DNA from: Desulfocurvus sp.
GTDB lineage: Bacteria; Desulfobacterota; Desulfovibrionia; Desulfovibrionales; Desulfovibrionaceae
Assembly (NCBI GenBank): GCA_020692325.1
Contig: JAIMKR010000001.1
Span: forward strand, 1 to 52,692
Length of the DNA: 52,692 bases
Direction: 5' to 3'
Shown here: piece by piece, positions 1-52,692 of the stretch
Layout: the number at the start of each line of letters is the position of its first letter
Position numbering within the stretch: position 1 is the stretch's first letter
Position numbers and translations under genes: made by a program
The notes under the pieces: model-generated
Seen by the model: only the letters and a program-made list of their open reading frames with translations
Databases searched by the model: none
Told to the model about the DNA's origin: nothing

Positions 1-36
1 TCCGGCGCCGGCAAGCACGCCGAGGGCGAGGACTAG
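1..36 (+). CDS. Possible C-terminal end of an upstream gene (partial)
   Basis: The first reading frame of the window is open from base 1 and ends with TAG at 34-36, giving only 11 residues rich in Gly, Ala and acidic residues. A gene end here is plausible because a same-strand gene begins 37 bases later, but nothing about its identity can be read. Confidence 0.25.
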   Translation, partial: SGAGKHAEGED

Positions 37-73
37 TCTTCGTCCGCCGGAATGTTCCGCGAGAGGGGGAGAA

Positions 74-856
74 GTGCATCTCAAAGCGAATGCCATACAA
101 ATTCGGTTCAACTCAATGCGCGCCAGGGAGTTCGAGAGGGACCTCTACCGTCCTGGTGTTATTTCACTGTCACGCTTGCTGTGGGGATCCGCGGGCGTTG
201 GCTTGCAACTGACAATACTCGCGATTCTGTCAAAATTGTTGGACATCCCCGTTCTCTTTCCCCCTCTCGCCGCCACATGCTTCATCAACTGCACGTGTGT
301 GTATTTGCGCGTGGCCCGTCCCAAGCCGGTCATCGTCGGACACTTTATCGCGGCGATTTGCGGGCTGTCCGGCGTTTGGCTTGGGAAACAGCTGGCGGGC
401 GGCGTCGAGTTCGTTCTCCCGCTCCAACTTGGCCTGTCCATACTGCTTGCCGCCGTGATGATGCAGATTTTCGACGCCGACCACCCACCCGCCGCCGCCA
501 CCGCCGTCATTCCGGCCCTGCTGCCATTACCAATGCCCATAAATGTATTCCCAGCGCACATGGCCTGGGGGGCGACATTCACCATCCTCTTCACCTTTGT
601 CTGGAACAGAATCTGGTTTGAATATCCAGTGAAGGATGAAGACCACCAAACCCGATACGCTGGTTTGTTCATGGAGAAGACGCAGGTGTGGGGAGCGGCG
701 CTCTGCGTGGCGGGTTTTGTCTTGATGAGCTGCCGACGGGTCGAACCGATGCTCTATGTCTGTGGGCTATGGAGCATGACGGCAGGTGTTCTTGTCATGG
801 GGTTGCAACATCTTGCGGCGCTCATTTTTAATGCGAAATCTCAGCCTCCATGCTGA
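74..856 (+). CDS. HPP family integral membrane protein
   Basis: A 260-residue protein with about six hydrophobic segments. It carries the hallmarks of the HPP family: a PPLAAT segment (residues 63-68), an ARPxxVIVGH segment (81-90) and HPPAAATAVIP (137-147) between membrane helices. Members are small membrane proteins; some have been linked to nitrite transport in plastids and cyanobacteria, but the bacterial role is not settled, so no substrate is assigned. Two further membrane helices lie at about 198-215 and 226-251, making it longer than the core HPP domain. The chosen start is GTG at 74, just behind a GGGGGAG purine run; an in-frame ATG at 116 has no ribosome binding site. It is followed by the sigma-54-type regulator on the same strand. 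Confidence 0.8.
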   Translation: MHLKANAIQIRFNSMRAREFERDLYRPGVISLSRLLWGSAGVGLQLTILAILSKLLDIPVLFPPLAATCFINCTCVYLRVARPKPVIVGHFIAAICGLSGVWLGKQLAGGVEFVLPLQLGLSILLAAVMMQIFDADHPPAAATAVIPALLPLPMPINVFPAHMAWGATFTILFTFVWNRIWFEYPVKDEDHQTRYAGLFMEKTQVWGAALCVAGFVLMSCRRVEPMLYVCGLWSMTAGVLVMGLQHLAALIFNAKSQPPC

Positions 857-868
857 ATAAGGCCAAAG

Positions 869-884
869 GCGCAATGTGCGCTTT
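869..884 (+). terminator. Weak hairpin after the HPP gene
   Basis: GCGCA (869-873) pairs with TGCGC (877-881) around a three-base loop, followed by a short T run. The stem is short and the T tract poor, so this is at best a weak intrinsic terminator. Confidence 0.3.
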
Positions 885-1023
885 ATCTGTGTCCATGAAG
901 TATTGTTTGCGGATATAGACGGAGAATTCCAGGAAGTACAGGTTCACAGGCAAATCAACCGAAGGATACCAAAGGCTAAAGTCCCCACAGACCGAACCTT
1001 GCGGGCTGCGCAAGGAAAATGTT

Positions 1024-1090
1024 ATAGCACATAGCCACTGTTTCTGTCGGTAGGAGTACCCACAGATCGCCAGTCGCTATAATGTGCTAT
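1024..1090 (+). promoter_or_regulatory. Candidate autoregulatory promoter with 9-bp inverted repeat
   Basis: A perfect -10 box TATAAT lies at 1078-1083, 35 bases ahead of the regulator's ATG; no good -35 box is present at 16-18 bases, which would fit an activator-dependent or weak promoter. The inverted repeat ATAGCACAT (1024-1032) / ATGTGCTAT (1082-1090) places one arm upstream and one over the -10 box. With a 3-base gap the similarity extends inwards (AGCCACTG versus AGCGACTG on the other strand). Binding by the regulator itself is inference. Confidence 0.45.
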
Positions 1091-1117
1091 GGCATGAATT
1101 CCATTTAGGGGACGGCT

Positions 1118-2755
1118 ATGGAGCAATGCTCGTTTAATATGAATTTTGAAAGCTTCCAGAATCTTCTTCTCAAGATGGCGGAGCAACGCTCGGTTGAAGA
1201 ATTATTGCCACTCGTCACCTGTTCTCTTGCCGCCAATCAAACCGTTGCTCTTGCCCGCATATGGATGAATGCTCCAGGCGATATCTGCGATACCTGCGGC
1301 GAATCCGATTTTTGTAAGGACAAAGCCCACTGTCTGCATCTGATGGCAAGCCATGGAGTCTCTCTCAATGGGAAAGATAGATGGGATGCGACCGAGCAAA
1401 GCAAATTCCGACGTTTCCCCATAGGCGTCCGCAAGGTCGGCGTCATCGCATCTTCCGGGAAGCCTGCGAACGTCTCCTCATTCAATGGAACAAGCGCATG
1501 GGTTGCTGACAGCGCGTGGGTGAGAAAGGAGCACGTCGCCAGTTTCGTCGGACAACCGTTGCTGTACAAGGGCGAGGTTCTGGGCGTCCTGGCGATGTTC
1601 ACCCGGACCATGCTGGAGGAAGGCACCCTCGGGCTGATGCGCATGATCGCCGACCATTTGGCATACGCCATCGCCAATGCGCGCGCCTTTGCCGAGGTGG
1701 AACGCCTGAAGAGTCAGATCGAAAATGAAAACGCTTACTTGCGCAAAGAAGTCCGCATCGCCCAATCCTTCAGCGGGATCATTGGGAAAAGTGTCGCGTT
1801 ACAACGCATATTGCAGGGGATCGATCTCGTCGCCCCCACCGACACCAGCGTGCTCATAAGCGGGGAATCCGGCACCGGGAAAGAGCTTATCGCCCGGGAA
1901 ATCCACAGCCGAAGCAATCGCTCCGCCAGCCCAATGATCAAAATCAATTGCGCGGCAATTCCTCGGGAGCTCTTTGAAAGCGAGTTTTTCGGGCATGTGC
2001 GCGGAGCTTTCACTGGAGCGAGCAAGGATCGCGAGGGGTTATTCCAGACTGCGGACCAAGGAACCCTGTTCCTCGATGAGGTAAGCGAAATTCCAATTGG
2101 CCTTCAGGGAAAGCTCCTACGGGTTTTGCAAGAAGGGGAGTATCAACGCGTTGGCGAGGAGCGGGTCAGAAAGGTTAATGTGCGTATTATTTCGGCCACC
2201 AACAGGCACCTGGATCAAGAGGTCCGTGCCGGCCGGTTTCGGAAGGACCTTTACTATCGCCTGAACGTTTTCCCCTGTGTTCTTCCCCCGCTCCGTGAGC
2301 GGATGGGAGACATCCCCCTCTTGGTCAGACATTTTTTGTGTCATATTTCCTGCAGGCTGAACCGGCCGGAACCCAGTTTGACCCCAAGCGATTATGAACG
2401 ATTGAGCCGGTACGGCTGGCCGGGAAATATCCGTGAACTTCAAAATGTTATCGAGCGGGCGGTTATCACGTCCCACTTGGGCGAGTTTGACCAAGGATTA
2501 ACCGACAAGGCCACGGCCACGGCGACGCCGAATGCCACCGAGCCGCCCTGCTTGTTCCCCGGGTATTCGGGAGGCCGCGTGTTGACGAATCGGGAACTAC
2601 GCGACCTGGAAAGAGAAAATGTGGTGCGAGCCCTACGTATATGCAATGGGAAAATATACGGACCCAGAGGTGCGAGTGAAAAGCTCGGGATAAAGCCGAC
2701 GACCCTGGTGTCGCGTATCAAGACGATGAAAATCATCTCCAGCGATTGGCAATGA
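1118..2755 (+). CDS. Sigma-54-dependent transcriptional activator with N-terminal GAF-like sensor
   Basis: A 545-residue bacterial enhancer-binding protein. The N-terminal ~190 residues look like a GAF sensor domain containing a cysteine cluster (C57, C60, C66, C72) that could bind a metal or Fe-S cluster. The central AAA+ domain has the Walker A motif GESGTGKE (249-256), the sigma-54 contact loop GAFTGA (296-301) and Walker B around 315-325 (TLFLDE). A Fis-type helix-turn-helix occupies about residues 510-540. Such proteins bind upstream sites and use ATP to open sigma-54 promoters in response to a signal. The ATG at 1118 follows an AGGGGA ribosome binding site. No clear GG-N10-GC promoter was found nearby, so the target is unknown; repeats around the gene suggest autoregulation. 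Confidence 0.9.
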   Translation: MEQCSFNMNFESFQNLLLKMAEQRSVEELLPLVTCSLAANQTVALARIWMNAPGDICDTCGESDFCKDKAHCLHLMASHGVSLNGKDRWDATEQSKFRRFPIGVRKVGVIASSGKPANVSSFNGTSAWVADSAWVRKEHVASFVGQPLLYKGEVLGVLAMFTRTMLEEGTLGLMRMIADHLAYAIANARAFAEVERLKSQIENENAYLRKEVRIAQSFSGIIGKSVALQRILQGIDLVAPTDTSVLISGESGTGKELIAREIHSRSNRSASPMIKINCAAIPRELFESEFFGHVRGAFTGASKDREGLFQTADQGTLFLDEVSEIPIGLQGKLLRVLQEGEYQRVGEERVRKVNVRIISATNRHLDQEVRAGRFRKDLYYRLNVFPCVLPPLRERMGDIPLLVRHFLCHISCRLNRPEPSLTPSDYERLSRYGWPGNIRELQNVIERAVITSHLGEFDQGLTDKATATATPNATEPPCLFPGYSGGRVLTNRELRDLERENVVRALRICNGKIYGPRGASEKLGIKPTTLVSRIKTMKIISSDWQ

Positions 2756-2940
2756 TCGGCCCGACCCTTTTCTCGGCAGCTGGAAGTCGGGGGGCATGCC
2801 CTCTGTTTTTGAAGTTGCCCAATTGTGGACCATCCGCAGGGTGAAATTCTCCATGCCTTGAGCTTTACCGATTTTAGGCTCAGACATTCGGTGAGCAGCC
2901 GGCACTCCGTTGGGCCCGCCAAGCCGAGGAAGGAACTACA

Positions 2941-3042
2941 ATGAAGAAAGTCTGTCGCAAGGCTGGCATCTGCCTCATGCGAAGCGCCCCCCAAAGAATC
3001 TGTACAGAAATCCGCACAACACGCTCTTTTTCATACGGATAA
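2941..3042 (+). CDS. Small ORF of 33 codons with a strong ribosome binding site
   Basis: ATG at 2941 is preceded, with six bases between, by GAGGAAGGA (2926-2934), one of the best Shine-Dalgarno sequences in this part of the window. The product is basic, contains three cysteines (C5, C11, C21) and has no membrane segment or signal peptide. The TAA stop (3040-3042) runs into the AATGTTATA repeats. It resembles no family I know. It could be a genuine small protein controlled with the neighbouring regulator, or the remnant of a longer gene. Confidence 0.3.
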   Translation: MKKVCRKAGICLMRSAPQRICTEIRTTRSFSYG

Positions 3043-3060
3043 TGTTATAAAATGTTATAG
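3041..3060. repeat. Two tandem AATGTTATA repeats at 10-bp spacing
   Basis: AATGTTATA occurs at 3041-3049 and again at 3051-3059, one helical turn apart. The second copy is part of AAAATGTTATAG (3049-3060), which also occurs at 1016-1027 ahead of the sigma-54-type regulator. Phased AT-rich repeats of this kind are typical protein binding sites. Confidence 0.5.
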
Positions 3061-3328
3061 TTAGAATTGGTTTTCGATTGACTTCGCCACAATAGTTTCA
3101 GTTATATCATCTAGTTAAGCGCTGATTACGCCTTTTCTGACGACCCAGGTCTTACACAATCCTACACAAAGTAGGGCCAGGGTATGATCGCCCAAAGCCC
3201 GTCTTTTTCCTTCCTTTCCCCCTTCGCTTTGATGCATGTGATTTCGGTGTATTAAACAAAGTCTAGACATTCTCAAGGCACACAAATCACGCGTCGGAGG
3301 TCCTTCCGCCCCCCCCCTTGCGTCCCGA

Positions 3329-4444
3329 TCAGCTCAGCCGGCAAACAGGCTGCGGGCGGCCCGGCGTGCTGAAGACGATCTGCCAAAGCTGGATGTCGCG
3401 CGCGCGAAAGGCCCCGGCGCAGGATTGCAGGTAGTATTCCCACATGCGGCGGAAACGCTCGCCGTAGGCCTCCTTCAACCTCGGCCAAGCCGCGCGGAAA
3501 TTCCGCAGCCAGGCCATGAGGGTCGGATCGTAGTTCGGCCCCAGGTTGTGCCAGTCCTCCATGACGAACACGCCCTCGGTCGCCCGGGCGATTTGCGCGA
3601 TGCTCGGCAACATGCCGTTGGGGAAAATGTACTTCTCGATCCAGGGATCGCAGGAGTGCATGGAGACGTTGCCGCCGATGGAGTGCAGCAGGAACAGCCC
3701 GCCGGGCTTGAGGCAGCGCGCCACCACACGCATGAACTCCCGGTAGTTCTTGCAGCCCACGTGCTCGAACATGCCCACGGACACGATCTTGTCGAAGGGC
3801 TCGTCGAGCAGCCGGTAGTCGCTGTCGCGAATCTCCACCGGCAGGCCGGCGCAGAACTCGCGGGCGAATTCGATTTGTCGTTGCGAGATGTTCACGCCGA
3901 CCACGCTGCATCCGTGTTTCTCGGCGGCGTAGCGCGCCAGTCCGCCCCAGCCGCAGCCGATGTCCAGCAGGCGCTCGCCAGGCTTCAGGTCGAGCTTGCC
4001 GCAAATGAGCGCGAGCTTGCGCTCCTGCGCCTCGGCCAGATCGCGCGTGTCCTTGAAGTAGGCGCAACTATATTGCATGTAAGGATCGAGGAAGGCGGAG
4101 AAGAGCTCGTTGCCCAGGTCATAATGCCTCCGGGCCACTTCCCCCGCCCGCGCGGGCGACTGCATGTTGAACAGGAAGGACGGCACGACCTCGCAGGCCA
4201 AGCGCAGGCTGCCCTTCACGCGCTGGTCCGCCCCGCTTCGCAGCACGCGGAAGATGAACTCGTCCACGCGCTCGCAGTCCCACCAGCCTGCCGTGTAGGC
4301 CTCGCCCAGCGCGAGGTTCCGGCGGGCCACCACGTTCTGGTACAGCCGGTCGTCATGCACGCGGATGTCCCACGGGTTGGGTCCGTCCACCCGAATATCC
4401 GCCCGGGACAGCAATTTCATGAGGAACGACTTCGACTGCGACAT
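3329..4444 (-). CDS. cfa: Cyclopropane-fatty-acyl-phospholipid synthase
   Basis: A 371-residue SAM-dependent methyltransferase that adds a methylene bridge to unsaturated acyl chains of membrane phospholipids; the family's E. coli member is of almost the same length. The SAM-binding loop DIGCGWGG is at residues 161-168, preceded by the family signature around RHYDLGN (106-112) and YMQYSCAYF (122-130), and the C-terminus keeps the AGAFRARDIQLWQIVF segment. ATG at 4444 follows a GGAGGTG ribosome binding site. It is the last gene of a minus-strand run MFS - crcB - DUF190/CBS - cfa, but the 69-base gap to the previous gene leaves co-transcription open. Confidence 0.93.
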   Translation of the reverse strand: MSQSKSFLMKLLSRADIRVDGPNPWDIRVHDDRLYQNVVARRNLALGEAYTAGWWDCERVDEFIFRVLRSGADQRVKGSLRLACEVVPSFLFNMQSPARAGEVARRHYDLGNELFSAFLDPYMQYSCAYFKDTRDLAEAQERKLALICGKLDLKPGERLLDIGCGWGGLARYAAEKHGCSVVGVNISQRQIEFAREFCAGLPVEIRDSDYRLLDEPFDKIVSVGMFEHVGCKNYREFMRVVARCLKPGGLFLLHSIGGNVSMHSCDPWIEKYIFPNGMLPSIAQIARATEGVFVMEDWHNLGPNYDPTLMAWLRNFRAAWPRLKEAYGERFRRMWEYYLQSCAGAFRARDIQLWQIVFSTPGRPQPVCRLS

Positions 4445-4513
4445 GGCACACCTCCGCGTGGAGCGTTTTCGCGGGGCGTCGTCTCGTCTCCTCCCATTCG
4501 CGTCGGCTTCGGC

Positions 4514-5764
4514 CTACCCCGCTCCGCCGATGACGCGCAGAACCGTGTCCCGATCGACCATGCCGGCGAGACGTCCGGCGTCGTCGAGTACGACGAGGCG
4601 CTTGGCGCCGGTTCGCACCATGCGTTGCAGCACCTCGGATAACGGAGCATCACGCGAGACCATGAAGACGTCGGTCCGCATGGAGTCGCGCACGGTCACG
4701 CCCTCTATGCGTCCGGCGGAAGCGTCGGACGAGCCCGGTGCGAGCAAGCCGGCGAGCACGCGCAAAACGCCCGTTTTCTCCCGCCCACTGAAACGCCGAA
4801 TGAGTTCGCGGTCAAGCACGATGCCGACCACCCGGCCGTCGTCATCCAGCACCACCACGCGCCGCAGGGGTGAGGCAACGAGCTTGTCCAGCGCCTGCTG
4901 CAGAGGCGCGTCCGGGGAAATCGTCGGCACATCGCGGATCAGGACGTCGCCGGCGGTGCGGGCCAGCCCGGCCGGCAGCTGCGGATGCGGCGCGTCGGCC
5001 ACGGCCGAGGCGGTGGCGATGGTGCGCAGAATGTCCACGCGGCTGATGATGCCGCACAGCGCGCCCGCATCGTCCACCACAGGCAGGCGTTTGAGCTTTT
5101 TCCCGGCCATGAGGGTCGCGGCCTCGGGCACGCTGGCGTGAATGTTCACCGTCACAACGGGAGCGTTCATGACGTCGCCGGCGGTCTTGCCCGCCACCTC
5201 CAGCTTTCCGATCTCCTCGCCGCGCAGCTCCCCTGGCAACTCGCCTTGCAGGCTCAGCCGCAGGCCCAGGCCCGCGCGCAGCAAATCGCCGCCGGTGACC
5301 ATGCCGAGCACCGCGCGCCCGGCGACCACGGGCACGGACTTGATGCCCTTGTCCAGCAGCAGCCGCAGGACGTCGGCCAGCGGCGTTCCCGACTCCACGG
5401 TGACGACGCTGGGACTCATGACCTCGCGCACGCGCATGGAGCAATGGAAAGTCGCCGTGACCTCCTGACGGGTGATGGTTCCCTCGCCGACCATTTCCTC
5501 GACGATCGGCGCGAACGCGGCGATGCGGTCCGGCTTGTCGATGATCTCGATGACCACGGGCAGATCCTCGGACAGGCGCAGGATCTTGGCGGTGTGCACC
5601 AGACTGTGCGCCCCGAAGCCGATCGTGCCGCGCGTGACCGTGGCCCCGGCCATGCCGCGCCGCCGCGCCTCGTCCACGATGGCCTCGTACAAAAGCTTGC
5701 CGCCGTGGCGGTCGCTGTCGCCGATATAGATGCGCAGCACCTCGGCCGCGCCGTGAATCTTCAT
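4514..5764 (-). CDS. DUF190 domain protein with four CBS domains
   Basis: A 416-residue soluble protein. Residues 1-~108 form a DUF190 domain (LRIYIGDSDRHGGKLLYEAI and the GFGAHS segment). Four CBS modules follow, each starting with a V-x-D/E-x-M-type strand (near VREVM, AGDVM, AGDVL, VRDSM) and ending in the conserved G-I/M-V-x-R/G-x-D/E segment. CBS pairs commonly bind adenine nucleotides and regulate partner proteins. DUF190 genes are often found beside crcB, as here (28 bases downstream), suggesting a role in regulating fluoride or ion export, which is inference. The start ATG at 5764 is well placed behind AAGGAGG; a GTG at 5770 overlaps that site and is less likely. Confidence 0.85.
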   Translation of the reverse strand: MKIHGAAEVLRIYIGDSDRHGGKLLYEAIVDEARRRGMAGATVTRGTIGFGAHSLVHTAKILRLSEDLPVVIEIIDKPDRIAAFAPIVEEMVGEGTITRQEVTATFHCSMRVREVMSPSVVTVESGTPLADVLRLLLDKGIKSVPVVAGRAVLGMVTGGDLLRAGLGLRLSLQGELPGELRGEEIGKLEVAGKTAGDVMNAPVVTVNIHASVPEAATLMAGKKLKRLPVVDDAGALCGIISRVDILRTIATASAVADAPHPQLPAGLARTAGDVLIRDVPTISPDAPLQQALDKLVASPLRRVVVLDDDGRVVGIVLDRELIRRFSGREKTGVLRVLAGLLAPGSSDASAGRIEGVTVRDSMRTDVFMVSRDAPLSEVLQRMVRTGAKRLVVLDDAGRLAGMVDRDTVLRVIGGAG

Positions 5765-5792
5765 AGCCACCCTCCTTGTTCGTGTCGAAAGG

Positions 5793-6167
5793 CTAGAGCA
5801 CCCGGCCCAGAGCCGCGCCGATGGCGAAGGCCACGAAACCGAAAACGTTCTGCCCCACGAGGTTCAACGCCGCCCTGGCCCATTGCGCTCCGCGCGCCAG
5901 TTCGCCGGTCTCGAATATCAACGAGGAAAACGTGGTGAACGCGCCCATGAATCCGACCAGAATGATGACGCGCGCCTCCGGGCGCAACACCTGCCGTTCA
6001 TCCGCAAGCACCCAGACCAGACCAAAGAGCAGGCAGCCCAGGATGTTCACGGCCACCGTGCCCCAGGGAAAATCGCGGCCCATGACCCCATAGACCGCGC
6101 CCGACACCCAGTATCTGGCCAGGGTGCCGCACATGCCGGCCACGGCCAGCAGCACTAACTTCTGCAT
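5793..6167 (-). CDS. crcB: Fluoride ion channel CrcB (Fluc)
   Basis: A 124-residue, four-helix membrane protein. The pattern GTLARYWVSG near the N-terminus, WGTVAVNILGCLLFGL (about 35-50) and GFMGAFTTFSSLIFE (about 72-86) is diagnostic for CrcB/Fluc, dual-topology dimers that expel fluoride. The conserved asparagine and the TTFS segment that line the fluoride pathway are present. ATG at 6167 has an AAGGAGAG ribosome binding site. It sits between an MFS transporter and a DUF190-CBS protein. The upstream leader was checked for a fluoride riboswitch and no convincing match was found. Confidence 0.95.
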   Translation of the reverse strand: MQKLVLLAVAGMCGTLARYWVSGAVYGVMGRDFPWGTVAVNILGCLLFGLVWVLADERQVLRPEARVIILVGFMGAFTTFSSLIFETGELARGAQWARAALNLVGQNVFGFVAFAIGAALGRVL

Positions 6168-6275
6168 GTCGTCTCTCCTTCGTCACCGGGCGGCTCGCGC
6201 CACGGTCGATCCTCATCATCGGGAAATTTCACCGACCGGAGTCGTTCCCCTGCATCGGCAACGCCTCCAGCGGGC

Positions 6276-7565
6276 TCACGCGCAAACCTCCGGTGGATCG
6301 CCTCCGCCCCGCGAACACCGCAGCCAGACAGCCAGGCCGATTCCCGCGACGACCGCGAGCAGCGCCGCCGCGCCGCCAAGGGCGAAAGGAGCGCCGGGAT
6401 CGACATGATCCCACAAGAGGCCCGCCGCCACGCTGCCAGCCAGGGCGGAGAAGCCCAGGCACATGTGGAAGACGCCCAGGGCGGTTCCCTTGCGCCGCTC
6501 CGGCACATGGACGCTGAGGAGCGCCTTGCCCACGCCCTCCGTGAGCCCCATGGTCAGCCCGTAGACGGGGAAAAGCCACCACGCGGCCGTCGCGGACAGC
6601 GCGAAGAAGCCGAAATACACGGTGGCGTAAAGCGTCCAGCCGGCGAGCAGCAAGGGCAGGCGGCCCACCCGGTCGCTCAGCACGCCCGCGGGATAGGCCG
6701 AGGCCGCATAGGTCACGTTGTAGAGCAGATACCCCACCATGACCTCGGTATCGCTCCAGCCCAGATTCTTCGCCCGCAGCAGCAGCAGGGTGTCGCTGGA
6801 GTTGGCGAAGGCGAAGAGCGTCAGCAGGCCGAGGATGAGCCAGTAGGTGCGGGAGAAGCCGAACGCCGCCGTCCGTGGCCCGGGTTCGATCGTCGCGACC
6901 GTGACGGACGCGGGGGGCTGGGAACAAACGCCCGCGGAGACCGAGGCACCGGAAGGAAATGGCGGAGCCGGTTCGACGCGCCGCCGGATTTCGCGCAGCC
7001 GGAAGGTGAGGGCCACGGCGGCCAGCCCGGGAACGCCAGCCACCAGGAAGATGAGGCGGTACTGGCCGGCCAAAAGCCGCAGCAGCAGCAACGCCGCCAA
7101 CACGCCCACGATGGCGCCCATGGTGTCCATGGCGCGGTGGAAGCCGAACGCCCTGCCGGAGATGTCCCCGGTCACGGCGTCGGCGATCATGGCGTCGCGC
7201 GCGGTGGTGCGCAGTCCCTTGCCCAGCCGGTCCAACACGCGGGAAAGAAAGACCACCGGCCAAGCGTAGGCCAGGGCCATGAGCGGTTTCGAAAGGGCCG
7301 CCAGTCCATACCCGAGACGGACATACGGAACGCGGCGTCCGGACCTGTCGCTGAGCCAGCCGGACAGGCCCTTCATGACGCTGACGATGGCCTCGGCCAC
7401 GCCCTCGATGAGGCCGAGAACGACGACGGGCGCGCCGAGGACCTCCGTCAGGAACAGAGGGACCACGGGGTAGGCCATCTCGGAGGCGAAGTCGGTGAAA
7501 AAGCTTATCCAGCCCAGATTGCGGACCGATTGAGGAAGCTGCTGCGACACGCCGTGAACCTCCAT
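6276..7565 (-). CDS. Major facilitator superfamily transporter
   Basis: A 429-residue polytopic protein with about twelve hydrophobic segments. The loop between helices 2 and 3 has the MFS signature GWLSDRSGRRVPYVRLGY, and a second loop GVLSDRVGRLPLL marks the equivalent position in the second half. RVLDRLGKGLRTTARDAMIAD after helix 4 is typical of a subgroup of uncharacterised MFS exporters. The central loop (about 210-255) is extended. Substrate cannot be read. No strong ribosome binding site precedes ATG 7565, so the start is less certain. It is the first gene of the minus-strand run toward crcB. Confidence 0.85.
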   Translation of the reverse strand: MEVHGVSQQLPQSVRNLGWISFFTDFASEMAYPVVPLFLTEVLGAPVVVLGLIEGVAEAIVSVMKGLSGWLSDRSGRRVPYVRLGYGLAALSKPLMALAYAWPVVFLSRVLDRLGKGLRTTARDAMIADAVTGDISGRAFGFHRAMDTMGAIVGVLAALLLLRLLAGQYRLIFLVAGVPGLAAVALTFRLREIRRRVEPAPPFPSGASVSAGVCSQPPASVTVATIEPGPRTAAFGFSRTYWLILGLLTLFAFANSSDTLLLLRAKNLGWSDTEVMVGYLLYNVTYAASAYPAGVLSDRVGRLPLLLAGWTLYATVYFGFFALSATAAWWLFPVYGLTMGLTEGVGKALLSVHVPERRKGTALGVFHMCLGFSALAGSVAAGLLWDHVDPGAPFALGGAAALLAVVAGIGLAVWLRCSRGGGDPPEVCA

Positions 7566-7674
7566 GCGTCGGCGCGGATGATCGCGCCCTCGACGGCTCG
7601 GACATCACCGGTCGTCGAATTCAGGCCATGCAGGAGTCATCAGCGGCTTTCGCGGTTCAAGGGGAACTCCATCC

Positions 7675-7696
7675 CCGGCGTTCCTCGGAACGCCGG
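7675..7696. promoter_or_regulatory. Strong 10-bp hairpin in the MFS/arsC divergent region
   Basis: CCGGCGTTCC (7675-7684) is followed after two bases by its reverse complement GGAACGCCGG (7687-7696). There is no T run on either strand, so it is unlikely to be an intrinsic terminator. It lies 130 bases ahead of the arsenate reductase start and could be an operator or an mRNA leader structure. Confidence 0.35.
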
Positions 7697-7825
7697 ATCA
7701 CTTTCGTCCAAAAAGGACCGGATGTCCACCACCGCCCTCGTCACGGCGGAATCCGGGCTTGCGCCTGGCCGCCGCAACGCGGTATCCACAAAACGCCCTA
7801 CCCACTTTCCGCCATGGAGGACCAC

Positions 7826-8256
<431 letters not shown>

Positions 8257-8260
<4 letters not shown>

Positions 8261-8757
8261 AGCGACGGCACGCGCACCGAGGGATCCAGCTCCCGGGCGC
8301 GCTGGACGTCGCTTCTGGCCTGCGCCTTGTTGCCCAGAGCCTGGTTGATGTAGGCGCGGTTGGCATAGGAGGCGGCATTGTCCGGCTCCATGCCGATGGC
8401 GCGGTCGCAATCGGCGAGGGCGCTGTCCAGCCGGCCAAGGGCCCGCAGGGAGACGCTGCGCAGGTAGTACCCGTCGGCGTCCGGCCGCAGGCGCAGCGCC
8501 TCGTCGATGTCGTTCACAGCGCGCTGATGCTGTCCCAGATGCATGTAGGAAATGGCCCGTTGTTTGAGCACGTCGGCCCGGGTGGGTCCGCTCACTCCGC
8601 TGTTGTCCAGGCAGCGGGTGAACAGCTCGATCTGCGTCTGCGGGCTGCGGATGTTCATGGCCTGCCGGCAATCCGAGGGGAGAGCCTGGGCCGCCGCGGT
8701 CGGGGCGACGGCGAGCAGCAAGGTCAGGCATCCAAGGGAAGCGAGAGCGTAACGCAT
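8257..8757 (-). CDS. Exported tetratricopeptide-repeat protein
   Basis: A 166-residue protein with an N-terminal signal peptide (hydrophobic core ASLGCLTLLLAVAPTAAAQA, cleavage likely after AQA). The mature part has about three TPR motifs (around 65-98, 99-130 and 131-160: AISYMHLGQHQRAVNDIDEA, then RALGRLDSALADCDRAI, then YINQALGNKAQARSDVQ), which mediate protein-protein contacts in the periplasm. ATG 8757 follows AAGGAGG directly; longer upstream readings lack support. Its stop overlaps that of the convergent arsC by three to four bases. Confidence 0.8.
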
Positions 8758-8929
8758 GACGTACCTCCTTGTCTGCGGTGGGGCCAAAGCCCTTTCGTCA
8801 CCGCATAGCACCGGCGCGCCGCCCGGCGCAAGCCGCATCGGGGCCTGAACGCTGGACAATCGCCCGCGTTAGGAGCTATGGTCTGAAAAGTGCGAATTGA
8901 CACTCGATACGCGCAAAAGGAGCCACCAC

Positions 8930-9913
8930 ATGTTCTTCATCACCAACAGGGCGCTCGCCGAGGGCAACAAGTCGGCGGAAATGCGCAAGATCTCCTTCGA
9001 CCTGGACAACAACGAGGCCGGCCAGTCCGTCTACTTCTGCTGGCGCGACGACGCGAAAAAGGCCTATGTCGAACTCGGTGGCGGCAATTTCATGAAGGCC
9101 ATCCGCAAATCCCCGGCGCGTCAGGTGCTCTTCTTCGTGCATGACTCCGCGCAGCAGCCTGAGGAGCACATTTTCCCCATGGCGGAAAAGCTGCAGGCGC
9201 TTTTCGATCAGCAGGACAAGGGGCTGGTGGACGTGGTGCCGGTCATCTGGCCTTGCGACAACGGCCACAGCCCCATGCGCGACTTCCACGAGGATCAGAT
9301 CGCCGCCGAGGCCAGCGGTGTGGCCTTCGCCCGCGCGCTGGAAAAATTCCTCGTCTGGCGCGAATCGGTGAAGGGCGGCGAGGCTCCCTGCCTCAAGCGG
9401 CTGAACGTGCTGGCGCACTCCATGGGCAACAGGATGCTGCGGCAGGCCATGGCCTGCTGGGCCAGCTACCACCGCAAGGGGCAGGTGCCGCTCATCATGC
9501 GCAACATCTTCATGGTCGCGGCCGACGTGTTCAACGAAACCCTGCAAAGCGATCGCGACGGCCGCTTCCTGTGCCACAGCGCCCGCAACGTGGTGGTCTA
9601 CTACGCCGCCGACGACCGCATCCTCGGCACCGGCAGCGTGGGCGCCCTTGGGGCGGACTCCGCCTCGCGCCGCTTGGGACACACCGGGCCGGAGCACTTC
9701 CCGCTCACGCCGAAAAACGTCTACACCGTGGATTGCGACGACGTTAACAACAAGTATGACCGTCCCAACGGCCACACGTACTTCCTCACCGACGAACGGA
9801 ACGAACCAGGCAAGGTGTTCCTGCACATCTACGACGCCGTCAAAAAAGGCCGCATCCAGGGGCACGACGAACGCCGCGACCTCATCGTGGATCTGAACTT
9901 CCGCTCCTGCTAG
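8930..9913 (+). CDS. Alpha/beta hydrolase of the DUF900 type
   Basis: A 327-residue protein. The strand QVLFFVHDSAQQP (about 65-77) and the nucleophile elbow NVLAHSMGNR (about 161-170) resemble the DUF900 / esterase-like alpha/beta hydrolases, in which the Ser is in A-H-S-M-G-N. A following FMVAADVFN segment and a late HTYF histidine would complete the fold. The N-terminus reads FFITNRAL, without a signal peptide, so it is probably cytoplasmic. Substrate unknown. ATG 8930 has an AAAGGAG ribosome binding site seven bases away. It is a single-gene unit ending at a strong terminator. Confidence 0.75.
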   Translation: MFFITNRALAEGNKSAEMRKISFDLDNNEAGQSVYFCWRDDAKKAYVELGGGNFMKAIRKSPARQVLFFVHDSAQQPEEHIFPMAEKLQALFDQQDKGLVDVVPVIWPCDNGHSPMRDFHEDQIAAEASGVAFARALEKFLVWRESVKGGEAPCLKRLNVLAHSMGNRMLRQAMACWASYHRKGQVPLIMRNIFMVAADVFNETLQSDRDGRFLCHSARNVVVYYAADDRILGTGSVGALGADSASRRLGHTGPEHFPLTPKNVYTVDCDDVNNKYDRPNGHTYFLTDERNEPGKVFLHIYDAVKKGRIQGHDERRDLIVDLNFRSC

Positions 9914-9930
9914 CCTAAGGGACGCGAACG

Positions 9931-9964
9931 AAAAGGGGACGTCCGACCGGACGTCCCCTTTTTT
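9931..9964. terminator. Bidirectional intrinsic terminator
   Basis: GGGGACGTCC (9935-9944) and GGACGTCCCC (9949-9958) form a perfect 10-bp stem with a GACC loop, with AAAA on the left and TTTTTT on the right. It can stop both the hydrolase transcript (plus) and motAB (minus, ending at 9985). Confidence 0.9.
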
Positions 9965-9984
9965 GCGCTGTTGATTGAGCGCCG

Positions 9985-10752
9985 CTACCAGGCGTTCTCG
10001 TCCGGGCTGTGGTAGTAGAACTCCACGCGGCGGTTCATGGCGCGGTTCTCGGGGCTGATGGCCGGCACCAGCGGCCGACTGTCGGCATAGCCCACGGCGC
10101 GCATGCGCGTGGGGGAGATGGCTCCGCCACCCTTGGCCAGGATATAACGCAAGGCGGCGGCCGCGCGCGCGGCGGAAAGCTCCCACTTGGAGGGATACAG
10201 ACCGTTGCCGGTCTCGGCGTCATCCGTATGGCCGCGAATGACGAGATCGACCTTCTCCGCCAACAAAATACGCGTCACGCCGTCGAGGATGCGTGCGGCC
10301 CCGGGCTTGAGCACCGCGGAGTTGGGCGAGAACATGACGGAGTTGTTCACATGCATGAGCACGCCGGCGTTGTCGGAACTCAGGCCGGAGTTGGCCTGCA
10401 CGTCCTTTTCCTGCGCCAGCAGCTCCTTGACCATCATGGCGACCTGATACTTGATCTTGTCCTTTTCCGAGAGGTTCAACTCGGGGATGCCGACCTTGGC
10501 GTCGCTGGGGATGAACATGGGATTGGAAATGGCCTTGGAGTCCGTCGCGGCCGGTTTCGATTTGAACTGGCCGGCCAGGGAGTCCTTTTGCTGCGGCTTG
10601 AGCGCGGCGAGAAGCCACATGAGCAGGAAGAAGGCCATCATGGCGGTGACGAAGTCCGCGTAGGCGACCTTCCAACTTCCACCGTGGTGAGGGGCGTGTC
10701 CTCCGCCGACGACCTTTTTGATGATGATGGTGCTGCCCTTGGCCTTAGCCAC
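9985..10752 (-). CDS. motB: Flagellar motor stator protein MotB
   Basis: A 255-residue protein with one membrane helix near the N-terminus and a C-terminal OmpA-like peptidoglycan-binding domain. WKVAYADFVTAMMAFFLLMWLL (27-48) contains the conserved plug/proton aspartate in Y-A-D-F. The OmpA domain shows IRGHTDDAE (about 169-177), SAARAAAALRYI and the closing NRRVEFYY. With MotA it forms the ion-driven stator that turns the flagellar motor. The start is GTG at 10752, overlapping the end of motA by eight bases behind GAAGGG, so translation is coupled. Confidence 0.95.
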   Translation of the reverse strand: MAKAKGSTIIIKKVVGGGHAPHHGGSWKVAYADFVTAMMAFFLLMWLLAALKPQQKDSLAGQFKSKPAATDSKAISNPMFIPSDAKVGIPELNLSEKDKIKYQVAMMVKELLAQEKDVQANSGLSSDNAGVLMHVNNSVMFSPNSAVLKPGAARILDGVTRILLAEKVDLVIRGHTDDAETGNGLYPSKWELSAARAAAALRYILAKGGGAISPTRMRAVGYADSRPLVPAISPENRAMNRRVEFYYHSPDENAW

Positions 10753-11596
10753 CCTTCAGCGCTCCTTCGAGTTCCTCGAAGCTGGGCCGAACGGGACCAG
10801 CGACGGCGCGCCGCGCGGCCTCGACCGCGAGCATCGGCGGAAAGCCGCTGGAGAAACCGACCAGGCCGGCCTTGACGACCCCGAGCATGGCGTGAGTTTC
10901 ATTGACTTGGTATTCGAGATTTTGAGCCATGGGGCCGGCGAAGCCATAACACATGAGAATGCCGAGAAATGTGCCGACCAGCGCCGCGCCGACGCTGTGA
11001 CCCAGCACCTCGGGCGGCTCGTTGATCTTGCCCATGGTGAGCACGATACCAAGCACGGCGGCCACGATGCCCAGGCCGGGAAGGGAATCGGCCACCTTGT
11101 TGATGGCGTTCGGGGTGGTGGATTCGTGGCTGTGCGAGGCGGACATGTCGATGTCCATGACCGACTCGAACTGATAGGGCTCGATGTTGCCGGCGAGCAA
11201 GACCTTGAAATTGTCGCAGATGAAGTCGAGGACCTCGTGATTTTTGAGCAGGGCCGGATACTTGGTGAAGACGGCGCTGCCATCGGGCTTGTTCACGTGC
11301 TGCTCGATGGAGACGATGCCATCGCGGCGGGCCATGTTCATCAGCGTGTAAAGCACGCCCAGGATGTCGAGATAGGTCTGCTTGCTGGCCTCACCCGCGG
11401 TGAACACCTTCAAAACTTTTTTGAAAGTTCCGAGAATGACGCTCTTCGGCGAGGCGATGCAAAACGACCCCAGCGCCGCGCCGCCGATGATAAGCAGCTC
11501 GATGGGCTGCATGAGCACGTTGATGGGGCCGCCTTCCATGAGGAAGCCGCCGATGACGCAGCCCAGCACCACGAAGACGCCGATGATCGCAAACAT
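10745..11596 (-). CDS. motA: Flagellar motor stator protein MotA
   Basis: A 283-residue inner-membrane protein with four helices: residues 1-20, about 30-50, and the paired C-terminal helices around SLPGLGIVAAVLGIVLTMG (170-188) and GAALVGTFLGILMCYGFAG (202-220). The large cytoplasmic loop carrying the FliG-contacting charged residues lies between helices 2 and 3. ATG 11596 has a CAGGAGTG ribosome binding site. It is transcribed with motB away from an AT-rich divergent control region. Flagellar genes are otherwise absent from the window. Confidence 0.95.
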   Translation of the reverse strand: MFAIIGVFVVLGCVIGGFLMEGGPINVLMQPIELLIIGGAALGSFCIASPKSVILGTFKKVLKVFTAGEASKQTYLDILGVLYTLMNMARRDGIVSIEQHVNKPDGSAVFTKYPALLKNHEVLDFICDNFKVLLAGNIEPYQFESVMDIDMSASHSHESTTPNAINKVADSLPGLGIVAAVLGIVLTMGKINEPPEVLGHSVGAALVGTFLGILMCYGFAGPMAQNLEYQVNETHAMLGVVKAGLVGFSSGFPPMLAVEAARRAVAGPVRPSFEELEGALKGG

Positions 11597-11870
11597 TAAA
11601 TATTCACTCCTGAGGCGCGGATAAAGTGCGTAGTTTCTGATCCGTGCCGGACCGTCGCTGGATGAGCAACAGCCGAAAATGAGTATTGAATCAAGTACGC
11701 CCCTTTTGTAAAGTATTCTTTTGCAAATGCAATTTATTTTTGTAAATCATTTTGTTAGAAATTCTCATGATTTTATGGAATACTCATTTCTCTGGCCGGA
11801 CACCCGCAAGAATTCCAATGGGACTTCGAAAACCGGCTATGGATCGACCCGCAATTCCGAGGAGGCCAGC
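11597..11870. promoter_or_regulatory. AT-rich divergent control region between motAB and the DUF4139 gene
   Basis: This 274-base gap is much more AT-rich than the flanking genes. It contains a perfect 11-bp inverted repeat, AAATGAGTATT (11677-11687) and AATACTCATTT (11779-11789), enclosing three TTTTGYAAA boxes at 11704-11712, 11719-11727 and 11738-11746. On the minus strand TTTACA followed 17 bases later by CAATAC is a possible weak promoter toward motA. The factors involved are unknown. Confidence 0.5.
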
Positions 11871-13232
11871 ATGAAGGTCGTCGCCAAGGCATTGATACTG
11901 TTCGCCCTGATGCCCATTCCTCCAGCCTGGGCCGGCCCCACGCACCTGCTTCTCCGGCAGGACGGACAGGCCATGGTGACCGAAACGCGGGCAGTCTCGC
12001 TGCCCCAGGGCGAGGGAACACTGCTCCTGCCCGATCTGCCCACGTCCATGGATCCTTCCACACTGCGCCTGCGCTCGCTCTCCGCGCCATCCAGCCTGAC
12101 TGTCCGGGGCCTCTCGACCGAGACCGAGGGGCTGACTCCGGCGCAGCTCCTGCACAGCCATGTGGGACGGCAGGTGGAGGTATTGCTGCCTGAGGGCAAG
12201 GGCGTCGTTCGCACACAGGCAAAAATTCTCGCCGCCACCCAGCCGCCGCTGCTGCTGATCGACGGCGCTATCTACGCCGGTCCGGTCGACGCCGTCATCT
12301 ACCCCGGGGAGACCGTCATCCCCTCTCTTCTGCCCTCGGCCACGGCGTTGGTGCGCAATGGTGGCGCGCAGCGGCAGGAGGTGGAGATATCCTATCTCGC
12401 CCGCGAAATTTCCTGGCGCATGGACTACGCGCTCACCCTGCCCAAGGCCGCCGGCCCCTCCCGGCTGGAGGGCTGGGCGGTGCTGGAGAATCGCTCCGGC
12501 AAGACCTACGCCCCGGCCGAGGTGGAACTTCTCGCCGGCGAGACGAACGCACCGCGCCCGCTGGTAGGCCGCGCCCTGATGGCCGACGCCATGCCGAAAT
12601 TCGCCTCCGTCGAGTCCCAGGACGTTTTCGAACATCATCTGTACCGCCTGCCCAGGCCGGTCGAACTCACCGATGGGCGGGTGCTGCTGTCACCGCTCTT
12701 CCCGCCCGCTAATGTCGAGGTCTCGCGGCGGCTCGTCGGCAACGGACAGGCGCTGAACGCCAGCGGCGGCTCCTCGGGAGAACGCCTCAACGTCGTTTTG
12801 TCTTTTCGGAACATCAAGGCCCAGGGTTTAGGGATGGCCCTGCCTTCGGGGCACATCCGCGTGTACGAGAACGCCGGCGGCGCTACCCGGCTGGTGGGCG
12901 AGGCGCAATTGGAGCGTTCGGCCGTGGGGGAAACGGCGGAATTCACCGTGGGCGCGGCCTTCAACGTGAATGTGGAGCGCGTGGCCACGAGCATGGACAA
13001 AACGGGGAAAAACGGCTGGCGCGGCGCGTGGGAGCTGCGCGTGCGCAATTCCGGCAAGACCGCGCGGCGGGTGGTGCTGCGGGAACGCATCCCCGGCGCG
13101 TGGAAGATCGATCGGGCCACGGCCAAGTGGCGCAAGGCCTCGGCCGAGGTGCTGGAGTTCGAACTCGACGTGCCGCCCACGGGCGACGGGGATCCGCTGA
13201 CCATCGGCTACTCGTTCACGACCGAGCTGTGA
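11871..13232 (+). CDS. Exported DUF4139-type protein
   Basis: A 453-residue protein with a signal peptide (residues 1-20, ending AWAG). The N-terminal part MVTETRAVSLPQGEGTLLLPDLP matches DUF4140-like beta-structure, and the region from about ISWRMDYALTLP (180) to the C-terminal YSFTTEL is a DUF4139-type beta-rich domain with the typical LENRSGKTY segment. Such proteins are exported and of unknown function. Unlike many members it has little coiled coil between the two parts. ATG 11871 is chosen because GAGGAGG precedes it by five bases and it begins the signal peptide; in-frame codons further upstream lie in AT-rich control DNA. Confidence 0.75.
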   Translation: MKVVAKALILFALMPIPPAWAGPTHLLLRQDGQAMVTETRAVSLPQGEGTLLLPDLPTSMDPSTLRLRSLSAPSSLTVRGLSTETEGLTPAQLLHSHVGRQVEVLLPEGKGVVRTQAKILAATQPPLLLIDGAIYAGPVDAVIYPGETVIPSLLPSATALVRNGGAQRQEVEISYLAREISWRMDYALTLPKAAGPSRLEGWAVLENRSGKTYAPAEVELLAGETNAPRPLVGRALMADAMPKFASVESQDVFEHHLYRLPRPVELTDGRVLLSPLFPPANVEVSRRLVGNGQALNASGGSSGERLNVVLSFRNIKAQGLGMALPSGHIRVYENAGGATRLVGEAQLERSAVGETAEFTVGAAFNVNVERVATSMDKTGKNGWRGAWELRVRNSGKTARRVVLRERIPGAWKIDRATAKWRKASAEVLEFELDVPPTGDGDPLTIGYSFTTEL

Positions 13233-13266
13233 CGCCGGCCAGTCTTGCCCTCGCCGGACGTTTGGC

Positions 13267-14190
13267 ATGGCGAAATCCGCCGGGGATGGATGGAATGGCG
13301 TGACGGGATCGCTCACGGGAATCATCAGCGCCGTGGTTTCGGCCATGTGTTTCGGCATGTTGGCCGTACTGGGCAAACTTGGATTCGCGCGCGGGCTGGG
13401 CGCCGGCGAGATTTTGCAATACCGCTTCGGCTTCGGAGCCCTGCTGCTTTTGGCCTACCTCGCCGTGGCGGACCGGGCGGCCCTGCGCGCCGGTCCCAAA
13501 ACGCTGCTCAAGGCCGCGCTCATGGGCCTGCTGCTCTATCCCCTGCAAAGCCTGGCCTTCATGAGCTCCCTCAAATACAACCCGGCGGCCACCACCTCGC
13601 TCATCCTCTACTTTTATCCGGTGATGGTGACGCTGCTCTCGACGCTGCTGTTCAAAACCCGGCTGGACCGCGTGGTCGTCGGCTCGTTGCTGCTGCTCGT
13701 GGCCGGGTGCGCACTGGTCTTCTTCGACGCCTTTCTGCGCCACGTCAGCCCCACCGGCCTGCTGCTGGCCGCCATCTCCATGCTCATCTTCTCCGTGTAC
13801 CTCATCACATTGGAGATTCTGCTGCGCGGCGAGAATCCGCGCACGGTGTCGTTCTACTGCGTGCTCTTCGCTGCCATGACGTACACTGTGGCCGCGCCTC
13901 CCGTGAATTTCGTCCGGCTCGACGTCGCCGGGAAACTGCTGGCCCTGGCGTTGGGCCTCGTTCCCACCGCGCTGGCGGTTTCGCTGCTGTACCGCGCGGT
14001 GGACGCCATCGGCAGCGCGCGCACGTCCATCTGCTCCACCATCGAGCCGGTGACCACCGTGCTCGCCTCTGCCCTGCTCCTCGGCGAGGAGGTCGTGGCC
14101 GTGCAGGTGGCCGGAATGTGCCTCATTCTGGCCGGCATCGTGCTGCCCAACCTGCGGACGCTCAGCGCCACGCGGACCGCGCGCTCTTGA
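13267..14190 (+). CDS. EamA/DMT-family transporter
   Basis: A 307-residue membrane protein with ten hydrophobic segments arranged as two EamA repeats (about 15-145 and 160-295). Family features include FGMLAVLGKLGF in helix 1, ALKYNP-like SSLKYNPAATTSLILYFYPVMV at helix 4, and STIEPVTTVLASALLLGEE in helix 9. These permeases move metabolites such as amino acids; the substrate here is not readable. The start ATG 13267 has only a weak GGACG purine stretch. It follows the DUF4139 gene by 34 bases on the same strand. Confidence 0.82.
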   Translation: MAKSAGDGWNGVTGSLTGIISAVVSAMCFGMLAVLGKLGFARGLGAGEILQYRFGFGALLLLAYLAVADRAALRAGPKTLLKAALMGLLLYPLQSLAFMSSLKYNPAATTSLILYFYPVMVTLLSTLLFKTRLDRVVVGSLLLLVAGCALVFFDAFLRHVSPTGLLLAAISMLIFSVYLITLEILLRGENPRTVSFYCVLFAAMTYTVAAPPVNFVRLDVAGKLLALALGLVPTALAVSLLYRAVDAIGSARTSICSTIEPVTTVLASALLLGEEVVAVQVAGMCLILAGIVLPNLRTLSATRTARS

Positions 14191-14276
14191 CGCGTCCCCG
14201 GCGAATGGGCAATATCGAAAATGCCATGGGTGCCGGCGCGCCGCGCAGCCCTGAATCCTCCCGCAAGGAGACGCCA

Positions 14277-14636
14277 ATGGACGCCAACCGTCGCCGCCGC
14301 AGCCGCGTCGATATGCACCTCGCCGCCAGCTTTACGCCGACCGGCGGACTTTCCGTGAGTCTGCTCCTCTGCAACATCAGCCTCAAGGGGCTGCTCGCCG
14401 TGCCGGAGGCCGCCGTCATCACCGGCGCGCAGGGACGCGTGCGCATCGAGCTAAGCGCCGACGCGGTCATCGACATCGCCTGCAGCATCATCCGCAGCGA
14501 CGGCAGCGGCGTGGCTATCGATTTCTCCACCATGGACGAGCAGAGTTTCTTGCATCTGCGCAATTTGGTGCGCTACAACGCGCCCGACGCCGATCTCATC
14601 GACGCCGAACTCGGCCGGCCGGCCTTCGACGAATAA
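14277..14636 (+). CDS. PilZ-domain protein, probable c-di-GMP receptor
   Basis: A 119-residue single-domain protein. The arginine-rich N-terminus RRRRSRVDM (5-13) and CNISLKGLL (about 33-41, the N/D-x-S-x-x-G motif) are the two c-di-GMP-binding signatures of PilZ domains, and VAIDFSTMD closes the beta barrel. ATG 14277 lies behind AAGGAG. PilZ proteins often adjust flagellar motor function or surface behaviour; the proximity to motAB, three genes away, may be coincidental. Confidence 0.85.
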   Translation: MDANRRRRSRVDMHLAASFTPTGGLSVSLLLCNISLKGLLAVPEAAVITGAQGRVRIELSADAVIDIACSIIRSDGSGVAIDFSTMDEQSFLHLRNLVRYNAPDADLIDAELGRPAFDE

Positions 14637-15110
14637 TCTCGGCATTCTGACTCGCGCTCCCCACGAAACGGCCGGGACGCTCTGCCGACGGCTTCAGCCC
14701 GTCACGCGGACCGCCTTCCATGCAGGGCACGCGTCCCCTGTTATCATAGGCGACGAGCCGCCCTCCGCGTTGAACCCACGCGTTGGAGCACCCCCCCGTG
14801 CCCCCCCCAGCCCACATCACCGGTCCATCGAAACCCGTCGACCGATCGCGCCGCGTTCTAGGCAACGCGAGGGATCCCTGACGGCTCCACCACGTCAAGC
14901 GCCGTCCGACGCCACATCGCAAGGCCCCACGCATTCAGCCAAACGCTCGTTGCTGCCAGCGACGAGGCAGGCCCGGGCTGCGGTTCCCTCGCGTCAAAGC
15001 GGCGCCCTCCGCCGCGCACAAGCCCACCCCGGTCGGCATCGCGTTGCATCCGGCTACGCGAGGGAAGCCCCTGCGACGCTTCCGCCGGGCCATCCAACCA
15101 CTCGCAGCGC
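14637..15110. other. Long GC-rich intergenic region with a thrice-repeated 10-mer
   Basis: About 470 bases between the PilZ gene and the terminator of the PEP-synthase-like gene. The open frames here lack ribosome binding sites and recognisable protein sequence. It contains ACGCGAGGGA at 14865-14874 and 15056-15065 and its reverse complement at 14985-14994. No tRNA or known structured RNA was recognised. Confidence 0.45.
14865..15066. repeat. Three ACGCGAGGGA repeats in alternating orientation
   Basis: Copies lie at 14865-14874 (plus), 14985-14994 (minus) and 15056-15065 (plus). The second and third extend to an 11-bp inverted repeat (14984-14994 with 15056-15066) that could fold into a long hairpin enclosing about 60 bases. 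Confidence 0.4.
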
Positions 15111-15146
15111 AAAAAAGCGGCGGCCCGGAATAAACCGGACCGCCGC
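15111..15146 (-). terminator. Intrinsic terminator of the PEP-synthase-like gene
   Basis: On the minus strand GCGGCGGTCCGG pairs with CCGGGCCGCCGC (positions 15146-15135 and 15128-15117, one mismatch/wobble) around a six-base loop and runs into TTTTTT (15116-15111). It lies 26 bases after the stop of the gene ending at 15172. Confidence 0.9.
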
Positions 15147-15171
15147 GTCATGGCGTTGATTCAGCAGTGCG

Positions 15172-18100
15172 TTACCACTGCTTCTTGCGCTTCTCGGCCA
15201 GCGCCTGGGCCTGCTCCTCGAAGGTGGCGAAGCCCGAGTGATGCAAGGCGTCCTCCACCGTGAAGCTCCAATCCCAGCTGAAGTAGATGACCGGCTTGTG
15301 GAAGATGGCGCGGAAGTGCTCCATCTCCTGGCGGTAGAAGGCCTCCTTGGGATTCTCGATGTTGTCGCGCAGCTGCTCGCAGAAGCGGTCCAGCTCGCCC
15401 TCGTACCACTCGCGCAGGTCCTCGGCGGTCTTGTAGCGCTTGAGGATGTGGCCGTAGCCGTTCTCCTCCAGCAGGATCTCCAGACGCTGCAGATGCTGCT
15501 CGCGCAGCCACTCGCCCAACTTGGAAACGGGCAGGTTGAGCGCCTCGACCTCGGCGACCTGCTCCTTGGTCGCCTGGTACGTGTCGGGAACCACGGAGGC
15601 GGAGTCGATGCCGGCGATGGCCACGACGCCCCGCAGAATCTCGCTGTTGGACACACCCTGACCGCAGAACCCCACCTTCTTGCCGTACTTCTGGCCGGCG
15701 AAAATGGCCGAGAGAATGGTCCAGATGACCGCCGGATCCTCTTCGTCGTAGATATGCTGCAACCGCGGGTTGTCGCGATCGGTGGCCAGCACCATCTGGG
15801 TCATGTCGTTGGAGCCGATGGAGAATCCATCGACCTCGTTGATGAACTCCTTGCAGAGGATGGCGTTGCTTGGAATCTCGGCCATGAGGATGATCTTCAT
15901 GCCGTCCTTGCCGGATTCGAGGTTGTGCACGCTCTTCAGGTAGCGCTTCATGCTGCGCGCCTCCTCGAGGGTGCGCACGAAGGGCAGCATGAGCTGAAGG
16001 TTCTTGCCGCCGAAGATGCCGCGCGCCAGCTTGAAGGCCTCCAGCTCCCAGTCGTGGATGTTGCGGGAGACGCCGCGGAAGCCCAGCATGGGGTTGGACT
16101 CGTACTGTTCGAAGAGCAGACCGCCGAGCAGGTTGCGGTATTCATTGCTCTTGAAGTCCGTGGTGCGGTAGATGATGGTCTTGCCGTAGAAGGCCATGGC
16201 GAACAGGGCGAGGCCCTGGGCCAGCGTCTGAATGTAATGCTCCTTGCCGGTGCGGAACCCGCGCGACTCAAGCAGCTTGCGGATGCGCTCGGGCAAAGTG
16301 CGCACCATGTCCATCTCGCTCTTGAGGCCCATTTTGAGGGCCACCTCCTCGCGCAGGGCGGCGATGCGGGACAGCACGTCCACAATCTCGGGGTCGTCCT
16401 GCAGGCGGGCGGCGATCTTCTCAATCTCACGCTCGTGGTCCTGCTTGAGCTTCTTGGCCTCGGCGTAGGGATCGCAGGTGCCATCAAGCACGTCATTGTA
16501 GCCCATCACCACGGCGATGTGCGTTTTGAGGTCGACGGAGGTTTTGAGGGTCTCCATCCGGTCGGTGGCGTAGCCGATGTGCTCGTCGAGCTTCTTGTCC
16601 AGCTCGCGCAGCCGGCGGTGAATCGCCAGCACCTCGTCGGTGCCCTTGGTGCCCTCGCGCTCGGAGAGCTGGGCCAGTTCCTTGCCCAGACCGGTGATGG
16701 TGCCCACGTATTCGCGCAACTTGAGCCGCAGGGTGATGAGCCCGGTGGCCAGCTGTTCCTTCATGACCTTGGAGAGGTGCGTCTCGAATTCACGCAGTTT
16801 CTCGTCCACCAGCGCGCCGAGCACGCCGCGGTCGTAGGCCTCCAGCGCCAGCGGATGCACACTGATGTTGCCGAGCATGAACTCCGCGCGCAGCAGGCCG
16901 ATCTCGAAGTCGGGCACGCGGCGCAGGCGTGAAAGGAACAGCGACTGGCCGATGTCCGCCAGAATGAGGCCAATTTTGACCTTCGTGGGCGGAATGGCGG
17001 CCACATCGATCTCGCCGCCCACGTCCACCAGCGGCAGACGGCCCCTGTACACACGGCCGCGCGAGCCGTCCACGGTGACCTCCTGACCATCGAGGGAACG
17101 CAGCACCTCAAGGTGTTGCAGGCCGATGACGGCGGGGATGCCGAGTTCGCGGGAGGTAATGGCCGCGTGGCTGGTGTCGCCGCCAACGTCGGCCAGAATG
17201 GCGCTGGCGATGCGCATTCCGGGCACCATGTCGGGGTCGGTGCGCTCTGCGGCGAGGATGTCGCCCTTGTTGACCTTGTTCAGCTCCAGGGCGGAGCGCA
17301 GAAACTTGACCACGCCCTGACCGGCCCCGCGGGAGGCGCCATTGCCTTCGAGAATGAGTTCGGCCGCGGCCGCGGCCTTGGCCACGACCTCCTTGCGACG
17401 CATGAAGATGGTGCTGGGATGGACGTGCAGTTCCTCGTTCCAGCGGGTCTCGGGCCGGGCCTGCACGAACCACAGACGATCCGAGGAGTCGATGCAGAAC
17501 TCGGTGTCCATGATGATGCCACCGTAGGCCTTGGAGATGTTGCGCACTCCCCGGGCGACCTCTTCCGCCTGGGCCAGGGAGAGCGCCCAGCGGAACACCT
17601 CGTTCTCGTCGACGGGGATGACCTTGGTGCCGCCCTCGTCCTCGTCGTAGACGATCTTCTTGTCCTTGCAGCCCATGAAGCGCACCACGACCTCGGAGGC
17701 GTCGTCGCGCTGGAAGACGTAGAACTTGTCGGGGGTGACCATGCCGCCCACCACAGCCTCGCCCAGGCCGTAGCTGGCGTCGATGGAGACGAGGTCGTTG
17801 CGGTCGGTGCCGCGGCAGCCGGTGCTGGTGTCGGCGCTGAAGGCCGTGCCAGAAACCATGGGGTTGATCATGCGCATGATGCACACGGACAACGACGTGC
17901 TCTCGATGGCCCATTCCTTCTTGGCGTTCTCGGCGATGGAGTTGTCGCCGGTCTCCTCGGCCTTGTTCACGGCGTCGAGGATGGCCTCGCGGCGGTAGGT
18001 CATGCTGCGCAGGTTGTAGGCGCTGGCGCAATCCCAGTGGTAGGCCTCGACGACGCGATCCTCGCCGACGATGTTGAGGTAGGTGTCCTGCAAACCGGCG

Positions 18101-18768
18101 AAGGCTTTTTTGCGGCTATCCTCGCCCGCGGCGGAGGAGCGCACGGCCACGGGTTCGTTCTCCAGTCCGGCCTCGCCGCAGATGCCCAGGTAGGCGCTGC
18201 GCACGGCGTCGGCCACTTCCTGCGGCAGCGTGACGGACAGGATGGCGGCCTGTACGAGCACGGAACGTTTGCGCAGCTGGTCGATGCCCTCGGGGCTGGT
18301 GGCGAAGCCTTCGACCACGTTGTTGACGAAGGTACGCAGCTTGATGGTGTTGCCGCCGCCCTTGGCCGACTCGGCGTTGATGCGCTTGGCCACGCGGCGG
18401 GTGAAATTCTGCAGGAAGTCGGTGTCGCGGTTGGTCTCGTCGTCGGTCCAGTCGATGGAGCTGTATTCCTTGTCCACGGTGGACCGCACGAGGGCGGCGT
18501 TGACCTTGGTCTCGTCGAGCAGCTTGTGGAAGGCGATGGAGGAGATGGCGCGGAATTGCGGGGCGCGGATGTTCGGCACCTGGCTGATGATGGCGGTGTT
18601 GTAGTTCTTGCCACCGACGAGCAGCTCCGCGTCGGAACCGATGGCGACGATGTCCGCGCCGTTCAGGACGATTTTCTTGGTCGGATCGGTCTCCGCGGCG
18701 ACAGTGGGCTTCGCCTCCGTGGCGGCACCCGCCGCTTTGGCGGTCTGTTCCTTATGGGTCTTGGCCAT
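15172..18768 (-). CDS. Phosphoenolpyruvate synthase-like protein, enlarged
   Basis: A 1198-residue protein with the three parts of PEP synthase in order. The PEP/pyruvate-binding ATP-grasp part (about 35-450) has VAVRSSAAGED (207-217) and DASYGLGEAVVGG. The phosphohistidine domain has GGDTSHAAITSRELG with the catalytic His at 534. The PEP-utilising barrel shows GLLRAEFML near 625, YRTTDFKSNEYRNL near 900, GSNDMTQMVLATDRDN near 1030 and GFCGQGVSN with the catalytic Cys near 1085. Ordinary PEP synthases have about 800 residues; here a charged, helical stretch (about 640-860) is inserted between the first two barrel strands, and about 90 residues extend the C-terminus. The enzyme would make PEP from pyruvate and ATP, feeding gluconeogenesis. 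ATG 18768 follows GAGGAGGAG. It follows pyc on the same strand. In D. vulgaris a PEP-synthase-related gene likewise neighbours pyruvate carboxylase, from memory. Confidence 0.85.
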   Translation of the reverse strand: MAKTHKEQTAKAAGAATEAKPTVAAETDPTKKIVLNGADIVAIGSDAELLVGGKNYNTAIISQVPNIRAPQFRAISSIAFHKLLDETKVNAALVRSTVDKEYSSIDWTDDETNRDTDFLQNFTRRVAKRINAESAKGGGNTIKLRTFVNNVVEGFATSPEGIDQLRKRSVLVQAAILSVTLPQEVADAVRSAYLGICGEAGLENEPVAVRSSAAGEDSRKKAFAGLQDTYLNIVGEDRVVEAYHWDCASAYNLRSMTYRREAILDAVNKAEETGDNSIAENAKKEWAIESTSLSVCIMRMINPMVSGTAFSADTSTGCRGTDRNDLVSIDASYGLGEAVVGGMVTPDKFYVFQRDDASEVVVRFMGCKDKKIVYDEDEGGTKVIPVDENEVFRWALSLAQAEEVARGVRNISKAYGGIIMDTEFCIDSSDRLWFVQARPETRWNEELHVHPSTIFMRRKEVVAKAAAAAELILEGNGASRGAGQGVVKFLRSALELNKVNKGDILAAERTDPDMVPGMRIASAILADVGGDTSHAAITSRELGIPAVIGLQHLEVLRSLDGQEVTVDGSRGRVYRGRLPLVDVGGEIDVAAIPPTKVKIGLILADIGQSLFLSRLRRVPDFEIGLLRAEFMLGNISVHPLALEAYDRGVLGALVDEKLREFETHLSKVMKEQLATGLITLRLKLREYVGTITGLGKELAQLSEREGTKGTDEVLAIHRRLRELDKKLDEHIGYATDRMETLKTSVDLKTHIAVVMGYNDVLDGTCDPYAEAKKLKQDHEREIEKIAARLQDDPEIVDVLSRIAALREEVALKMGLKSEMDMVRTLPERIRKLLESRGFRTGKEHYIQTLAQGLALFAMAFYGKTIIYRTTDFKSNEYRNLLGGLLFEQYESNPMLGFRGVSRNIHDWELEAFKLARGIFGGKNLQLMLPFVRTLEEARSMKRYLKSVHNLESGKDGMKIILMAEIPSNAILCKEFINEVDGFSIGSNDMTQMVLATDRDNPRLQHIYDEEDPAVIWTILSAIFAGQKYGKKVGFCGQGVSNSEILRGVVAIAGIDSASVVPDTYQATKEQVAEVEALNLPVSKLGEWLREQHLQRLEILLEENGYGHILKRYKTAEDLREWYEGELDRFCEQLRDNIENPKEAFYRQEMEHFRAIFHKPVIYFSWDWSFTVEDALHHSGFATFEEQAQALAEKRKKQW

Positions 18769-18938
18769 TCTCTCCTCCTCCTGGGCGCCCTTTTGTGCGG
18801 GCGGCGCTTTGCGTCGATTGAGGGATCATCCAGACACAAATAAGGCGCGCCGAATCCCGTCCACTGACTGCGTGGCTGCGGGAAAAGACGCGCTGCATCT
18901 CAGTCGTGTACCCCGATACTCCGTTTTCCGGTTTCCCG

Positions 18939-18956
18939 TCAATTGTATATACAACA
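18939..18956. promoter_or_regulatory. Operator-like palindrome ahead of the PEP-synthase-like gene
   Basis: The perfect 12-bp palindrome TTGTATATACAA (18943-18954) is nested in AATTGT (18941-18946) / ACAATT (18954-18959). It touches a minus-strand TTGACG box (18942-18937) with a weak TATCGG 18 bases on. Fifteen of 18 bases match a second site at 19081-19098. The shape resembles sites of GntR-family repressors; the factor is not identified. Confidence 0.5.
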
Positions 18957-18977
18957 ATTATCAAAAGAAACAGCAAA

Positions 18978-19055
18978 GCGGCCAGGAGTGGGACTTCCCG
19001 ACCATCGCTGGCGATGCCGCGCGAGGGGAGGAAGCACCCAGATTCTCCTGGCCGC
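18978..19055 (-). terminator. Long structured hairpin after pyc, terminator-like
   Basis: The outer stem GCGGCCAGGAG (18978-18988) / CTCCTGGCCGC (19045-19055) is a perfect 11 bp. Inside it are TGGG (18989-18992) / CCCA (19037-19040), TTCC (18995-18998) / GGAA (19030-19033) and a terminal CATCGC (19003-19008) / GCGATG (19011-19016) hairpin. On the minus strand the structure is followed by a T-rich stretch (TTTGCTGTTTCTTTT). It may terminate pyc transcripts or act as a leader RNA for the next gene. Confidence 0.5.
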
Positions 19056-19080
19056 CGTTAGGAGGCTCAGTCGGATGCCA

Positions 19081-19098
19081 TCATTTGCACATACAACA
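19081..19098. promoter_or_regulatory. Second copy of the operator-like element
   Basis: TCATTTGCACATACAACA matches the element at 18939-18956 (TCAATTGTATATACAACA) at 15 of 18 positions in the same orientation, 142 bases away. Two near-identical AT-rich sites in GC-rich DNA ahead of one gene suggest cooperative binding of one regulator. Confidence 0.45.
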
Positions 19099-19124
19099 GT
19101 CGCGATCTAAAATAGTCCTCCGAA

Positions 19125-22100
19125 TCACATTTTCTGTCCGCAGACCGGGCAGAACTTGAACTCGTCGCTGGTAAGCGGGGCCTTGCAGGTGGGGCAGACC
19201 TTGTGGACGGGGCCGAGCTCAACGAGCAGCTCGCCCTCCTTCACCGGCACCATGATCTTGTCCTCCTGGTAATTGGCGCTCCTGAGCACGCGCTTGACCA
19301 TGCCGTCCACGGGCGCCTGCACGCTCTTCTCCTGCTTCATGATGGAGATGTTGCAGATCTCCTCGCCCTGTTTGACCATGTCGCCCGCGCGCACGTGCAT
19401 GACCCAGAGGTCGCCATTGCTGGGCGAGGCGATGTGGTAGACGTTCTTCGGATCGGCCATTTCCAGGGCGTCGCGATCGCTTCCGGCGGCCTCGCGCACC
19501 TTGACCTTGTGCGAGGAGGTCTCGGAATCCACGGAGTAGCGAACGGTGATGAGGCCCAGATCGTCCACATCGCTGATGTCGGTGATGCGCATGACGTGAG
19601 GCTTGCCGCAGCGACTGCCGAAGAGCAACGTCTCGCCCTTCTCCAGTCCCTCAAACCACACGTCGATGGGCAGGTTGTTGGCGTCGCCGTAGGTCTGCAC
19701 GAACTCAATGGTTTTGAGCGCGTCGCCGGGGTGGTTCAGGTAGAGCACGAACTCCTCGTCCGTGGCCTTGCGGCCCAACCGGGCGTCGAGGATGGCGGAC
19801 TCGGCCTTGAGGTCCATGTCCGGCAGGGTCTCCAGCGGGGAGACCTCGGTGCGGCTCTGGATGGCGACCTTCCAGTCGGAGCCGAAGGCGCTCTGGTAGA
19901 CCCAGTCGGGGGGGAAGCCCAAGGGCAGCCGGCCGTACTTGCCCAACAGCAGATTGCGGAAGGCGTCGTTGCTGTCGCGGTAGAGGTCGAGGCGCGCCTC
20001 GCGCTCCAGGTCGGTCAGGTCGGCCTCGGGCGCCAGATTCACGATATCCAGGATGTTCAGCAGGCGGCGCACCTCGCGCTCACCGCCGCGCTTGTACGCG
20101 CCGGTGACGGCCAAAAACGAGGTGTTCCAGGTGATCTGCGAGCCCGGGGTCACGTCGTGGTAGCGCACAATCTTGCGCGTGCCGGCCAGGAACTTGAGCA
20201 TGTAGGGCAGCAGGTGAATGTAGCCCTGCTTCATGGCCCCCTCCTGCGAGGAGGAGGTGGCGCCGCCGGGCATTCCGTGGCGCACCACGTCGTTGTCGAT
20301 GCCCTGGAAGTACGGCGAGCAATATTTGTCGTAGTAGGGCATGATCTGCTTGAGCACGAAGTTCGTGTTGCGGATCATATCCTTGTCGAGCATGGTCTTG
20401 AGCCCCATCTCGTCCTCGATGTACGCCGCCGTGGAGAGGACCTCGCCCTGGCCGTACCAGCGCACGCTGGAGCCGACGCCCACGTCGAGGATGTGCGCGC
20501 CGGCCTGCGCCGTGGCGCCCATGGTGGGCACGAACAGACCGTCGGTGCAGTGCCGGTGGCTGTGAATGACGAGCTCGGGGTATTTCTTGACCAGGGCGGC
20601 GATGAGCTCGCGCATGAAACGCGGCGGGCACACGCCGGCCATGTCCTTCAGCCCCAGGATGATGGAGCGCGAGGCCTTCTTCTTACTCACGCCCATCACG
20701 TCGGCGCACATGGCGATGATCTCGTCGGTGACGCCCAGGTAGTGCGGCACGTCGAAGCCCTTGGCCCAGGACATGGACAGCGCGGGCTCGAACACGTTCT
20801 TGTCCGAGTGCAGCACGGCCTCGGCGAAGGGACGCATGTTCTCGACGTGGTTGAGGAAGTCAAAACAGCGGATGATCTCGTAGTGCTCGCAGATCATCTC
20901 GGCGGTGAGACGCATGAGGTTCTTGGGCTGCGGCTTGTAGCCCAGCACGTTGGTGGAGCGCACCAGAATCTGCTTCAGCGTGGTGGGTGCGAAGCGGTTC
21001 CACTCCTTGGCCTCGGTGAAGGGGTAGGTCATGTTGGCCAGCATGGCCACGTGGAAGTGCGCGCCGCCGCCGTTCTCCAGAGAGAAGAAGCCGCAGCGAT
21101 CCAGGTAGGGGCCGACGATGCGGTCCTCGGCCAGGCGGAAGCGGTTGCCGCTGTTGCTCTGCGTCATGTCGCGGGTGGTGGTGTCGGTGAAGTGGATGAT
21201 GCCGGCGGCGCGGTCCTCGCGCAGGGCGTCGAGGATGGCGTCGCGCTTCATGCCGCGCACGAAGCGGGGCTCGAAGGTGGCGTCGGTGGTGTCCGGGGCC
21301 TTCACCAACTGGAAGCGGCCCAGGCGCTTGTCCGTCCGACCGCGATACTCGCCCAGGGAGACGAAGGGGTTGTAGCCGCGGGCGCTGATCTCGGCCACCA
21401 AACGCGCCAGGCGCACCGGCTCGGGCTCCTGGTCGATGTAGGTCATCAGCTCCTCGCGATGGTCGCGAACGAAGTTGGTGTCGTAGGTGCCGGCCACGAA
21501 GTCCGGGTGCTTCATCACCTCGCGGTGGAACTTGATGGTGGTTTTGAGGCCGCCAATCTTATACTCGCGCAGGGCGCGACGCATGAGCATGACCGTCTTG
21601 TCCCACGAGCTGCCGTAGGTGATGAGCAACGCGGCGGCGGAGTCGTAGCTGGAGGGGAAGCGGTAGCCCGAGCAGATGCACGAGTCGATGCGCACGCCCT
21701 GCCCGCCGGGGGAGACGTAGCTGGTGATGAGCCCGGCGTTGGGCGAGAAGTTGTCCTGTGGATCCTCGCAGTTCACGCGCACCTGCATGGCGTGCAGGTA
21801 GGGCTTGGTGTCGCGCTCGTTGAAGCGCAGCTTGGAGCCGAAGCTGATGGCGATCTGCTCTTCCACCAAGTCGATGCCGTAGCGGCATTCGGTGATGCCG
21901 TGCTCCACCTGCAGGCGGGTGTTGGCCTCGATGAGGTACGGACGGCCATCCTTGTCCACCAGGAACTCGACGGTGGCCAGGGAATGGTAGCCCACGGCCT
22001 TGATGAGTTTCTCGGCGTACCCTTTGAGTTCCTTGCGCAGTTCGGGAGTGAACTGGGGCCAGGGCGAGGGGGTGATCTCGACGAGCTTCTGGTGGTTGCG

Positions 22101-22829
22101 CTGCACCGTGCAGTCGCGCTCGTCGAAGACGAAAACGTTGCCGTACAGGTCGGCCACGGTCTGACATTCGATGTGGCGCACGCTGGTGAGCAGCTTTTCC
22201 ACGTACAGGCGCGGATTGCCGAAGCTGGCCTTGGCCAGGGCCGAGGCCTTCATAAAGGCGTTCTCCAGCTGCGATTCCTCGTAGACCTCGTAGATGCCGC
22301 GACCGCCGCCGCCGCCCTCGGCCTTGAGCATAATAGGGAAGCCGATCTCCTTGGCGATCTTGCGCGCCTCGGGGATGCTCACCGCCTCGGGAGAGCCGGG
22401 CACCACGGGCACGCCGATCTCCTCGGCGAGCTTGCGCACGGCAACCTTGTTGCCGAGTAGGCGCATGGGGCCCTGATTGGGGCCAATGAAAATGATTCCG
22501 GCCTCTTCGCACTTGCGCGGGAAGGAGTCGTCCTCGGAGCCGAAGCCCCAGCCGGGATGGATGGCGACCATGCCGCGATCCTTGGCCATTTTGATGATGC
22601 GGTCGAGATCGAGATACGCGCGGGGATCTTCGCCAAGGAGCAGGAGCTCGCTGGCGCCGGTAGTTGCGGGCGAGGTTTTATCCACGTCGGTGGCGGTCAT
22701 GACGGCCACGGCCTGGAACATCTCCGTGATGGAGCGGCAGATGCGGCGCGCCGGAATGCCACGGTTGGCAACCAGAATCGGCTTGCCCTTGACTTCCTGC
22801 AAAACCTGCTCGAACGACTTCGGTCTCAT
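19125..22829 (-). CDS. pyc: Pyruvate carboxylase with C-terminal zinc ribbon
   Basis: A 1234-residue biotin enzyme making oxaloacetate from pyruvate, bicarbonate and ATP. The biotin carboxylase part (about 10-470) shows the ATP-grasp loop AEGGGGGRGIYEV and the EANTRLQVEHGITE segment. The carboxyltransferase barrel (about 550-1010) has the metal-site HSHRH motif. A biotin carrier domain follows, but its acceptor motif reads SIMKQEKSV rather than the usual AMKM. The last ~25 residues add CPTCKAPL...CPVCGQKM, a four-cysteine zinc ribbon not normal for this enzyme. ATG 22829 is given; a TTG two codons upstream sits closer to AAGGGGGA, and a TTG at 22892 overlapping the birA stop is also possible. 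It is directly downstream of birA, its presumed biotin ligase. Confidence 0.93.
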   Translation of the reverse strand: MRPKSFEQVLQEVKGKPILVANRGIPARRICRSITEMFQAVAVMTATDVDKTSPATTGASELLLLGEDPRAYLDLDRIIKMAKDRGMVAIHPGWGFGSEDDSFPRKCEEAGIIFIGPNQGPMRLLGNKVAVRKLAEEIGVPVVPGSPEAVSIPEARKIAKEIGFPIMLKAEGGGGGRGIYEVYEESQLENAFMKASALAKASFGNPRLYVEKLLTSVRHIECQTVADLYGNVFVFDERDCTVQRNHQKLVEITPSPWPQFTPELRKELKGYAEKLIKAVGYHSLATVEFLVDKDGRPYLIEANTRLQVEHGITECRYGIDLVEEQIAISFGSKLRFNERDTKPYLHAMQVRVNCEDPQDNFSPNAGLITSYVSPGGQGVRIDSCICSGYRFPSSYDSAAALLITYGSSWDKTVMLMRRALREYKIGGLKTTIKFHREVMKHPDFVAGTYDTNFVRDHREELMTYIDQEPEPVRLARLVAEISARGYNPFVSLGEYRGRTDKRLGRFQLVKAPDTTDATFEPRFVRGMKRDAILDALREDRAAGIIHFTDTTTRDMTQSNSGNRFRLAEDRIVGPYLDRCGFFSLENGGGAHFHVAMLANMTYPFTEAKEWNRFAPTTLKQILVRSTNVLGYKPQPKNLMRLTAEMICEHYEIIRCFDFLNHVENMRPFAEAVLHSDKNVFEPALSMSWAKGFDVPHYLGVTDEIIAMCADVMGVSKKKASRSIILGLKDMAGVCPPRFMRELIAALVKKYPELVIHSHRHCTDGLFVPTMGATAQAGAHILDVGVGSSVRWYGQGEVLSTAAYIEDEMGLKTMLDKDMIRNTNFVLKQIMPYYDKYCSPYFQGIDNDVVRHGMPGGATSSSQEGAMKQGYIHLLPYMLKFLAGTRKIVRYHDVTPGSQITWNTSFLAVTGAYKRGGEREVRRLLNILDIVNLAPEADLTDLEREARLDLYRDSNDAFRNLLLGKYGRLPLGFPPDWVYQSAFGSDWKVAIQSRTEVSPLETLPDMDLKAESAILDARLGRKATDEEFVLYLNHPGDALKTIEFVQTYGDANNLPIDVWFEGLEKGETLLFGSRCGKPHVMRITDISDVDDLGLITVRYSVDSETSSHKVKVREAAGSDRDALEMADPKNVYHIASPSNGDLWVMHVRAGDMVKQGEEICNISIMKQEKSVQAPVDGMVKRVLRSANYQEDKIMVPVKEGELLVELGPVHKVCPTCKAPLTSDEFKFCPVCGQKM

Positions 22830-22888
22830 GGCCAAATCGGTCCCCCTTAATGCGGTTGCGTTATGTTTGCCCGTAGAACCGGTCCCGC

Positions 22889-23797
22889 TCAAACCGGGAT
22901 CACGTCGCCCGCCAAAAGCTCGATGCTTTGGCCGGTGCGGTTCAATACGAGCGCCCCTTCCGCCGACACTCCCTCGACGATGGCCTCGTACAGGACATTC
23001 ACGCCCTCCCGCACGAGCACACGGCGACCGGCCCAGGCCATCCTGGAGCGGAACATCGTCAGGAATTCGTTCGGAGAATGAACGTCAAATAATGAAGCAT
23101 AGCTCGTTTCAATCTGGTTTACAAGGGTACGCCACAGGCCGAGGGGGCCAATATTCGGGTCGCGCGGGGAAAATTTTCCGGCGGCAACCTTGAAGTCCGC
23201 ACGCATTTCCTCCGGCTCCGGCGCGTAAGCCAGATTCACGCCGATGCCGGTCAGAACGCAGCCCGGCCGCTCCTCCACGAGCATTCCGGCGATTTTCCGA
23301 TCATCACACAAAAGATCGTTCGGCCACTTGACGCGCACCGCCGGGCCCAGCGCCTGCAACGCCCCGGCGAAGAGCCAGCCGAACACCAGTGGCCGCAGGT
23401 CGTTCCACAACCCGGTCGCCTCCGGGCAGACCAGCGTGACATGCAGGTTGCCCGGACGCGAGACCCACGCCCGGCGCAATTGTCCCCGTCCGGCCGTCTG
23501 CTCGGGCGCGAGCACCGCGTCCCACGGGCGAAGCGCACCCGCCTCGACGAGCCGGCGCGCCACGTCCATGGTGCTGCCGCAGCGGCCCGTCACGACCACG
23601 CGCGGCGCGCCATCGTCAGGGCGATCCACCGGGACCAGGCACCGTCCCAGCGCGACGGGGTTTTCGATCTCCTCCAAAGGGCCAAGCGCCGCCACGTCCG
23701 CCGCCCACGAGGGGGACAAAGCACGCAACGTCTCCGGCCTCGCCGGTTCGGCCAGACCCGGCAGACCATCTGCGCACATCAATATATTACATGGCAT
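22889..23797 (-). CDS. birA: Biotin-[acetyl-CoA-carboxylase] ligase
   Basis: A 302-residue biotin protein ligase. The catalytic domain carries GRCGSTMDVARRL (about 90-102), AGRGQLRRAWVS (the biotinyl-AMP loop, a GRGxxxR motif), VKWPNDLL and KIAGMLVE, and a short C-terminal SH3-like part ending AGDVIPV. The ~80 residues ahead of the ligase core do not show the DNA-binding helix-turn-helix of E. coli BirA, so a repressor role is not supported. ATG 23797 has GGAGG/GAGGAAA upstream; longer readings run through the divergent nucleotidyltransferase gene. Its stop is 60 bases from the pyc ATG, suggesting co-expression with its substrate. Confidence 0.9.
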   Translation of the reverse strand: MPCNILMCADGLPGLAEPARPETLRALSPSWAADVAALGPLEEIENPVALGRCLVPVDRPDDGAPRVVVTGRCGSTMDVARRLVEAGALRPWDAVLAPEQTAGRGQLRRAWVSRPGNLHVTLVCPEATGLWNDLRPLVFGWLFAGALQALGPAVRVKWPNDLLCDDRKIAGMLVEERPGCVLTGIGVNLAYAPEPEEMRADFKVAAGKFSPRDPNIGPLGLWRTLVNQIETSYASLFDVHSPNEFLTMFRSRMAWAGRRVLVREGVNVLYEAIVEGVSAEGALVLNRTGQSIELLAGDVIPV

Positions 23798-23866
23798 GAT
23801 TTCCTCGCCTCCCGCCGCGCCCCACGCGGCTTTCCTTCGCGCGCGAAGCATGGTACGCCTCGCTTC

Positions 23867-24985
23867 ATGCGCATTCTTCTCGTCGGTGGAGCCGTGCGGA
23901 ACATGCTCCTCGGCCTGCCGGCGCGCGACAGGGATTACCTCGTGCTCGACGCGACTGTCGAGGAATTCCTCCGCGCGCACCCATCCGCGATGCCTGTGGG
24001 CAAGACCTTTCCCGTCTTCATCCTGAACGGGCAGGAGTTCTCGTTCCTGCGCGCCCCAACGCTCGCCGAGGATCTGCGCCTGCGCGACTTCACGGTCAAC
24101 GCCGTCGCGCTCGACGAGTCCGGCGGACTCGTGTGCCACCCGCGCGCGCTGGAGGATATTACCAGCCGCACCCTGCGCCCGGCGGGCGCGGACTCCCTGC
24201 GGGTCGATCCCCTGCGTGTGCTGCGCGCGGCCCGTTTCATCGCCCAGCTACCCGAATTCCACGCGTCGGACGAACTCACGGCGGCCATGCGCGACGCCTC
24301 GGGCGCGGTCGGCTCAGTCTTCGCCGATCGGGCGGGTCAGGAAACGCGCAAAGCCCTCGCCTCCGACCGCCCCGGGGAATTCCTGCGTCTGCTCGGCCGG
24401 GCCGGCTGTCTCAGCCCGTGGTTCGCCGAATTCGCCGACGCGGCCGACATCCCGGCCGGACCGCCCCAATATCACGACTGCAGCGTGCTGGAACACACGG
24501 CGCGCGTCATGGACCGCCTCGCCGCCGCCTCGCCTGGCGACGAGATGGCCGTATGGATGGGGCTGTGTCACGACATCGGCAAGACCAGCACCCCGCGAGA
24601 CGAGCTGCCCCGGCACATCGGCCACGACCTGCGCGGTGAAACGCTGGCCGTGACCCTCGGGGAACGCCTGCGCCTGCCGGCCCGGCTGATCCGCGCCGGC
24701 GGCGACGCCGCGCGCTGGCACATGACCGCCGCCAAATACCCGGAGCTGCGGCCGGCCACGCGCGTGGATCTGCTGCTGCGCCTGAAGAGCCGCGGTGTGC
24801 TGCGCGAGATGTTCCGGCTGGCCGCCATCGATCAGGGCGTGGATCACCTGCCGCTCGTGGAAGCCGACCTCGCCGCCATCCTCGCCGTGAGCCTGCCCCG
24901 CAAACTCCGCGACCTCGGCGCGCGCACTGGAGAGATTCTGCGCGATCTGCGCATCCGCGCCTTGCGCGAGTCCCCGCACACCTGA
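23867..24985 (+). CDS. CCA-adding-type tRNA nucleotidyltransferase with HD domain
   Basis: A 372-residue class II nucleotidyltransferase. GGAVRNMLLG (7-16) and the metal-binding DRD of RDRDYLV (20-26) start the catalytic head; LRDFTVNAVAL (about 67-77) and DPLRVLRAARF match the family. Residues ~200-300 form an HD domain with HDCSVLEH, CHDIGKTS and a later HIGHD, as in E. coli-type Cca with phosphohydrolase activity. It should add or repair the 3' CCA of tRNAs; this is consistent with, but not proven to be, full CCA addition as opposed to poly(A) polymerase activity. ATG 23867 is chosen by the family start; the ribosome binding site is weak. It diverges from birA. Confidence 0.85.
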   Translation: MRILLVGGAVRNMLLGLPARDRDYLVLDATVEEFLRAHPSAMPVGKTFPVFILNGQEFSFLRAPTLAEDLRLRDFTVNAVALDESGGLVCHPRALEDITSRTLRPAGADSLRVDPLRVLRAARFIAQLPEFHASDELTAAMRDASGAVGSVFADRAGQETRKALASDRPGEFLRLLGRAGCLSPWFAEFADAADIPAGPPQYHDCSVLEHTARVMDRLAAASPGDEMAVWMGLCHDIGKTSTPRDELPRHIGHDLRGETLAVTLGERLRLPARLIRAGGDAARWHMTAAKYPELRPATRVDLLLRLKSRGVLREMFRLAAIDQGVDHLPLVEADLAAILAVSLPRKLRDLGARTGEILRDLRIRALRESPHT

Positions 24986-25097
24986 GCCGGCGTCCTTCCG
25001 TTCCGCATTCCGCAGCCATGCTCTTGGAGTAATACGAACGCACGTTTCATGCATTGGTTGCGAAAAGTTTCGGCCATTTCCTCCTTCCGAAACGATA

Positions 25098-25241
25098 CGG
25101 CGCCAATAGCCGAGCGCGCCCCCGCAAGGCGGTGCCCGATTCCATTCGAGCTCGCCCCGGGCACAGCTTCCCCACGAAAACGATAAAGGCGAAAGCCTCC
25201 CAAACACCGGACCGGCGTGGCGGGAGTCAGAAACGATGCCG
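25098..25241 (+). promoter_or_regulatory. Possible cobalamin-riboswitch-like element (uncertain)
   Basis: Fragments resemble the cobalamin aptamer: GGTGCCCGATTCC (from 25131), CGCCCCGGGCACAGC downstream of it, and GGGAGTCAGAAACGATGCC (25222-25240), like the conserved AGYCnGnAnAC...GCC end. Closing ends CGGC (25098-25101) and GCCG (25238-25241) could pair. The usual GGGAA box is missing, the element is short, and the best promoter lies downstream of it, so a degenerate or false match is quite possible. Confidence 0.3.
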
Positions 25242-25380
25242 AGACAAAACAATCCGGCTTCGAAGATGGACTGTGGCGAACCCCGCGTTCAGTCCTTGGG
25301 GAACACGTCCCGTGGGCTTCCGCGCGCCCCCCGTCGCGGACATCCCGATGCGGCGGAGATAAGGAATTCATCAAAAATGA

Positions 25381-25409
25381 TTGACAGGATTTTGAGGTGG
25401 GACTAGTAA
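25381..25409 (+). promoter_or_regulatory. Sigma-70-type promoter of cbiMQO
   Basis: TTGACA (25381-25386) and TAGTAA (25404-25409) are separated by 17 bases, the best housekeeping promoter in the window. It lies 93 bases ahead of the cbiM start. Confidence 0.75.
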
Positions 25410-25416
25410 CACCCAA

Positions 25417-25451
25417 ACGAAATTCGTATCGAGTTAGTACGATTCCCTAAC
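25417..25451. promoter_or_regulatory. Nested palindromes at the cbi transcription start
   Basis: ACGAAATTCGT (25417-25427) is a perfect palindrome; TCGTA (25424-25428) / TACGA (25438-25442) and GTTAG (25433-25437) / CTAAC (25447-25451) are inverted pairs. All lie just after the -10 box, the position of a repressor operator. A metal-sensing repressor such as NikR is a reasonable guess, not shown. Confidence 0.5.
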
Positions 25452-25501
25452 TGGCAAGATGCGGCCAACGATACTTTTTTAAACTCGAGGAAGGCGTCAC
25501 C

Positions 25502-26530
25502 ATGCATATTCCTGACGGGTACCTAAGCCCCTCCACGTGTGCGGCTTTTGCCGTCATCATGATCCCGGCGTGGTCCATTGCGGCCAGAAATGTCAAGAAA
25601 TGGGTCAAATCGAAGTACATCCCCCTCATGGCCATCGGGGCCGCGTTCTCCTTCACCATCATGATGTACAATGTGCCCATTCCCGACGGCACGACGGCGC
25701 ACGCCGTCGGCGGCGGCCTTCTGGCCATAGTCCTGGGGCCGTGGGCGGCGATGATCTGCGTGACCGTCGCTCTGGCCATCCAGGCGCTTTTGTTCGGCGA
25801 CGGCGGCGTGCTGACATTCACCGCCAACTGCTTCAACATGGCGCTGGTTCTTCCGAGCGTCTCTTACCTTATATATAAGCTCATCAGCCAGAGGACGGAG
25901 CTGACCTCCCCGCGGCGGTGGATCGGCGCGGCAGTGGGTTCCTACATCGGTCTCAACCTCGCAGCCTGCTGCGCGGGCTTGGAGTTCGGCCTCCAGCCCC
26001 TGCTTTTCCATACGGCGCAGAACGTGCCTCTTTACTGCCCCTATCCGCTGACCGTCGCGCTCCCCTCCATGCTCTTCGCGCATATCATCCTGGCCGGACC
26101 GGTCGAGGCCGTCGTCACGGCCCTGGTCGTCCGCTACCTGCAGGCGTACAAGAGCGACCTCCTGGACATGCGGACTCTGGCGACCGTCCCCAACGACGCC
26201 TCCCCGGCCCCGCTCAGCTCCCGCAAAATGTGGTGGGCCCTGGGCGTCCTGATTCTTCTCTCCCCGCTCGGTCTGCTCGCCCAGGGAACGGCCTGGGGTG
26301 AATGGGGCGGCGACGAGATGCAGAAGCTCCTGGGCTTCGAGCCAACGGGCATGGTGAACCTCTCCGACACTTGGTCCCATGCGCCATTCGCCGACTACTC
26401 GCTGCCCGGCTTTGACAGCTTCTGGTCTTCTGCAGTAGTGTACATTTTTTGCGCTGTGCTGGCCACGGCCATCATCAGCCTGTTGACCTACTTTTTCTGG
26501 AAATTCCAAAAATCCGAAAGCAAGGCCTAG
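25502..26530 (+). CDS. cbiM: Cobalt/nickel ECF transporter substrate-binding membrane component CbiM with CbiN-like extension
   Basis: A 342-residue membrane protein. It starts MHIPDGYLS, the N-terminal metal-binding hook of CbiM/NikM (the free amino group, His2 and a later His such as H68 in AHAVGGG bind Co or Ni). Core helices continue to about residue 220. The extra C-terminal ~110 residues contain two helices (about 240-262 and 308-335) with an extracytoplasmic loop between, the topology of CbiN or the PDGLE domain, so this looks like a CbiM-CbiN fusion. ATG 25502 follows GAGGAAGG by seven bases. First gene of cbiMQO. Co versus Ni cannot be decided from sequence alone. Confidence 0.92.
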   Translation: MHIPDGYLSPSTCAAFAVIMIPAWSIAARNVKKWVKSKYIPLMAIGAAFSFTIMMYNVPIPDGTTAHAVGGGLLAIVLGPWAAMICVTVALAIQALLFGDGGVLTFTANCFNMALVLPSVSYLIYKLISQRTELTSPRRWIGAAVGSYIGLNLAACCAGLEFGLQPLLFHTAQNVPLYCPYPLTVALPSMLFAHIILAGPVEAVVTALVVRYLQAYKSDLLDMRTLATVPNDASPAPLSSRKMWWALGVLILLSPLGLLAQGTAWGEWGGDEMQKLLGFEPTGMVNLSDTWSHAPFADYSLPGFDSFWSSAVVYIFCAVLATAIISLLTYFFWKFQKSESKA

Positions 26531-26537
26531 CACACAG

Positions 26538-27488
26538 ATGTCCGAAAGGCGCGCCGTTCCCCCCTGGCTGCAAGAGAAGATCTCCGCTTCGCTACCGGGG
26601 GCGGAGCGGCGGCGTTTCACTCACGTCGGCTTCATGGAAAAGACCCTGAACGCCATTACGAAGTTCATGGACGATCAGCTGTTCTCCGAGCAAATCGCCA
26701 AGGAACGGGGACTTCTGCAAACGCTTGATCCGAGGGCGAAGCTCCTCTCCGTCTTTCTCCTCATCCTCACAACAGCTCTGTTCCACCACGCCTTTCCCCT
26801 GATTCTCATGAATCTCTGGGTGTTATGGCTGGCGAAGAGTTCCGGCGTTCCCCTAAGCCTGTTCACAAAGCGGGTGTGGATCGTCGTGCCGCTATTCACC
26901 GGCATCGTGGTCCTGCCCTCCCTCTTCAACGTGGTCCGCCCGGGAACGCCGGTCTGGACGGTCTTCCGCCTGGAACATCCGGTGACTCTGCGTTACCTGA
27001 CCATCCCGGCCGACGTGGCGGTGACGCGTGAGGGGTTGGCCGCCGCCGCGCTGTTGGTGCTCCGCGCCGGAGCATCCGTGTCCCTGGCGGTGCTGCTGAC
27101 CATCACGACGCGTTGGAACACTTTGCTCAAGGCGCTTGAAGTGCTCTGCATTCCCGCCATCTTCATCGCCGTGCTGGACATGAGCTATCGCTACATTTTT
27201 CTCCTGCTGCACACGAGCAACGACATGTTCCTGGCGCGCAAGAGCCGCTTGACCGGCCGGTTGAGGCCGAAGGAGGCCCGCCGCTTCGTGGCCTCCGTCA
27301 TGGGAAATCTCTGGGGCAAAACAACCGCGCTGGGCACCGAGGTGCATGGCGCCATGCTCGCCCGCGGCTATACGGGAACGCCGAAGTCCGTTTCCCACTT
27401 CGTGATGAAGGGCAGCGACAAGGTCTGGCTGGCGCTGGTCTGCGTCGTGGCCCTGTCGCTCCTGGGGGTCGATCGTGTCATTCTCTGA
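26538..27488 (+). CDS. cbiQ: ECF transporter transmembrane component CbiQ
   Basis: A 316-residue membrane protein linking CbiM to the ATPase. After a ~60-residue hydrophilic N-terminus, LDPRAKLLSVFLLILTT (about 63-79) gives the family DPR-K motif, followed by about five to six helices. The cytoplasmic coupling region with short A-R-G-like signatures is seen as MLARGYTG (about 274-281), equivalent to the second A-R-G motif. ATG 26538 is seven bases after cbiM with a weak ribosome binding site, so translation is probably coupled. Confidence 0.9.
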   Translation: MSERRAVPPWLQEKISASLPGAERRRFTHVGFMEKTLNAITKFMDDQLFSEQIAKERGLLQTLDPRAKLLSVFLLILTTALFHHAFPLILMNLWVLWLAKSSGVPLSLFTKRVWIVVPLFTGIVVLPSLFNVVRPGTPVWTVFRLEHPVTLRYLTIPADVAVTREGLAAAALLVLRAGASVSLAVLLTITTRWNTLLKALEVLCIPAIFIAVLDMSYRYIFLLLHTSNDMFLARKSRLTGRLRPKEARRFVASVMGNLWGKTTALGTEVHGAMLARGYTGTPKSVSHFVMKGSDKVWLALVCVVALSLLGVDRVIL

Positions 27489-28290
27489 TTCCTCCGCCGA
27501 CGCTTTTTCCCTCACCAAGGTCAATTTCAGCTATCCGGGCAGCGAAGACGGCGTACGCGACCTCGATCTGACCATCCGGGAAGGTGAACGCGTGGTTCTT
27601 CTCGGCGCCAACGGCTCGGGGAAATCGACCCTGCTCAAAATCCTCGACGGTCTGCTCTTTCCGCAATCCGGCGAGATGCGTGCATTCGGACACCCTATCG
27701 ACGAAAAAGCCCTGGACGACCCGGAGTTCAACGCGGCCTTCCGGCAGCGGGTCGGCTTCGTCTTCCAGAACTCGGAGGCGCAACTCTTCTCCTCGAACGT
27801 CTGGGAGGAAATCGCCTTCGGCCCCTTGCAAATGGGGTTCTCCGTGGAGCGGACCAATGAGCGGGTCGAGGACGTCTTGGAATTTTTCGACCTCGCGTCC
27901 ATCAAGGACCGGCCGCCATTCAGACTGAGCGGTGGTGAAAAGAAGCGTGTCGCCCTGGCCGCCGTCGTGGCCGCAAACCCGACGGTGCTGCTGCTCGATG
28001 AACCGACGGTGGCCTTGGACCCGCGCACGCAGCGCTGGGTGATCGACATGCTCGTCCAGTTCGGCCACGCGGGAAAAACCCTCGTGACCGCCACCCACGA
28101 TCTGGACATCATCGGAGAGATCGCCGACCGCGTGCTGGTTTTCGGCGAGGACCACCATCTGGTGGCCGAGGGAAAGCCCGAGGAAATCCTTTTGGACAGG
28201 GATCTGCTCCTGCACGTGAACCTGATCGACCCCCGCTATCATGAGCACGTTTACGCCGGCGGCCACCGCACGCACCACAGCCACGATTGA
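27475..28290 (+). CDS. cbiO: ECF transporter ATPase CbiO with histidine-rich tail
   Basis: A 271-residue ABC ATPase powering the CbiMQ metal transporter. Walker A is GANGSGKSTLL (about 39-49), the Q-loop VFQNSEAQLFS near 95-105, the signature LSGGEKKRVALA near 142-153, Walker B VLLLDEPTVALDP near 162-174 and the switch ATHD near 203. The last residues HEHVYAGGHRTHHSHD hold six histidines, probably able to bind metal. The start is GTG 27475, overlapping the end of cbiQ by 14 bases, with GGGGG upstream. Confidence 0.95.
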   Translation: MSFSDSSADAFSLTKVNFSYPGSEDGVRDLDLTIREGERVVLLGANGSGKSTLLKILDGLLFPQSGEMRAFGHPIDEKALDDPEFNAAFRQRVGFVFQNSEAQLFSSNVWEEIAFGPLQMGFSVERTNERVEDVLEFFDLASIKDRPPFRLSGGEKKRVALAAVVAANPTVLLLDEPTVALDPRTQRWVIDMLVQFGHAGKTLVTATHDLDIIGEIADRVLVFGEDHHLVAEGKPEEILLDRDLLLHVNLIDPRYHEHVYAGGHRTHHSHD

Positions 28291-28350
28291 CCTCCGCGGG
28301 GGGAAAAGCCGCCACGGCCGCAGACGGACCGTGCGTTGTTTCGTCCTCGA

Positions 28351-28374
28351 GCCGCTCCCAGCTTCCGGAGCGGC
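28351..28374 (+). terminator. Hairpin after cbiO without T tract
   Basis: GCCGCTCC (28351-28358) and GGAGCGGC (28367-28374) form a perfect 8-bp stem with an eight-base loop. No T run follows, so termination, if any, would be weak or factor-dependent. Confidence 0.35.
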
Positions 28375-28404
28375 AGCACTGAGGCGGACGGGCGGCAGAG
28401 GCTG

Positions 28405-28432
28405 TTGACAGGGCCTTCGGGCTGGGCATAAT
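28405..28432 (+). promoter_or_regulatory. Sigma-70-type promoter of the DHH phosphoesterase gene
   Basis: TTGACA (28405-28410) is followed after 16 bases by CATAAT (28427-28432), 47 bases ahead of the start codon. Confidence 0.7.
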
Positions 28433-28478
28433 GGAAAGAACATCGGATCCAAGCCCACCATAAGCCAAAGGATCGCCC

Positions 28479-29396
28479 ATGCGTCTTGTCACCCGCTCCG
28501 ATTTCGATGGTCTGGCCTGTTCGGTACTGCTCAAGGAACTCGGCGTCATCGATGACTACCTGTTCGCGCACCCGAAGGATCTGCAGGACGGGCTCATCGA
28601 CGTGACGGAAAACGACGTGCTGGCGAACGTTCCCTACGTTCCCGGCTGCGGCATGTGGTTTGACCACCACACCAGCGAAGTCCTGCGCATCGGCTCGGAA
28701 GTGCCGGTGGAGGGCGCGAGCAAGCCACTGCGCAGCTGCGCCCGGGTCATTTGGGAATATTACGGCGGCGAGGCCAAGCTGCCCCGGCACCTGCTCTCCC
28801 TCGTGGAGGCGGTGGACAAGGTGGACAGCGCCAACCTGACGGCGCAGGAGATCGCCGAGCCCAAGGGCTGGATACTGCTCGGCTTCATCATGGACCCGCG
28901 CACTGGGCTGGGCCGCTTCAAGCACTTCCACGTAAGCAACTACCAGCTCATGCTGGACATGATCGACTACTGCCGCACAATGAAGGCCGAGGACATCCTC
29001 AAGTTGCACGACGTGGACGAGCGCGTGCTGGTTTACAAGGAGCAGTCGCGCCTGTTCGTGGATATGCTGCGCCGCGCCTCGAAGGCCCGCGGGAACCTTG
29101 TCATCACCGACCTGCGCGATGAGGACATCGTTTACGCCGGCAACCGCTTCCTCATCTACACGCTGTTTTTGCGCTGCAACATCAGCATGCAGGTCATGTG
29201 GGGCGTGCGGCGGCAGAACGTGGTCATCACCGCCGGGCACAGCATCCTTAAGCGCAACTGCAAGACCAACGTCGGCCAGCTCATGCTCGAATACGGCGGT
29301 GGCGGGCACGACCGCGTGGGCACCTGCCAAGTGCCCGTCGAGCAGGCCAACGAGATTGTCGATGCGCTCGCCGAGCGCATTATCGCCGCGGGCTGA
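28479..29396 (+). CDS. DHH/DHHA1-family phosphoesterase
   Basis: A 305-residue protein with the DHH motifs: RSDFDGLAC (6-14), WFDHHTSE (about 60-67) and VDKVDSAN around 112-119, and a C-terminal DHHA1 domain with GGGGHDRVGTCQV near 272-284. Such Mn-dependent enzymes cleave phosphoesters in substrates such as short RNA, pAp, cyclic dinucleotide products or polyphosphate; related proteins are often annotated as exopolyphosphatase-like. Which substrate is used cannot be read. ATG 28479 follows AAAGGAT. It has its own promoter and appears to be a single gene. Confidence 0.85.
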   Translation: MRLVTRSDFDGLACSVLLKELGVIDDYLFAHPKDLQDGLIDVTENDVLANVPYVPGCGMWFDHHTSEVLRIGSEVPVEGASKPLRSCARVIWEYYGGEAKLPRHLLSLVEAVDKVDSANLTAQEIAEPKGWILLGFIMDPRTGLGRFKHFHVSNYQLMLDMIDYCRTMKAEDILKLHDVDERVLVYKEQSRLFVDMLRRASKARGNLVITDLRDEDIVYAGNRFLIYTLFLRCNISMQVMWGVRRQNVVITAGHSILKRNCKTNVGQLMLEYGGGGHDRVGTCQVPVEQANEIVDALAERIIAAG

Positions 29397-29402
29397 TCCG
29401 GC

Positions 29403-30167
29403 TTACAAGTCCTCCAGCATCCGACGAACGCGCTCCTCGTGGGCGGCGTAGAACGTCTTGGCGAAGGCGGCCAGCTTCTCCGACACGGCCTCGGGAGCCG
29501 GCAGGTCCGGCGCGCGCCACAGCTTGAGTGCAGCGAAATCGACGGGCGGGTACGTGAGCCCCTTGTCCAGGCTGTCCGCGCCGAGGACGTTGGTGATGGC
29601 CCCCTGCCCCGGCTGCTCCTGCAGGGAGATACTGCGGGCGTACTGCAACACCGAGGAGGGCGTCATCTCCGCGTTGAGTTTGCCGATGCGCTCATTGAGG
29701 GCGCGGCACGCCTCCTCGGCCATGGCGTAGTTCACGCTCAGACGCTTGCGGCCCTTGTGCTCGGGGTCATCCGTATACTCACCGCGCATGTACACGCCAC
29801 AGGCGTGAAACACCTCGGCGTAGGCCACCCGCACGGTTTTGACGTAGCGGGACGAGGGAAACAACGCGAAGGGCAGGCTCCCCGGCTTCCACGAGCGTGA
29901 ACCGGACTGGTCCCGCGCCTCGGGAAACCCCAGGGGCAGTCCCAACGCGGCGAAGAGTTCGGCCTCGCCCTTCGCGCCAAGTACGAGCGAACGCAGGAAG
30001 AACACCCGCGCATAGACCTTGGCCGTCCGCTGCCGCAACTCGTCCACGAGCGCGCGGAAGGCGTCCATGCGGTCGTCGAGCTCCTTGCGCGCGCCGAAGA
30101 ATGTGCTCGCCATCTCGGTGAGCACCTCCTGTTCCAGGGCGTCGGCCAACGTATCGTACCGATCCAA
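29403..30167 (-). CDS. Protein of unknown function, helical
   Basis: A protein of about 254 residues that I do not recognise. It is soluble, charged and predicted mainly helical, with segments such as LDDRMDAFRALVDELRQR and YAMAEEACRALNERIGKLNAEM and a conserved-looking PPVDFAALKLWRAPDLP near the C-terminus. Codon use looks like its neighbours, with GC-rich third positions, which supports it being a gene. The start is uncertain: TTG 30167 lies behind GAGGAG but with only three bases of spacing; a GTG at 30320 would add an arginine-rich stretch that does not look like protein. It converges on the DHH gene, stops six bases apart. Confidence 0.65.
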   Translation of the reverse strand: MDRYDTLADALEQEVLTEMASTFFGARKELDDRMDAFRALVDELRQRTAKVYARVFFLRSLVLGAKGEAELFAALGLPLGFPEARDQSGSRSWKPGSLPFALFPSSRYVKTVRVAYAEVFHACGVYMRGEYTDDPEHKGRKRLSVNYAMAEEACRALNERIGKLNAEMTPSSVLQYARSISLQEQPGQGAITNVLGADSLDKGLTYPPVDFAALKLWRAPDLPAPEAVSEKLAAFAKTFYAAHEERVRRMLEDL

Positions 30168-30361
30168 CGGCTCCTCGCTTTCTTTGGTGTGCCTTTTTGC
30201 ACCATACCCCTTTGCCCAAAGCCTTGCAACGCGGCCCCGGGACACCAATCGCCCGCCGGCCTTGCCCGCGCGGGCCCGAAGCGTTAGGGAGAAGCGCTGA
30301 GAAGGTCCGTGCGTCATCACGGCCGACCGCCGCGCGCCGCGGCAAACGTCAAGGAGTGCCG

Positions 30362-31453
30362 TTGCAGCCCAAGCACCTCTGTTTTTTCAACTCCAACCGC
30401 CCCTGGGGTGGCGGCGAGGAGTGGCACATGTCCAGCGCCCTCATGGCCCGCGACCACGGCTACCGCGTGAGCGTGGTGGCGGGAAGGGGCGGCGTCCTGG
30501 CCCGCAGGCTGGCCGGCGCGCCAGGCATCGAGCTGCTCACGCCCAGCCTAGGCGGCATGTCCTTCCTGAACCCCGTGGTCATGACGCAGCTGACGCGCTT
30601 CTTCCGTCGCGAGGCCGTGGACGCGGTGCTCCTATGCCTGCCGCGCGACGTGAAGGCCGGCGGCGTGGCGGCCAAGATCGCCGGCGTGCCGGACATCATC
30701 TACCGCCGGGGCATCGCAGTGCCCGTGCGCGACCGCTGGAGCAACAGACTGCTGTACGGCCGCGTCGTCACCAAGCTCATCGTGAACTCGCGCGAGACCG
30801 GGCGCTGCGTGCTGGCCGAAAACGCGCGGCTCATCGAGCCCGAACGCATCCACCTCATCTACAACGGCTTCGACGTGGCCGCCTTCGACGCGCGGGAGAG
30901 CGCACCCACGCCACGCCGCTCCGGCGAGATCGTCATCGGCAACGCCGGCCGGCTGACGCGACAAAAGGGACAGCATCTGCTGCTGGAGGCCGCGGCCCTG
31001 CTGCGTCAACGCGGCGCGCCGCCTTTCCGTGTGCGCATCGCCGGCATCGGCGAGCTGGAGGACGAGCTCAAAAATCAGGCGGGGAGCCTCGGTCTGGATG
31101 ACGTGGTGGAATTCGTCGGCTTCGTGGAAGACATGAAGGCCTTCCAGCAGGGCATCGACATTTTCGCCCTGCCCTCGCTGTGGGAGGGCTTCGGGTTCGT
31201 GCTGGCCGAGGCCATGTGCCTGTCCCGGCCCGTGGCCGCGTTCGACGTGAGCAGCATCCCCGAGGTGGTGGAACATGGCGTGACCGGCCTGCTCAGTCCC
31301 CCCACGGCCGAGGGGCTGGCCGACAACCTGCTCCGGCTGCTGTGCGACGCCCCCCTGCGCGACCGGCTGGGGGCAGCCGGCCGGCTGAGGCTCATGGAGC
31401 GCTTCGACGTTCGACGCACCTTCGCCGCCCTCGAGGACTGCCTGCGCGCCTGA
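30362..31453 (+). CDS. Glycosyltransferase family 4-type (GT-B fold)
   Basis: A 363-residue glycosyltransferase. The N-terminal acceptor domain begins FFNSNRPWGGGEEWHM (7-22), with the glycine loop typical of GT-B enzymes. The C-terminal nucleotide-sugar domain has GNAGRLTRQKGQHLLLEAA (about 200-218), and the E-x7-E segment EGFGFVLAEAM near 279-289 followed by PVAAFDVSSIPEVVEHGVTGLL. It probably adds a sugar to lipopolysaccharide or another surface glycan; substrate not readable. The start is TTG at 30362, five bases after AAGGAG; the family's N-terminus begins just there. Confidence 0.87.
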   Translation: MQPKHLCFFNSNRPWGGGEEWHMSSALMARDHGYRVSVVAGRGGVLARRLAGAPGIELLTPSLGGMSFLNPVVMTQLTRFFRREAVDAVLLCLPRDVKAGGVAAKIAGVPDIIYRRGIAVPVRDRWSNRLLYGRVVTKLIVNSRETGRCVLAENARLIEPERIHLIYNGFDVAAFDARESAPTPRRSGEIVIGNAGRLTRQKGQHLLLEAAALLRQRGAPPFRVRIAGIGELEDELKNQAGSLGLDDVVEFVGFVEDMKAFQQGIDIFALPSLWEGFGFVLAEAMCLSRPVAAFDVSSIPEVVEHGVTGLLSPPTAEGLADNLLRLLCDAPLRDRLGAAGRLRLMERFDVRRTFAALEDCLRA

Positions 31454-31501
31454 GTCGCGTCAGAAAAATTCGCCCTCATGTGATTTTTGTTGCGATTCTT
31501 G

Positions 31502-31530
31502 TTGACAAGGAAGACAGGGCGGGGGTAAAC
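31502..31530 (+). promoter_or_regulatory. Possible promoter of the tRNA-Pro gene
   Basis: TTGACA (31502-31507) is followed after 16-17 bases by a poor -10 match (GGTAAA/GTAAAC, 31524-31530). The position, about 20 bases ahead of the tRNA, is suitable. Confidence 0.45.
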
Positions 31531-31548
31531 GTCCACCTCGCAAGTCGT

Positions 31549-31625
31549 CGGGATGTAGCGCAGACTGGTAGCGCACCTGAATGGGGTTCAGGGGGCCGGA
31601 GGTTCAAATCCTCTCATCCCGACCA
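31549..31625 (+). tRNA. tRNA-Pro (anticodon GGG)
   Basis: A 77-nt cloverleaf. The acceptor CGGGATG (31549-31555) pairs with CATCCCG before A-CCA, which is encoded (ends 31625). The D arm is GCGC...GCGC, the anticodon stem CCTGA/TCAGG encloses the loop ATGGGGT with anticodon GGG, and the T arm has GGTTCAAATCC. The C1-G72 pair and overall sequence match bacterial tRNA-Pro. It reads CCC and CCT codons. Confidence 0.96.
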
Positions 31626-31635
31626 TCGACGACTC

Positions 31636-31669
31636 AGCGGGTTACGGCCAACGCCGTAACCCGCTTTTT
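31636..31669 (+). terminator. Intrinsic terminator of tRNA-Pro
   Basis: AGCGGGTTACGG (31636-31647) pairs perfectly with CCGTAACCCGCT (31654-31665) around a six-base loop and runs into TTTTT, ten bases after the tRNA. Confidence 0.93.
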
Positions 31670-32301
31670 CATTTGTCCACACACATCCCGCCTTACAAAT
31701 GAACCAGGACTTCTCCGTATGATACGCGGAGGCTACCCCGACAACCTCCCCGGGCAGCCCCCCGTCGCCACCAGCGGGGATGAGCGCGTTCCGTGGCTTA
31801 CGGCGCACCCCGCCTCACCGCGCGCGACCTCTGATTTTGGGCGAGGGCGGACGGCTCGACGCTCTCCACTGCCCACAGGGAGAGTTCTCGACCAAAGACT
31901 CCCGCCCAGACTGCGCCTCCCTTAACGCTCCACGCGCCGCGCGGATTCTGGAGCGCGCCAAGCGGCACAGCCAGTCACGATTCTCCGGTGCGTTTTCAAA
32001 CCGCCCTCCATTCCGGGACGAGGGACCGGCGAAGAGTCGGCATGTCCGTCGAACGGACTCCCGCCGACACGTCGGAGGCACGCGGGCACCACGCTTCAGC
32101 TTGGCGCACCGGTTGATCCAGGCGTCCTCCAAGTCGCCGAGCCTTCGCTCCACGCTCCAGCAGTCCGAACAAAGTGTCGCACCATGAGCACGGCCGCCCC
32201 TTCACCGTCCGACGATTCGGGCCGGGTGATTCTGGCAACGGTGTCGATCCGCTCAATTCCGAGAATAACTGGAGCGAGAGAAGGCGTCGGTCACGCCGGA
32301 A
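31670..32301. other. Long GC-rich region without a supported gene
   Basis: About 630 bases. Several open frames exist on both strands, but their conceptual products are rich in Arg, Ser and Pro, lack ribosome binding sites and match no family. A CGCTCC...GGAGCG hairpin lies near 31926-31953. It may hold a decayed gene or an unrecognised RNA. Confidence 0.4.
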
Positions 32302-32640
32302 TTATCGGTCCCGCCGGTCCGCCGCGCGCAGCAACAGGCCGCAGGCCACGGCGGAGACGAGCCCGAGCGCCACGGCGAGAGCCGGCCGGCCCCACAACGC
32401 GCCGAGACGCTCGCGCAGCTCCACAGCGAACACGGCCGACTTCCCGCCGACATACTCCAGCGAACGCAGATACGAACGCGAGTCCTCCGGCCGCACGGGC
32501 GAGAGCTCACCGCCATCGCTCATGTAACCGATGGCGTCGCCGGAAACGTCGGGCGCGGTGAGGTACAAGGCCACGGCGCAGGTCAGGCCGCAAAGCAGCA
32601 CGCAGACGGCGCAGAGGCGCAGAACAACAGGCCGCGTCAT
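32302..32640 (-). CDS. Small two-helix membrane protein coupled to the MFS gene
   Basis: A 112-residue protein with an N-terminal hydrophobic helix (VVLRLCAVCVLLCGLTCAVAL, residues ~4-25), a polar segment of about 55 residues, and a second helix (LAVALGLVSAVACGLLL, about 89-105) ending in a basic tail. The topology suggests an extracytoplasmic polar loop. Its ATG (32640-32638) overlaps the stop of the preceding MFS gene in an ATGA junction, so the two proteins are made together. I do not recognise the family; an accessory subunit of the transporter is a guess. Confidence 0.65.
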   Translation of the reverse strand: MTRPVVLRLCAVCVLLCGLTCAVALYLTAPDVSGDAIGYMSDGGELSPVRPEDSRSYLRSLEYVGGKSAVFAVELRERLGALWGRPALAVALGLVSAVACGLLLRAADRRDR

Positions 32641-33878
32641 ATGGTCAGCAGCCTGCGGCCAAAGAGTCCCAGCACCACGACGACCGTCGCGCCGCCCACG
32701 GCCACGGTCATCGGCGCGCCGAAAAGATGCGCCATGCCGCCCGCATACAACGCCCCGAAGGGGGCCATGCCCATGAACATCATGGAGTACAGCGCCATGA
32801 CGCGGCCGCGCAGCTCGTCCGGGCAGATGGTCTGCAACATGGTGTTGGCCGCGGCCATGCTCACGATCATGCAAAAGCCCACCGGCACCAACAACGCCAC
32901 GGAAAGCCAGAAGCTGGAGGACAGCGCGAACAGGATGAGCGTGCCCCCGAAGCAAAGCACGCCGAAGTAGGCGAAACGCCCAATGCCCCGGCTCTCCTGC
33001 CGGGATGCCAGCACCAGCGCGCCCATCAGGCTGCCGCAACCCGTGGCGGCCATGAGCGCGCCCAGGCCGCGCGGTCCGCTGTGCAGAATCTCCTCCGCGA
33101 ACACGGGCATGAGCACCACATACGACATGCCGATGACGCTCGACACAGCGAGAAGTCCCAGGATGGTGCGCACCTCGCGCGTGCGCCAGGCGTAGACGAA
33201 GCCCTCGCGCAGGCGGTCGCCCATGGACCCTGTCACGGCGATGGTCTTGCGCGCGGGCCCCCCCATGCGCAGCAGGCAGTAGATCACCGCCAGATAGCTG
33301 ATGGCGTTGATGGCGAAACACCAGCCCTCGCCCACGGCGGCCAGCAGCACGCCGGCCACGGACGGGCCGAGGATGCGCGCGGAGTTGAACATGGAGGAGT
33401 TCAACGCGATGGCGTTGTGCAGATCCTCCTTGCCCACCAGCTCCACGACGAAGGCCTGCCGCGTGGGAATGTCCACGGCGTTCACCACGCCAAGCGCGGC
33501 GGCCAGGGCGACGATCTCCCACACCTGAACGTGGCCGGCCAGCGTGAGCCAGGCCAGCAACGCGGCCTGGATCATCGAGGCCGCCTGCGTGCCGATGATC
33601 ACGGAGCGGCGATTGAGTCTGTCGGCCAGGACGCCGCCGAAAATGGCGAGGAGGAACACCGGGAACTGCCCAGCGAAACCGACCAGTCCGAGGTTCAGGC
33701 TGGAGCTCGTGAGCCGGTACACCAGCCAGGACTGCGCGGTCTGCTGCATCCACGTGCCGATGAGCGAAATGAGCTGCCCGGAGAAGAACAGACTGTAGTC
33801 GCGATGGTGAAAGGAGCGGGCCAGATCCCTAAGACGGGACCTGACCTCGCTGGTGGAATCGGAAAACGAGGTGGGCAT
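32637..33878 (-). CDS. MFS transporter, EntS/MFS_3-like
   Basis: A 413-residue permease with twelve hydrophobic segments. The N-terminus ...RDYSLFFSGQLISLIGTWMQQTAQSWLVYRLT and FGGVLADRLNRRSVIIGTQ are characteristic of the MFS_3 group that includes the enterobactin exporter EntS and many efflux pumps; CPDELRGRVMALYSMMFMGMAPFGALYAG in the second half is also a group signature. Substrate unknown. ATG 33878 follows GGAGG. The small membrane protein downstream is translationally coupled. Confidence 0.88.
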   Translation of the reverse strand: MPTSFSDSTSEVRSRLRDLARSFHHRDYSLFFSGQLISLIGTWMQQTAQSWLVYRLTSSSLNLGLVGFAGQFPVFLLAIFGGVLADRLNRRSVIIGTQAASMIQAALLAWLTLAGHVQVWEIVALAAALGVVNAVDIPTRQAFVVELVGKEDLHNAIALNSSMFNSARILGPSVAGVLLAAVGEGWCFAINAISYLAVIYCLLRMGGPARKTIAVTGSMGDRLREGFVYAWRTREVRTILGLLAVSSVIGMSYVVLMPVFAEEILHSGPRGLGALMAATGCGSLMGALVLASRQESRGIGRFAYFGVLCFGGTLILFALSSSFWLSVALLVPVGFCMIVSMAAANTMLQTICPDELRGRVMALYSMMFMGMAPFGALYAGGMAHLFGAPMTVAVGGATVVVVLGLFGRRLLTI

Positions 33879-33975
33879 TCATCCTCCATGGTCGCGCCAC
33901 CCCGACGCGGCAAAGGGCATTCTCGCCGAAGTCGCCCCCCTTTGTCCATGGCCCCGCCCCCATCCGCCCGGAGCG

Positions 33976-34428
33976 TCACTCCACCCCGATGTCCTCGTTC
34001 CAGATTTCCGGGTGCTCGGCGATGAACCCCTGGAGCAATTCGCGGCAGGCCTCGTTTTCCAGGTCCACCACCGAGACGCCATTCTCGCGCAGCCAGTCCA
34101 CGCCGCCGCTGAAGGTCGCGCTTTCGCCCACCACCACCGCGCCGATGCCGAACTGCCGGATGAGCCCGCAGCAATACCAGCACGGAGCCAGGGTGGTGAC
34201 CATGATCGTGTCCCGATAGCCGGGCCGCCGGCCAGCCGCGCGGAAGGCCGCCGTCTCCGCGTGCATCGAGGGGTCGCCGTCCTGCATGCGCCGGTTGCGC
34301 CCGCGCCCCAGCAACCGGCCGTCGCGCAGGAACAACGCCGCGCCGATGGGCACGCCGCCCTCGGCCCGGCCCAGCCGCGCCTCCTCAAGCGCCACCGCAA
34401 GCATCCGCTCGCACTCCGCACGTTCCAT
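33976..34428 (-). CDS. Cytosine deaminase of the yeast FCY1 type
   Basis: A ~150-residue zinc deaminase. HAE in DPSMHAETAAF (about 55) and PCWYCC (about 87-92) supply the zinc ligands and catalytic Glu. Beyond the motifs, the protein resembles yeast Fcy1 along its length: EEARLGRAEGGVPIGAALF near the start, LGRGRNRRMQDGDPSMH, VVGE...F-GG-WL, and the C-terminus HPEIWNEDIGVE compared with the yeast DWFEDIGE ending (family knowledge from memory). It would convert cytosine to uracil for pyrimidine salvage. Bacterial cytosine deaminases of the CodA type are unrelated amidohydrolases. ATG 34428 is nine bases from GGAGG; ATG 34434 is also possible. It diverges from the aminotransferase operon. Confidence 0.85.
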   Translation of the reverse strand: MERAECERMLAVALEEARLGRAEGGVPIGAALFLRDGRLLGRGRNRRMQDGDPSMHAETAAFRAAGRRPGYRDTIMVTTLAPCWYCCGLIRQFGIGAVVVGESATFSGGVDWLRENGVSVVDLENEACRELLQGFIAEHPEIWNEDIGVE

Positions 34429-34515
34429 ATTCATCCACCTCCGCACTAGGGTTTTCGTTTTTTCCTTAACCGATGGAGGGAGTTCCGGCAATATCGCAAA
34501 AGGGCATCATTGTTT

Positions 34516-34543
34516 TTGACAGAAGCCCGCCGCCGCATATATG
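34516..34543 (+). promoter_or_regulatory. Sigma-70-type promoter of the aminotransferase-hom operon
   Basis: TTGACA (34516-34521) and TATATG (34538-34543) are 16 bases apart, 61 bases ahead of the aminotransferase start. Confidence 0.68.
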
Positions 34544-34604
34544 GTTCCGCACTGCAATAATCATCCCCCCGGCCCAAGCCGGTATGGAGGCCAAGGAGCG
34601 CGCC

Positions 34605-35777
34605 ATGGAGCAATTTCCCAGAGTACACAGACTGCCGCCGTATGTGTTCGCCCAGGTCAACGAACTGAAAATGAAAATGCGCCATCAGGGCGCGGACATC
34701 ATCGACCTGGGCATGGGCAACCCCGATCTGCCCACCCCGCCGCACATCGTTGAGAAGCTGATGGAGGCGGCACAGAAGCCCGTCAACCATCGCTACAGCG
34801 CATCCAAGGGCATCAAGGGCCTGCGGCTGGCAATCGCCAACTGGTATCTGCGCCGCTACGGCGTGGAGCTGGACCACGACCAGGAGGTGGTCGTGACCAT
34901 GGGCGCCAAGGAAGGCCTGGCGCACCTCGCCCTGGTCATGCTCTCCCCCGGCGACGTGGTCTTCGCCCCGGACCCCTCCTACCCCATCCATCCCTACGCG
35001 GCCATCATCGCCGGCGCCGACGTGCGCCGCGTGCCCATGGGCAAGGGACGCGATTTTCTTGAGGATCTGCAGGTGGCGGTGAAGCAGACCTGGCCCAAGC
35101 CCAAGCTGCTGGTGGTGAGCTACCCGCACAACCCCACCACCATCTGCGCCGACGTGGAGTACTTCCAGAAGATCGTCGATTTCGCCAAGGAGAACCACCT
35201 TTACGTCATCAACGACTTCGCCTACTCCGACTTCACCTTCGACGGCTACGTGGCCCCGAGCTTCCTGCAGGCCAAGGGCGCGAAGGATGTCGCCGTCGAG
35301 TTCTTCTCCATGACCAAGAGCTACTCCATGGCCGGCTGGCGCGTGGGCTTCTGCTGCGGCAACCGCGACATGGTTCAGGCACTCACGCGCATCAAGAGCT
35401 ATCTGGACTACGGCATCTTCCAGCCCATCCAGATCGCGGCCTGCGCCGCCCTCAACGGCCCGCAGGAATGCGTGCGCGAGATCATGGACGTGCATCAGGA
35501 CCGCCGCGACGCGCTCATCGAGGGCCTCGCCCGCGCTGGTTGGGACGTGGAGCCGCCCAAGGCCACCATGTTCGTCTGGGCCGAGATTCCCGACGAATTC
35601 AAAAAAATGGGCAGCGTGGAGTTCTCCAAGCTGCTGCTGCGCGAGGCCCAGGTGGCTGTTTCCCCCGGTCTCGGCTTCGGCAACTACGGTGACGACCACG
35701 TGCGCTTCGCCCTGGTCGAAAACCGCCACCGCATCAATCAGGCCACCCGCAACATTAAGAAGTTCTTCGGTAAATAG
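34605..35777 (+). CDS. PLP-dependent class I/II aminotransferase (alanine/LL-DAP-type)
   Basis: A 390-residue fold-type I aminotransferase. [21 protein letters not shown] (about 33-53) is typical of the AlaC/LL-diaminopimelate aminotransferase group; the PLP lysine lies in [17 protein letters not shown] (Lys about 239), and [11 protein letters not shown] holds the substrate-side Asn-Pro. It could transaminate alanine/pyruvate or act in lysine or threonine-family biosynthesis. ATG 34605 has AAGGAG six bases upstream. Homoserine dehydrogenase follows by nine bases, so an aspartate-family role is likely. The exact substrate is not readable. Confidence 0.88.
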
Positions 35778-35786
35778 GAAGGTTCG

Positions 35787-37082
35787 ATGAAGACGCTGCG
35801 CCTCGGACTCGCCGGTTTCGGCACGGTCGGCTCAGGGCTCGCGAAAATCCTGCACGAGAACCGCGAGATCATCGTCTCGCGCACGGGGCGGGAAATCGCC
35901 ATAACCACCGTGCTCGTGCGCGACGCGGCCAGGAAGCGCGCCGTGCCGATCGGCGCCGAGGCGCGGTTCACCACCAATCCCGACGACCTGCTCGGCGAGG
36001 ACATCGATGTCGTCGTGGAGCTCATGGGTGGGGTGGACGCGGCCCGAAGCCTCATCACCCGCGCCCTGGAGTCGGGCAAGCACGTGGTCACTGCCAACAA
36101 GCACCTGCTGGCCCTGCACGGGCCGGAGCTGTTCGCCCTGGCCGCGAGCAAGGGGCTGGGGCTCTTCTATGAGGCCAGCGTGGCCGGCGGCATCCCCATC
36201 GTGCAGACCCTGCGTGAAAGCCTGGGGGCCAACCGCATCGAGCGGCTCACGGGCATCCTCAACGGCACGGCCAACTACATTCTCTCCGAGATGACCACCA
36301 ACCATCTCGACTTCGGCACGGCCCTCAAGCAAGCGCAGGACCTGGGCTACGCCGAGGCCGACCCCATGTTGGACATCGAGGGCTTCGACACCGCGCACAA
36401 GCTCGTGGTGCTCATCCGGCTGGCCTACGGCCGCGACTTCCCACTGGGCAAGCTGCCGGTGCGGGGCATAACGCAGGTCTCCGGCCAGGACATCCAGTTC
36501 GCCCGCGAGTTCGGCTACCGCATCAAGCTGCTGGCCCAGGCGCGCGAGGTGGACGGCAAGATCGAGGCCAGCGTGCAGCCCACGCTCGTCAAGCACACGT
36601 ATTTGCTCGCCCGCGTGGGCGGCAACTACAACGCCGTGCGCGTGGAGGGCAACGCCGTGGGGCCCATCATGCTCCACGGGCAGGGGGCTGGCGGCGCGCC
36701 CACGGGCAGCGCCGTCATGGCCGACATCATGGCCCTGTGCCGGGGTCTCAACGCTCCCTGCGCCAGCTTCGACAACACGGGCTTCGGCAACACCCCGCTG
36801 CCCCCGGCGGACATTCTGCCTAAGGGCGAGGGCGTGTCCATGCACTACTTCCGCTTTTCCGTCACGGACAAGCCGGGCGTGCTCGCCTCCATCGCCCACA
36901 CAATGGCCGAGCACGACATCTCCATCGCCCAGGCGGTGCAGAAGGGCGAGCACCAGTCGTCCGACGTGCCCATCGTGTTCCTGACCCACAAGGCCAGGCA
37001 GAGCGCCGTGGACGAGATCATCCGCATCATCGACGGCTTGAGCGTGACGCTCCGGCCCACCGTGCATTTCCCGATTCTGTAA
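35787..37082 (+). CDS. hom: Homoserine dehydrogenase
   Basis: A 431-residue enzyme reducing aspartate semialdehyde to homoserine. The Rossmann domain starts LGLAGFGTVGSGLAKIL (6-22); GKHVVTANKHLLA carries the family Asn-Lys, SVAGGIPIV and LTGILNGTANYIL (about 152-164) and the catalytic lysine region GYAEADPMLDIEGFDTAHKL follow. Residues ~350-431 form an ACT domain (FRFSVTDKPGVLASIAHTMAEHDISI), the likely site of feedback control by threonine. It lies between the aminotransferase and the apgM-type gene in one operon. Confidence 0.96.
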   Translation: MKTLRLGLAGFGTVGSGLAKILHENREIIVSRTGREIAITTVLVRDAARKRAVPIGAEARFTTNPDDLLGEDIDVVVELMGGVDAARSLITRALESGKHVVTANKHLLALHGPELFALAASKGLGLFYEASVAGGIPIVQTLRESLGANRIERLTGILNGTANYILSEMTTNHLDFGTALKQAQDLGYAEADPMLDIEGFDTAHKLVVLIRLAYGRDFPLGKLPVRGITQVSGQDIQFAREFGYRIKLLAQAREVDGKIEASVQPTLVKHTYLLARVGGNYNAVRVEGNAVGPIMLHGQGAGGAPTGSAVMADIMALCRGLNAPCASFDNTGFGNTPLPPADILPKGEGVSMHYFRFSVTDKPGVLASIAHTMAEHDISIAQAVQKGEHQSSDVPIVFLTHKARQSAVDEIIRIIDGLSVTLRPTVHFPIL

Positions 37083-37091
37083 AGGAGCGCC

Positions 37092-38279
37092 ATGAAACTG
37101 CTCTTCCTCGTTGCCGATGGCATGGGCGGCTGGGCCGGCGAGGCCGCCGGCGACAAGACCTGCCTTGAGGCCGCCGAGACCCCGAACATGGATGCCATGG
37201 CCGCCGAAGGCGTGGTCGGCGTGTGTCACACCATTCCCAAGGGCATGGCCCCGGGCTCCGACGTGGCCAACATGGCCCTGCTCGGCTTCGATCCCGCCCG
37301 CTACCACACCGGCCGCGGCCCCATCGAGGCCGCGGCGCAGGGGCTCGAACTCGACCACGACGACCTCGTGTGGCGCATGAATCTGGTGAACCTGACCGAG
37401 CTTTCGGCCCAGGGAACCATGCTCGACTACTCGTCCGGGCACATCAAGACGGAGGTCTCGCGCCCGCTGGTGGAGGACCTGCAAAAGGCCCTCGGCGACG
37501 AGACGTTCCAGTTCCACCCCGGCGTGCAGTACCGCCACCTGCTCGTACAGAAGGGTGGGGCCATCGAGCCCGAGGCCGGACTGCGCATCAATCCGCCGCA
37601 CGACATCACCGGCAAGTCCATCCACGGCGACATGCGCGAGTTCTCACGCAGCGTGCGCCTGTGGGACCTGCTCTTCACCGCTCACGAGCGCCTCGCCGTC
37701 ACGGCCAAGGGCACCAACGCCAAGTCCATCTGGCCGTGGGGCCAGGGCCGGCCGCTCTCCCTGCCGGACTTCAAGAGGACCTTCAGTCTCGACGGCGCGG
37801 TCATCTCGGCTGTGGATCTCGTACGCGGCCTGGGCCGCGCGGCGGGCATGGAGGTCATCGAGGTGCCGGGCGCCACTGGTCTCATCGACACCAACTACGA
37901 GGGCAAGGTTGAGGCGGCGCTCAAATTCCTGGAGCGCGGGGACTTCGTCTTCGTGCATCTGGAAGGCCCGGATGAGTGCGGTCACGCGGGCGATCCCGCC
38001 GAAAAGACCGAGGCCATCCGCCGCTTCGATTCGCGCATCGTGGCCCCCCTGCGCAAGGCGCTGGCCGGGCGCGACGCCGCGTTCCTCGTCACCTGCGACC
38101 ATTTCACGCCCATCGCCGAAAAGACGCACACGCCCGACCCCGTGCCCTTCGTGCTCTGGCGCGCCGAAGGCGAACCCTCCGGCCTGCCGGCGTTCAGCGA
38201 GGCCGTGGCCCGCACCGCCGGTCTGGAAATCGAGGCCGGGCACGAGCTTCTGCCCTGGGCGCTGCGCCAGTTGGCGTAA
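37092..38279 (+). CDS. apgM-type protein, probable homoserine kinase
   Basis: A 395-residue member of the alkaline phosphatase superfamily, annotated in many genomes as cofactor-independent phosphoglycerate mutase. LFLVADGMGGW (4-14) starts the metal site, GMAPGSDVANMALLGFDP (about 51-68) has the nucleophile Ser, and HLEGPDECGHAGDP and TCDHFTP give further metal ligands. This subfamily (described as 'proposed homoserine kinase') occurs beside hom in species without thrB, exactly as here (nine bases after hom). I therefore favour homoserine kinase in threonine synthesis over a glycolytic mutase. The context, not a residue, carries the decision. Confidence 0.85.
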   Translation: MKLLFLVADGMGGWAGEAAGDKTCLEAAETPNMDAMAAEGVVGVCHTIPKGMAPGSDVANMALLGFDPARYHTGRGPIEAAAQGLELDHDDLVWRMNLVNLTELSAQGTMLDYSSGHIKTEVSRPLVEDLQKALGDETFQFHPGVQYRHLLVQKGGAIEPEAGLRINPPHDITGKSIHGDMREFSRSVRLWDLLFTAHERLAVTAKGTNAKSIWPWGQGRPLSLPDFKRTFSLDGAVISAVDLVRGLGRAAGMEVIEVPGATGLIDTNYEGKVEAALKFLERGDFVFVHLEGPDECGHAGDPAEKTEAIRRFDSRIVAPLRKALAGRDAAFLVTCDHFTPIAEKTHTPDPVPFVLWRAEGEPSGLPAFSEAVARTAGLEIEAGHELLPWALRQLA

Positions 38280-38296
38280 CAGGAGGCCGGCAAGCC

Positions 38297-38755
38297 GTGG
38301 AATATCAGTTCCCCAAGACGTTTCCCGAAAACGACACATGGTACGCCCACCGCGTGTCCTATGGCGAAACCGACGCCATGGGCGTGCTCTACTACGGGGA
38401 ATACCTGCACATCTTCGAGCGCGCCCGCAGCCAGTTCGTGCGCGAGCGCGGCATGGGCTACGACGTCGTGGAAAAGCGCGGCATCATCCTGCCCGTGCGC
38501 GAGGCTTGGTGCCGCTACCGCATCCCCGCGCACTACGACGACCTGCTGTGGGTGCGCTGCGGCATAGCCGAGTGGGGGCGCGCCAGCCTGCGCATCATCT
38601 ACGAGTTCCACACCGAGGACAGAGCCAAGCTCACCGCCCAGGGCTTCACCGTGCATCCCACCGTGAACAGGCTGGGCAAACCCGTGCCCGTGCCCGACTG
38701 GTTCAAGGAAATGTGCGGGAAGCGTGTCGAACCGGAGCAGCCCTTCCGGCCGTAG
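38297..38755 (+). CDS. Hotdog-fold acyl-CoA thioesterase (YbgC/4-HBT type)
   Basis: A 152-residue single hotdog domain. HRVSYGETDAMGVLYYGEYLHIFERARSQFV (about 18-48) contains the family active-site segment D-x-M-G-V-x-Y-x-x-Y, with the catalytic Asp before AMG. Such enzymes hydrolyse short acyl-CoA or acyl-ACP thioesters in the cytoplasm. GTG 38297 is chosen; AGGAGG is ten bases upstream. It follows the apgM-type gene by 17 bases and may be in the same transcript, though a link to threonine synthesis is not evident. Confidence 0.85.
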   Translation: MEYQFPKTFPENDTWYAHRVSYGETDAMGVLYYGEYLHIFERARSQFVRERGMGYDVVEKRGIILPVREAWCRYRIPAHYDDLLWVRCGIAEWGRASLRIIYEFHTEDRAKLTAQGFTVHPTVNRLGKPVPVPDWFKEMCGKRVEPEQPFRP

Positions 38756-38828
38756 GCAGCCTCCCCCACTTGCCCCCTGGCGTGGACGGGTGTACCTATC
38801 CCCCCACGAAAACAGGGAGCTTCACGAA

Positions 38829-39632
38829 GTGTTCACCGACACGCATACGCACGTTTTTCATCCGAAAATCGCCAAGAAGGCCATCAAACAACTGCACGAC
38901 CACTACCGCATCGAACCCCAGGGCACCGGCGTTCTCGACGATCTGCTCGCCCGATGCACCCGCGCCGGCGTGGACCGCGTGGTTGTCCACACCGCAGCCA
39001 CCGATCCCTCTCAGGTCATCCCCGCCAACAACTGGGCCATGGCCATGGAGCGACAGTCGCCCCGCGTCACGGCCTTCGGCACCATGCACCCGGACTACGC
39101 CGAGCCGGAGAAGGAGCTGGACCGCCTGCGCAAGGCCGGCATCCACGGTCTCAAGTTCCACCCGGACTTTCAGGGCTTCTTTCTGGACGACCCCAAATTC
39201 TACCGCCTCATGGAGATGATCGGCGAGGAGTGGACGCTCATGATCCATGTTGGCGACCGCCTGCCGCCGGAGAAGAACCCCTCCTGCCCCAAAAAAGTGG
39301 CCAAGCTGCGCCGCGCCTTTCCCAAACCGCGCATCATCGCCGCGCATCTGGGCGGTTTCAGCCACTGGAAATACGTGGTGGAGAATCTGGCCGGCATGGA
39401 TGTCTACCTCGACACGTCCAGCTCGCTTTCGTTCATCGACGACGCCACCCTGCGCGACATCATCACGCATCACCCGACGGACCGCCTGCTCTTCGGCAGC
39501 GACTACCCGCTCTTCGATCCGGGCGACGAGATCCGCCTCGTGGAAAAGCGCATCGCGCCGCTGGGCGTGAACGTGGACGATCTGCTGAGCGCCGGCACCA
39601 AGCTTTTCGCCCCGCGCAAAGCGAAGAACTGA
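38829..39632 (+). CDS. Metal-dependent amidohydrolase (Amidohydrolase_2 type)
   Basis: A 267-residue TIM-barrel hydrolase. TDTHTHVFHP (3-12) gives the H-x-H metal site; GLKFHPDFQGF (about 103-113) and LMIHVGDRLP supply the next histidines, IIAAHLGGFSHW the fourth, and LLFGSDYPLF (about 223-232) the catalytic aspartate. Members include decarboxylases and hydrolases of unknown substrates. The start GTG 38829 follows GGGAG by about nine bases. It closes the plus-strand run beginning at the aminotransferase and ends at a strong terminator. Confidence 0.82.
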   Translation: MFTDTHTHVFHPKIAKKAIKQLHDHYRIEPQGTGVLDDLLARCTRAGVDRVVVHTAATDPSQVIPANNWAMAMERQSPRVTAFGTMHPDYAEPEKELDRLRKAGIHGLKFHPDFQGFFLDDPKFYRLMEMIGEEWTLMIHVGDRLPPEKNPSCPKKVAKLRRAFPKPRIIAAHLGGFSHWKYVVENLAGMDVYLDTSSSLSFIDDATLRDIITHHPTDRLLFGSDYPLFDPGDEIRLVEKRIAPLGVNVDDLLSAGTKLFAPRKAKN

Positions 39633-39660
39633 CGCACAGCGTCCCTCCCTCGAAAAACAA

Positions 39661-39701
39661 GCCCCCGCCGGAATGCGCGAACGTTCCGGCGGGGGCCTTT
39701 T
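39661..39701. terminator. Bidirectional intrinsic terminator
   Basis: GCCCCCGCCGGAA (39661-39673) pairs perfectly with TTCCGGCGGGGGC (39684-39696) around a ten-base loop. CTTTT follows on the plus strand and AAAAACAA precedes it, giving a T tract for the convergent pgk transcript. Confidence 0.9.
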
Positions 39702-39722
39702 CGTCTCGTGATGCCGGGGCCG

Positions 39723-40922
39723 CTACTTCCTGGCGGCCTCTTCCAAAGCCTTAAAGCCCGGCAGCTCCTTGCCCTCCAGGAATTCGAGGAACGAGCCGCC
39801 GCCGGTGGAGATGAAGCTGAACTTGTCACCCAAACCAGCCGCGTGCACCACGGCGTCGGTGTCGCCGCCGCCAGCGATGGACAGCGCGCCGCAGGCCACC
39901 ACGGCCTTGGCCACGCCGATGGACCCGGCGGCGAAGGCCGGATTCTCGAACGCGCCCATGGGGCCGTTCCAGACCACGGTGCCTGCGCCCTTCAGCACGT
40001 AGGTGAAGGCCTCCACGCTGGCGGGGCCGATGTCCAGGGCCATGAGCCCGGCGGGCACCGGGCCGGTGTGCGAGGCCACAGTGGCCTTGGCGGCCTTGAA
40101 GCTCTCGGCAAGCACGAGGTCGGGCGGCAGGTGAATGTGCGTAAGGCTGTCCGCCGCAGCGTCGAGAATGGCCTTGGCCTCGCCCACGAGGTCGGGCTCC
40201 ACGAGGGACGCGCCCATGTCGATGCCCTGGGCCAACCGGAAGGTGTTGGCCATGGCTCCGCCGATGATGAGGTGGTCCACCTTGCCGAGCAGGTTCTTCA
40301 ACAGGCCGAGCTTGCTGGACACCTTGCTGCCGCCGGAGATGGCCACGAAGGGCCGCTTGGGGCTGGAGAGCGCGCCGTGCAGGTACGTCCACTCCTTTTC
40401 CATGAGGAAGCCGGCGCAGGCTTTGGGCGCGGCCAGCGGGGCCTCGGTGACCGAGGCGTTGGGCCTGTGCGCCACGCCGAAGGCATCGCTGACGTAGAGG
40501 TCCAGACCGGCGACCAGCTCCTTGGCGAAGGCCATACGCTCGGCGGGATCCTTGGAGGTCTCGGCCTTATGGAAGCGCAGGTTTTGGAGCATGAGCAACT
40601 CACCAGGCTTCAGCGCAGCGATTTTCGCCTGAACTTCCGGGCCCACGCAGTCGTCGGCCAGCGGCACGCTGATGCCGAGCAGGCCGGCCAGATGCGCGGC
40701 CACGGGCGCGAGCGAGAACTCGGGTTTGGCCTCGCCCTTGGGCTGTCCGAGATGGCAGCACAGGACGATGGAGCCCCCGGCGTTCAGAATGTGGCGCAGG
40801 GTGGGCAGGCTCTCGCGGATGCGAGTGTCGTCGGTGACGCGAGTGCCGTCCAGCGGCACGTTGTAATCCACGCGGACGAGAACTTTTTTACCGGAAACGG
40901 GAATATCCTTCAGGTAAAGCAT
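39723..40922 (-). CDS. pgk: Phosphoglycerate kinase
   Basis: A 399-residue two-domain kinase exchanging phosphate between 1,3-bisphosphoglycerate and ADP. VLVRVDYNVPLDG (14-26) is the N-terminal family signature, CHLGQPKG the next substrate loop, GGSKVSSKLGLL and the C-terminal GGGDTDAVV and STGGGSFLEFLEG the nucleotide-binding parts. The start ATG 40922 has only a GGGA purine stretch. It is the last gene of GAF - gap1 - pgk, ten bases after gap1. Confidence 0.97.
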   Translation of the reverse strand: MLYLKDIPVSGKKVLVRVDYNVPLDGTRVTDDTRIRESLPTLRHILNAGGSIVLCCHLGQPKGEAKPEFSLAPVAAHLAGLLGISVPLADDCVGPEVQAKIAALKPGELLMLQNLRFHKAETSKDPAERMAFAKELVAGLDLYVSDAFGVAHRPNASVTEAPLAAPKACAGFLMEKEWTYLHGALSSPKRPFVAISGGSKVSSKLGLLKNLLGKVDHLIIGGAMANTFRLAQGIDMGASLVEPDLVGEAKAILDAAADSLTHIHLPPDLVLAESFKAAKATVASHTGPVPAGLMALDIGPASVEAFTYVLKGAGTVVWNGPMGAFENPAFAAGSIGVAKAVVACGALSIAGGGDTDAVVHAAGLGDKFSFISTGGGSFLEFLEGKELPGFKALEEAARK

Positions 40923-40932
40923 AAGCTGATCC

Positions 40933-41949
40933 CTATTTGAGGCCCTTGTCGGCCACGAGCTTGATGAGGTCCGCAACTCGGCAGGAATAGCCCCATTCGT
41001 TGTCGTACCAGGAGACGATCTTGGCCAAGCCCGAGCCGGAGACCACAGTGTACTCGGCATCGATGATGCTGGAACGCGGGTCGCCACGGAAGTCCGTGGA
41101 GACCAGCGGCCGCTCGGAGAAGCCGAGAATGCCCTTGAGCGGTCCCTCGGACGCGGCTTTGAGGGTGGCGCGCAGGGTCTCGGTGTCCGTGGGCTTCGCC
41201 AGGGTGCAGGCGAAGTCGACGATGGAGACCGTGGGCGTGGGCACGCGCAGGGAGTAGCCGTCGACCTTGCCCTTGAGGTCCGGGATGACGAGCGCCACGG
41301 CCTTGGCCGCGCCGGTGGACGTGGGCACGATGTTCAGAGCCGCCGCGCGGGCGCGCCGGAGGTCCTTGTGCGGCTGGTCGAGGATACGCTGGTCGTTGGT
41401 GTAGCTGTGAATGGTGCACATGAGGCCGTTGACCACGCCGAAGGCGTCGTGCACGACCTTGACCGCCGGCGCCAGGCAGTTGGTGGTGCAGCTGGCGTTA
41501 CTGATGATGTTGTGTTTGGCCGGATCGTAGAGGTGCTCGTTGACGCCGAGGACGATGGTGATGTCTTCGTCCTTGGCGGGGGAGGAGATGATGACCTTTT
41601 TGGCCCCGGCCTCCAGATGGGCGGCCGCTTTGGGCCCGGTGCGGAAAAGCCCCGTGGACTCCACCACCACGTCCACCCCGAGCTCGGCCCAGGGCAGATT
41701 CTTCGGATCGCGCTCGGCGTAGCAGGCAACCTCCCAGTCGCCGTACTTGATGCCGCCGTTCGGCGTGACCGCAACAGGATGCGGCGCGCGGCCGTAGGTG
41801 GAGTCGAACTCCAGCAGGTGCGCGCTGGTGTTCACGTCGTACAAGTCGTTCAAGGCCACCACCGTGGCAGCTTCATGATGGAGATCGTACAGGGCTTTCA
41901 GAACCTGACGGCCGATACGGCCAAAACCATTGATCGCGACACGTAGCAT
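40933..41949 (-). CDS. gap: Glyceraldehyde-3-phosphate dehydrogenase, NAD-type paralogue
   Basis: A 338-residue enzyme. [15 protein letters not shown] (6-20) is the nucleotide fold, [12 protein letters not shown] (about 154-165) carries the catalytic Cys and [10 protein letters not shown] the catalytic His. The segment VVALNDLYD retains the aspartate that binds the NAD ribose, so it is probably NAD-dependent and glycolytic. ATG 41949 follows AAGGAGGG. It sits between a GAF protein (11 bases upstream) and pgk, while a different GAPDH lies 0.8 kb away. Confidence 0.96.
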
Positions 41950-41959
41950 ATTGCCCTCC

Positions 41960-42532
41960 TTAGTCTTCGAAGATGCGGTGCTCATAGGAGGCCAGCATCT
42001 CATAATCGGTTTTCAGGGCCTGATGCAGACGGGCGTTTTCGATGGCCATGGCGCTGATGTCGGCAACGGCGTGCAGGAAGTCCAGGGCGGGAGCGTCGAA
42101 CTCTCGCTGGGCCGCCGTGTAGATGCGCACCACGCCGATGGCCTTGCCGTCGACCAGCAGGGGATTGACGAGCACCGAGACGATGCCCTCCTTTTTGGCG
42201 GCCTCCCCATACTGAAAACGCGGGTCGTTCTGGGCGTTGGGAATGTGAATGGTTTTGCCGGACAGAGCCTCGCGGTCCACCTCGCTGCGCTCCAGTTCCA
42301 CGGAGCCTTTGCGGAAGTATTCCTTGGAAAGGCCGAAGGCCGCGCTGGGCAGCAGCCGTTTGCCCGTACGGTCCAGCAAGCGCAGGGTGCAGCCTTTGGC
42401 GCGCATGGCCTTGGTCGTCTGCTCCGCCACAGAGGTCAAAACGCTTTCCGTCTCCAGACTCGAGTTCACGACCCGGGCCACGTCGGCCAGGGTGCGGAAG
42501 TACCGTTCGAAACGTTCAGGGGTTTTCGTCAT
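41960..42532 (-). CDS. Stand-alone GAF-domain protein
   Basis: A 190-residue protein made almost entirely of one GAF domain (about 20-172; [31 protein letters not shown] and [48 protein letters not shown]). GAF domains bind small molecules or cyclic nucleotides. There is no output domain, so it may act by binding a partner. It is cotranscribed ahead of gap1 and pgk (11-base gap) with a GAGGAGG ribosome binding site, which suggests a metabolic sensor role; that is inference. Confidence 0.82.
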
Positions 42533-42664
42533 GGCTTCCTCCTCGGGTTACGTTCAACACCTATCGTGCCACTTGCCGAATGTCAGTAGAAATATCACCC
42601 GACGCATGGATATTCCCATCGTGTGACTATTGCGCCATATTGTTTCAAATGTCCACGGAACTTG

Positions 42665-42690
42665 AAAAAAGAGGGGGCCGAAGCCCCCTC
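42665..42690 (-). terminator. Intrinsic terminator of fba-gap2
   Basis: On the minus strand GAGGGGGC and GCCCCCTC form a perfect 8-bp stem with a UUCG tetraloop, followed by TTTTTT (42670-42665). It separates fba-gap2 from the GAF-gap1-pgk unit. Confidence 0.95.
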
Positions 42691-42717
42691 TCATAACAAA
42701 CATCGAAGTCGTCAAGC

Positions 42718-43701
42718 CTACCCCATCTTGGCGACCTTACGCAGCAGCCGCACCAGCTGATGCGTAAAGCCAGCCTCGTTGTCGTACCACACGATGAGCT
42801 TCACCTGCGTACCGTCCATGACGGTGGTGAGCCCAGAGTCGAGCACGCCGCCGAAGGTGCTGCCCACGAAGTCCGTGGAGACGAGAGGCTCGTCGGTGTA
42901 GCCGAAGTTCTCGTTGGCGGCAGCGCGCATGGCCGCGTTGACCTCCTCCCTGGTGGTGCGGCGCTCCACCTCGCAGGTCAAATCCACGATGGACACATCC
43001 GGTGTGGGCACGCGGATGGCGAAGCCGTCGATCCTGCCCTTCAGTTCCGGCGCCACCAGCGCCAGGGCGCGGGCCGCACCGGTGGTGGTGGGAACCATGT
43101 TCAGATCGGCGGCGCGGGCGCGGCGGATGTCCTTGTGCGAGCCGTCCTGCAGGCGCTGGTCCATGGTGTAGCTGTGAATGGTCGTCATGAGGCCGTGCTT
43201 GATGCCGAAGGCCCGGTGCAGGGCCCGCGCGGCCGGAGCCAGGCAGTTGGTGGTGCAGCTGGCGCTGGAGACGATCTTGTGCTCGGGCTTCAGGTCCGCG
43301 TCGTTCACGCCCATGACGATGGTGGCGTCCATATCCTTGCCGGGAGCGGAAAGCACGACCTTGCGCGCGCCGCAGGCCAAGTGGGTGGAGCAGCCGGTGC
43401 GGTCGCGCAGTTTGCCCGTGGACTCGACGATGATGTCGCACCCCATGTCGCGCCAGCTCCACTCGCCGGTGCCGAAGCGGGTGACGAGCACCTGCCGTCC
43501 GTCGAGCAGGAAACCCTGCTCGTTGCTCTCCACGCGCGGGAAATGTCCGTGCACGGAGTCGTATTTGAGCAGGTGCGCCAAGTCCTTGTTGGTGGCCCGG
43601 GCATTAATGACCGCCAGCTCCAGATCCTTCTCGTCGGCAAGAAGGCGGGTCAGGTAGCGACCGATGCGTCCAAAGCCGTTGATGCCGATTCTCGTCGCCA
43701 T
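42718..43701 (-). CDS. Glyceraldehyde-3-phosphate dehydrogenase, GapB-like paralogue
   Basis: A 327-residue GAPDH with [15 protein letters not shown] (7-21), [12 protein letters not shown] with the catalytic Cys (about 145) and TTIHSYTMDQ with the catalytic His. The segment after the second strand reads AVINARATNKDLAHLLKYDS: the aspartate that normally holds the NAD ribose is replaced, as in Bacillus subtilis GapB (INASY, NADP-preferring, gluconeogenic; from memory). I infer NADP use and a gluconeogenic role. It follows fba by 33 bases and ends at a strong terminator. Confidence 0.93.
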   Translation of the reverse strand: MATRIGINGFGRIGRYLTRLLADEKDLELAVINARATNKDLAHLLKYDSVHGHFPRVESNEQGFLLDGRQVLVTRFGTGEWSWRDMGCDIIVESTGKLRDRTGCSTHLACGARKVVLSAPGKDMDATIVMGVNDADLKPEHKIVSSASCTTNCLAPAARALHRAFGIKHGLMTTIHSYTMDQRLQDGSHKDIRRARAADLNMVPTTTGAARALALVAPELKGRIDGFAIRVPTPDVSIVDLTCEVERRTTREEVNAAMRAAANENFGYTDEPLVSTDFVGSTFGGVLDSGLTTVMDGTQVKLIVWYDNEAGFTHQLVRLLRKVAKMG

Positions 43702-43734
43702 GTGCGTGTTCGCTCCTTCGCGATATTCTCTTGC

Positions 43735-44658
43735 CTAGGCCTTGCCGGAGCAGCCCAGGACGTTCTTGATTTTGCGCTGGACCATTTCCTTGACCGCGGT
43801 GCGGGCGGGAGCGAGGTACTGGCGCGGGTCGAAATCGTCGGGATTTTCCACCAGATGCTTGCGGATGGTGGCGGTCATTGCCAGCCGGATGTCGGTGTCG
43901 ATGTTGATCTTGCACACGGCCATGCTCGCCGCCTTGCGCAGAAGATCCTCGGGCACGCCGCGCGCGCCCGGCACGTGGCCGCCGTATTTGTTGCACATCT
44001 CCACGAACTCCTGCGGCACGCTGGAGGCACCGTGCAGAACAATGGGCAGTCCGGGCAGCAGCTGGGACACCTTGGCCAGACGCTCGAAGTCGAGCTTGGG
44101 CTCGCCCTTGAACTTGTAGGCGCCGTGGCTGGTGCCGATGGCGATGGCCAGGGAGTCGCACCCGGTCTTGGCCACGAAGTCGGCGGCCTGATCGGGGTCG
44201 GTGTAGATGCTCTCCTCGCTGTGGACGTGCTCCTCCACACCGGCCAGCCGGCCGAGCTCGGCCTCGACCCAGACGCCCTTTGCGTGCGCGTACTCGACGA
44301 CCTTTTTGGTCTCGGCCACGTTTTCCTCGTAGGGCAGGTGCGAGCCATCGTACATGACGGAGGTGAAACCGCCGTCGATGACGGCCTTGCACATCTCGAA
44401 ATTCGGACCGTGGTCCAGGTGGAGCACCACGGGCAGGTCGCAATCCTCGAGGGCGGCCTGCATGAGCTTGATGATGTAGTTCTGGCCAGCGTATTTGCGC
44501 GCGCCGGCGGACACCTGCAGGATGAGCGGGGCGTTTTCCGCCCGGCCCGCCTCCATGATGCCCTGAATGATCTCCATGTTGTTCACGTTGAACGCGCCAA
44601 CGGCGTAGCCGCCGGCATAGGCCTTGGCGAACATCTCCTTGGGTGAAACGAGGGGCAT
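43735..44658 (-). CDS. fba: Fructose-bisphosphate aldolase, class II
   Basis: A 307-residue zinc aldolase. GAFNVNNMEIIQGIMEAG (21-38) starts the barrel; VVLHLDHGPNFE (about 77-88) has the zinc-binding His and catalytic Asp, VEAELGRLAGVEEHVH the second signature, GTSHGAYKF and VLHGASSVPQEF the remaining zinc His and phosphate site. It interconverts fructose-1,6-bisphosphate and the two triose phosphates. ATG 44658 follows AAGGAGG. A TTGACA box lies at 44750-44745 on the minus strand but without a clear -10 at the right distance. Confidence 0.96.
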   Translation of the reverse strand: MPLVSPKEMFAKAYAGGYAVGAFNVNNMEIIQGIMEAGRAENAPLILQVSAGARKYAGQNYIIKLMQAALEDCDLPVVLHLDHGPNFEMCKAVIDGGFTSVMYDGSHLPYEENVAETKKVVEYAHAKGVWVEAELGRLAGVEEHVHSEESIYTDPDQAADFVAKTGCDSLAIAIGTSHGAYKFKGEPKLDFERLAKVSQLLPGLPIVLHGASSVPQEFVEMCNKYGGHVPGARGVPEDLLRKAASMAVCKINIDTDIRLAMTATIRKHLVENPDDFDPRQYLAPARTAVKEMVQRKIKNVLGCSGKA

Positions 44659-44756
44659 GGCGTCCTCCTTGAGGAATCTTGGTCGTCTTAATTATTATTG
44701 GTCTGCTACGTACGGATTATTCCATTGCACGCCGGATTTTTTCTGTCAATACGAGT

Positions 44757-45509
44757 TCACGACAGGGTTGATTCAAGCAGGGATATCGTTCCCGGATCGT
44801 TGAAATCGATTTTGAGTGGGGTCAGCGTGATCCAGCCCTCGGAGAGCAGCTTTCGGTCGCGCCCGGCGCTGATACGCTCTGGCCTAATCTCGCCGCACAT
44901 CCAATAATACGGCCGGCCGCGCGGATCCGTCCGCACCTCGAACCAGTCCTCGTAGGGGGCGCGGGTGTGCGGGCACACCTTGAGGCCGAGCGCCTCGCCC
45001 ACGGGGCGGTGCGGGAAATTCAGATTCAGCACGCACTTTTCCGGCAAAGCTTTCAGAGGCAGGCGCGACAGCAGCTCCGCCGCGTATTGGGCCTGCCCGG
45101 AGAGATCGACGGGGTTGAAGTCGTCCATGGACACGGCCAGCGCGGGAAAGCCCATGAGCGCCCCCTCCGTGGCGGCCGAGACCGTGCCGGAGTACAGAAT
45201 GTCCACCCCGACGTTGGGTCCGGCGTTGATGCCCGAGACAACCACGTCCGGCCGGTCCTTGACCAGCGTGGACAGACCGAGCTTGACGCAGTCGGCGGGG
45301 GTGCCCGTGACGCCCTGGCCGCTGAAGCCGTTCTCGCGGAATTCCTTCACGCGCAGGGGGGCGGAAAGGGTCACCGCGTGTCCCACGGCGGACTGCTCCG
45401 TCACCGGGGCCACCACGTGGACCTCGTGCCCGGCCGCGACGAGCGCGCGGTGCAGGGCGCGCAGGCCAACCGCCTGGATGCCATCGTCATTGGTGAGCAG
45501 GATGCGCAT
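44757..45509 (-). CDS. surE: 5'/3'-nucleotidase SurE
   Basis: A 250-residue metal-dependent nucleoside monophosphate phosphatase. It begins ILLTNDDGIQAVGL (3-16), with the metal-binding NDD, then VVAPVTEQSAVGHAVTL and VVSGINAGPNVGVDILYSGTVSAATEGAL (about 92-120), the two core signatures. It has the usual length for the family. ATG 45509 has a CGGAGTG ribosome binding site. It diverges from the HD nuclease gene. Confidence 0.96.
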   Translation of the reverse strand: MRILLTNDDGIQAVGLRALHRALVAAGHEVHVVAPVTEQSAVGHAVTLSAPLRVKEFRENGFSGQGVTGTPADCVKLGLSTLVKDRPDVVVSGINAGPNVGVDILYSGTVSAATEGALMGFPALAVSMDDFNPVDLSGQAQYAAELLSRLPLKALPEKCVLNLNFPHRPVGEALGLKVCPHTRAPYEDWFEVRTDPRGRPYYWMCGEIRPERISAGRDRKLLSEGWITLTPLKIDFNDPGTISLLESTLS

Positions 45510-45668
45510 GGGGCACTCCGTCCGCCGCCGCGCGGGCGGCGTTCTCGAGGTAACGGTTTGACATTCCGCGCCGCTTGAGGCCAAATACGGCGGCACAAGG
45601 GACGCCCTGCCCGCCGCGCGAATCGCGGTACAGGCGCAGTACCCCAACATCAGGGAGTTGGCAAGGCC

Positions 45669-46730
45669 GTGATTGCGAAAGCCGTGTACATCTGGGATAT
45701 TAGCCCCGGGCAGACGATACAGGACATTTTTCTGCTTGCGGAGGCGCGCAACGGCCAGTCGCGCAACGGCCCGTACTGGAGCCTGCAATTGCAGGACAGC
45801 TCCGGTCAGATGGAGGCCAAGGTATGGAGCCCGCTTTCGCAGCAGCACCCGAATCTCGCCGCCGGCCAGGTGGTGCGGGTGCGCGCCCAGGCGGCGACCT
45901 ACCGCGACAAGTGCCAGCTCACCATCGACCAGCTGGCCGTGGTCGACGCCGCCGAGGTCGATCTGACCGAGCTGCTGCCGCCCAGCCCCGTGGACCCCGA
46001 GGTGCTTTTCGCCGAGATCGAGGCACTATGCCGGCGCGAACTGACGCACAAGCCCTGGCGCGCACTGATGAAGAAAATCCTCGGCGACGAGGAGGTGCAT
46101 GCGCGGCTGCTCGCCGCCACCGGGGCCAAGACCGTGCATCACGCCTACGCCGGCGGTCTGCTGGAGCACACCCTCGCCGTGGCCCGCACCTGTCTGGCGC
46201 TCGCCGATCTCTACCCCCGGCTGGACCGGCAGATCCTGCTCGTGGCGGCCCTGCTGCACGACATCGGCAAGGCCTGGGAACTCACCAGTGGGCTGGCCTG
46301 CGACTACACGGACGAGGGCCGCCTGCTCGGACACATCGAACTCGGGCTCTCCGTCATCGAGCCCTTCCTGGCCAAGGCCAAGGATCTGGAGCCCGGGCTG
46401 GCCCTGCACCTGCGCCACCTCATCCTCGCGCACCATGGCGAATACGAGTTCGGCTCGCCCAAGCTGCCCCAAACGCCCGAGGCCTTCATCCTGCACTTCG
46501 CCGACAACATCGACGCCAAGATGAACACCATCGCCGGGGCCTACGCGGAGATCGAGGGCACGGAGCAGAACTGGACGCCCTTCCAGCGCTATCTGGACCG
46601 CTATCTCTTCCGCGCGCCGCACACGCCCGAACCGGAGAAGCCGGCCGCGCCCCAGCCCGGCCGGGAGGCCTCCCGCAAGACCGAGCCGGTCGACAAACGC
46701 TTCCTGCTCCTGCCGCTGGGGTCGGACTAG
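45669..46730 (+). CDS. OB-fold/HD-domain nuclease, YhaM-like
   Basis: A 353-residue protein. The first ~100 residues form an OB-fold nucleic-acid-binding domain (YWSLQLQDSSGQMEAKVW). An HD domain follows with HHAYAGGLLEHTLAVA (about 155-170), ALLHDIGKAWE (about 193-203), HLILAHHGEYE and DNIDAKM, the metal ligands of YhaM/CBF1-type 3'-5' exoribonucleases. A proline-rich basic tail ends the protein. GTG 45669 is the start. The stop abuts the ATG of tmk, so the two are probably cotranscribed. Confidence 0.85.
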   Translation: MIAKAVYIWDISPGQTIQDIFLLAEARNGQSRNGPYWSLQLQDSSGQMEAKVWSPLSQQHPNLAAGQVVRVRAQAATYRDKCQLTIDQLAVVDAAEVDLTELLPPSPVDPEVLFAEIEALCRRELTHKPWRALMKKILGDEEVHARLLAATGAKTVHHAYAGGLLEHTLAVARTCLALADLYPRLDRQILLVAALLHDIGKAWELTSGLACDYTDEGRLLGHIELGLSVIEPFLAKAKDLEPGLALHLRHLILAHHGEYEFGSPKLPQTPEAFILHFADNIDAKMNTIAGAYAEIEGTEQNWTPFQRYLDRYLFRAPHTPEPEKPAAPQPGREASRKTEPVDKRFLLLPLGSD

Positions 46731-47378
46731 ATGGCCGCCCTATTCATCACCTTCGAGGGCATCGAGGGCACGGGCAAGAGCACGCAGATCACGCGGCTGG
46801 AGGCTTGGCTGCGTTCGCGCGGGCGAAGCGTGCGCGTCACCCGCGAACCGGGCGGCAGCCGCATCGGCGCGGAGCTGCGGCGGATGCTGCTCTCGCTGGA
46901 GAACAACGACATCTGTCCCCGCGCGGAGTTGTTCCTCTATCTGGCCGACCGCGCCCAGCACGTGGAGCAGGTGGTGCGCCCGGCGCTCGCCGCCGGCGAG
47001 ATCGTGCTCTGCGACCGCTTCGCCGACTCCACCGTGGCCTATCAATCCGCCGGCCGCGGCCTCGAAGAGGAAACGCTCGACGCGCTCAACGCCCAGGCCG
47101 TGAACGGCCAGTGGCCGGACCTGACCATCCTGCTCGACCTCGCCCCCGAGGTCGGACTGACCCGCGCGCTCTCGCGCAACCGCGCCGAGGGCAAGACCGT
47201 GGCCGAAGGCCGCTTCGAGGCCGAGAGTCTGGCCTTCCACGCCCGCGTGCGCCAGGGGTATCTGCGCCTGGCCGAACGCTTCCCGCGGCGCATCCGCCTC
47301 GTGGACGCCTCCGGCTCCATCGAGGAAATCGCCGAGGCCGTGCGCGACATCGTGGAGGCCCGGCTCGATGCCGGTTGA
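46731..47378 (+). CDS. tmk: Thymidylate kinase
   Basis: A 215-residue kinase phosphorylating dTMP to dTDP. The P-loop [12 protein letters not shown] (7-18), the D-R-F/Y motif [12 protein letters not shown] (about 91-102) and the LID-side basic residues [11 protein letters not shown] are present. ATG 46731 directly follows the stop of the HD nuclease gene; the stop overlaps the start of the ABC permease by 11 bases. Confidence 0.96.
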
Positions 47379-48180
47379 GGCCGCCGCCCTCCCTCCCGCA
47401 CCTTCGCGGGTTCGGCGCCGGCTTCCCTTCATCGACGCGGCGCTCTTCGTCCTGACGCTGGCCGCCGCAGGGTGGCTCGTGGCGCGCGGGGCGTCCTCGA
47501 TGGGCTACGACTGGCAGTGGTACCGGGTGCCGGCCTTCATTCTCGCAGCGGACGGAGCCCCCGGGCCGCTGCTCCTTGGTCTTTCCGTCACGCTCAAACT
47601 CACGGCGTTGTCCTTCGCCGGGGCGGTTGGCTGCGGGCTGGCCGCCGCGCTGCTCGGCATGTCGGCGTCGCCGGCCGGGCGCATGCTTTCGCGCTGCTAC
47701 ATGGAGGCACTGCGCAACACGCCGCTGCTCATCCAGCTTTTGTTCCTCTACTTCGCGCTGTCCCCGGTGCTGGGGCTGGACGCGCTGGCCACGGCCGTGC
47801 TCGGGCTATCGCTGTTCGAGGGCTCGTACGTCTCCGAAATCCTGCGCGCCGGCGTGCAGTCCATCGGCCACGGCCAGTGGGACGCCGCGCACAGCCTGGG
47901 CATGACGCGCGGCCAGGCCTACCGGCTGGTGATTCTGCCCCAGGCCTTGCGCAACGTGCTGCCGCCCCTGGCCAGCCAGTCGGTGTCGCTGGTCAAGGAC
48001 TCATCACTGGCGAGCGTCATCGCCATCGGCGAGCTGACCCTGCGCGGCGGCGAGATCGTATCCGAGACGTTTCTCAGCTTCGAAATCTGGTTCACCGTCG
48101 CGGCGCTGTACTGGCTCGTGGCCACTGCCCTTTCCGGGCTGGCCGCTGGGTTGGAGCGCCGCCTGAACTATCCGGTCTGA
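47368..48180 (+). CDS. Polar amino acid ABC transporter permease (first of two)
   Basis: A 270-residue inner-membrane permease of the HisMQ type. After an N-terminal helix (about 25-45), [20 protein letters not shown] opens the domain; [18 protein letters not shown] (about 112-129) is the signature, and the coupling loop [25 protein letters not shown] carries the E/D-A-A-x3-G motif (here DAAHSLG). ATG 47368 lies within the end of tmk, so translation is coupled. It pairs with the permease at 49083 and the binding protein between them. Confidence 0.92.
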
Positions 48181-48230
48181 CCGCGCCCGCCCCTCCCCCC
48201 GGGCGCGACATCCACCAAGGAGGTTCGTCC

Positions 48231-49073
48231 ATGCTGCGCACGCGCATCCTCGCCATGACCGTTTTCTGCGTCCTGTCCGTCGCCGCCCTCGGCTGCTCCA
48301 GGGACGCGGGCCGGCCAACGTCCAAAGCCGCCCCCGCGCCCGCCGCCGGAACCCTTGACAGGATCGTCCAGCGCGGGGTGCTGCGGGTGGGATTCTCCAC
48401 CTTCGTGCCCTGGGCCATGCAGGACAAGAAGGGCGAATTCATCGGCTTCGAGATCGACGTGGCCAACCGCCTCGCCAAGGACATGGGGGTCAAGGCCCAG
48501 TTCGAGCCCACGCAGTGGTCGGGCATCATTCCCGCCCTGCTCGCCGGAAAATTCGACATCATCATCGGCGGCATGAGCATCGAGCCGCAGCGCGCCCTCA
48601 AGGTCAACTTCACCATTCCCTACGAGTACTCCGGCATGTCCCTTGTGGCCGACAAGGCCAAGGCGGCAAAGTTCAAGACCCTCGCCGACTTCGACCGGCC
48701 CGAGGTGGTGCTGGCCATCCGGCAGGGCACCACGGCGGTGGACGCGGCCAAAAAGTTCATGCCCCACGCGCAAATCAAGCTGTTCGATCAGGAGGCGCAG
48801 ACCATTCAGGAGGTGCTGAACGGCCGGGCCACCGCCGTCGTCGCCTCCGAGCCCTTCCCGGCCTTCCAGGCGCTCAAGTACCCGGACAGGCTCGTCCTGC
48901 CCATGGCCGAGCCCTTCACCAAGGAGCCCATCGCCTTCGCCGTGCGCAAGGGCGACCCGGACCTCGTGAACTTTCTGGACGGCTGGATCCGCATGGTGAA
49001 CGATCAGGGCTGGCTGGCCGAGCGCCACGACTACTGGTTCCGCACCGACAAGTGGAAGGGACAAATGGAGTAA
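48231..49073 (+). CDS. Amino acid ABC transporter substrate-binding lipoprotein
   Basis: A 280-residue solute-binding protein of family 3. The N-terminus has a lipoprotein signal with the lipobox VAALGC (Cys about 22). The mature domain starts LDRIVQRGVLRVGFSTFVPWAMQDKKGEFIGFEIDVANRLAKDMG, the family signature, followed by TQWSGIIPALLAGKFDIIIGGMSIEPQRA. It likely delivers a polar amino acid to the flanking permeases. ATG 48231 has an AAGGAGG ribosome binding site. Confidence 0.94.
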   Translation: MLRTRILAMTVFCVLSVAALGCSRDAGRPTSKAAPAPAAGTLDRIVQRGVLRVGFSTFVPWAMQDKKGEFIGFEIDVANRLAKDMGVKAQFEPTQWSGIIPALLAGKFDIIIGGMSIEPQRALKVNFTIPYEYSGMSLVADKAKAAKFKTLADFDRPEVVLAIRQGTTAVDAAKKFMPHAQIKLFDQEAQTIQEVLNGRATAVVASEPFPAFQALKYPDRLVLPMAEPFTKEPIAFAVRKGDPDLVNFLDGWIRMVNDQGWLAERHDYWFRTDKWKGQME

Positions 49074-49082
49074 CAAACGCGC

Positions 49083-50048
49083 ATGACCGACCCCGTTCCG
49101 GCCGCGCCCGACGCCGCCGCCCCACACGCCCGGCCATCGCCACTGGGACGCGCCGCGCTTTCCGCCCGGCTGCTCGACGCGCTCGTCGTGCTCGGCGTGG
49201 CGGCCTGCCTGTTCTGGCTGGCCGGCCGCGTGGGCGCGCGTCTCCAGTATCGCTGGAACTGGGCGGTCATTCCGCAGTTTCTCGTCCACACCGACGCCTC
49301 CGGCCACTGGCGCGCGGGGCGGCTGCTGCTGGGCTTTTTCGCCACCATCCGGCTCAGCCTGTGGGCCGGCGCGCTGGCGCTCTGCATCGGCACCCTGGCC
49401 GGGCTGGCCCGGCTGCACCCGCGCCCCTTCTGGCGGTTGTGGGGCGGCACGTATGTCATGGCCGTGCGCAACACCCCGCCGCTGGTGCTCATCTTCCTGT
49501 TCAACTACTTTCTCTCGGCGCAGCTCGTCGCCGCCCTGGGGCTCGATGCGCTGATGCCGCGCCTGGCCGCGCTCACCCCGTCGCTTCTGCGCGCCCCGGC
49601 CGAGGCGCTCTTCGGCCCCGCCGGGCAGGCTCCGGCCTTCGCCACCGCCGTGCTCACGCTCGCCCTCATCGAGGGGGCGTACGTGGCCGAAATCGTGCGC
49701 GCTGGCGTGCAATCCGTGGAGAGCGGCCAGTGGGACGCGGCCTACGCCCTGGGGTTCGGCCGGCGGCGGGCGCTGGCGTACGTCATTCTGCCACAGGCGT
49801 TCCGGCGCATGGTGCCGGCGCTCACCGGGCAGTTCGTCTCCACCCTAAAGGATTCGGCCATCGTGTCCGTCATCTCCATCCCGGAACTCACGTTCCAGGC
49901 GCAGGAACTCGTCTCGGCCACGTATCGCGCGTTCGAGGTCTGGACCCTCGTGTTCGTCCTGTATCTGGCCCTCGGACTGCCATGCTCGCTGGCCGCGCAC
50001 CGGCTGGAAAAACGGCTGGCCCGCGCGGACCGGCAACCCGCCCATTGA
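49083..50048 (+). CDS. Polar amino acid ABC transporter permease (second of two)
   Basis: A 321-residue HisMQ-type permease. The signature MAVRNTPPLVLIFLFNYF (about 126-143) and the coupling loop DAAYALGFGRRRALAYVILPQAFRRMVPAL (about 218-247) are clear. It is longer than the first permease because of an insert (about 145-185) between helices. Together with the first permease it should form the heterodimeric membrane channel. No ATPase gene follows in this window; it must be encoded elsewhere. Confidence 0.93.
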   Translation: MTDPVPAAPDAAAPHARPSPLGRAALSARLLDALVVLGVAACLFWLAGRVGARLQYRWNWAVIPQFLVHTDASGHWRAGRLLLGFFATIRLSLWAGALALCIGTLAGLARLHPRPFWRLWGGTYVMAVRNTPPLVLIFLFNYFLSAQLVAALGLDALMPRLAALTPSLLRAPAEALFGPAGQAPAFATAVLTLALIEGAYVAEIVRAGVQSVESGQWDAAYALGFGRRRALAYVILPQAFRRMVPALTGQFVSTLKDSAIVSVISIPELTFQAQELVSATYRAFEVWTLVFVLYLALGLPCSLAAHRLEKRLARADRQPAH

Positions 50049-50155
50049 ACAAATCAACGATGGTGCGGACTTTGACAGCGAACTGGTTTTCGCGCATGTT
50101 CGGGACAACGAAACAGGCCGCCAACACCGCGACCGCAAACGAAAGGAGCGCCGCC

Positions 50156-50410
50156 ATGGCCTCGGATGATGTGAAGGTTTTCGCGCTGTCCACCTGCATC
50201 CACTGCAAAAAGGCCAAGGCCTACCTCGACGAGTGCGGCGTCAAATACGACTGCGTGCATGTGGACCAGCTCACCGGCGACGAGCGCAAGGCCGTCATCG
50301 AGGAAGTCAAAAAGTTCAACCCCTCCGTGTCGTTCCCCACCCTGGTCATTCACGGCAAGGTGGTCGTCGGCTTCAATCAGGAAAAGATCGACGAGGCGCT
50401 CAAGGCATGA
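50156..50410 (+). CDS. Glutaredoxin-like protein
   Basis: An 84-residue redox protein. VKVFALSTCIHCKKAKAYLDECG (5-27) has the CxxC active site (CIHC), and VSFPTLVIHGKVVVGFNQEKIDEAL contains the cis-Pro of the thioredoxin fold and a glycine-lined C-terminal helix. ATG 50156 is set by AAAGGAG eight bases upstream. Its stop overlaps the start of the FTR-catalytic-chain gene (ATGA), so the two proteins are made together and probably exchange electrons. Confidence 0.92.
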   Translation: MASDDVKVFALSTCIHCKKAKAYLDECGVKYDCVHVDQLTGDERKAVIEEVKKFNPSVSFPTLVIHGKVVVGFNQEKIDEALKA

Positions 50411-50739
50411 ACGCGCAGCAACTGTTCGACGCGCTGAAGAAAATTCAGGAGCCCAAGGGGTATTACTTCAACGGCGACATGACCATGACCATGCCGCTGC
50501 TGGAAAGCCTGCTCATCAACAAGGAGCGGTTTGGATACATGGCCTGCCCATGCCGGCTGGCCAATGGCACCTTCGAGGCCGACCGCGACATTGTGTGCCC
50601 ATGCGAGTACCGCGAGGCGGACGTGAAAGAGTTCGGCGCGTGTTTCTGCGGGCTCTACGGCACCCAAGACTGGGCCGAGGGCAAGACGGAGAGCGTTGTT
50701 GTGCCGGAAAGACGGCCGGTGGAAAAGATACAGTGGTAG
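50407..50739 (+). CDS. Ferredoxin-thioredoxin reductase catalytic (beta) chain-like protein
   Basis: A 110-residue Fe-S protein. Cysteine pairs ACPCR (about 47-51), VCPCEYR (about 64-70) and CFCGLYG (about 79-85) reproduce the CPC...CPC...CxC pattern that holds the [4Fe-4S] cluster and active-site disulfide of FTR. Spacings (14 and 12 residues) differ somewhat from the plant/cyanobacterial X16/X8. No variable (alpha) chain gene is nearby, as is common outside cyanobacteria. It probably reduces the glutaredoxin-like protein encoded just upstream using ferredoxin. Confidence 0.9.
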   Translation: MNAQQLFDALKKIQEPKGYYFNGDMTMTMPLLESLLINKERFGYMACPCRLANGTFEADRDIVCPCEYREADVKEFGACFCGLYGTQDWAEGKTESVVVPERRPVEKIQW

Positions 50740-51461
50740 AAATTAGTTCATGGATTACAACAACCCTTGCCGGGGCTGGCGGTGGTGCCGCCGTCGCATT
50801 TGGGCTTTTTAAATTTTTCGGGTCAACATGGCTTGAGAACAAGTTTGCGACGCGTCTCCAAGAGCATAAACATGCGCAAGAGATTGAGCTACAACGGTTA
50901 AGAATTGAAATTGATTCCATGCTCAATGGAGTTCTAAAACTCCAGGAACGTGACTTCCAAATTCTGCCAGAATTATGGGAAAGGATCCACGAGGCATATC
51001 GCAATACAAAATGGTTTATAAGCCAAATACAGTTTTCCATAGATCCTTCCACTCTCGATACACAAGAGTTAAAATTTTTCTTTAAAGATAAGAATTGGCT
51101 AAATGAAGTTCAACAACAGAAAATTTTAGACTCATCTGACAGAAACAAAGAGTATCAAGAGCTTTTTTTCTGGCATCAATCTGCTATTGCACTTAACGCA
51201 AACAAGGAACTTCAACTGTATACAGACAGAATTGGGATTTTTTTACCAGACACCATTTTTGAAAAAACCGTAAAATTATATACTCTCCAAATATCGCTTA
51301 CAACAATATGCGAGAGCAGACATAGACATAACTCGTTAAATAGAAAGCAAGAAGAAAGAGCAGAACTGGAGCAACAGGCGGCCGAGGCCATATACCATGA
51401 GATAAAAGTGCTGATAGCTAATCAGCTAAGATCATATACAAAACATGATTCTGATCGCTAG
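50733..51461 (+). CDS. AT-rich gene for a membrane-anchored coiled-coil protein of unknown function
   Basis: A 242-residue protein with one N-terminal membrane helix (about 8-28, TTLAGAGGGAAVAFGLFKFF) followed by a charged helix (ENKFATRLQEHKHAQEIELQRLRIEI, likely coiled coil) and further helical segments. I do not recognise a family. The gene is far more AT-rich than every neighbour and uses A/T-ending codons, which points to recent transfer. The start is GTG 50733, overlapping the end of the FTR gene by seven bases, with a weak GGAAAAG site. The composition shift begins exactly at the FTR stop. Similar small membrane coiled-coil genes are common in accessory DNA, including defence loci, but nothing here proves such a role. 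Confidence 0.7.
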   Translation: MVEISSWITTTLAGAGGGAAVAFGLFKFFGSTWLENKFATRLQEHKHAQEIELQRLRIEIDSMLNGVLKLQERDFQILPELWERIHEAYRNTKWFISQIQFSIDPSTLDTQELKFFFKDKNWLNEVQQQKILDSSDRNKEYQELFFWHQSAIALNANKELQLYTDRIGIFLPDTIFEKTVKLYTLQISLTTICESRHRHNSLNRKQEERAELEQQAAEAIYHEIKVLIANQLRSYTKHDSDR

Positions 51462-51580
51462 GATTCCTCAATTTCAATCAAAGGCTACAGCGTGGGGCTT
51501 TCTGTACACCGAGAAAATGAAATGATGTTTTTTTAAGATTACCACCTTACGAATTGTCGATTACCATACTTTGCAACAAC
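51462..51580. other. AT-rich spacer after the foreign-looking gene
   Basis: The 119 bases continue the low-GC composition up to the terminator of the RRM gene. No gene, tRNA or att-like repeat was recognised. Confidence 0.4.
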
Positions 51581-51619
51581 AAAAAGAGGCCCCGGGACGC
51601 TTTCGCGTTCCGGGGCCTC
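51581..51619 (-). terminator. Intrinsic terminator of the RRM protein gene
   Basis: On the minus strand GAGGCCCCGGAACGC pairs with GCGTCCCGGGGCCTC (15 bp, one wobble) around GAAA and runs into TTTTT (51585-51581). Read on the plus strand the tail is poorer (TCGTTT). Confidence 0.93.
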
Positions 51620-51640
51620 TCGTTTAAAAGCGCGTAGGGA

Positions 51641-51910
51641 TTAGTAGCGGCGGGGGGGACGAGACTCGCGCTCCTGAGCCTCGTTCACCTTCAGGGCGCG
51701 ACCGCCAACCTCTTTACCGTTGAGAGCCTGAACGGCCTCGCGGGCGGCGTCCTCGTCCATCTCCACGAAACCGAAACCGCGGAAGCGGCCGGTCTCACGG
51801 TCATTGATGAACTTGACGGAGACAACTTCGCCGTACTGGGCGAACAGGTTGCGGATCTCGTCTTCGGTGCTGCTGAAAGAGATGTTGCCGACGTAAATAG
51901 ACTTGGCCAT
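51641..51910 (-). CDS. RNA-binding protein with one RRM domain
   Basis: An 89-residue protein consisting of one RNA recognition motif: RNP2 IYVGNI (5-10) and RNP1 RGFGFVEM (44-51) with the aromatic residues that stack on RNA, then a short tail rich in Arg and Pro (ESRPPRRY). Bacterial proteins of this type are small, often cold-induced, single-stranded RNA binders. ATG 51910 has AGGAG upstream. The leader is long and AT-rich and includes a hairpin (51972-51996). Confidence 0.95.
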   Translation of the reverse strand: MAKSIYVGNISFSSTEDEIRNLFAQYGEVVSVKFINDRETGRFRGFGFVEMDEDAAREAVQALNGKEVGGRALKVNEAQERESRPPRRY

Positions 51911-51971
51911 GCGATAAAACTCCTAAAAGAGAAAAAGAGAAAAATGGTCGCTCATTTCGCTTGAGCAAAAA

Positions 51972-51996
51972 GCATCCGGTCAACTTGTCCAGATGC
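51972..51996 (-). promoter_or_regulatory. Hairpin in the 5' leader of the RRM gene
   Basis: GCATCCGG (51972-51979) and CCAGATGC (51989-51996) pair with one mismatch around nine bases, 62 bases ahead of the start codon. A role in post-transcriptional control is possible because the leader is unusually long and AT-rich. Confidence 0.35.
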
Positions 51997-52103
51997 TGCA
52001 ATCTACGTTGACGCCAAAAGGATGTAAAGCGTTTCCTCGATTTTTTATGAATATTTTTTTAGGTGCGACGATCACTCGCTTCCATCGCGTTGCGGAGCGC
52101 CCG

Positions 52104-52692
52104 TCAGCGGTCCGCGAGCCCGACATCCCTGCGCCACTGCGCGAAGGTTTCCCGGGCGCGCTGGCCGTACATCTCCTTGCGCATCTTCTTGCCCGCGCGC
52201 TTGGTCAGCTCCGGCATGAGGCCAAAGTGGGCGTTCGAGGGCTGGAAGCGCTTCACCGGCATGGAGCGCAAATGCCCCAGCAGCGAGCCGAGGGCCGTGG
52301 TGGTGGGCGGATACGGCAGCTCGCGCCCGGCCGTCAGCTTGGCGGCCAACATGCGCCCCACCCACAGCCCGCAGGCCGCGCTCTCCAGATAGCCCTCCAC
52401 CCCGGTGATCTGCCCGGCCAGATACACGCCCGGCCGGCCCTTCAGCTCCAGTTCCGGCGTCAGCACCATGGGCGCGTCCACATAGGTGTTGCGGTGAATG
52501 CTGCCCAACCGCAGAAACTCCGCGCGCTCCAGCCCGGGAATCAGGCGAAAGACCTTCTGCTGGGCGGGATATTTCAATTTGGTCTGGAACCCAACAAGGT
52601 TGAACGCGGTTTTCTCCGCGTTCTCCGCGCGCAGCTGCACCACGGCGAAGGCCTCCTCGCCGGTGCGCGGATTGGGCAGACCAACGGGCTTG
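52104..52692 (-). CDS. trmFO: TrmFO, folate-dependent tRNA (uracil-54) methyltransferase, C-terminal part
   Basis: The frame is open to the window edge, so only the last ~195 residues are present; the N-terminal FAD-binding part lies outside. KPVGLPNPRTGEEAFAVVQLR (start of the visible part), NLVGFQTKLKYPAQQKVFRLIPGLE, EFLRLGSIHRNTYV and LAGQITGVEGYLESAACGL are characteristic of TrmFO/GidA-like proteins and of TrmFO in particular. It makes ribothymidine at tRNA position 54 using methylene-tetrahydrofolate. The stop TGA is at 52106-52104. Confidence 0.93.
   Translation of the reverse strand, partial: KPVGLPNPRTGEEAFAVVQLRAENAEKTAFNLVGFQTKLKYPAQQKVFRLIPGLERAEFLRLGSIHRNTYVDAPMVLTPELELKGRPGVYLAGQITGVEGYLESAACGLWVGRMLAAKLTAGRELPYPPTTTALGSLLGHLRSMPVKRFQPSNAHFGLMPELTKRAGKKMRKEMYGQRARETFAQWRRDVGLADR

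Follow-up and report, generated by a model that had tools for sequence, protein, structure and literature searches.

The closest described relatives of the protein examined here are the PEP synthases (EC 2.7.9.2), represented by E. coli PpsA and by the solved enzyme of N. meningitidis (2ols), in which an ATP-grasp domain, a phosphohistidine domain and a PEP barrel follow one another in that order. PSRP is the usual PEP synthase regulator and controls the PEP synthesis step in E. coli. PPDK (EC 2.7.9.1) has a comparable three-domain swivelling layout, and the titles of two archaeal entries by which we know them, those of the multimeric PEP synthases 8a8e and 9dae, suggest that the family can build large assemblies. 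Finally, canonical PEP synthases of 805-816 amino acids, such as P0003-P0005, belong to the same enzyme family and come from the same bacterial order, Desulfovibrionales, as the protein studied here.

The window, i.e. the whole stretch of 52,692 nucleotides of a Desulfocurvus sp. contig (JAIMKR010000001.1) that was analysed, carries a PEP synthase-like gene of unusual size. The open frame at 15172-18768 that an earlier note had drawn attention to does encode 1198 amino acids, but it is read from the minus strand; on the plus strand a stop interrupts these coordinates. The features of the locus are as follows.

15172..18768, minus strand: gene of the enlarged PEP synthase (1198 aa), starting with ATG and closely preceded by a ribosome-binding stretch, GGAGGAGGAGAGA
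17395..18621, minus strand: ATP-grasp domain (PPDK_N), residues 50-458
17056..17271, minus strand: mobile phosphohistidine domain (PEP-utilizers), residues 500-571, with GGDTSHAA; H534 codon at 17167-17169
16831..17001, minus strand: PEP barrel part 1, residues 590-646, with strands 1 and 2 and R627 of GLLRAEF
16264..16830, minus strand: all-helical arm, residues 647-835 (189 residues), between barrel strand 2 and helix 2
15541..16263, minus strand: PEP barrel part 2, residues 836-1076, with R868, R898, E964, N987, D988 and C1035
15175..15540, minus strand: C-terminal helical extension, residues 1077-1198, aromatic-rich
19125..22892, minus strand: pyruvate carboxylase gene (pyc), the immediate upstream neighbour; frame of 1255 aa, listed with TTG
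22889..24139, minus strand: biotin-protein ligase gene (birA), upstream of pyc
18943..18954, no strand: TTGTATATACAA, a perfect palindrome and possible operator in the gap that separates the PEP synthase gene from pyc

A chance open frame is excluded by the orthologues found in 50 of the 59 nearest genomes (own genome counted), the unbroken ones sharing 63-91% protein identity with it. The gene is in pieces in four near genomes (G003, G005, G011 and G050), the large form of G050 being split across two contigs. G056 was considered as a large form without the tail and rejected, its gene being cut by a contig end.

Pfam domains, conserved residues, the predicted model and the fold match to a solved PEP synthase all agree with a PEP synthase-like protein bearing an added domain, as the earlier note had proposed. 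PPDK_N, PEP-utilizers and PEP-utilizers_C occur in the PpsA order with 315.1, 80.5 and 163.5 bits, against cut-offs of 27, 23.1 and 22.8. The full-length predicted model (pLDDT 78.0, pTM 0.69) matches 2ols with a Z of 33.2 over 619 aligned residues (rmsd 3.8 A), and the PEP barrel aligns with those of 8a8e and 9dae with Z of 27.8 and 32.6. The catalytic motifs had been described as intact, and alignment confirms this: H534, which we take to be the phosphohistidine of the mobile domain, the ATP-grasp residues K54, R210, E423, Q436 and R438, and R627, R868, R898, E964, N987, D988 and C1035 of the barrel are invariant in all 47 aligned large forms (L108 left out). Their catalytic roles are presumed by reference to enzyme I and PPDK.

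The differences from E. coli PpsA are nevertheless considerable. Identity over the aligned core is 36.4%, the phosphohistidine motif reads TSH instead of the TCH of canonical PEP synthases of the PpsA/2ols type, and the protein is longer by 175 aa in the arm, by 122 aa in the tail and by about 80 further residues, most of them in the ATP-grasp half. By arithmetic from the sequence comparison, about 27 extra residues precede the VGGKN motif. The scores of the whole protein, 591.9 bits with NCBIfam NF005057 (cut-off 598) and 562.7 bits with TIGR01418 (cut-off 739.75), miss both equivalog thresholds, and it was therefore filed as a divergent subfamily beside PEP synthase, outside the equivalog. 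Trimmed of arm and tail, the core reaches 598.3 with NF005057, just over the cut-off, and 572.0 with TIGR01418, still under it, whereas two canonical PEP synthases of the order (P0004 and P0003) score 1144.2 and 1200.6 bits with NF005057; the catalytic core itself is therefore divergent.

The insert proved to be real, long, helical and located inside the PEP-binding barrel, as the earlier note had claimed, but its bounds are residues 647-835 and not about 640-860. It had also been placed after the first barrel strand (598-603); the model puts it between strands 2 (623-627) and 3 (865-868). The distance from HPxALxxFD to FKxNEY is 224 residues, against 49 in E. coli PpsA, a net gain of 175. The same distance is 50 in the 21 of 28 canonical Desulfovibrionales PEP synthases in which the pattern matched; in the remaining seven a substitution disrupts the pattern, and no long insert is visible in the stretch. 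Archaeal 9dae has a short loop at the insertion site. The refuting outcome named in the earlier note, an extra segment that belongs to every normal barrel, was not borne out: canonical relatives do without it, and the slice 640-842, folded alone, gave a confident all-helical domain (pLDDT 87). In all 47 aligned sequences this slice is 201-204 aa long, and Q672, R685, R718, R721, H750 and five G/L positions of the arm are invariant, its least conserved part being a hairpin at 761-800.

Searches for relatives of the arm returned weak matches in Pfam (best E 0.16), among PDB sequences (best E 0.4 with a single sequence and 0.019 with a profile) and among PDB folds (Foldseek best E 0.27, weak all-helical rows). 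VIA-align 2 gave a best Z of 7.0, which for helical bundles may reflect a common arrangement. No convincing PDB match was thus obtained by sequence, profile, Foldseek or VIA-align 2, which does not amount to a new fold, and no description of the arm was found in the literature.

A C-terminal extension had been estimated at about 90 residues; it exists, at a length of 122 (1077-1198). The stretch following the last PD[TSA] counts 135 residues, against 13 in E. coli PpsA. W1087, Y1105, W1121, H1157, K1158, Y1162, W1165 and W1167 are invariant in the 47 rows. No Pfam family matched the tail, and its best PDB sequence matches (E 0.0055 single, 0.055 profile) bore unrelated names and were taken as chance.

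Among 395 genomes of the phylum, the arm and tail profiles match the same 17, all from the family of the source organism (Desulfovibrionaceae), with one marginal tail-only match (G140, E 7.8e-4). Comparison of the large forms was based on 67 rows, after removal of L054 (short), of L090 and L114 (open-ended) and of near-duplicates. In the core tree, large forms make up one clade (support 1.0) on a very long stem (1.55), and the canonical P0003-P0005, which have neither arm nor tail, fall outside it. The divergent subfamily formed by the enlarged PEP synthases was found in Desulfovibrionales only. Three of the five high-quality near genomes without a large form (G027, G045 and G047) carry a canonical PEP synthase of 805-816 aa, and neither form was seen in the other two (G022 and G025). 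The mutual exclusion that those three genomes suggested was rejected, as both occur together in 13 of 16 genomes in which the two forms were looked for. In such genomes the large form may have a job of its own.

In the source genome, seven proteins have a PPDK_N domain, and in the enlarged PEP synthase alone is it accompanied by the PEP barrel; the two remaining proteins with a barrel have domains of PTS enzyme I (in this domain scan, 715 aa of the 884-aa open frame of L003 were scanned). Neither another PEP synthase or PPDK nor a PEPCK of the ATP or GTP type was found in this genome. PSRP (PF03618) is absent from all 101 genomes of the order that were searched, the source genome included; as a control, the same search gave matches in 3 of 14 named genomes, among them E. 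coli. Since neither these other enzymes nor PSRP were found in the genome, the enlarged protein is probably its pyruvate-to-PEP enzyme. D. vulgaris DVU_1833 is listed as PpsA (132.6 kDa) with 184 PSM, and the adjacent pyruvate carboxylase, DVU_1834, with 111 (PMC10920352). By name, mass and neighbour, DVU_1833 is the D. vulgaris counterpart.

Altogether, we consider it likely that the gene encodes the main, and probably sole, pyruvate-to-PEP enzyme of this Desulfovibrio-type bacterium. The ATP-grasp half would bind ATP, H534 of the mobile domain would carry the phosphate, and pyruvate would be phosphorylated in the C-terminal barrel following the presumed reaction pyruvate + ATP + water -> PEP + AMP + Pi. 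The subfamily arose a single time, along its long stem, and carries two fixed additions, the 189-residue arm and the 122-residue tail, both conserved in Desulfovibrio-type bacteria. As to the role of the additions, we tentatively favor one that is intrinsic to the enzyme, either in oligomer assembly or in governing how the phosphohistidine domain swings at the catalytic rim of the barrel. The arm may also be a regulatory element, as the earlier note had suggested. The lineage is one in which the external regulator PSRP was not found, an absence that does not by itself prove its replacement.

Docking of the arm, with or without the tail, onto pyruvate carboxylase (PYC), in a pyruvate-node complex sharing or channelling pyruvate between anaplerosis and gluconeogenesis, is an unlikely explanation; docking onto this enzyme was the example that the earlier note gave. 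Of 71 testable loci, 63 have pyc as the immediate upstream neighbour, and birA in turn precedes pyc in 58 of 58. Such co-localization is however expected for enzymes of one node; the adjacency of pyc is a pathway link, and shared metabolism explains its conservation equally well. Moreover, the arm is kept in the eight of 71 loci where pyc was not seen, its slice measuring 201-203 aa in the seven of these that are alignment rows, and that the 761-800 hairpin is its least conserved part also speaks against docking. The palindrome upstream of the PEP synthase gene was seen, carrying 0-2 mismatches, in 6 of 78 such regions, each from a close relative (84-91% protein identity), and the gap between the two genes gave no riboswitch or other RNA at E 1. 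PADLOC gave no match to a defence system.

Divergence of the arm was also compared with that of PYC. With 43 species (60 before removal of near-duplicates), the partial correlation with PYC distances was 0.60 for the arm, 0.36 for the tail and 0.29 for the mobile domain, each unmatched in 1000 permutations. A second set of 33 species, reduced from 46 in the same way and restricted to loci with both PYC and BirA readable, gave 0.64, 0.31 and 0.23, respectively, and 0.38 for the arm with BirA. Rate-matched core columns weaken this signal as proof of docking: the arm exceeds them for PYC (0.942, the core mean being 0.884 and none of 200 draws reaching the value of the arm) but also for BirA (0.814 against 0.760, 1 of 200 draws as high), an imperfect control because BirA acts on PYC. 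The two margins being about the same, the signal is for the most part not PYC-specific. When arm and core columns are entered together, the arm retains a correlation of 0.77 with PYC and of 0.48 with BirA, and the fast core 0.44 and 0.21, so that a small part of the signal may belong to PYC alone. The main text of a D. vulgaris co-purification paper names neither DVU1833, DVU1834 nor pyruvate carboxylase (PMC5083090).

We give similarly little weight to a shift in function, by which the protein would be a phosphohistidine phosphotransferase acting on pyruvate with a different acceptor (phosphate, in the manner of PPDK) or in another direction (PEP to pyruvate with AMP), and the insertions would be part of the change. 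The very long stem could mark such a change, and a core scoring half of canonical PEP synthases, as well as coexistence with a canonical form in most of the genomes examined for the two, would fit it. However, every listed catalytic residue is kept, the PPDK equivalog (TIGR01828) gives 94.7 bits, far from its cut-off of 843.45, and no other PEP-forming enzyme among those sought was found in the source genome. Neutral expansion, in which the arm would be a tolerated structural spacer in a surface loop with no role of its own, agrees with its faster evolution (distances averaging 0.75, compared with 0.17-0.27 in the three core domains) and with the short stretch found at the same place in canonical enzymes, but is improbable given its near-constant length, its invariant residues and the joint presence of arm and tail in 17 of 17 genomes.

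PEP synthesis is the point where these bacteria commit pyruvate to cell material. A fixed, order-wide addition without a convincing structural match offers a concrete starting point in the search for the missing control or a pyruvate-node assembly, and the lineage includes a tractable model, D. vulgaris, whose counterpart is well detected by proteomics. Should the additions be inert, they would still provide a clean case of a central enzyme tolerating a large insertion in its barrel. It is also conceivable, if rather doubtful, that the two additions make up a module peculiar to the order, one that links the gluconeogenic enzyme with pyruvate carboxylase or lets it regulate itself, which would represent an uncharacterized, enzyme-built control of the PEP-pyruvate-oxaloacetate node operating without PSRP.

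The enlarged gene encodes a real PEP synthase variant of single origin, spread over the Desulfovibrionales and carrying a helical arm (residues 647-835; slice 640-842) and a C-terminal tail (residues 1077-1198). The claim of the earlier note that the frame at 15172-18768 is unusually long held in substance, but its strand, the borders and the position of the extra length need correcting: the gene lies on the minus strand, the plus-strand reading being interrupted by a stop. A purine-rich ribosome-binding stretch stands directly before the ATG. PEP synthases are the closest solved sequences, and the top relatives among named contigs come from a Desulfovibrionaceae MAG (91%) and a Humidesulfovibrio MAG (87%).

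Layout of the gene and its protein
15172-18768, minus strand: enlarged PEP synthase gene, open frame of 1198 aa
Residues 50-458 of the window protein: PPDK_N (Pfam)
Residues 500-571 of the window protein: PEP-utilizers (Pfam)
Residues 847-1075 of the window protein: PEP-utilizers_C (Pfam)
Residues 598-603, 623-627, 865-868, 924-928, 959-962, 981-985, 1031-1035 and 1056-1059: barrel strands (AlphaFold model)

Other features of the window
7624-7685, minus strand: fluoride riboswitch (RF01734, 56 bits)
31549-31622, plus strand: tRNA gene (RF00005, 62.1 bits)

Base composition also varies along the window, with a G+C of 0.50-0.57 at 1-4000 and 50001-52000 versus 0.60-0.70 in the remaining 2-kb blocks.

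The window protein has 1198 residues, against 792 for E. coli PpsA. HPxALxxFD and FKxNEY are separated by 224 residues in the window protein versus 49 in E. coli PpsA (net gain 175); among 28 canonical PEP synthases from this order the spacing is 50 in 21, and the remaining seven, missed by the pattern through one substituted residue, have a stretch without a long insert. Past the last PD[TSA], E. coli PpsA has 13 residues and the window protein 135, a gain of 122 where about 90 had been put forward. By arithmetic, about 27 of the other extra residues precede VGGKN, and about 80 fall for the most part within the ATP-grasp half. In an AlphaFold model built with 47 sequences (mean pLDDT 78.0, pTM 0.69), the insert is present in the PEP barrel and helical as the earlier note had proposed, but it follows strand 2 rather than strand 1, lying between strands 2 and 3. 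Residues 640-842 modelled alone reached a pLDDT of 87.1 and a pTM of 0.77.

The catalytic residues are invariant in the 47-row alignment. In 20-residue blocks compared with 66 relatives, the core is mostly 0.7-0.97 identical to the window protein, some blocks being lower (lowest 0.29, in the extra stretch 121-140); identity is 0.22-0.61 in the arm and 0.53-0.73 in the tail (1081-1198). The arm slice measures 201-204 aa in all 47 aligned sequences; the arm itself holds ten invariant positions, including Q672, R685, R718, R721 and H750, its weakest-conserved part being the hairpin 761-800.

The large form is present in 50 of the 59 nearest genomes, a set that includes the window's own genome and other families of the order, and in 42 of the 47 high-quality ones. 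Phyla beyond the window's were covered by the scan of named genome contigs only, in which 163 stretches encode relatives; the 80 kept bear titles of Desulfovibrionales genera or broad MAG labels, apart from two MAG titles of other orders (L087, L093). Across 395 genomes of the phylum, the full-length protein was found in 17, with three more matching at canonical length. The arm profile matched 17 genomes and the tail profile 18; the 17 common to both all belong to the window's family, and the eighteenth tail match is marginal (E 7.8e-4).

In a FastTree phylogeny of core sequences (776 columns; 12 large forms, 28 canonical enzymes, E. coli and three others), the large forms make up one clade with support 1.0; its stem measures 1.55 substitutions per site and its tip branches 0.06-0.15. 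The tree comes from a single method, and long-branch error could affect where such a long stem is placed. Core identity to canonical enzymes is 32.7-37.5%, alike for the same order, E. coli (36.4%) or other lineages. The PEP-synthase score rises only from 591.9 bits to 598.3 when arm and tail are removed; two canonical enzymes of the order score 1200.6 and 1144.2.

The arm or tail may have a regulatory role, one of two proposed in the earlier note. A passage in a review (PMC8100219) has the regulator PSRP (PF03618), as PDRP, acting on PEP synthase in E. coli; PF03618 matched none of 101 genomes of the order, the window's own included, and the E. coli positive control did match. Upstream of the gene, the palindrome TTGTATATACAA occurs at window 18943-18954, followed by TTGACG (minus strand). 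With up to 2 mismatches it recurs in 6 of 78 upstream regions, compared with 11 of 780 after shuffling. All six matches are in close relatives, placed at either 172-186 or 326-327 from the start. The palindrome is a possible operator.

The other proposal, docking of the arm to pyruvate carboxylase (PYC), is possible. The gene order birA-pyc-PEP synthase is conserved: among the 71 of 80 loci that reach 1500 bp or more upstream (the other 9 having less), pyc lies immediately upstream of the large form in 63; birA, for biotin-protein ligase, stands upstream of pyc in all 58 testable cases. No pyc was seen within the locus in the remaining 8 of 71, one of which (L051) has a birA-like match upstream. 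The window's PYC (19125-22892, minus strand) ends in a CPTC...CPVC zinc-ribbon-like tail past the biotin domain, a pattern found in strict form in 23 of 64 relatives.

Distance matrices of arm and PYC show a high correlation, with a partial r of 0.60-0.64. Conditioned on slow core columns, the arm correlates with PYC at 0.942 versus a rate-matched core mean of 0.884 (sd 0.018; 0 of 200 draws as high), and with BirA, which acts on PYC and is an imperfect control, at 0.814 versus 0.760 (sd 0.023; 1 of 200). With both partners modelled, the arm retains 0.77 for PYC and 0.48 for BirA, the fast core 0.44 and 0.21; with PYC reduced to BirA's 416 columns, the arm retains 0.69. The arm-PYC correlation would thus come mostly from the arm serving as a good clock, possibly next to a small PYC-specific remainder.

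A passage of a D. vulgaris study (PMC10920352) lists DVU_1833 as PpsA (132.6 kDa, 184 PSM), adjoined by DVU_1834 (Pc, 111 PSM); by name, mass and neighbour, DVU_1833 is the likely counterpart of the window protein. Among 150 genomes of the order with a completeness of 90% or more, 28 have a strong canonical PEP synthase (932 bits or more). Sixteen of the 28 were also checked for the large form; both forms occur in 13 of these and the canonical one alone in 3. Two nearby genomes of high quality that lack the large form (G022, G025) showed enzyme I-sized PEP-barrel frames only, and neither PEP synthase form was found in them.

Seven PPDK_N matches were obtained in the window's own genome. Six are paralogues outside the window (705-921 aa; L002, L004, L005, L006, L007, L143), five of them with the mobile phosphohistidine domain, with no PEP barrel match and with a C-terminal region lacking assignment; together they form a family expansion. 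The PEP barrel is joined to PPDK_N in the window protein only, the two other barrel proteins of the genome carrying enzyme I domains (one also HPr), and PEPCK of either type gave no match there. Because no other PPDK_N plus barrel protein and no PEPCK was found in that genome, and because a canonical PEP synthase is present in three (G027, G045, G047) of the five nearby high-quality genomes that lack the large form, the window protein is most likely the enzyme that converts pyruvate to PEP in this organism.
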